Part shown: positions 1 through 20,345 of the stretch, piece by piece
Numbering within the stretch: the first letter of the stretch is position 1
Layout: each line of letters starts with the position of its first letter
Virus record (IMG/VR): IMGVR_UViG_3300031687_000132
Coordinates: 1 to 20,345 of that record
Direction: 5' to 3' (one strand)
Length of the DNA stretch: 20,345 nucleotides
Source of the DNA: a virus
Position numbers and translations under genes: made by a program
The notes under the pieces: generated by a model
The model's input: the letters and a program-made list of their open reading frames with translations, nothing else
Database searches by the model: none
What the model was told of the DNA's origin: nothing

Positions 1-3000
1 TCATTAATTACTAAAGCATCTAGTGCGGTATTTCCGTTTCTTTTTGTTTGTATAGTAAATTTACCTCCCGTACCTGCTCCGCTTTCTACTTTTATATTTG
101 CTAAAACATCTCCTGCCGATGTTTTGAAAAAGTCTAACGTTGGAGTTGTTCCCTTTAATTGCAAATTTCCTGCTGAAGTAATACGCATTCTTTCTGCACC
201 ACCTATACTTAAAGTCATCGGTCCTTGACCACCTGATACAAACCCTGTATCAATATTAAATCCGCCTCCTGCTACGTTGCTAGGAGTAAGTGTTACTGTT
301 GTTTTAGATGTGCGTAAATGAATGTCTCCTGATGAAGTGGTGGTAGAACCTACGCTCAAATCACCTGTAGGTGTAGTCGTTCCAATACCTACTTTTCCGC
401 CGCCTGACTGTAAAACTAAACTCCCCCAAGCAACCGCAGGTTTTAAAACATTTATATAACCCTTGTTGCTTGTTTCATTATACCCTATCCTAAGTCCGCC
501 TCCATTATCAACTCCAAAAATTGCTTGTTGAGAATTAGTATCTTCGTTATCATAAGCAGGTAAAGTAACTTGTAATTTACCTAATGGACTATCTGTTCCA
601 ATACCAAAATTATTATTATTATCAATCCAAGAAACACCCTCTGAATGTAATCTTATTGAATGACCTGAACCACCATCTCTATATATGTCTAAGATTTTAT
701 CTCCTGTTCCTGTTAGCGTTACATCTCCTGTAAAAGTTGCGTTTCCTGATGTATCAATTGTTAACCTGTCAGCATTTGCCCCAACATCAAATAAACTGAA
801 TGCATCACTACCTGATATTGCAAACCTATAAGTTCCAACACCTGTTCTTGTCATATCAATAATATCTGCTCCTGATTGCTCAACAAATAATCTACCTGTA
901 TTTACATTTCCTGCAAAAGTTGTAGTTCCGTTATCTAAAATTGTTACTAACGTAGAACCCTTATTAGCTGAATAGAATTTAGTAGCATAAGCAGAATTAT
1001 TAGTAAAAAACTGCATATCTCCATTAGAGGTATAAATTGCTCCATTCCCATCTCCTGATAATTTTACATACCCTGCTGCACTTGTCCCTTGAACTATTAC
1101 ATCTCCTGCAAAAGTTGCACTTGTTGAATCTATGGTTAACCTTGTGACATTATTAGTACCTAATTGTAGTGTTCCATTATAATTGTTGTATATTTTAGAA
1201 GCATCTGATGAATCTTGAAATATTTTTAAACCACTAGCATCGCCTGTGGAATTTTTAATTACTAAAGTTCCGCTTTCTAAATCAATTCCTGTTTCTATTG
1301 TTACATCTCCTGCAAAAGTTGCACTTGTAGAATTAAGAGTTAAATATGTTGATGATGCATTTGCAGGTCTAAAATATTGTGTATTCCCATCAAAATACAT
1401 TTCAGTATTATACATCTCAATATTAGAACCTCCACCTGCTGTTGAAATAACAAGATTATTAGTACTTCCTATTGAATTTGCAGATAATGTAATTTGCCCA
1501 CTATTGCCTGATGCTGCAATTATACTTCCTGTTGAAACTACTGAAGTTCCTTCTAATCCTGCTACAACTAAATCTGCTGCTAAATATCCTGCACCGCCAA
1601 TATTAACTGTCGTTGTAGGTTCTACTGTTGTACCTCTAAATAACTTGAATTTATTACTATCTGAAGCATCATTGAATAAACCTAAATACCTTGTAGTACC
1701 GTCATTGTATTTACCGTAATAACCAATATCAAGGCTATTTGCGGCATTATTAATTGCAAGTGATATAAGAGGGTCATCTACTGATAAAGTCTGTGAATTT
1801 ACCGTTGTAGTCGTTCCATTTACTGTTAGGTCTCCTGCAATGGTTACATCTTTACCTGTAATTAAATCTCCTTCTCTATTGATTATCAATGCAGTTGTAT
1901 CTAGAGCATTTGCATTTGATACTTTAAATACTATTGATTGTGTTACTGCCGATTGGTCTATATTTAATTGACCTGTTGTATTATTTGCATAAAAATTAGA
2001 ACCATCGTGATAAACCTGAGCATCGCTACCTGTTCCATAAACAGACTTTACGTTATCATTATGGATAGTATTTCCACTCATTGTTCCACCTGCTAAAGGT
2101 AAATACAAAGCTGCAGAACTATCTACGTATTGAGTAGTAGAAATTTTCGTACTATTATCTCCTGCCGATTGTGTAGTAGCTAAAGAACCATTCGGTAAAG
2201 TAACTCCTGCGGTTGGAAATTTTAAATTCAACCCTTGATTAGATGCAGTCGATTCTATTTGATTTGTTGTACCTGTTACCGCTAAAGTTTGTGTGTTTAA
2301 ATTAACATCCCCACTTCCACTATCTCCGCTAAAATCTAAATCAGAAGCATTATCTAAGCCTTTTACATAAGCAGTTGTTGCTACTTTTGTTGAGTCATCA
2401 TTTGATGCTTGTGTTGTTGCTGTAACTCCATTAGCAAGAACAGAAGTTGAAGTTACATTCCCCGTTAAATCGCCTGTTACATTTCCTGTTAAGTTTCCTG
2501 TAACATTACCAACTAAGTCAGTACTTATTGAACTTGGTAAACCTATCGTTACACCTTGCCCACTTACTACCGTTTCTATTTCATTAGTAGTTCCTAAAAT
2601 GCTTAACGTTTGAGTGTTTAAGTTTACATCACCTGTAGTTGTACCATCTGTTATATCCAAATCACTTCCTGCATCTAAAGCATCTACATACGATTTTGTT
2701 GCAGCATCTTGAGCATCAATTGGATTTGTTAAATTTGATATTATTCCTGTAACTGAAATACCTGTATTTGTAGTTTCTAATTTCTTTGCATTATTAAAAT
2801 ATAAATCGACACCTGAACCCTTTGTAAATGTAGCTAAATTGTTACCACCTGTTGAGGCTTGAATTTTTACAGAATTATCGCTTCTTAATCTTAAATCACC
2901 TGTTCCTAAGTCAGTAACAAAACTATCCGTTCCATTGTGGTTAATTTCTAAGTCTTGACTACTTCCAAATAACGCTTTGCTTGAATCAGTAAACGTAATG

Positions 3001-3392
3001 TCATCACTTGCAGAAACTACAATATTATTTCCGCTTGTTGTGTTTCCAAAAGATAAAACTTCCTGTAAAGTATCTGATGTAGCAAATTTAGTGTCTACGT
3101 ATAATTTTACCGCAGCACTTGTCGGTAGTGTTGTATCATTATTAAAGTTTTCAATACCATTTGCAGCAGTTACAAATTGTGTAATCGTAACCCCTGTACC
3201 TGTATCTTTAAGCGAACCCCATTCTAGTACACTTGTAACTTTAAAGTCCCCTGATGTGTTTAAAAACAAACCTGATTGATTTCCCGAACCATCTGTAAGT
3301 TCCCTTAACGTTGCAGAAATAGCCGCATTGTCAATGGTTTTTAATAAGCCCTCGTAAGTAGCAGATATTTTAGTATTAAATAGAGTTGCCAT
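1..3392 (-). CDS. Long repetitive tail fibre protein (C-terminus off window)
   Basis: An open frame runs from an ATG at 3392 to the left edge without a stop, giving 1130 complete codons; the C-terminus lies outside. It reads as a receptor-contacting tail fibre or side fibre. The composition is rich in Thr, Ser, Gly, Asn and Asp, with few Cys or Trp. Recurrent fibre motifs are visible: GNVT tetrapeptides in tandem (residues 295-314), two copies of a GDVNLNTQTL...GTTN segment, two ATxxYV segments plus YLPLAGGTMSG near residue 430, four versions of TFAGDV or TFTGDV (about residues 690-890), and GIGTDSP / GIGTTTP segments near 930 and 1003. Such GIGT..P repeats often precede a C-terminal S74-type intramolecular chaperone in fibres, but that part is not in the window. 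The start has the A-rich leader seen before other genes here and overlaps a small upstream ORF by 17 nt. Confident as a fibre-like virion protein; the receptor is unknown. Confidence 0.88.
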   Translation of the reverse strand, partial: MATLFNTKISATYEGLLKTIDNAAISATLRELTDGSGNQSGLFLNTSGDFKVTSVLEWGSLKDTGTGVTITQFVTAANGIENFNNDTTLPTSAAVKLYVDTKFATSDTLQEVLSFGNTTSGNNIVVSASDDITFTDSSKALFGSSQDLEINHNGTDSFVTDLGTGDLRLRSDNSVKIQASTGGNNLATFTKGSGVDLYFNNAKKLETTNTGISVTGIISNLTNPIDAQDAATKSYVDALDAGSDLDITDGTTTGDVNLNTQTLSILGTTNEIETVVSGQGVTIGLPSSISTDLVGNVTGNLTGNVTGDLTGNVTSTSVLANGVTATTQASNDDSTKVATTAYVKGLDNASDLDFSGDSGSGDVNLNTQTLAVTGTTNQIESTASNQGLNLKFPTAGVTLPNGSLATTQSAGDNSTKISTTQYVDSSAALYLPLAGGTMSGNTIHNDNVKSVYGTGSDAQVYHDGSNFYANNTTGQLNIDQSAVTQSIVFKVSNANALDTTALIINREGDLITGKDVTIAGDLTVNGTTTTVNSQTLSVDDPLISLAINNAANSLDIGYYGKYNDGTTRYLGLFNDASDSNKFKLFRGTTVEPTTTVNIGGAGYLAADLVVAGLEGTSVVSTGSIIAASGNSGQITLSANSIGSTNNLVISTAGGGSNIEMYNTEMYFDGNTQYFRPANASSTYLTLNSTSATFAGDVTIETGIDLESGTLVIKNSTGDASGLKIFQDSSDASKIYNNYNGTLQLGTNNVTRLTIDSTSATFAGDVIVQGTSAAGYVKLSGDGNGAIYTSNGDMQFFTNNSAYATKFYSANKGSTLVTILDNGTTTFAGNVNTGRLFVEQSGADIIDMTRTGVGTYRFAISGSDAFSLFDVGANADRLTIDTSGNATFTGDVTLTGTGDKILDIYRDGGSGHSIRLHSEGVSWIDNNNNFGIGTDSPLGKLQVTLPAYDNEDTNSQQAIFGVDNGGGLRIGYNETSNKGYINVLKPAVAWGSLVLQSGGGKVGIGTTTPTGDLSVGSTTTSSGDIHLRTSKTTVTLTPSNVAGGGFNIDTGFVSGGQGPMTLSIGGAERMRITSAGNLQLKGTTPTLDFFKTSAGDVLANIKVESGAGTGGKFTIQTKRNGNTALDALVIN
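1097..1328 (-). repeat. Pair of identical 28-nt direct repeats in fibre gene
   Basis: The same 28 bases occur at 1097-1124 and 1301-1328, 204 nt apart and in the same reading frame. Each encodes the TSATFAGDV-type fibre-shaft motif. Diverged versions lie near 730 and 915. This looks like internal duplication of fibre shaft modules rather than a mobile-element footprint. Confidence 0.75.
2451..2510 (-). repeat. Five tandem 12-nt units coding GNVT/GNLT/GDLT
   Basis: Five in-frame 12-nt units lie end to end inside the fibre gene and encode GNVT, GNLT, GNVT, GDLT and GNVT (residues 295-314). The copies differ mainly at third positions and at the Asn/Asp and Val/Leu changes, so the repeat is kept at protein level. 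Likely a short beta-helical or beta-prism piece of the fibre shaft. Confidence 0.85.
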
Positions 3393-3495
3393 TCTTTAAT
3401 TTTTTTGTTTTATTTATTGATTTATTAATGCTATTCTTTTTTTTCAAATAAGCCCTTAGCTTTTCTAAAGTTTTTTCTTTTGGTTTGTAAATCAT
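3376..3495 (-). CDS. Lysine-rich 39-aa mini-protein, translationally coupled
   Basis: ATG at 3495 overlaps the TGA of the preceding connector gene in an ATGA junction, the usual sign of translational coupling, and the frame runs 39 codons to TAA at 3376, ending 17 nt inside the fibre gene. The product begins MIYKPKEKTLEKLRAYLKKK and is strongly basic, with a probable amphipathic helix in the first half and an Asn/Lys/Ile-rich tail. No family is recognised. A different frame over the same bases (3431-3625) is also open but starts deep inside the connector gene and has no coupling, so I prefer this one. Existence is moderately likely; function unknown. Confidence 0.5.
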   Translation of the reverse strand: MIYKPKEKTLEKLRAYLKKKNSINKSINKTKKLKNGNSI

Positions 3496-4001
3496 AATAC
3501 CCAACCGTTAAAAGTTGCATCATAACTAGGGTAAATATCGTCATTGATATTATTTGTATATTCCGGGTATAAAGTTTGATTAAAACCCATAAAATCGATA
3601 AATCTTCTAGAATACCATTCTGCATTTGTTCTAGCTTTTTCTACTAGAAAATCAATTTCTTCTTTTGAAACTGTTTCTGCATTTTCAGATCGGTGTTTCA
3701 TCATACCTCCATTACGTAATTGATAAGAAGCCCACGGAAGGTAATCTACCTGAGTAAACCAAATTAACATATCTACTACGTAATCGTCTAATAATAGCTT
3801 CCACCTAGCATTTGCTGCTTTATCTATTCCGTCAACTATTGCAGCCGTTAATCCATCATACATTTTTGTACCTAAATACTCCTGAATATGTATTTTTTGC
3901 GCCGTAGAAATAAAGAAAATAAATTTATCTGTATCTACATTTCCGTCCATAATTGAATTACGAACAAGATCAGTTCTGTTTATAAATAGTACTGTTGCCA
4001 T
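3492..4001 (-). CDS. Head-tail connector (adaptor) protein, DUF6712-like
   Basis: This 169-residue protein follows the portal gene directly, where head-completion adaptors usually lie. The N-terminal half has the pattern of the connector family I remember as DUF6712 from Bacteroidetes phages: an LFI...DL start, a GNVD segment near residue 20, then a helical AQ...IQEYLGTKMYDGL stretch (about residues 34-52). The middle is helical and aromatic (DMLIWFTQVDYLPWASY), and the C-terminus is Tyr/Asn-rich. In the virion such adaptors form a ring under the portal. The start at 4001 has an A-rich leader and a 41-nt gap from the portal gene. Family assignment is from memory and not searched. Confidence 0.62.
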   Translation of the reverse strand: MATVLFINRTDLVRNSIMDGNVDTDKFIFFISTAQKIHIQEYLGTKMYDGLTAAIVDGIDKAANARWKLLLDDYVVDMLIWFTQVDYLPWASYQLRNGGMMKHRSENAETVSKEEIDFLVEKARTNAEWYSRRFIDFMGFNQTLYPEYTNNINDDIYPSYDATFNGWVL

Positions 4002-4042
4002 TTTTTATATATTATTAATTACAAATATTTAAACTTGAATTT

Positions 4043-6211
4043 CTATGTCTTATCATTTCGTCGCCCTTTGTCATTTAATGAAACGCTAGATAATGGGTAC
4101 CTACCTTGACCCGGTTGTTTTATTGTTGCAATTGCTGCTTTTGCAGAACCTCTAGGAAATCTTTGTTGCGATTTAGGAATGGTTCTAGTTTTTTTGTAAT
4201 TAGACAAATTCTTTGAAACTTCAGTATTCGATTCTTTTCGATACAATACTCTTTTCCATTTGTGATGGCAATAAATACCGCCTTTTAGTTCAAAAATATT
4301 ATACTCAATACTTGGCTTATGTCTAAATTCTACATTAACATCACCTCTGCTTGCTTGGTCAATATCTTCAATTCTCCAAACCATCCCGGCATCTGACATA
4401 TCCATCATATTAGAACAAAAGTCTCTAGTATTTTTCCCTTTTGAAGCCCCTAAAGCATATTTATATCTTATCTTATAAAGCCCATTTTTAGAATCAATAT
4501 CTGAATAAGCGGACCCGTTATTTTTGCTAGTTACGTAATCTTGATTTAAACCTAAAACATCTTTTATTTTATTTAAAGTACTTTTTGGTTTTTCCTGTAT
4601 TAAATAATTGGCCCAATCTTCATTTGATAAATTAGATTCTTCTTCCAATTCGTCAACCTGAATCCAATCTTCACCAATTTTATTACCGGTAGAAGATAAA
4701 GAACCTAAAAGAAATTGAGTTTTATCGCTAGATAATGAACAACTATGTTCTTCTGTTCTAGACAAAGATTCTTTTGATAATGGTACACAATTTGGTACTT
4801 CTTTACCATCTTTTTCTTTTGTGCCTATTTGTTCGTAACCGTCCCAACAAGGTGCCTTTAATTCTGTATGATTTTCACAAGGCATAAAATAAATATCGCC
4901 TTCAATTTCCATTTCGTGAAAACCTTCGCATCCAATTAATTTTGCCTGTGCAATAGCCTCTTCTTTTGTTTTATAAACCTCTTGACCGTCAATTTTATTT
5001 AAACTTAACTTTGCCATTTCAACACCCGTTTCTTCTTCAATAGTTTCTTTATCCTGAATACTACTGTCTACTTCAGTAAATTCTAGGGGCTGTAAGGTCG
5101 TAAAGTACAGGTTTAAGGCAACATTATTGTAAGCGAGTATGATATCAAAGGAATCTATTAAAAGTTCCTGAAAAGGTCTAATAACGGTATTATCCATTAA
5201 TTGAGAAGATACTTTAATCTCATCTGCATTTGAAGAAAAACCTGTTGCTGTTGGTATTCCTAGTAAAAAACTAGAAACGATCCTGTGGCCCACCTGTATT
5301 TTTAAAGAACATTCAGAACTTAAAAATTGATATTGGTTATGCGCATCGGATAATTGTACCGGTGTAATTTCTGCCTGACTTTCTTTAGAATCGTTAAAAG
5401 CAATGATGAATTTTCCGGCATTGTTGGTCCCGGCGAATTTATCCGCTATTTTTTGTTCGATTAATTGTCTTTCCTGCTCGTTTGGTGTTCCGTTGTTGAA
5501 ATTTATAAGCATACTAGGGCTTAAACCTGAGCGTATATTGTTGATATGGTAATTCGATACCTCTTCTTCTAATTCAGCATATTGTAAACAACCCTGATAA
5601 TCTACCGGAGAATAGTAGTAAAATCCTGATTTGTAAGGTTTTACGTATAGCATTTCAATACTTTCTTTTGATGTTCCAAAAGCAGGTATTCTTAATGGTG
5701 TATCTGACTTTTTTATATTTGGCCAATCTGCAAAATAATAGTAAGCCTCTATTTCACCATCTTTATTGGCTCTTTCAGCCCTAAGTGTTTCAATTGGGAA
5801 ATGTTCTACTTTTGCTATTTTTTTTCTGTCTTTAGTGTAAATTATTTGTATTGCACATTGACCCATTAATTTCAAGTCATAGCAAAGTTTTCTAACGTCA
5901 TCTTTTTTAAATATCGAAACCATTTGAGCATACTCATTTGGTCTTCTACTAGAATCTGTGGCGTTTAATCCCTTACCGTAGATAGCCTGAGAAATTCCGG
6001 TAATTGCAGCATTATTTGTTGGGCTGCCATTAAATCTATCGATTAAAAACTGAAAATAGTTGTTATCACTACCGTAACGAATCCAATCCTCACCTTTTAC
6101 CTCCACAATTTCGGGGCTTGTGTAAGTGCTTAAATTAACAAATCCAAATTCTGAACTTTTTGAAGCCTTTTTAAATTGACCTTTGTTATTCCTTAGTCTT
6201 TTATCTTCCAT
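4043..6211 (-). CDS. Portal protein with long C-terminal extension
   Basis: A 722-aa protein whose first ~380 residues read as a phage portal, the dodecameric ring through which DNA is packaged. Seen: a WIRYGSDNNYFQFLIDRFN segment (residues 43-61), SPTNNAAITGISQAIYGKG (63-81), LMGQCAIQIIY (115-125), and the helical region with VGHRIVSSFLLGIP (307-320) followed by NADEI and a stem-like helix. Beyond residue 380, where a typical portal would be near its end, come two further parts. The first is Cys/His-rich: C428, H432, C445, H448, then C455 and C475 in a PCWDGY...VPNCVP segment. The second (about 560-660) has C599 and a CHHKW motif at 648-652. The extreme C-terminus is basic with RGSAKAAIATIKQPG. 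The gene starts 2 nt after the previous stop. The portal call is firm; the extension is unassigned and may be a capsid-interior or MuF-like part. Confidence 0.85.
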   Translation of the reverse strand: MEDKRLRNNKGQFKKASKSSEFGFVNLSTYTSPEIVEVKGEDWIRYGSDNNYFQFLIDRFNGSPTNNAAITGISQAIYGKGLNATDSSRRPNEYAQMVSIFKKDDVRKLCYDLKLMGQCAIQIIYTKDRKKIAKVEHFPIETLRAERANKDGEIEAYYYFADWPNIKKSDTPLRIPAFGTSKESIEMLYVKPYKSGFYYYSPVDYQGCLQYAELEEEVSNYHINNIRSGLSPSMLINFNNGTPNEQERQLIEQKIADKFAGTNNAGKFIIAFNDSKESQAEITPVQLSDAHNQYQFLSSECSLKIQVGHRIVSSFLLGIPTATGFSSNADEIKVSSQLMDNTVIRPFQELLIDSFDIILAYNNVALNLYFTTLQPLEFTEVDSSIQDKETIEEETGVEMAKLSLNKIDGQEVYKTKEEAIAQAKLIGCEGFHEMEIEGDIYFMPCENHTELKAPCWDGYEQIGTKEKDGKEVPNCVPLSKESLSRTEEHSCSLSSDKTQFLLGSLSSTGNKIGEDWIQVDELEEESNLSNEDWANYLIQEKPKSTLNKIKDVLGLNQDYVTSKNNGSAYSDIDSKNGLYKIRYKYALGASKGKNTRDFCSNMMDMSDAGMVWRIEDIDQASRGDVNVEFRHKPSIEYNIFELKGGIYCHHKWKRVLYRKESNTEVSKNLSNYKKTRTIPKSQQRFPRGSAKAAIATIKQPGQGRYPLSSVSLNDKGRRNDKT

Positions 6212-6213
6212 AT

Positions 6214-6645
6214 TTATGGTACTTGGTATGTATTATCAAATCCGTTATAATGTACGTATTCGCCTTTATTTAATTGATAGTGATCATTGCCATTTAATTG
6301 GTTTATGTCTTGGTCTGTACAGAAAATTTTGTCATTGTAAATATCTATATTTTGGCCATCGTCTGTGTTCCATTTAACCTCATAAAAATTCCAAAAACTG
6401 TAATTTGTATTCCAAAAATTATAATTAATATAAAGTTTTAAATCAAAGTAATGATTTTTAATTAAGACAGGGTTAAATATATTATCAAAATTTAAGTAAT
6501 TATTCGAGGTTGTAGCACCTGTTATATCATATTGTTTAGTAACATTGGTACTGTCATCTCTGATAGTCATAGTAAACGAATCCGAGTATTCTCTTGGAAT
6601 TACTGATATTGTTTGTGCCGTTGTTGATGTCTTTAATATAATCAT
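6214..6645 (-). CDS. Putative virion protein of unknown role
   Basis: This 143-residue protein is rich in Asn, Tyr, Phe and Ile and probably all-beta. It begins MIILKTSTTAQTISVIPREY, continues with an ITGATTSNNYLNF segment and FDLKLYINYNFWNTNYSFWN (aromatic, about residues 67-86), and ends with DKIFCTDQ and GEYVHYNGFDNTYQV. It has no signal peptide or membrane segment. It lies between the probable tail tube gene and the portal, separated from the former by a terminator and from the latter by 2 nt, so it is co-expressed with the portal. I recall similar proteins in flavobacterial phages but know no function. The TATAACGGT-type motif precedes its start. Confidence 0.6.
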   Translation of the reverse strand: MIILKTSTTAQTISVIPREYSDSFTMTIRDDSTNVTKQYDITGATTSNNYLNFDNIFNPVLIKNHYFDLKLYINYNFWNTNYSFWNFYEVKWNTDDGQNIDIYNDKIFCTDQDINQLNGNDHYQLNKGEYVHYNGFDNTYQVP

Positions 6646-6651
6646 TACTTA

Positions 6652-6660
6652 TATAACGGT
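6652..6660 (-). promoter_or_regulatory. ACCGTTATA motif before start at 6645
   Basis: On the minus strand ACCGTTATA lies 7 nt upstream of the ATG, preceded by a T-run. It comes 31 nt after a strong terminator, so a transcription restart here is plausible. The same motif is at 9078-9086, with close relatives at 9884-9896 and 17141-17153. Its function is inferred only. Confidence 0.4.
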
Positions 6661-6690
6661 AAAAAACAAGCAATTTGTAAAATCAATAAG

Positions 6691-6726
6691 CAAAAAAAAA
6701 AGCACCCATATTTGGATGCTTTTTTA
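6691..6726 (-). terminator. Rho-independent terminator after probable tail tube gene
   Basis: Minus-strand RNA forms an 8-bp stem (AGCATCCA with TGGGTGCT, one U-G pair) closed by an AATA loop and followed by about 10 T. On the plus strand the same bases leave one C-A mismatch, although a shorter T run follows there too. The orientation therefore favours termination of minus-strand transcripts from the capsid and tail-tube genes. Confidence 0.85.
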
Positions 6727-6747
6727 TTTAAAAGAATACATTGCTTT

Positions 6748-7290
6748 TTAAGCAGGTACTCCGGCAGGTGTTGGGTCAATTAAATCTGTTGAAGGCGTAA
6801 CTGCTGCCGCTAAGAAATAAGGCGCTCTTTCTTCCATTCCTTCGAACGTCAAAGTGAAACCTGTTAAATCTCCTGCAGCTGCTCCTGTCACTACTGTTCC
6901 CCCCGTTAATTCCATACCATTTTCAAGGCCCAAAAGGAAGTTGTTACCGTAGTAGTCCTCAACTACCGCATAAGGTCTAGATACTGCAAGTAATTGCAAT
7001 TCTGCTTGCGTTTTAGAGTCTAAGAAAGTTAATGTTAAATTTAATGTTTGGGTATAAAATGTCGTACCATTATCTCTACTAGAGGTAACAGTAGTTTCAA
7101 GACTAGAAGCCCCTTTAACATTATATTCAAACCAAACAGGTGCAGGTGAACCATTAACAATAGTTGCTAAATTGTCTGCGTCAAGTGTTATTGAGGCAAT
7201 TGTGCCATAATCCGCAAAATAAACGGTTTTAATACCTCCAAATCCACTTTTACAAGGAATTTTTCTACCGGTAGTTAATAAACAAGCCAT
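6748..7290 (-). CDS. Probable major tail (tube) protein
   Basis: A 180-residue, mostly beta protein beginning MACLLTTGRKIPCKSGFGGIK. It has a Cys pair (C3, C13), a GGIKTVYFADYG segment, then alternating hydrophobic/Thr strands (SLETTVTSSRDNGTTFYTQT, LTLTFLDSKTQAELQLL) and LTGFTLTFEGMEE near the end, with a Pro/Ala-rich tail. This pattern fits the small tail-tube proteins that Bacteroidetes phages carry beside their capsid gene, as I recall them. It follows the capsid gene after a terminator, has a very A-rich leader (about nine A, then TAAAAATT), and is followed by its own strong terminator, in keeping with a protein needed in many copies. A head decoration protein or minor capsid protein is the main alternative. 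Confidence 0.58.
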   Translation of the reverse strand: MACLLTTGRKIPCKSGFGGIKTVYFADYGTIASITLDADNLATIVNGSPAPVWFEYNVKGASSLETTVTSSRDNGTTFYTQTLNLTLTFLDSKTQAELQLLAVSRPYAVVEDYYGNNFLLGLENGMELTGGTVVTGAAAGDLTGFTLTFEGMEERAPYFLAAAVTPSTDLIDPTPAGVPA

Positions 7291-7315
7291 AATTTTTATT
7301 TTTTTTTAGTTAAAC

Positions 7316-7330
7316 TGTTGATTTTCAACA
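7316..7330 (-). promoter_or_regulatory. Small perfect hairpin in the leader of the tail-tube gene
   Basis: TGTTGA and TCAACA flank a 3-nt loop between the capsid terminator and the start at 7290. It could stabilise the 5' end of a read-through or processed message. There is no direct support for a function. Confidence 0.35.
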
Positions 7331-7343
7331 AGTTGTATTGAAT

Positions 7344-7376
7344 AAAAAAAGGGTAAGTAGACGAACCACCTACCCT
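7344..7376 (-). terminator. Rho-independent terminator after major capsid gene
   Basis: An 11-bp stem (AGGGTAGGTGG with the opposite arm, two G-U pairs) with a TTCGT loop is followed by seven T on the minus strand. It lies 20 nt after the capsid stop codon and is one of the best-formed terminators in the window. A weaker T run lies on the other side, so it may work both ways. Confidence 0.88.
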
Positions 7377-7396
7377 GTTTTTAATATTAATTAATT

Positions 7397-8374
7397 CTAA
7401 GTATAAGAAACAATATCAGAAGCGATTCCAAATTGAACTGCACTTGTAAACCTCATAACGATTCTCGCGTTATTTGATGCATCTAAATCGCTCATATCCA
7501 AGACCTTAACTTCTTGTGTCGAATTTAACAAACCTGTTCCGAAATATAAATTAGAACGTTGTGCTGCATACATTTTATCGTCAGATAATCCTTGACCAAC
7601 AAATATTTTTACACCATTTACAGTTAAAGAACCATTGTTCCACCATTGCGTACCCATATTAGAAACACCATTTGCTCCTAAACCATTTGCTGCAAATCCA
7701 CCTAACGCCTGAACGTATAATTTAGCTGCTTTGCTTCCGATGTAAATAAACAAATCTTCTTTACCATAAAGTTGTGCAGGAATTGCCGTTACAACGTCAG
7801 ATAATTTTTCAATAATATTTAAAGCCGTTAAAGCTACACCACCACCAATTGCCTGTGCTGCCGGAACATCTCCTGCTGCTACTGCCGTTGCGATTAATTT
7901 TTCAAAACCATCAAAAGAATTGTTTGTAGCTGCTGCTGTATCACCTTGCCAAATATTAAACTCAGTATTTTGTGCAACCTCTGATGCAACGTGTGCAATC
8001 ATAAAGTCAGAAAACTTAGGAGGTAAAGTTTGACCTAAACCGAAGCCCATTGATTGACTTTCCCAATCGTTCACGAAATCATATTTACATAATTGAAGGT
8101 TAACCATCAACTCTACCGGTTGAATTATTCTTTCAGTTAAAGTTACAGAACTGTTTGGTGAAAAGTCACAAGCCGCTGCTTGAACTAAAGCACCTGTAGC
8201 TAATTTCTTAATTACTTCTTTGAAAGCGATGTTTGCTTTTACAGTTAATCCTCCGTCATCAATAGTTGATGCAGATAATAAAGCCGCTGCAATATACTCA
8301 CCTGCAAATTCTCCTGCATAAGTTGTAGTAATATTTGTAGCTGTTGCTAATTTTACATTTTTTAAATTACTCAT
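7397..8374 (-). CDS. Major capsid protein
   Basis: A 325-residue protein rich in Ala, Gly, Asn and Thr with few charges, as expected for a shell protein. Visible landmarks are YAGEFAGEYIAAALLSAST (about residues 19-37), a TLTERIIQPVELMVNLQLCK segment (79-98), DWESQSMGFG and PPKFSDFMIAHVASEVAQNTE, and a C-terminal KVLDMSDLDASNNARIVMRF stretch. These match the capsid proteins I recall from marine and flavobacterial Bacteroidetes phages; the fold is presumably HK97-like. It follows the protease and scaffold-like genes (25-nt gap), has an A-rich leader, and is followed at once by a strong terminator, which would allow a separate abundant message. Confident by context and composition. Confidence 0.82.
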   Translation of the reverse strand: MSNLKNVKLATATNITTTYAGEFAGEYIAAALLSASTIDDGGLTVKANIAFKEVIKKLATGALVQAAACDFSPNSSVTLTERIIQPVELMVNLQLCKYDFVNDWESQSMGFGLGQTLPPKFSDFMIAHVASEVAQNTEFNIWQGDTAAATNNSFDGFEKLIATAVAAGDVPAAQAIGGGVALTALNIIEKLSDVVTAIPAQLYGKEDLFIYIGSKAAKLYVQALGGFAANGLGANGVSNMGTQWWNNGSLTVNGVKIFVGQGLSDDKMYAAQRSNLYFGTGLLNSTQEVKVLDMSDLDASNNARIVMRFTSAVQFGIASDIVSYT

Positions 8375-8399
8375 TTTTATTTTTATTTTACTGTTTATA

Positions 8400-9068
8400 T
8401 TATTTATTGGCTAATCTGTGTAATATTTTATCCATTGTAGTTGCACCCATTTTATTGTGTACAAATTCAACTTTTTTCTTTTGAACAGATTTAGATTCAG
8501 GGTTTGCTTTAATTGAAGAAACTGCAGGCTCTAAAACTTCAGAAAATTCTTCTTTTACGGTTCTAGACTTTAAAACGTTTACCTCTTCACCAACTTTAGG
8601 CTCTTCCGGCATTTCTTCCATTTTAGATTCTTTATCACCTTTTAAATCAGCAATTGCATCTTCAAGATTTTGGATCCTTTTTTCCATACCCTTCCAATCT
8701 GCAACATCTGCTTCTTCTTCCAATTCCTTTTCGTCTTCTTTCTTTTCGTCTTCCGGATGGTCCCCTTCGTAATTTTCTTTTTCTTCTAGGTCTTCGGTAA
8801 CTTCTTCACCCTCTTTAGGTGTAGCTTCGTCTGCAACGTCTCTAATGTCTGCAATAATACCTTCTTCAGAAACAACTAATAAACGGCCATCCTCAAGAAT
8901 ATATTCTCCCACAGGCATAGCAACTTGTTGATCATCGGTAACGATAAATAATTCGCTGTCCTTTTCAAAAGAATCTGCACTAACTATAGTACCATTTTCT
9001 AACTTCATTTCTTCAAGTTTAACCTGAATGTTTAGAAGTTCTTTAATTTGATTTAATTTACTTTTCAT
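8400..9068 (-). CDS. Capsid scaffold-like acidic protein
   Basis: I choose ATG at 9068 (222 aa, MKSKLNQIKELLNIQ) over an in-frame ATG at 9161, because the longer form would overlap a well-supported 53-aa gene and because the recurrent ACCGTTATA motif stands before 9068. An N-terminal helix is followed by a compact part (LENGTIVSADSF, PVGEYILEDGRLLVVSEEGII, about residues 21-74). Then comes a highly acidic Glu/Lys/Asp coiled region (about 80-170, including GMEKRIQNLEDAIADLKGDK) and a basic C-terminus (VQKKKVEFVHNKMG). An acidic coiled middle with a basic C-terminal end, placed between protease and capsid, is the usual build of a scaffolding protein. It probably shapes the procapsid and is then removed by the protease. 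No cleavage site is claimed. Confidence 0.7.
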   Translation of the reverse strand: MKSKLNQIKELLNIQVKLEEMKLENGTIVSADSFEKDSELFIVTDDQQVAMPVGEYILEDGRLLVVSEEGIIADIRDVADEATPKEGEEVTEDLEEKENYEGDHPEDEKKEDEKELEEEADVADWKGMEKRIQNLEDAIADLKGDKESKMEEMPEEPKVGEEVNVLKSRTVKEEFSEVLEPAVSSIKANPESKSVQKKKVEFVHNKMGATTMDKILHRLANK

Positions 9069-9077
9069 AATTATTAA

Positions 9078-9086
9078 TATAACGGT
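9078..9086 (-). promoter_or_regulatory. ACCGTTATA motif before scaffold start
   Basis: ACCGTTATA lies 9 nt upstream of the ATG at 9068, in the 40-nt gap after the 53-aa gene. It is the same 9-mer as at 6652-6660. It could be part of a late promoter or a translation-start element. It also supports the choice of 9068 as the start. Confidence 0.4.
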
Positions 9087-9108
9087 TTTTAATTTAGATT
9101 TTGTATTT

Positions 9109-9270
9109 TCAGTCTGTTCTAGATATAACTCCAATGCCTTGCGCTTGAATAGAGCCATCACAACATTTTCTAGAATAAGTGTTTGTGTCCCAACAAAGAC
9201 AGGCCCTGCCGCTATTAGTGGGTGATGTTCTACTTGGTATAAAACCCGGTTTTCTTTTTTCTTGACCCAT
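9109..9270 (-). CDS. Cys-rich 53-aa protein between protease and scaffold
   Basis: ATG at 9270 shares one base with the TAA of the protease gene (TAATG), and the frame runs 53 codons to TGA at 9109. The N-terminus is basic and Pro/Ser-rich. The core has C24, C26, C36 and C37 in a GRACLCWDTNTYSRKCCDGS segment followed by QAQGIG. The C-x-C and CC pairs could bind metal or form disulfides. I recall similar Cys-Cys-Asp-Gly-Ser small proteins in Bacteroidetes phages but no function. Its place in the head-maturation block and its coupling to the protease suggest a small virion or assembly factor. It is easily missed because an upstream extension of the scaffold frame covers part of it. Confidence 0.72.
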   Translation of the reverse strand: MGQEKRKPGFIPSRTSPTNSGRACLCWDTNTYSRKCCDGSIQAQGIGVISRTD

Positions 9271-9878
9271 TAATTTTTTTTATTTAAAATGTCTTTTATT
9301 TTGTCAATCATTAAATCTTCAGATAATTCTAGGTCCTCTTTTACTTTTGATTTCTGTTCCATTTTATCAATGAAATATCCTTCAATACTAAAAGCCTTTA
9401 CCTTACCCGTTTTCACATAATTATTCCAAACTTCCTCATTATTGACTTTAACGGCCCCCATCCAAGTACCTACAGGAACATCGATTCCGTAAACTCTAGA
9501 TTTGTCCATTTTTTCATCGGCCACCAACCAAGTTTCAACTAAAGTCAAACCTTGTAAATCTTTTTCTCCGTGTTCTATATTTGAATTTGATTGATTGCCA
9601 TTTTGCAAGTACATTTGTGAAGCCTTTGCAATAGTTTCTTTACTGAAAAAAATATAATATTCTTCTCCGTCCGGGCCATTTCTATAAATTGGTTTATTTG
9701 GGATTAATAATGCGCCCATTAATAACCTTTTTTCTTTATCAACTTCAGCAAGTTGTATAGATTCCTGCTTTTTTAAAGCAACAAAATTGGACTCAATGGC
9801 CGGATTTTCTACAATTGCTATACAGTCAATTCCTGCATCTTCATTTTCTTCGTCTAAAACTAATTCTATTATTTGCAT
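9270..9878 (-). CDS. Prohead serine protease, XkdF / S78-2-like
   Basis: A 202-residue protein that matches the XkdF-type capsid maturation protease pattern. It has an N-terminal CIAIVENPAIESNFVAL segment (about 19-35), LLMGALLIPNKPIYR (52-66), the candidate catalytic His at 103 (NIEHGE), LTLVETWLV (111-119), PVGTWMGAVKV (135-145) and the candidate nucleophile Ser164 in KAFSIEGYF. The last 30 residues are charged and helical and may be a linker. It would cleave the scaffold and possibly capsid N-termini during procapsid maturation. It lies upstream of the scaffold-like and capsid genes, its usual setting. The start at 9878 is preceded by the TACGTTATA motif. The third member of a catalytic set is not assigned. 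Confidence 0.8.
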   Translation of the reverse strand: MQIIELVLDEENEDAGIDCIAIVENPAIESNFVALKKQESIQLAEVDKEKRLLMGALLIPNKPIYRNGPDGEEYYIFFSKETIAKASQMYLQNGNQSNSNIEHGEKDLQGLTLVETWLVADEKMDKSRVYGIDVPVGTWMGAVKVNNEEVWNNYVKTGKVKAFSIEGYFIDKMEQKSKVKEDLELSEDLMIDKIKDILNKKN

Positions 9879-9883
9879 ATCAT

Positions 9884-9896
9884 TATAACGTATTTA
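9884..9896 (-). promoter_or_regulatory. TAAATACGTTATA motif before protease start
   Basis: This 13-mer is identical to the one at 17141-17153 and ends 5 nt before the ATG. It lies in the 37-nt gap after the tape measure gene. The TATAAT included here could serve as a -10-like element, but no -35/-33 partner was recognised. Confidence 0.42.
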
Positions 9897-9915
9897 AAAC
9901 TTATTTTTGTATTTG

Positions 9916-12066
9916 TTACCCAATTGTTGCTCCCTGTATAATGTTTCTTTCTAGACTTTGAGCCGTTGTAACGTCACCTGAAACAACAAAAGCCTGAACA
10001 GGTTGCTGTGCTTGGCCTCCTATTGCATCGGCCAATTGATTAGTATCACTTGCCCCCACCACATTAAAAGCAGGCGGTTGCGGAGGTACAGGTTCTGCTG
10101 TAGCCATCGCAGCACCGGCCCCCGGATTAGTAGCGTTTCCACCTCCTGAAGATGGGTTTGTTGCTAAAATACTTTTCACAGATTTAAAACCAATAGCGGC
10201 AGTTGTAGCTATATTTACCAACTTCATTGCAAAACCAAAAGGTGTTGCCGTTTTTGTAGCCAATTCGGCGGTTATACCCTGATAGGTATTTATTAATGCT
10301 GAAGCAGCCGCTGCTGCCTTACCTGCTTTTGAGTTTTCACCTAAAGCAGCCGCAATTCCACCTAGGGTTTTTTTAGCCATCTCTAATTTTGCATCATTAG
10401 CTGCATCTTCTGCATCTGCAATCTGATTAACATAATTGGTTTCAATCTGAAGCAGTTGTTTTTTGGACGCGCCTAGCCTTTTTGCCTTATCTAAAGCAGC
10501 CTGTTTTTCATCTTCTAAAGCAATTTCTTTTTCCTCTGTTTCTTTTTCTAAAAAAGCAGCGAGTTTTTCATCTTCAATTACTTTTGCCTCATCTTCAATT
10601 ACCTTTTTCTTTTCCTTAAAAGAGGCTTCAATATCTAAAAGCATTTGTTCTTTTAGTGTTTTGCTAACCCTTAGTTCTTCTAATTCCTTAATCCTGTCTT
10701 CTCTTTCTGCCTCAATATCAGCAAATTTATTTTCTTTGTCTTTTATTCTAAGACTATCTTTAAAATCTTGAATTGCTAACGCTTTCGCATCTGCCTCATC
10801 ATCTATTTGTTGTATTCTTGCAGCCTCTTCTTTTCTAACTGATACTAATTGACTAGAAAGCTGTTTAGCTTTTACAAGCCTTTGAGTCTCTAAGTTTATC
10901 AATTGCGCCTTTAATTCAAGTTCTGCTTTAATATCTTTTTTATCACTTAAACCTTGTTCGTTTAAATCTTGTTGTGTTTTAAGTTTTAATTTTGCAAGTT
11001 TTATTTGTTTTTCATTAATTTTATCTTCAACTTTTCCTGCTTCTTCTAAAAATTTAATTCTTTGTGCTGCAGAATAAATGTCTTTTTTTGCTGCCTTATC
11101 TAAAAGTGACTGCCTGTCTCTTTCTGCAATTGCTCTTTCTGTAATTAATTCATTTTCAATTTTATGGGCCTTTTTTTTGTCTGCTGCAATCATTAGCGCA
11201 ACCTTGGCTTCCTTTGTAAGTTCTGTTACTAATTTTTTTGTTCCTTCAACCATTGCCTCTACGATCATTACCGCAGGATTCAAAGCCCTGTTTAATTGTA
11301 AAACACCTTTTGAAGCATCATTTAAGGCCCCTGTAAGATTACCTTTAAATAATTTTGATATTGCAGAACCCATAAAGCCTAAACCTTCAACGGCCTGTTC
11401 TACCTTATCCATTACAAATTCCTTTATACTTTTACCAAAACCTTTTAAAGTTTCAATAGGCTCCGTAAATAAGCTAATTAAACCACTTCCTAAAGCAGCT
11501 AACCTATCTTTAAAAACAGAAACAACCGCCCCAACAACTTCCATAACTGCGGCCCACTTTTTTTGGCCCTCTTCTGAACTTGTAAAAGCAGCGTATAAAG
11601 CCCCCATAACAACAACTAAAGCACCTAGGCCGGTAGAAATTATTGCAAGTTTCATTGTCTTAAAACCTTTGGTTGCATTTTTCAACCCCTTTACCATTCC
11701 GCTAAATCCTGAAATTAGACCCCCGGTTTGAGCATCTAATTTTCCAACAACTCCTGAATAATCTACACTAGCTTTTTTAGCATTTACTAAATCTCTTGTA
11801 GCCTTTTTTTGTGAAGCAGAAAGTAATTTAGCACCTTTTTTTTCTAGTGTTATTTTTTGCTTTAATTGCTTAATATAATCTTTAGTATCTTTAATACGGT
11901 TTAATTGTTTAGGACCTAATTTTGATAAAGCCCTTTCCGCATCCAATAATTTCCCTTCCATTATCAGCAATTCATCATTTTGTTCTTCTACAGCCTTTGT
12001 AAGTTTGTCAACATTTTTGACTGCATCCGCCGTGGAAACTTTTACCGTGTAATCTTTTTCTACCAT
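9916..12066 (-). CDS. Tail tape measure protein
   Basis: A 716-residue, highly helical protein with the composition of a tape measure: Lys, Ala, Glu and Leu rich, long heptad-like stretches (about residues 15-100 and 290-560, e.g. LEKETEEKEIALEDEKQAAL), and a hydrophobic segment at about 139-161 (LAIISTGLGALVVVMGALYAAF), as tape measures often have for passage through the host envelope. The C-terminus turns Gly/Pro/Gln/Thr-rich. It sets tail length and holds the tail tip complex. At roughly 0.15 nm per residue this predicts a tail near 105 nm (inference). No lytic transglycosylase or peptidase domain is seen. The start overlaps the stop of a 45-aa gene by 7 nt, indicating coupling. Confidence 0.88.
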   Translation of the reverse strand: MVEKDYTVKVSTADAVKNVDKLTKAVEEQNDELLIMEGKLLDAERALSKLGPKQLNRIKDTKDYIKQLKQKITLEKKGAKLLSASQKKATRDLVNAKKASVDYSGVVGKLDAQTGGLISGFSGMVKGLKNATKGFKTMKLAIISTGLGALVVVMGALYAAFTSSEEGQKKWAAVMEVVGAVVSVFKDRLAALGSGLISLFTEPIETLKGFGKSIKEFVMDKVEQAVEGLGFMGSAISKLFKGNLTGALNDASKGVLQLNRALNPAVMIVEAMVEGTKKLVTELTKEAKVALMIAADKKKAHKIENELITERAIAERDRQSLLDKAAKKDIYSAAQRIKFLEEAGKVEDKINEKQIKLAKLKLKTQQDLNEQGLSDKKDIKAELELKAQLINLETQRLVKAKQLSSQLVSVRKEEAARIQQIDDEADAKALAIQDFKDSLRIKDKENKFADIEAEREDRIKELEELRVSKTLKEQMLLDIEASFKEKKKVIEDEAKVIEDEKLAAFLEKETEEKEIALEDEKQAALDKAKRLGASKKQLLQIETNYVNQIADAEDAANDAKLEMAKKTLGGIAAALGENSKAGKAAAAASALINTYQGITAELATKTATPFGFAMKLVNIATTAAIGFKSVKSILATNPSSGGGNATNPGAGAAMATAEPVPPQPPAFNVVGASDTNQLADAIGGQAQQPVQAFVVSGDVTTAQSLERNIIQGATIG

Positions 12067-12197
12067 TTGATATTGTTTTTAATCTTTTTAAAAGCGTCTT
12101 TTACATTTGTTGGTAATCCGTATTTTCCCTGAGCAATTTTAATATTCTCAGTCTCTCCGTTTGCAATCTTTAGTAAATCTAATATATTTTTTATCAT
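12060..12197 (-). CDS. 45-aa protein overlapping tail and tape measure genes
   Basis: ATG at 12197 overlaps the TGA of the 716-aa tail gene (ATGA, 4 nt). The frame reads 45 codons to a TAG inside the first codons of the tape measure gene (7-nt overlap). The product begins MIKNILDLLKIANGETENIK and ends KDAFKKIKNNIKW: basic, probably two amphipathic helices, no Cys, no membrane segment. Overlap at both ends is strong evidence that it is translated, and it places the product in tail assembly. It could be a small chaperone or a tape-measure partner. No family is recognised. Confidence 0.68.
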   Translation of the reverse strand: MIKNILDLLKIANGETENIKIAQGKYGLPTNVKDAFKKIKNNIKW

Positions 12198-14344
12198 ACC
12201 TTGTTTAATAATTCCATATCACTTTTTCCACTTTGTAGATTTGTAGTGATTGAGTTAATAATATATTTTTGTGAGTTTATTTCAAAAGTATCATTTAGTT
12301 TAAAATCAAATAATATTCTTAACGGTAAATATGATGTTACCTTGGTTATTCTCCTGCTAGAGTTAAAAACATCTATAATATATGGAGAATGATAGGCTGA
12401 AAATAAAGTGTCGCTAAACTCATTTGTTCTAGTGTATTCGTTTATTTCATTATTGAAATTTATGTTTTCTCTGCCCTGATATTGCGCACTTATATATATA
12501 CTATTTGATGGTATCGTATATCCTAATACCTGAGTAACAGTAGTTGCACTTGTAACCAATGAAATTGGAGTCATTCCTCCGATTCTATATATAGCGTAAA
12601 AAATTAAAGGTTTCCCTATGTATGGTTGTTGATTTTCATTTACAGAATAACCCCATTGAATTGTTGTGTCAACGCTACCTGTGACGTTAATTAACCTTTC
12701 GTATTTAAAATGCTCAAATGGTACTAAAACTTTATAAATCTCGGTAGAAGCATTATAATTCACACCCCCTGTTTGACCTTGTGGGTCACCTGAATAACTT
12801 AACGCTCCCCAATTGCTACCTGCTAATTGATTATGTTGTTTAGCTAAAATACTACCTGTACCCTCATATCCATAAACAATTTCATTGTAAGGTAAAGCTA
12901 CGTTTACTTTGTTTTTATTAGTATCAATAAATGAAGAAATATTATAATTTATCGGTGCATCATTTCCGCTAATATCTGAATCTGTATAATACGATAAATT
13001 CCCTGCTGCTCCATAGACAGAAGAACTATCTGCCTCTAAAGGTCTCACTACTATTGTCCCTATTTCATCTACATAAGCCACTAAATTAAACATTTTAAAC
13101 AGCCCTGTAAGAAATGACATTATAGTAACATCAGGTATTTGTTCTTTTACTAAAAAATCAAAATCGTTTGTAATCTGAAAAGAAGTTGTAGTTACTGTAT
13201 CTGTGTAAAAACTTGCGCTACCACCTTGAACAAAATAATAAACCCCGTCAAACTCCCATTCCACATTTGTGAAAGAAATAGATGCCGCTGCTGTAACAAA
13301 AATATTAAAAACTCCGTTTCCTACTAAAGCAAATTGATTTGTAAAAGTTTGGTTTCCTGAAGCACTTGTTGATTGCCAATACGGGCTTCCGTTTAAAGTT
13401 ACATTTACTACATAAGCTGTACTACTTGTAGTTGTAAAACTTAGGCTATTAGTTATAACTCTATTAGGATAGGTTAACATATCAGCAGGAGTAATAATAT
13501 TAGCGCCCGTTGATATTAAATGAGCATTCGCCGGAGAAGGTGTTGCAAAAGCAACTTGACTTGTAATAGACGCCACCTGTTGCGCAGGTTGTACTGCTCC
13601 ACTTTTACGATGTAACCACATATATAAGTTGTAAAAACTAGGATTTGATACATTGAAAAAATCTCTTGAAAAAACTATGTTAGTCGAGTAACCCTCTGCA
13701 ATGTTATACTTTGCCTCAATCTCTAAGATTAATTCATACAATCTAATAGCAAATTTTAATTGGTCCCATTTAAGCCCCTTAACCACTCCATTACTAAAAC
13801 TAACATTATTAGTTCCTGCTACGTCTTCACCTGAATTATAATAAATTCCATCCGTATGAGTAATTAATGGCGCTATGATCTTACTGTCACCAACCTCACC
13901 CATATATGATTTTATGTTTGCAGATGTATAAGGTATGCTATAATCTGAACTTGAAAAAAATAAAGAACCTAATTTATCTTCGCCTAAAATATCAGGTAAT
14001 TCTACCGTATTACCAAAGAAAGTAATATTATAAGTATGAGCAACATTGTTTTTTAATTCAACGCCTTCGAGTTTTATTCTACCTGTTTTATATGGAATTG
14101 TATTTAATTCTATTCTACCATCTTTTTTAATTCTCGCATCAAACCCCCCTACAATATCAAAATTATAATAGTGTTTAAAAATCTTATTATTTACCTTACT
14201 TGCAGGCAGCGAAAATGTTTTTGTAAACGATGTAAAAATCTTAGAAACATCTTTGACATTTTGAATTGTTTCTGTTAACGAAACGCTTTCATCTTTGAAT
14301 AAATCCAACCTTTGCCCCTCAATATACAATTGTAATTTTTGCAT
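12194..14344 (-). CDS. Large tail/baseplate-type virion protein
   Basis: A 716-residue, mostly beta protein beginning MQKLQLYIEGQRLDLFKDES. The first ~130 residues hold a dense set of features I remember from flavobacterial phage proteins of this type: SLTETIQNVKDVSKIFTSFT, FSLPASKVNNKIFKHYYNFD, GGFDARIKKDGRIELN, then an ITFFGNTVELPDILGEDKL segment. The middle (about 250-380) is Ser/Thr/Ala-rich and looks like inserted beta-sandwich material. Later a VKEQIPDVTIMSFLTGLFKMFNLVAYVDE stretch resembles hub-type regions, and the C-terminus (NDTFEINSQKYIINSITTNLQSG) is again beta. Being next to the tape measure suggests distal tail or hub function. The exact role (Dit, hub or receptor contact) is not decided by sequence. 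Confidence 0.65.
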   Translation of the reverse strand: MQKLQLYIEGQRLDLFKDESVSLTETIQNVKDVSKIFTSFTKTFSLPASKVNNKIFKHYYNFDIVGGFDARIKKDGRIELNTIPYKTGRIKLEGVELKNNVAHTYNITFFGNTVELPDILGEDKLGSLFFSSSDYSIPYTSANIKSYMGEVGDSKIIAPLITHTDGIYYNSGEDVAGTNNVSFSNGVVKGLKWDQLKFAIRLYELILEIEAKYNIAEGYSTNIVFSRDFFNVSNPSFYNLYMWLHRKSGAVQPAQQVASITSQVAFATPSPANAHLISTGANIITPADMLTYPNRVITNSLSFTTTSSTAYVVNVTLNGSPYWQSTSASGNQTFTNQFALVGNGVFNIFVTAAASISFTNVEWEFDGVYYFVQGGSASFYTDTVTTTSFQITNDFDFLVKEQIPDVTIMSFLTGLFKMFNLVAYVDEIGTIVVRPLEADSSSVYGAAGNLSYYTDSDISGNDAPINYNISSFIDTNKNKVNVALPYNEIVYGYEGTGSILAKQHNQLAGSNWGALSYSGDPQGQTGGVNYNASTEIYKVLVPFEHFKYERLINVTGSVDTTIQWGYSVNENQQPYIGKPLIFYAIYRIGGMTPISLVTSATTVTQVLGYTIPSNSIYISAQYQGRENINFNNEINEYTRTNEFSDTLFSAYHSPYIIDVFNSSRRITKVTSYLPLRILFDFKLNDTFEINSQKYIINSITTNLQSGKSDMELLNKV

Positions 14345-14345
14345 C

Positions 14346-14374
14346 TATGTTATTTCTATGTTATCGTATGTTAT
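14346..14374 (-). repeat. Three short direct repeats ATAACATA at a gene junction
   Basis: ATAACATA occurs three times on the minus strand (14367-14374, 14357-14364, 14346-14353), spaced 10 and 11 nt, across the stop of the 337-aa gene and the last bases before the next ATG. The first copy is coding (NNIR), so chance is possible; the helical-turn spacing is notable. Confidence 0.5.
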
Positions 14375-15374
14375 TTATGTAATCAAACGCATCTTCAAAT
14401 TCAATTGTGTAATTTATTAACTTGTCATTTATAGATTTTTTTAATTCTATATTTGAAGACTTAACACGTACAGGTATTACAATTTCTGATGCAGGATTTC
14501 TCTTATTGTAAACTACCATCCAAACGTACTCACTTAAAAGTAACTGTTCAAAATATTCAACCGCACCTTCAGGATAATAACCTGAATTTAAAGTATAAGA
14601 TTTTTTAGCCTGTGTATTAAAGGTTTTTACAGGTGCATCATTTACTATGTAATATGGGTCAGGGTCATCAAAACGAATTGTGTTTGATTGATACGTTTCG
14701 TTTTTTCTGCTAAGTTTTTGAACTTCTTTTAAAGAAAACCAAAGGTCTTGCGCTACACCGTATTTATTAATAAAATTTATCTTTCTTCCGTTTCCGTATT
14801 TACTGCAATTTATGCGAGTTATTTTTAAATCTTCACTAATAGCAGAACCTGCCGAAATACTTGTCGATGCTGAAGTGTAAGCATAAGAAGAACTAACACC
14901 TCCACCATTCATTCCTGAAATAAAACCACCCTCGCCAATAGGTACAAATATTTCAAAATCTCTAACGAAATAAGATTCTGATTTTATTGGTGCAATTAAC
15001 CAAGTACCTAGAAAAGTATTTACAGGGTTTACAGGATTAGCACCGTCAATATAAAGGCCATAAGCTTCCCACCCAACATCTGTAAAAACAGTAGGGCTGC
15101 CGACTACACTACCCTCTCCATTTAAACCTGTATAAGCAGTCAGGGTTGTAGTAATATTTATTTTTTGGGGAAAGTTATTAGAACTATAACTTATTGTCAA
15201 GTAATCCCTGCACAATTCAGCTATTTCAAACACACCATTTAAAACCGTTGCTCTATTTTTATTTACCGTGTACCTTAGAGTTCCATCAATTGTTAAAGTT
15301 AATTGTATTGAATTAGCAGATGCCGATGTAGACTTGGTTTTATACTGTGGACTTCTTAATGCTATATTTGCCAT
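14361..15374 (-). CDS. Virion protein, probably distal tail
   Basis: A 337-residue beta-rich protein beginning MANIALRSPQYKT. Landmarks are LTLTIDGTLRYTVNK (about 26-40), a GVFEIAELCRDYLTI segment (47-61), a Ser/Gly/Ala-rich linker (about 160-180), NFINKYGVAQDLWFSLKE (about 204-221) and a C-terminal IELKKSINDKLINYTIEFEDAFDYINNIR. Proteins with the FINKYG...LWF pattern are, as I recall, common in Bacteroidetes phage structural modules without a solved role. It stands between the tail-completion-like gene (3-nt gap) and the large tail protein (16-nt gap), so it probably acts in the same complex as the latter, for example as a distal tail or baseplate component. Confidence 0.6.
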   Translation of the reverse strand: MANIALRSPQYKTKSTSASANSIQLTLTIDGTLRYTVNKNRATVLNGVFEIAELCRDYLTISYSSNNFPQKINITTTLTAYTGLNGEGSVVGSPTVFTDVGWEAYGLYIDGANPVNPVNTFLGTWLIAPIKSESYFVRDFEIFVPIGEGGFISGMNGGGVSSSYAYTSASTSISAGSAISEDLKITRINCSKYGNGRKINFINKYGVAQDLWFSLKEVQKLSRKNETYQSNTIRFDDPDPYYIVNDAPVKTFNTQAKKSYTLNSGYYPEGAVEYFEQLLLSEYVWMVVYNKRNPASEIVIPVRVKSSNIELKKSINDKLINYTIEFEDAFDYINNIR

Positions 15375-15377
15375 TGT

Positions 15378-15920
15378 TTATTTTTTTGTTCCTAATATTA
15401 TTGCGTCTTCTACGTCTAAGAAAAAACCCTCTACCATTTCTTTTGGTAAATCTTCTAAAAGTTGATCAAAAGGTTTAGTGAAAAAATGGTTTGCTTCAAT
15501 ACCTTTATTGTAAATGCTCCTAGCAATTAACCACGACATTGTTTCGTAAGACATAAATCGACCCAACTCTGTACGCCATTGAAATTTCTTTTTATTAAGC
15601 CATTCGGTAACTCCTTTTTTCAACCCACCTTTTGGACCTGTTCCACTTCCATAACGAAAATCAGAAAGTGCTGAAGCCGGATAAGTCGAAGTTTTTCCTT
15701 GAACTCCTTTGTCTACAAATTTACCGTAAGGCTCCATTAAAAAGTCAATTAAAAAAAAATCTTTTTCAGTTTGTACATTATAGGTCATTGTATTATACAA
15801 ATCACCCCCTGCTTTGTTCTGTCCGTACTTGTTTACGTCACTTTTAAGGTTGTTCTTAGCCTCTTGTACCACATTGCTAGCAAAAGTGCTTAAAACAGCT
15901 TCTAATCTCTTCGTGTTCAT
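15378..15920 (-). CDS. HK97 gp10-like tail completion / head-tail joining protein
   Basis: This 180-residue protein has the hallmarks of the HK97-gp10-type family: an N-terminal helix (about 5-28), a GGDLYNTMTYNV segment (39-50), then YGKFVDKGVQGK (65-76), the typical 'Y..F...G' region, followed by a Lys-rich stretch and a helical C-terminus (LLEDLPKEMVEGFFLDVEDAI). Such proteins complete the neck or the tail end that meets the head. It lies 1 nt after the tail-terminator-like gene and before the large tail genes, a normal position for neck and tail completion genes. The family call is moderately strong. Confidence 0.7.
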   Translation of the reverse strand: MNTKRLEAVLSTFASNVVQEAKNNLKSDVNKYGQNKAGGDLYNTMTYNVQTEKDFFLIDFLMEPYGKFVDKGVQGKTSTYPASALSDFRYGSGTGPKGGLKKGVTEWLNKKKFQWRTELGRFMSYETMSWLIARSIYNKGIEANHFFTKPFDQLLEDLPKEMVEGFFLDVEDAIILGTKK

Positions 15921-15921
15921 T

Positions 15922-16401
15922 TTAGCAAATTAAAATATCGTTATAAACTAAAACATCTAAAGTGCAGGTCCATCCGGCAAGTTGATTTTCAAAACGATCA
16001 AAAAACGGAACCATTGATGAAGTACCTTCAACCTGAAACATATCTGTGTACAAATCGCCTAATCTTAATCTTTGGGTTAATTTATTTAATACTGATAATT
16101 GAGTATTTAAAACGTCCTGCAGATTATTATTTCCTACAAATTTGTCTATTGTTTCTGTCTTTGAATAATTTACAAGGTCGCAAGCTAAAATACTTATACT
16201 AAATCGAAGGACCTGCCTGTCATCAACTACGTTATTTACAATAATATGTCCCAATGGAAAAATATCCTGTTTGTTTAAATTTACGTCAGTTATGTCTCCG
16301 GTGGTGACTGTGTTAATATTTATATCTTCTAATAACGCATTTTTTATTTCCTGCGTTAATTTATAATATCCCCGGATTCCGATATTTGCTTCTATACTCA
16401 T
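15922..16401 (-). CDS. Tail-terminator-like virion protein
   Basis: This 159-residue protein begins MSIEANIGIRGYYKLTQEIK. It has GDITDVNLNKQDIFPLGHIIVNN (about 35-57), an alternating hydrophobic strand with ISILACDLVNYS (69-80), DVLNTQLSVLNKLTQRLRLGDLY (95-117), and a C-terminal PFFDRFENQLAGWTCTLDVLVYND. Alpha/beta proteins of this size with a '..NQLAGW...D' ending next to gp10-like genes usually close the tail tube (tail terminator). ATG at 16401 directly follows the TAA of the frameshift frame, so its translation is probably linked to the chaperone message. The role is inferred from position and pattern. Confidence 0.58.
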   Translation of the reverse strand: MSIEANIGIRGYYKLTQEIKNALLEDININTVTTGDITDVNLNKQDIFPLGHIIVNNVVDDRQVLRFSISILACDLVNYSKTETIDKFVGNNNLQDVLNTQLSVLNKLTQRLRLGDLYTDMFQVEGTSSMVPFFDRFENQLAGWTCTLDVLVYNDILIC

Positions 16402-17135
16402 TTAGTTAAACTTTTTTTTCATTTGTTTGTTTTCAATCTCTGCCTTTTCTTTTTTGAAAGTAAGCATCTGCAAGCATTCGTGTATCCCTAATTTAGTGAC
16501 AAATTCAAATCTTGTAATAAGGCCGTCAGCGAGACTGTAAACTGATTGATACCACCCCCATTTTCCTGAGAATTGAGATATTTCGTCAAGGCTTCCGTTT
16601 CCTCCACCTCCAAAGAGTTCATCATAACTTGCGATAATTCCATCCCTAAATTCCACAAAAAAAAAACTGAAGATAAAACCGCATCCATTGGCATATCTAA
16701 AATATCTGCTTCGTTTCCTACTTCGTATTCTGATATACTATATTTTTCTTTCAACGTTGAAACTACCGGTCTATATAAAACATTCATTGCTCGCTCAATA
16801 TTAGGCCAATCACCGATATTATTATCTAAATCTATATATTCCCCTAGACTCATATTATCTAGCCCTGTATGGAAGCCGTAATCGGTCCCGTTTAATTCAA
16901 ATCTAGTAACTAAAGCAGGTTTTTGTTCAAATAGTTTTGAAATCATTTCTACAATTTCATCTACAGCATTGACTTCTAATTTCATTACCTCTGCTAATTT
17001 AAGAGAACAAAAAATCTCGACCATTTTAGCATTCATAAAGTTATCGCTCTTAACGTCTTCAGAAATTTTAAGAAAGTGTTTATACTGTCTTAAAGTAATC
17101 TCGCTTAGTGATGTTGGAATTTTTACCTTTATCAT
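16402..17135 (-). CDS. Tail assembly chaperone, -1 frameshift product (GT-type)
   Basis: A -1 slip at the T tract (16659-16665) would join residues 1-159 of the upstream chaperone frame to a second open frame ending at 16402, giving about 244 residues. The new C-terminal part contains a Gly-rich linker (FGGGGNGSLDE), then FSGKWGWYQSVYSLADG, FEFVTKLGIHECLQMLTFKKEK and a basic end. KWGW...HECL is the sort of conserved signature expected of a real domain, and the frame has no start of its own except GTG. The geometry is canonical: 0-frame codons TTT TTT preceded by T, then TTG. As in lambda G/GT, the short form would coat the tape measure and the long form would recruit tube protein. No clear downstream pseudoknot was found. 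Confidence 0.75.
16488..17135 (-). CDS. Tail assembly chaperone, 0-frame product (G-type)
   Basis: A 215-residue, mostly helical acidic protein beginning MIKVKIPTSLSEITLRQYKHFLK. It has a TDYGFHTGLDNMSLGEYIDLD segment (about 84-104), then ALNVLYRP-like NVLYRPVV (118-125), the VFFLWNLG stretch at 157-164 where the slip site lies, and a Ser/Asn-rich C-terminus. It is the first gene after the cassette terminator and opens the tail module. The 0-frame continues 56 codons past the slip site, overlapping the -1 frame by about 170 nt; both frames look coding. It presumably binds the tape measure during tail assembly. The start at 17135 is preceded by the ACGTTATA motif. Confidence 0.75.
   Translation of the reverse strand: MIKVKIPTSLSEITLRQYKHFLKISEDVKSDNFMNAKMVEIFCSLKLAEVMKLEVNAVDEIVEMISKLFEQKPALVTRFELNGTDYGFHTGLDNMSLGEYIDLDNNIGDWPNIERAMNVLYRPVVSTLKEKYSISEYEVGNEADILDMPMDAVLSSVFFLWNLGMELSQVMMNSLEVEETEALTKYLNSQENGGGINQFTVSLTALLQDLNLSLN
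16659..16665 (-). promoter_or_regulatory. Slippery heptamer T TTT TTT for -1 frameshift
   Basis: The minus strand reads G, ten T, G (16667-16656). In the 0 frame this is GTT TTT TTT TTG, giving the canonical T_TTT_TTT heptamer. A slip back by one base continues as TTT GTG GAA TTT AGG, which is open for 84 further codons. The ten-T tract could also allow polymerase slippage. Confidence 0.75.
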
Positions 17136-17140
17136 AATAA

Positions 17141-17153
17141 TATAACGTATTTA
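17141..17153 (-). promoter_or_regulatory. TAAATACGTTATA motif before tail chaperone start
   Basis: The 13-mer ends 5 nt before the ATG at 17135 and begins 29 nt after a strong terminator, so a promoter for the tail module is expected hereabouts. It is identical to the motif before the protease gene (9884-9896). No matching TTTG / TAnnTTTG pair was seen. Confidence 0.42.
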
Positions 17154-17181
17154 ATTTTGTTTTTTATAAAAGTAAAGGTAC

Positions 17182-17212
17182 AAAAAAAAGGAAGGCCATT
17201 TCTGACCCTCCT
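17182..17212 (-). terminator. Strong terminator closing the small-gene cassette
   Basis: Ten base pairs (AGGAGGGTCA with TGGCCTTCCT, two G-U pairs) are capped by a GAAA tetraloop and followed by seven to eight T on the minus strand. It lies 27 nt after the 41-aa zinc-finger-like gene and separates the cassette from the tail genes. There is no T run on the other side, so it works in one direction. Confidence 0.92.
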
Positions 17213-17239
17213 GTATAAGTAAGTAACCCAATTTTATAC

Positions 17240-17365
17240 CTACCTATTATCTTCTCTAAAACAATCGGCTGAACAAAAATCTTTATCGTCCTCAATTGCT
17301 TTTCCACACATTCCGCATTCGTTTTCTTTTTCGTCTACCGGATTTAAATCGTCATACCATTCCAT
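17240..17365 (-). CDS. 41-aa acidic zinc-finger-like protein
   Basis: ATG at 17365 to TAG at 17240. The acidic N-terminus (MEWYDDLNPVDEKENE) is followed by C17-x2-C20-G-K-A-I...F-C31-x3-C35. The CGMCGKAI...FCSADC spacing is that of a small treble-clef zinc finger. Such mini-proteins can bind DNA, RNA or protein, and the acidity argues for a protein or host-factor partner. The leader on the minus strand (AAAATATAAAAATATG) is the same 16-mer that precedes the 30-aa membrane ORF starting at 20056. It is the last gene before the cassette terminator. Metal binding is inferred from Cys spacing only. Confidence 0.72.
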   Translation of the reverse strand: MEWYDDLNPVDEKENECGMCGKAIEDDKDFCSADCFREDNR

Positions 17366-17394
17366 ATTTTTATATTTTAAGTTAAAAGTTTATA

Positions 17395-17703
17395 TTATAC
17401 CATTTCCATTTTCCCGTTCTTACTTCTAGTTTTCATATAGGTGCATCCGGCGTGCGACATTCCAATGTTTAAAATGTCAAATTCATCTAAATCTTTTTCA
17501 GCCATTAAATCTAAGTTTGCATAACCTGAATAATACTTCATATCGTCATCGTCATAAAGTTCAAAAAAATCCGTTAAGCCTAAACCTTTAACTTTTTTTA
17601 TATCTTCTTCAGTTGCCCTGTACCCATCTAAATGATCGCTCGTTATACTAATAATATATTCTGAATTTACTTTGAAAAGTTTTACCGCTGTCTTGGTTCT
17701 CAT
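17395..17703 (-). CDS. Acidic 102-aa protein of unknown function
   Basis: The product begins MRTKTAVKLFKVNSEYIISI and is clearly acidic, with EDIKKVKGLGLTDFFELYDDDDMKYYSGY in the middle and a DLMAEKDLDEFDIL helix, ending in a basic KTRSKNGKMEMV tail. No motif or family is recognised, and there is no signal peptide or membrane segment. It is preceded by its own promoter-like element overlapping a palindrome shared with the gene at 18324, and by the AAAACAGA-N4-ATG leader. Together with its neighbours this suggests an accessory (moron) gene rather than a virion part. Confidence 0.68.
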   Translation of the reverse strand: MRTKTAVKLFKVNSEYIISITSDHLDGYRATEEDIKKVKGLGLTDFFELYDDDDMKYYSGYANLDLMAEKDLDEFDILNIGMSHAGCTYMKTRSKNGKMEMV

Positions 17704-17707
17704 TTTG

Positions 17708-17715
17708 TCTGTTTT
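17708..17715 (-). promoter_or_regulatory. AAAACAGA leader element, 4 nt before ATG
   Basis: AAAACAGA lies exactly 4 nt before the ATG at 17703. The same 8-mer is at the same distance before two other cassette genes (18176-18183, 18329-18336) and was not seen before other genes of the window. It may be a translation-start element. Confidence 0.5.
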
Positions 17716-17742
17716 TAAGTGATAGCTTATTTGCTAACAATT

Positions 17743-17774
17743 TCAATATAGTGAAAATAAACGTTATAAACAAA
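17743..17774 (-). promoter_or_regulatory. Promoter-like element for the 102-aa gene
   Basis: TTTG (17774-17771), a 20-nt spacer and TATATTGA (17750-17743) approximate the Bacteroidota consensus TTTG / TAnnTTTG, with two mismatches in the -7 box. The -33 box lies inside a 24-bp palindrome, in the same arrangement as the better promoter at 18347-18378. The implied start is about 30 nt before the ATG. Confidence 0.5.
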
Positions 17775-17786
17775 TTATTTGATAAC
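17763..17786. repeat. 24-bp palindromic operator-like repeat, copy 2
   Basis: GTTAT-N14-ATAAC, identical to copy 1 (18367-18390) at 20 of 24 positions; a further 7 bases on its promoter-distal side also match. It covers the -33 box of the adjacent promoter, so a bound repressor or activator could control the gene at 17703. Confidence 0.65.
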
Positions 17787-17793
17787 TATTTTT

Positions 17794-17913
17794 TATTTAT
17801 TTACCTTCGTTAAGATTACGTGAGTAATATGTACCCTTATAAAAAGTGATGCAGCCATACCTTAAACCTGCGACAGTATTATCAGTCAGCTACACCTACT
17901 TAAATTAATTTTA
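17794..17913. other. Intergenic stretch, less AT-rich, no supported gene
   Basis: Between the 85-aa gene and the second operator lie about 120 nt, of which roughly 17815-17897 is visibly richer in G+C than the flanks. It holds a small perfect inverted repeat (ATTAC-GTGA-GTAAT, 17815-17828) and only a 21-codon minus-strand ORF from an ATG near 17856, which has no supporting feature. No good terminator was found for the upstream gene. It could hold a leader or small RNA. Confidence 0.4.
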
Positions 17914-18171
17914 TTAGTTTTCCTCCGGTCTTAAATATTCATCCATTAAATCCAATGCAAATTCATCCATTAAAGTTTCTTCATTATTGGTTAAAGGCCT
18001 GCAGGAAATAGTTGTAATAAATAAAGAATCTTCTCGACATTCAGAAATACCACAAATTTTTGCTTCAATCTCGTAAATGTTTAAATAGCCATTTTTTAAA
18101 TGGGTCAATTTATAAGTTAAATAAATCCCGTTTTCTTTTAGTAATTCTACTGTTGTTTTTTCGTTACTCAT
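17914..18171 (-). CDS. Acidic 85-aa protein of unknown function
   Basis: MSNEKTTVELLKENGIYLTY opens a probable beta-strand-rich N-terminal half (YKLTHLKNGYLNIYEIEAKI). Three Cys follow (C40, C45, C57) with SLFITTIS, and an acidic helical C-terminus ends it (LMDEFALDLMDEYLRPEEN). No family is recognised. It follows the 45-aa Cys-rich gene by 15 nt and carries the AAAACAGA-N4-ATG leader, so it is probably co-transcribed from the promoter at 18347-18378. Small size, acidity and unrelatedness to virion proteins point to an accessory role, for example binding a host factor; this is inference. Confidence 0.66.
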   Translation of the reverse strand: MSNEKTTVELLKENGIYLTYKLTHLKNGYLNIYEIEAKICGISECREDSLFITTISCRPLTNNEETLMDEFALDLMDEYLRPEEN

Positions 18172-18175
18172 AATG

Positions 18176-18183
18176 TCTGTTTT
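18176..18183 (-). promoter_or_regulatory. AAAACAGA leader element, 4 nt before ATG
   Basis: AAAACAGA lies exactly 4 nt before the ATG at 18171, in the 15-nt gap after the upstream gene, and so is inside the transcript. This location favours a translational over a promoter role for the shared motif. Confidence 0.5.
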
Positions 18184-18186
18184 TAT

Positions 18187-18324
18187 TTATTTTATTTCCG
18201 GTAGCCCGAAAGAATTAATTTCTATTTTTAGGTCCAAAGGTATTCCGCAATCTTCGCCTTCGCAGCAAAAATTATCTTCGTGGTTTTCCCATTCGCATAC
18301 CTCGCATTTAATTGTATTTTTCAT
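18187..18324 (-). CDS. Cys-rich acidic 45-aa protein
   Basis: ATG at 18324 to TAA at 18187. The product begins MKNTIKCEVCEWENHEDNFC and has C7-x2-C10, H15, then C20, C21 and C26 (CCEGEDC), followed by a short hydrophobic/acidic tail. The CxxC...CC...C spacing suggests a compact zinc-binding knuckle. It has about 11 acidic residues against 4 Lys. This is the first gene after the large terminase and stands behind the best Bacteroidota-type promoter of the window, with a leader of only about 16 nt that contains AAAACAGA. No family is recognised; metal binding is inferred. Confidence 0.66.
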   Translation of the reverse strand: MKNTIKCEVCEWENHEDNFCCEGEDCGIPLDLKIEINSFGLPEIK

Positions 18325-18328
18325 TTGA

Positions 18329-18336
18329 TCTGTTTT
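18329..18336 (-). promoter_or_regulatory. AAAACAGA leader element, 4 nt before ATG
   Basis: Same 8-mer at the same 4-nt distance from the ATG (18324) as in the two other cassette genes. With the predicted transcription start near 18340 it would be near the 5' end of the message. Confidence 0.5.
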
Positions 18337-18346
18337 ATGTTCTTCA

Positions 18347-18378
18347 CAAATGTAATGCTTTTATTAGTTATACACAAA
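18347..18378 (-). promoter_or_regulatory. Bacteroidota-type promoter for the small-gene cassette
   Basis: TTTG (18378-18375), a 20-nt spacer and TACATTTG (18354-18347) match the Bacteroidota primary sigma consensus (-33 TTTG, -7 TAnnTTTG) at every defined position. The -33 box is inside a 24-bp palindrome. It lies just after the large terminase stop and drives the 45-aa and 85-aa genes. Recognition by the host sigma factor suggests expression independent of the late programme. Confidence 0.72.
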
Positions 18379-18390
18379 TATATTGATAAC
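18367..18390. repeat. 24-bp palindromic operator-like repeat, copy 1
   Basis: GTTAT-N14-ATAAC with the -33 box inside. Copy 2 at 17763-17786 has 20 of 24 identical bases; 7 more bases (18391-18397) match and run into the stop codon of the large terminase gene. Likely a binding site for a dimeric regulator that is not encoded in this window. Confidence 0.65.
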
Positions 18391-18395
18391 TATTT

Positions 18396-19559
18396 TTAAT
18401 GTAATGCGTATTTTCCAAAGTTTGGCTTGCTTAAAATAGAATATGCAGCATAACGACAGGGATCGATTATATGATTGTTTTTGTCTTCCGGAATATTTAG
18501 AAGCATTCCGCTTTTATCTTCTTTCCATTTGTAATTTCTAAATTCCATAATTGCATTTGTAGAATCTTTTAATACGTGTAATTTATATCTTTTCAATAAA
18601 TCAATTCCTGCATTAATACTATCTTTTCCTTTTGTGCTTGGGAAAATATTAAAACCCATTCTGCGAAGTTCTGCAATTAAACGAGGTTCTGCGGAATCTG
18701 CATAAATTGGATTTGATTCTAGTTTTTCATTTCTTAAAAATGATGCAATATCATTGGTAGTCATTTGCGTTCTGTAAAGGTGTTCTTTTACATACATATT
18801 ATTGCCCCAAATATAAATTGAAACGAGTGAAGTCGGATCATTAGAGTACCCAAAATCCATTCCATAAGAAAGTAAATAAGCCTCATCCGGAATAACATTT
18901 ACTTCTACATATTGAAAAATTGTGCTTCTACTTGCTGATCTCTCACCTAAACCATAAATTTGCCAATACTGCTCATCTGTATCTTTTAAGAGTTCAATCT
19001 CTTTTATTATAGATTCTTCTATAAATGGATTGTCTAGGTAAGTAGTTTTAAAAAAGTCACAGTCATCTCTAGTGATTAATTTATCATAAATCCAATGAAA
19101 CTCATCTGATGGATTAAAGTCTAATATTATCCGGTCCTGAGTTCTGAATAATAATTGTTGCATATCTTCATAATACAATTCATTACCTTCATTAACAAAC
19201 AGTAAATCCCTTTTCCGGCCCCTAATTTTCTGCGGTTGATCCAAAGATATAAATTCAACTAAATTGCCAAATAAGCTATATTCTGAATTTGATTTATTAT
19301 GCGCTATTTCTGAGTAACAATTATACTCTTGAAGTATTGTTATAAAATCCCTCATTACTGTAGCACGTAAACTAGGAAAAGATTTTCTACAAATTGTTAC
19401 TACTTTATTTTTATTTAAAGAACAGTATTTAAAAATTATCCACAATAAAATATTGTAGGTTTTTCCGGACCTTGTTCCGCCCTGCTCAACAACAATTTTT
19501 GCTGAAGAATTATCTAAATGTTTGAAAACCTTATTGGTTTGAATCTTCGGTCTTATCAA
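18396..19559 (-). CDS. terL: Terminase large subunit
   Basis: A 387-residue packaging motor of the PBSX/terminase_3 type. The ATPase domain shows Walker A GGTRSGKT (27-34), a KIRGRKRDLLFVNE stretch with the Walker B and catalytic Glu (119-124), and a coupling-type LDFNP motif (146-150). The nuclease domain shows the three acidic positions expected of an RNase H fold: D235 in YGMDFGYSNDPTS, D288 in IYADSAEP and D366 in HIIDPCRYA. It powers DNA translocation into the procapsid through the portal and cuts the concatemer. The start overlaps the small terminase gene by 29 nt, and MIRPKIQTNKVFKHL is a normal N-terminus for the family. The length is slightly short but complete. The stop abuts the palindromic operator of the next unit. 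Confidence 0.96.
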   Translation of the reverse strand: MIRPKIQTNKVFKHLDNSSAKIVVEQGGTRSGKTYNILLWIIFKYCSLNKNKVVTICRKSFPSLRATVMRDFITILQEYNCYSEIAHNKSNSEYSLFGNLVEFISLDQPQKIRGRKRDLLFVNEGNELYYEDMQQLLFRTQDRIILDFNPSDEFHWIYDKLITRDDCDFFKTTYLDNPFIEESIIKEIELLKDTDEQYWQIYGLGERSASRSTIFQYVEVNVIPDEAYLLSYGMDFGYSNDPTSLVSIYIWGNNMYVKEHLYRTQMTTNDIASFLRNEKLESNPIYADSAEPRLIAELRRMGFNIFPSTKGKDSINAGIDLLKRYKLHVLKDSTNAIMEFRNYKWKEDKSGMLLNIPEDKNNHIIDPCRYAAYSILSKPNFGKYALH

Positions 19560-19893
19560 TTATTTCAATTAAAAAGTTAGTCGGCATTCCGTCTGCTCCT
19601 GTAATTTCCTGCCTCTCAATGTAACCCCTTTTTTTACCTTTAGTTTTTAAATAGAATATTGTTGCCGCTGTAGAATCTGCAAGTATTTGTTTATGTAATT
19701 GTGACTCTGCAAAATCTAAAGCTACATTCTCTATGTCTTTAACTTGATCGGCAAATTCAACATCTTCTTTAAGCCATTTATAATACGTGCTTCTTGGCGT
19801 GTCTGTTTGCCTGCACGCAACGGTAACAACACCCAAAGATTTTTCGAGTGCTGCTAATAGTGATTCCTTTTTTATGTGTCTACTTTCGTTCAT
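19531..19893 (-). CDS. terS: Terminase small subunit
   Basis: A 120-residue protein with an N-terminal DNA-binding domain. Residues about 13-42 (LAALEKSLGVVTVACRQTDTPRSTYYKWLK) form a helix-turn-helix of the type found in phage small terminases and related Phage_terminase_2-like proteins. A helical oligomerisation region follows (NVALDFAESQLHKQILADSTAATIFYLKTK), then a GYIERQEITGADG segment, and a short acidic C-terminus that would contact the large subunit. It recognises the packaging site and loads the motor. The 29-nt overlap with the large terminase gene supports the identity. Confidence 0.9.
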   Translation of the reverse strand: MNESRHIKKESLLAALEKSLGVVTVACRQTDTPRSTYYKWLKEDVEFADQVKDIENVALDFAESQLHKQILADSTAATIFYLKTKGKKRGYIERQEITGADGMPTNFLIEIIDKTEDSNQ

Positions 19894-19907
19894 TATTTTA
19901 TTTTAAA

Positions 19908-19967
19908 TTAATCCCTAGAAATTAAATATAAACCAAACCAAATTATGAAAAAATAAATTGCTGTCAT
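19908..19967 (-). CDS. 19-aa membrane mini-protein (coupled)
   Basis: ATG at 19967 overlaps the stop of the preceding 30-aa ORF (TTATGA). The product, MTAIYFFIIWFGLYLISRD, is almost entirely one hydrophobic, aromatic membrane-spanning segment. Its size makes coding status uncertain, but the ATGA coupling to another membrane mini-ORF and the following small-terminase start 15 nt downstream fit a compact operon. It could be an accessory of lysis or a membrane toxin; no function is claimed. Confidence 0.42.
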   Translation of the reverse strand: MTAIYFFIIWFGLYLISRD

Positions 19968-20056
19968 AAGTTATTTTTTTTATTACTGTAATATTCTATT
20001 GTTTCAGCTGCAATTTTTACAACCAAAAAACCTACCAAAAAAACTATAATACCCAT
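19964..20056 (-). CDS. 30-aa membrane mini-protein
   Basis: ATG at 20056, 4 nt after the stop of the ParB-like gene, runs 30 codons to TGA at 19964. The product is MGIIVFLVGFLVVKIAAETI followed by a polar, basic tail (EYYSNKKNNL): one membrane segment with the C-terminus probably inside. Its A-rich leader is identical over 16 nt to that of the 41-aa zinc-finger-like gene at 17365, which supports real translation. It could be a small holin-like or regulatory membrane peptide; this is not decidable here. Confidence 0.5.
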   Translation of the reverse strand: MGIIVFLVGFLVVKIAAETIEYYSNKKNNL

Positions 20057-20060
20057 ATTT

Positions 20061-20345
20061 TTATATTTTTAAAATCTGTCCGCATTTATCGCAGGTTTCT
20101 TTATTTTCTTCAACTTCTTTTATTTTTTCTTCTTCTAGATCACCTTCAAATGGAAATCCCTGAAGGCCCCAATCTTCCAAATCTTTACGATCCCAATCAT
20201 TTGCTAATACGTCCCAATCCCACTCACCGAAGTGTTCATTGTCTTTTATAACAAATTCCTTGATTTGAGCATCATTTAAGCCAACAGCAGACAAAACCGG
20301 TATGGTTTTATATCCTAATTCCACAACGGCCTTAAACCTCATATT
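20061..20345 (-). CDS. ParB-like nuclease-domain protein, C-terminal part
   Basis: The frame is open to the window edge (codon AAT before the Met at 20342), so this is the 94-residue C-terminal part of a longer gene. It shows MRFKAVVELGYKTIPVLSAVGL then AQIKEFVIKDNEHFGEWDWDVLAN, the end of a ParB/Srx-type N-terminal domain as found in phage and plasmid proteins that regulate or modify DNA, often fused to an adenine methylase. Here no methylase follows: the protein ends after an acidic linker with TCDKCGQILKI, half of a zinc ribbon. It lies directly before the terminase genes, a common place for such proteins in phages. The role (packaging-site marking, DNA binding or regulation) is inferred. 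Confidence 0.75.
   Translation of the reverse strand, partial: NMRFKAVVELGYKTIPVLSAVGLNDAQIKEFVIKDNEHFGEWDWDVLANDWDRKDLEDWGLQGFPFEGDLEEEKIKEVEENKETCDKCGQILKI

Follow-up and report, generated by a model that had tools for sequence, protein, structure and literature searches.

The window analysed here, a stretch of 20,345 bases from a virus record whose relatives are viral contigs, carries four small genes on its minus strand, namely g45 (45 aa; 18187-18324), g85 (85 aa; 17914-18171), g102 (102 aa; 17395-17703) and g41 (41 aa; 17240-17365). As an earlier note on this DNA had described, all four products are acidic (pI 4.05-4.93) and two are rich in Cys (five residues in g45 and four in g41). 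The gene for the terminase large subunit (TerL; 18396..19559; Pfam Terminase_3, 1.7e-23) forms the upstream flank, and a tail-assembly-chaperone-like block (16402..17135), comprised of g215 (16488-17135) and an overlapping 84-aa ORF in the -1 frame (16402-16656), forms the downstream flank; all of these are likewise on the minus strand. The two chaperone-like frames are joined at an invariant T10 run (16657-16666), an arrangement that is kept in 57 of the 58 sequences checked; the one exception was the copy from the window itself, which was read in reverse orientation. Judging from this arrangement, the pair has the layout of the G/GT kind of tail-assembly chaperone and would be expressed by programmed frameshifting or transcriptional slippage; thus, the cassette does lie between terminase and tail genes. 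Compared with the nearest distinct relatives, g45 shows three synonymous and no non-synonymous changes, g41 three and one, g85 11 and five (dN/dS 0.09), and g102 14.5 and 8.5-9.5 (dN/dS 0.11-0.22). With dN/dS values of 0-0.12, and up to 0.22 in one comparison of g102, the four cassette ORFs are real genes under purifying selection.

The phage belongs to a group of uncultured marine flavophages that are abundant and mostly without cultured members. No DNA similarity to the window was found among isolated phages, and its cultured relatives are the Nonlabens phages P12024S/L (29% in the tail-chaperone gene) and Flavobacterium phages (36% in TerL). The contig G001 (30,856 b; contig of L002) is identical or nearly identical to the window (~100% or near) wherever genes were compared, and it spans the genome almost completely; since the end of the window maps back onto the start of G001, the genome is about 30.7 kb in length and either circular or circularly permuted. 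Nearly all predicted genes, including every gene with a recognised family, are read in one direction, and the phage encodes an Erf/Rad52-type annealing protein. The order of the structural genes is unusual, in that the tail genes and the tape measure precede the head protease, the major capsid protein and the portal (window 4043-16401, minus strand). Upstream of terS, a ParB-like gene (20061-20342, minus strand; 149 aa in G001) is cut by the end of the window; in many relatives this gene matches only over its first 60-80 residues and terS follows 1-3 kb further on, so the ParB-terS junction may vary too.

A TTTG element followed by TAnnTTTG is the promoter form of Bacteroidota. Two copies of a predicted promoter of this type, conserved in relatives, are present in the cassette, which bears out the proposal that the block has promoter elements of its own. 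Their general form is AAGTTATTAAATnnTTTGTTTATAA, then TAnnTTTG 19-20 nt on. Promoter 1 (18347..18396, minus strand) comprises the upstream element AAAATAGTTATCAATATA, a -33 TTTG (18378-18375), a 20-nt spacer and the -7 box TACATTTG (18354-18347), and promoter 2 (17743..17792, minus strand) comprises AAAATAGTTATCAAATAA, a -33 TTTG (17774-17771), a 20-nt spacer and TATATTGA (17750-17743); a 37-nt direct repeat in the window proved to be this promoter. Promoter mapping in Flavobacterium psychrophilum gave TAnnTTTG as the -7 box of the primary sigma factor (sigma-A) and TAnnTTGY as that of a second promoter class (PMC9723704); the -7 box of the cassette promoter agrees with the sigma-A form. A generic sigma-70 scan gave no excess of promoters (32 found against 30.6 expected from shuffles), because Bacteroidota promoters differ. 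When 62 distinct candidate sites from the intervals were aligned on TTTG, they had in common AAAAAGTTATTAAATnn-TTTG-TTTATAA, with TAnnTTTG or TATATTG[CA] 19-20 nt after the TTTG and an ATG typically 50-70 nt past the -7 box. The operators postulated in the earlier note hold up in so far as a GTTAT-N14-ATAAC dyad is perfect in both promoter copies of the window; in many relatives, however, the dyad is broken (ATAAG), and the part that is conserved is promoter sequence.

A weight matrix built from 46 of these promoter sites gave three matches in the 30.9 kb of G001, whereas shuffled sequence had none even when the threshold was lowered; two of the three lie in the cassette and the third before a second cluster of small genes. 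Among the 62 long intervals of relatives, 48 have a matrix match at most 110 nt from the terL stop, and those without one usually show, by eye, a weaker and divergent variant. The number of copies per locus ranges from one to four (four in L034 and L047). A search for the exact core pattern gave 56 stretches of viral contigs; those of known context almost always had it either downstream of terL or ahead of the second small-gene cluster. Among about 85,000 genomes of bacteria and archaea there was a single occurrence, with unrelated surroundings. One specific promoter is shared by unrelated small genes. A search of the literature found no match for such a promoter motif among Bacteroides phages, nor for hypervariable early loci. 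The second cluster (G001 8417-9490; L107) is headed by the cassette promoter and lies upstream of a 5'-3' exonuclease gene; its promoter is followed by small genes of 105, 60, 59 and 49 aa, the exonuclease gene and a DnaA-C-like gene. The genes of this cluster are similar to those in the cassettes of relatives and, like them, seem to be variable, and the KYKQNL...GYWSxTTQKHINY family, among others, is present at both promoter-marked loci.

An intrinsic terminator (17181..17212, minus strand), consisting of a 10-bp stem (17212-17189), a GAAA tetraloop and T8 (z -3.2), stands 3' of g41 and before the tail operon. The terminator recognised in the earlier note is well founded: the hairpin, with an invariant A[GAAA]T loop, recurs in 56 of the 62 long intervals of relatives, and its stem covaries (209 of 210 cells paired, against at most 158 in column shuffles). 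The loop remains constant while the stem changes freely, which is an unusual degree of loop conservation for an intrinsic terminator. Directly past the terminator lies a conserved tail-operon leader (17136..17180, minus strand) of the form TATAAAAAAC..TTAAATACGTTATAT..TATG, also given as TATAAAAAAC..TTTAAATACGTTATAT..TATG, and a copy of it precedes the head-protease gene (window about 9879-9915, minus strand). The leader motif TTTAAATACGTTATATnnnTATG, which is probably a late promoter or a translation-start element, was also observed at 14705 and 21962 in G001; other genomes of the group have it ahead of an additional gene as well. The leader shared by the tail and head genes is unlike the cassette promoter, and the late genes therefore carry a different signal. 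The conservation of these signals supports a separate control of the cassette, which would be set apart from the late genes.

Intervals anchored on TerL and g215 were complete in 68 contigs, and all 68 contain small genes. The length of the interval ranges from 178 to 2,401 bp. Measured alongside the backbone it is 176-2,399 bp (sd 437), compared with sd values of 1 nt for TerS-TerL, 22 for g215-g159, 4 for g159-g180 and 67 for g180-g337 in the backbone. The 261 small ORFs in these intervals fall into 67 clusters, of which 34 are singletons. The g41 cluster has 50 members, including the window's own, whereas g102, g85 and g45 each occur in few relatives; g45 is present only in close relatives, and g102 is confined to the terL-g215 locus wherever its context is known. 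The comparison of related phages that the earlier note had called for thus reveals a varying accessory content between terL and the tail chaperone, and the four genes do not recur together at the same place in all relatives. Replacement is evident even between close contigs. A single 41-aa gene is all that sets apart L091 and L092 (terL 99.7% identical in nucleotides); between L034 and L047 (99.3%), two genes are swapped for two others; L005 and L029, with identical terL, differ by a 71-aa gene and have diverged sequence beyond it; and L004, compared with L002 (93.9%), carries additional genes at two places, one following promoter 1 and the other preceding promoter 2. Six contigs (L021-L026) carry a single 50-aa gene and lack the promoter. 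In P12024S, gp38, the homologue of g215, starts at the terL stop, and the site is therefore empty. The block had been proposed to be an insertion; this is right in the sense that terL and the chaperone gene, otherwise neighbours, may or may not have genes between them (empty in P12024S, filled elsewhere), but not in the sense of a one-off event, because the site is hypervariable and is filled in every measured contig of the group.

Alternatively, the cassette might encode small late accessories of packaging or tail morphogenesis that happen to vary, with g41 as an assembly factor. The site between terL and the tail chaperone, and the place of g41, which in most relatives ends the cassette next to the tail operon, would agree with this explanation. 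We consider it improbable, however, because the cassette's own promoter and terminator are conserved across relatives, the tail-operon leader is different and is common to the head operon, gene turnover is extreme beside constant virion genes, and P12024S does without the interval.

It is also tempting to speculate about how the genes are exchanged. Homology breakpoints fall in promoter or leader sequence in 18 of 86 cases, against 6.8 expected (~2.6x); as the pairs compared lack independence and gene borders account for the majority of breaks, this evidence for recombination at the promoters is suggestive only. The promoter may serve as an exchange handle, such that modules of a promoter and one or more small genes are gained, lost and moved between the two loci by annealing, in the manner of an integron without an integrase. 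The Erf/Rad52-type protein would anneal the promoter repeats, and the fixed Zn-finger gene and the terminator would close the array. We regard this model as rather doubtful at present.

The statement that the products match no family is nearly right, the exception being g41, which belongs to phrog_34476 (5.7e-9). None of the four proteins had a significant match in NCBIfam or PADLOC, and in the family collections searched none matched a family of known function or a known anti-defence or takeover protein. Protein searches of 50,697 phage records gave no match for g85 or g102, and matches for g41 only in the Polaribacter phages P12002L/S (45%). The Cys pattern of g45, CxxC...CC...C, suggests a possible Zn-ribbon, and no family match was found for this protein. 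The product of g102 contains an invariant LTxFFELYDDD..KYYSG.AN.DLM, and its structure model is unusable (pLDDT 46). For g85, which has no known family, a usable and moderately confident model (pLDDT 79.7) predicts a four-stranded sheet with a helix; Foldseek searches with this model against BFVD and PDB found no match with E <= 0.001. Lipid-binding, BamC and AMPK folds were considered for g85 and set aside, because the VIA-align Z values, at most 5.8 and with folds that are unrelated to one another, indicate only a common arrangement. When 39 cargo clusters were scanned against Pfam, the only matches were to DUF7258, DUF3310, ParB_N and, weakly, DUF4142, and the DUF3310 and ParB-like families are of phage housekeeping types. 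A scan of the window against Rfam found nothing. The acidity of the products had been taken to hint at DNA mimics, and this argument was abandoned: 18 of 65 cargo clusters have a pI below 5, compared with 12 of 32 larger phage proteins, so the cargo is no more acidic than the rest and DNA mimicry is without support.

The near-constant last gene, g41, encodes a treble-clef-like Zn-finger protein. It shares sequence features and the Cys pattern CxxC...CSxxC with the phrog_34476 and DUF2116-like treble-clef proteins, with a DUF2116 score (1.1e-4) that is below the curated cut-off, and each of 49 distinct relatives retains all four Cys. A match to the YacG gyrase inhibitor (NCBIfam NF002362; E 0.013) is sub-threshold, at 15.2 bits against a curated cut-off of 79, and serves as no more than a lead. 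Binding to nucleic acid or protein is common among Zn fingers of this kind. The g41 protein might regulate the locus, much as anti-CRISPR-associated repressors do, or activate the late promoter that follows, and the remaining genes would then be the cargo; the near constancy of g41 among changing genes, its invariant Cys and the dyad in the promoter copies of the window phage would all be in keeping with such a role. On the other hand, g41 has no helix-turn-helix and only 41 residues, the dyad varies among relatives that keep g41, and the weak similarity to YacG would point elsewhere. A regulatory role for g41 therefore seems unlikely, without being far-fetched.

Taken together, the cassette is probably an independently transcribed, hypervariable accessory locus at a fixed site between terL and the chaperone genes, most likely expressed early or midway in infection and with host-directed products. 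The locus would form its own transcription unit, in which one to four phage-specific, Bacteroidota-type promoters precede changeable small genes, the near-constant 41-aa Zn-finger gene closes the array, and the terminator separates it from the late tail operon. Transcription would be carried out by the host RNA polymerase, early or midway in infection and apart from the late message; such timing is the most likely because of the form of the promoter and because the same promoter starts a second small-gene cluster that leads into DNA-metabolism genes. Small genes that are replaced quickly at one fixed position, each of them under purifying selection, are what host-directed accessory genes usually look like, and the products would most likely act on the host, in takeover, counter-defence or exclusion. 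The architecture, the conserved signals, the turnover of genes and the purifying selection are thus observed directly, while the timing of expression and the host-directed role are inferred from them. Several points count against this reading: g41, being nearly constant, is unlike exchangeable cargo, some relatives have only the weaker, divergent promoter variant, no cassette protein resembled a known anti-defence or takeover protein in the collections searched, and a few cargo families are of housekeeping types.

The earlier note had likened the block to a moron locus, and the layout does fit, since the locus has both its own promoter and its own terminator. A classical moron, carried by a temperate phage and expressed in lysogens from its prophage, would likewise be such a unit inside the late region; however, neither an integrase nor a repressor could be recognised in G001, the near-complete relative of 30.9 kb, which makes expression in lysogens unlikely, and bacterial genomes and the prophages within them are virtually devoid of the exact promoter core. 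We consider this version very improbable. The accessory locus favoured here may nevertheless work like a moron, or like an early anti-host locus with a role in counter-defence or takeover. Similarly to phage morons and lambdoid accessory genes, it is an independent transcription unit amid late genes that is present or absent among relatives; it differs from them in showing no signs of lysogeny, in having several genes and promoters, and in occupying a site that is always filled within the group. Highly variable genes at a fixed position, flanked by conserved phage genes, are also found in the accessory regions of coliphages that were screened for counter-defence (PMC12373910) and in the hotspots of P2/P4 (PMC9122126); by contrast, the genes of the present cassette are very small, and a repeated phage-specific promoter stands at its head.

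The closest precedent comes from archaeal viruses, SIRV2 and its relatives, in which a single conserved promoter served to discover anti-defence genes (PMC11065993). There, as here, many small, unrelated and rapidly replaced genes with dissimilar proteins follow one conserved strong promoter. The cassette differs in that it belongs to a bacterial tailed phage and has a Bacteroidota promoter, sits at a single site flanked by terL and the tail genes rather than at the genome termini, and, in the window, has no helix-turn-helix Aca-like gene. The promoter, the fixed flanks, the fixed last gene and the terminator together provide a sequence handle for dozens of small gene families in marine flavophages. 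To our knowledge, few counter-defence or takeover genes have been described for Bacteroidota, and if the cassette genes are of this kind, the locus would be a ready library of them for these bacteria. In these phages, the junction of terL and the tail genes is a hotspot of gene turnover that is kept apart from the late genes in its sequence signals.

Follow-up and report, generated by a model that had tools for sequence, protein, structure and literature searches.

Two 24-bp palindromes in a stretch of viral DNA, a 20,345-base IMG/VR virus record that was analyzed over its whole length (the window), each cover the -33 box of a promoter, and we consider it fairly likely that they are the operators of a phage-encoded regulator that combines a DnaA domain IV and a helical tail, lacks the ATPase and is probably a repressor. 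The pattern GTTAT-N14-ATAAC matched exactly twice in the window and not at all in 100 dinucleotide shuffles, and both palindromes of the original prediction are present where it had placed them (Table 1). Its figures for the identity of the two copies, 20/24 and, with the flank included, 27/31, were borne out when read from the sequence. Of the claim that a -7 box lies 20 nt beyond TTTG, the spacing held in both copies, but the second -7 box is imperfect, with 4/6 conserved letters. Measured against the published Bacteroidetes promoter, TTTG and TANNTTTG (PMC6847099), the sigma-ABfr promoter pattern with a spacing of N19-21 was found at both places, with scores of 10/10 for promoter 1 and 8/10 for promoter 2, the lower score being due to this imperfect -7 box. 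PMC6847099 places the last G of the -7 box at -5 (F. johnsoniae numbering). On that scale the palindrome extends from -48 to -25, and promoter 1, provided that the scale applies here, is predicted to start near 18342. Both promoters point along the minus strand, as do the recognizable window genes, whose order is ParB-like, small and large terminase, small ORFs and larger ORFs. Operator 1 begins 6 nt past the last base of the stop codon of the large terminase gene (terL). The half-sites look like DnaA boxes. A perfect one, TTATACACA, lies in the right half of operator 1 (18368-18376, plus strand), operator 2 is one base off TTATNCACA, and as a DnaA box the left half-site is poor. A further perfect DnaA box, TTATCCACA, is located at 19436-19444, within the large terminase gene.

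Table 1. Positions of the operators, promoter boxes and neighboring genes in the window.
Feature	Position	Strand	Basis or remark
ParB-like gene, 3' part, cut by window end	20061..20345	-	
Large terminase subunit (terL)	18396..19559	-	Terminase_3 1.7e-23; operator 1 after its stop, as in many relatives
Operator 1, palindrome GTTATCAA-TATATTTG-TGTATAAC	18367..18390	-	sequence, pattern scan, promoter map
-33 box TTTG inside operator 1	18375..18378	-	sequence; promoter score 10/10, N20
-7 box TACATTTG, promoter 1	18347..18354	-	20 nt after TTTG
First ORF behind promoter 1, 45 aa	18187..18324	-	no PHROG or Pfam match
Second ORF behind promoter 1, 85 aa	17914..18171	-	no PHROG or Pfam match
Operator 2, palindrome GTTATCAA-ATAATTTG-TTTATAAC, right half TTATAAACA	17763..17786	-	sequence, pattern scan, promoter map
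-33 box TTTG inside operator 2	17771..17774	-	sequence
-7 box TATATTGA, promoter 2, imperfect	17743..17750	-	20 nt after TTTG
First ORF behind promoter 2, 102 aa	17395..17703	-	no PHROG or Pfam match

A complete relative, the 30,856-base contig G007, is 99.94% identical to the window across 19,342 bases, and since the window bridges both ends of G007, the genome map is circular. G007 contains both window sites (at 13470 and 14074) and two more, one at 8418 (13/14) and a weaker copy (12/14) at about 4031, at the early promoter directly after ninG. The relaxed box TTATNMACA occurs seven times in its 30.9 kb, and four of these are at the four promoters. Two sites, the number first proposed, is therefore an undercount, as phage contigs carry two to four. 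Two other features of the window were seen along the way. Overlapping ORFs of 215 aa and 84 aa (16402-17135) lie beside an A/T run near 16656-16668 and could represent a programmed frameshift, and many start codons come after a leader motif, AAACAGA, both in the window (17708-17714 and 18329-18336, minus strand) and in related contigs. An ATG follows within 9 nt in 108 of 353 coding-strand copies of this motif versus 5 of 60 on the other strand; the motif is a possible translation signal in a group without Shine-Dalgarno sites.

The conservation of the operator was examined around the large terminase gene. A terminase scan gave at least 593 relatives among 599 candidate stretches, of which the best 80 were kept, and in 72 of these 80 loci the first 100 nt or so after terL include a promoter; four were too short and four had no promoter scoring at least 8/10. 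These 72 promoters, sampled by their promoter boxes with the palindrome unused, were reduced to 57 distinct ones, in which the left half-site STTRTNAA was in place in 39, the right in 33, both in 28 and neither in 13. In relatives the element is longer, STTATNAA-N8-TTNATAAS, and its outer letters showed no G/C covariation among the 28 promoters with both half-sites (11 G..G, 10 G..C). In 37 related sequences (775 kb), a set that leans to carriers because it was hand-picked from terminase, operator or DnaA-domain search matches, the operator pattern with up to 2 mismatches gave 69 matches versus 2 for the reversed pattern, and in related phage DNA there were 41 element matches versus none for the control. 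Together with the shuffles, these counts rule out a chance repeat. Among the 17 of the 37 sequences with a contig map, an in-register site was found after terL in 14 and before the exonuclease/DnaA-like genes in 11. With a symmetric 14-letter score, 45 sites versus 3 in the control reached 13-14/14, and 71 versus 61 scored 12/14; since the latter is no better than the control, only 13-14/14 sites, or 12/14 sites with an in-register promoter, were relied on. Counted in the 153 nt behind a gene, the relaxed box was present for terL in 23 of 31 sequences and for the HJ-like gene in 21 of 24, the background elsewhere being 0.025 per 153 nt. The site overlaps the -33 box in the promoter after terL and in the one ahead of the regulator gene run. 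At the early promoter it is weak, with the relaxed box in 6 of 23 sequences, and lies between the -33 and -7 boxes, reaching the -7 box, in G007, G015 and G030 (12/14), several other copies being weaker.

The strict composite matched 7 times in a 257-Gb genome collection, against at least 120 viral stretches, and this is what was found of the random genome matches without promoters that the original prediction had named as evidence against itself. In these 7 matches the -7 box was never better than 4/6 letters by eye (L114 reaches 4). In 60 flavobacterial genomes the element was at chance level, with 17 matches versus 23 for the reversed control. An origin of the element in host chromosomes is ruled out by these two scans. 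The comparative evidence thus favors the original suggestion of co-regulated promoters under one palindrome-binding regulator. No regulator had been named at that time; the candidate proposed here is the DnaA-domain-IV protein.

The gene run behind the 8418 site of G007 encodes a protein of 183 aa that matches Bac_DnaA_C (PF08299) with 33.8 bits, the cut-off being 31.5, and its best profile match to DnaA is 5e-8. The gene lies directly upstream of the ParB-like gene, outside the window (L091:10776-11327). PF08299 was found in 26 of 30 related viral records (E<=0.01), in 8 of them above the Pfam cut-off, and a DnaA-domain gene was present in 42 of 46 terL loci with at least 3 kb upstream, as well as in 37 of 47 stretches of at least 10 kb that had been fetched by the operator pattern alone. 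Of the four terL loci without such a gene nearby, two (L040 and L075) nevertheless have the operator. AlphaFold2, using 58 relatives, predicted a confident N-terminal domain followed by a helical tail (pLDDT 85.8), and this model matched 1j1v, DnaA domain IV on DnaA-box DNA, with Z 12.2 and rmsd 2.3 over 89 residues, compared to Z 4.5 for the first structural match other than DnaA. R26 is invariant among the 58 proteins and H65 is present in at least 90%, and they align with E. coli R399 and H434, an Arg and a His described as box-reading residues of E. coli DnaA (PMC5742627, PMC5043019). The position of E. coli Thr435, in the helix 434-451 signature, is often Ala in the phage proteins. Bac_DnaA_C was the only Pfam domain in the 183 aa, the helical tail taking the place of further domains, and because the AAA+ ATPase domain III is missing, the protein is not a DnaA initiator. 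The pairing of protein and site has exceptions: the L074 protein lacks the conserved His and its palindrome persists with one extra base, and the same type of DnaA domain occurs with differing right half-sites (L018, L019 and L025 versus L008 and L021).

If the protein reads the palindrome, operator and protein are expected to diverge together. From 45 loci with both promoter and gene, 42 distinct ones were used for partial Mantel tests, in which operator divergence followed that of the DnaA domain when terL was held constant (r 0.337, p 0.0012), and did not follow that of terL, the neighbor gene of the operator, when the DnaA domain was held constant (r -0.064, p 0.73). The opposite was the case for the control, the 28 nt that follow the -7 box (DnaA domain, r 0.001, p 0.48; terL, r 0.138, p 0.0097). 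The signal holds against the small terminase gene (p 0.0005), the exonuclease (p 0.010) and ParB (p 0.002), although ParB divergence has a weak independent signal of its own (r 0.245, p 0.044) and the remaining spacer plus -7 box also leans to the DnaA domain (r 0.160, p 0.034). It is partly carried by one DnaA-domain subtype, some of whose promoters have tandem boxes, and leaving out subtype II (5 of the 42 loci) reduced it to r 0.221 (p 0.041). In the 17 larger contigs, where the promoter picks for G021 and G037 (of 25) look wrong, the correlation was not significant (r 0.22-0.26, p 0.09-0.13). We regard the co-divergence as supportive, not decisive, evidence for a pairing of this protein with the operator. 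As a separate observation, the palindrome after terL is replaced by a tandem TTGTNTATATGTTRATAA in L007, L013, L017, L027 and L041, and L013, L027 and L041, the tandem-box loci with the gene in their contig, encode a distinct DnaA-domain subtype (GPSAIS...RTQPKL).

The main rival, or partner, of the DnaA-domain regulator is a phage ECF-like sigma factor. G007 encodes, among its early genes and outside the window (L091:6285-6770), a protein of 161 aa that is conserved in 26 of the 37 related sequences. It has no significant Pfam or PHROG match of its own and none in a PDB profile search; Pfam Sigma70_r2 was weakly found in 3 of 9 such proteins, and its model matches ECF sigma factors, which fill the leading Foldseek rows (best E 5.6e-4). 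This sigma-like protein could drive the later promoters. The conserved block might be an extended core promoter contacted by RNA polymerase through the host sigma-ABfr or this phage sigma, with no separate regulator. The block is AT-rich and the TTTG and -7 boxes fit the consensus at N19-21, which speaks for this explanation, but sigma region 4 makes a contact narrower than 24 bp, which the block of about 24 bp, from -48 to -25, exceeds. Moreover, the palindrome is found in another register on the early promoters of G007, G015 and G030, host genomes having the same host sigma show no enrichment, and the F. johnsoniae promoters described in PMC6847099 have little motif at -33. The divergence of the sigma-like protein did not track that of the operator in a single test of low power (r 0.127, p 0.25, n=17). 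Taking this together, we consider an extended core promoter unlikely.

Host DnaA itself might read the boxes and couple phage transcription to the replication state of the host. DnaA is known as a transcription factor on box pairs (PMC11317965), and operator 1 has a perfect DnaA box in its right half. However, when the 80 loci were reduced to 67 distinct terL-downstream segments of at least 80 nt, the strict TTATNCACA was present in 6 and absent from 61, and the operator co-varies with the phage protein, which makes this explanation highly improbable. Three promoters after terL (L014, L036 and L037) contain a half-site that is a perfect DnaA box (TTATGCACA or TTATCCACA) and, from their sequence, are candidates for reading by host DnaA. 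We also think it very unlikely that the sites are replication loading points, with the DnaA-domain protein as initiator and the promoters doubling as origins: the gene adjoins the exonuclease and ParB-like genes and proteins of cultured flavophages are annotated as DnaA or replication initiation protein DnaA (PMC4615864), but the two to four sites genome-wide are single, each locked to promoter boxes, and form no repeat cluster. That the window merely contains a duplicated promoter, without regulatory meaning, would agree with the 27/31 identity of the copies, but dozens of diverged phages have kept this element, and at the same gene borders, and we give this idea hardly any credence.

In the mechanism that we prefer, the DnaA-domain protein would bind as a dimer, with one copy of domain IV, a helix-turn-helix that in DnaA binds the DnaA box, on each half-site (STTATNAA, in places a perfect TTATNCACA). 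Its targets would be the operators over the -33 box of two promoters, the one downstream of terL and that of its own operon, and in some phages also the weaker copy between the boxes of the early promoter. Since the promoter boxes would be covered and RNA polymerase blocked, repression is the most likely outcome, and activation is possible. The regulator would then exert negative feedback on its own operon, and we infer that it also influences the timing of phage transcription.

Dimeric repressors of the lambda Cro/CI type bind palindromic operators that lie over promoter boxes, with several per genome and the regulator gene inside the regulon. The phages studied here share this arrangement of palindrome, operators and, with the candidate gene, regulator, but their DNA-binding domain is unrelated, and neither an integrase nor a lambda-type repressor was recognized in G007. 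With E. coli DnaA the phage protein shares the domain IV fold, the conserved Arg and His contacts, the TTAT-type boxes and their occurrence in pairs, two to a functional site (PMC11317965, PMC5742627). Unlike E. coli DnaA, it has no AAA+ domain and its proposed boxes lie over promoter boxes; these 9-mers are inverted and separated by 4 bp, whereas the E. coli pairs are 2-3 bp apart and modelled as tandem (PMC11317965). Bac_DnaA_C on TnpA-REP transposases is a described case of domain IV re-used outside DnaA (PMC6006769), but there it is fused to a transposase, and the flanking repeats are unlike DnaA boxes (PMC6006769). Small DnaA-domain-IV-like proteins also occur in four cultured flavophages, Polaribacter phage P12002L, Olleya phage Harreka_1, Leeuwenhoekiella phage Arctus_1 and Cellulophaga phage Nekkels_1, and two of these four are annotated as DnaA. 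In contrast to the phages studied here, no promoter-linked palindrome of this type was seen in the stretches scanned (Arctus_1, 22.2 of 42.7 kb; Harreka_1, 38.0 of 43.2 kb; Nekkels_1, 21.1 of 53.4 kb; P12002L, 48.0 of 48.7 kb), where site counts were near the reversed control; an operator scan of the whole of Arctus_1 gave one palindromic place versus one in the control. Against cultured phages, blastn gave no match and tblastn with the DnaA-domain protein one weak record, and tblastn with a more canonical relative gave 42 records.

That DnaA is a transcription factor on box pairs and that phages have annotated DnaA-like proteins was known already (PMC11317965, PMC4615864); a phage DnaA-like protein joined to phage promoters was not found in the open-licence literature searched. 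The phages belong to a little-studied group infecting marine bacteria and have a palindromic switch on their main promoters. This offers a regulatory code that can be put to the test in an abundant group of uncultivated phages. The data suggest that phages have taken the DNA-reading domain of DnaA, the protein with which bacteria initiate replication of their chromosome, and made it a stand-alone regulator. Annotations usually call phage proteins of this kind replication proteins, and the link to an operator changes which test should come first. In Flavobacteriia, operator and protein could together be used as a regulated promoter. A more far-reaching version, which we hold to be rather improbable, is that the few operons of the phage have the detached domain IV as their master regulator and that host DnaA competes with this domain at the same promoters, as some operators contain perfect DnaA boxes. 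If this were true, the DnaA box would be the operator code of a whole marine flavobacterial phage lineage, and competition by host DnaA would tie phage gene expression to the replication state of the host.
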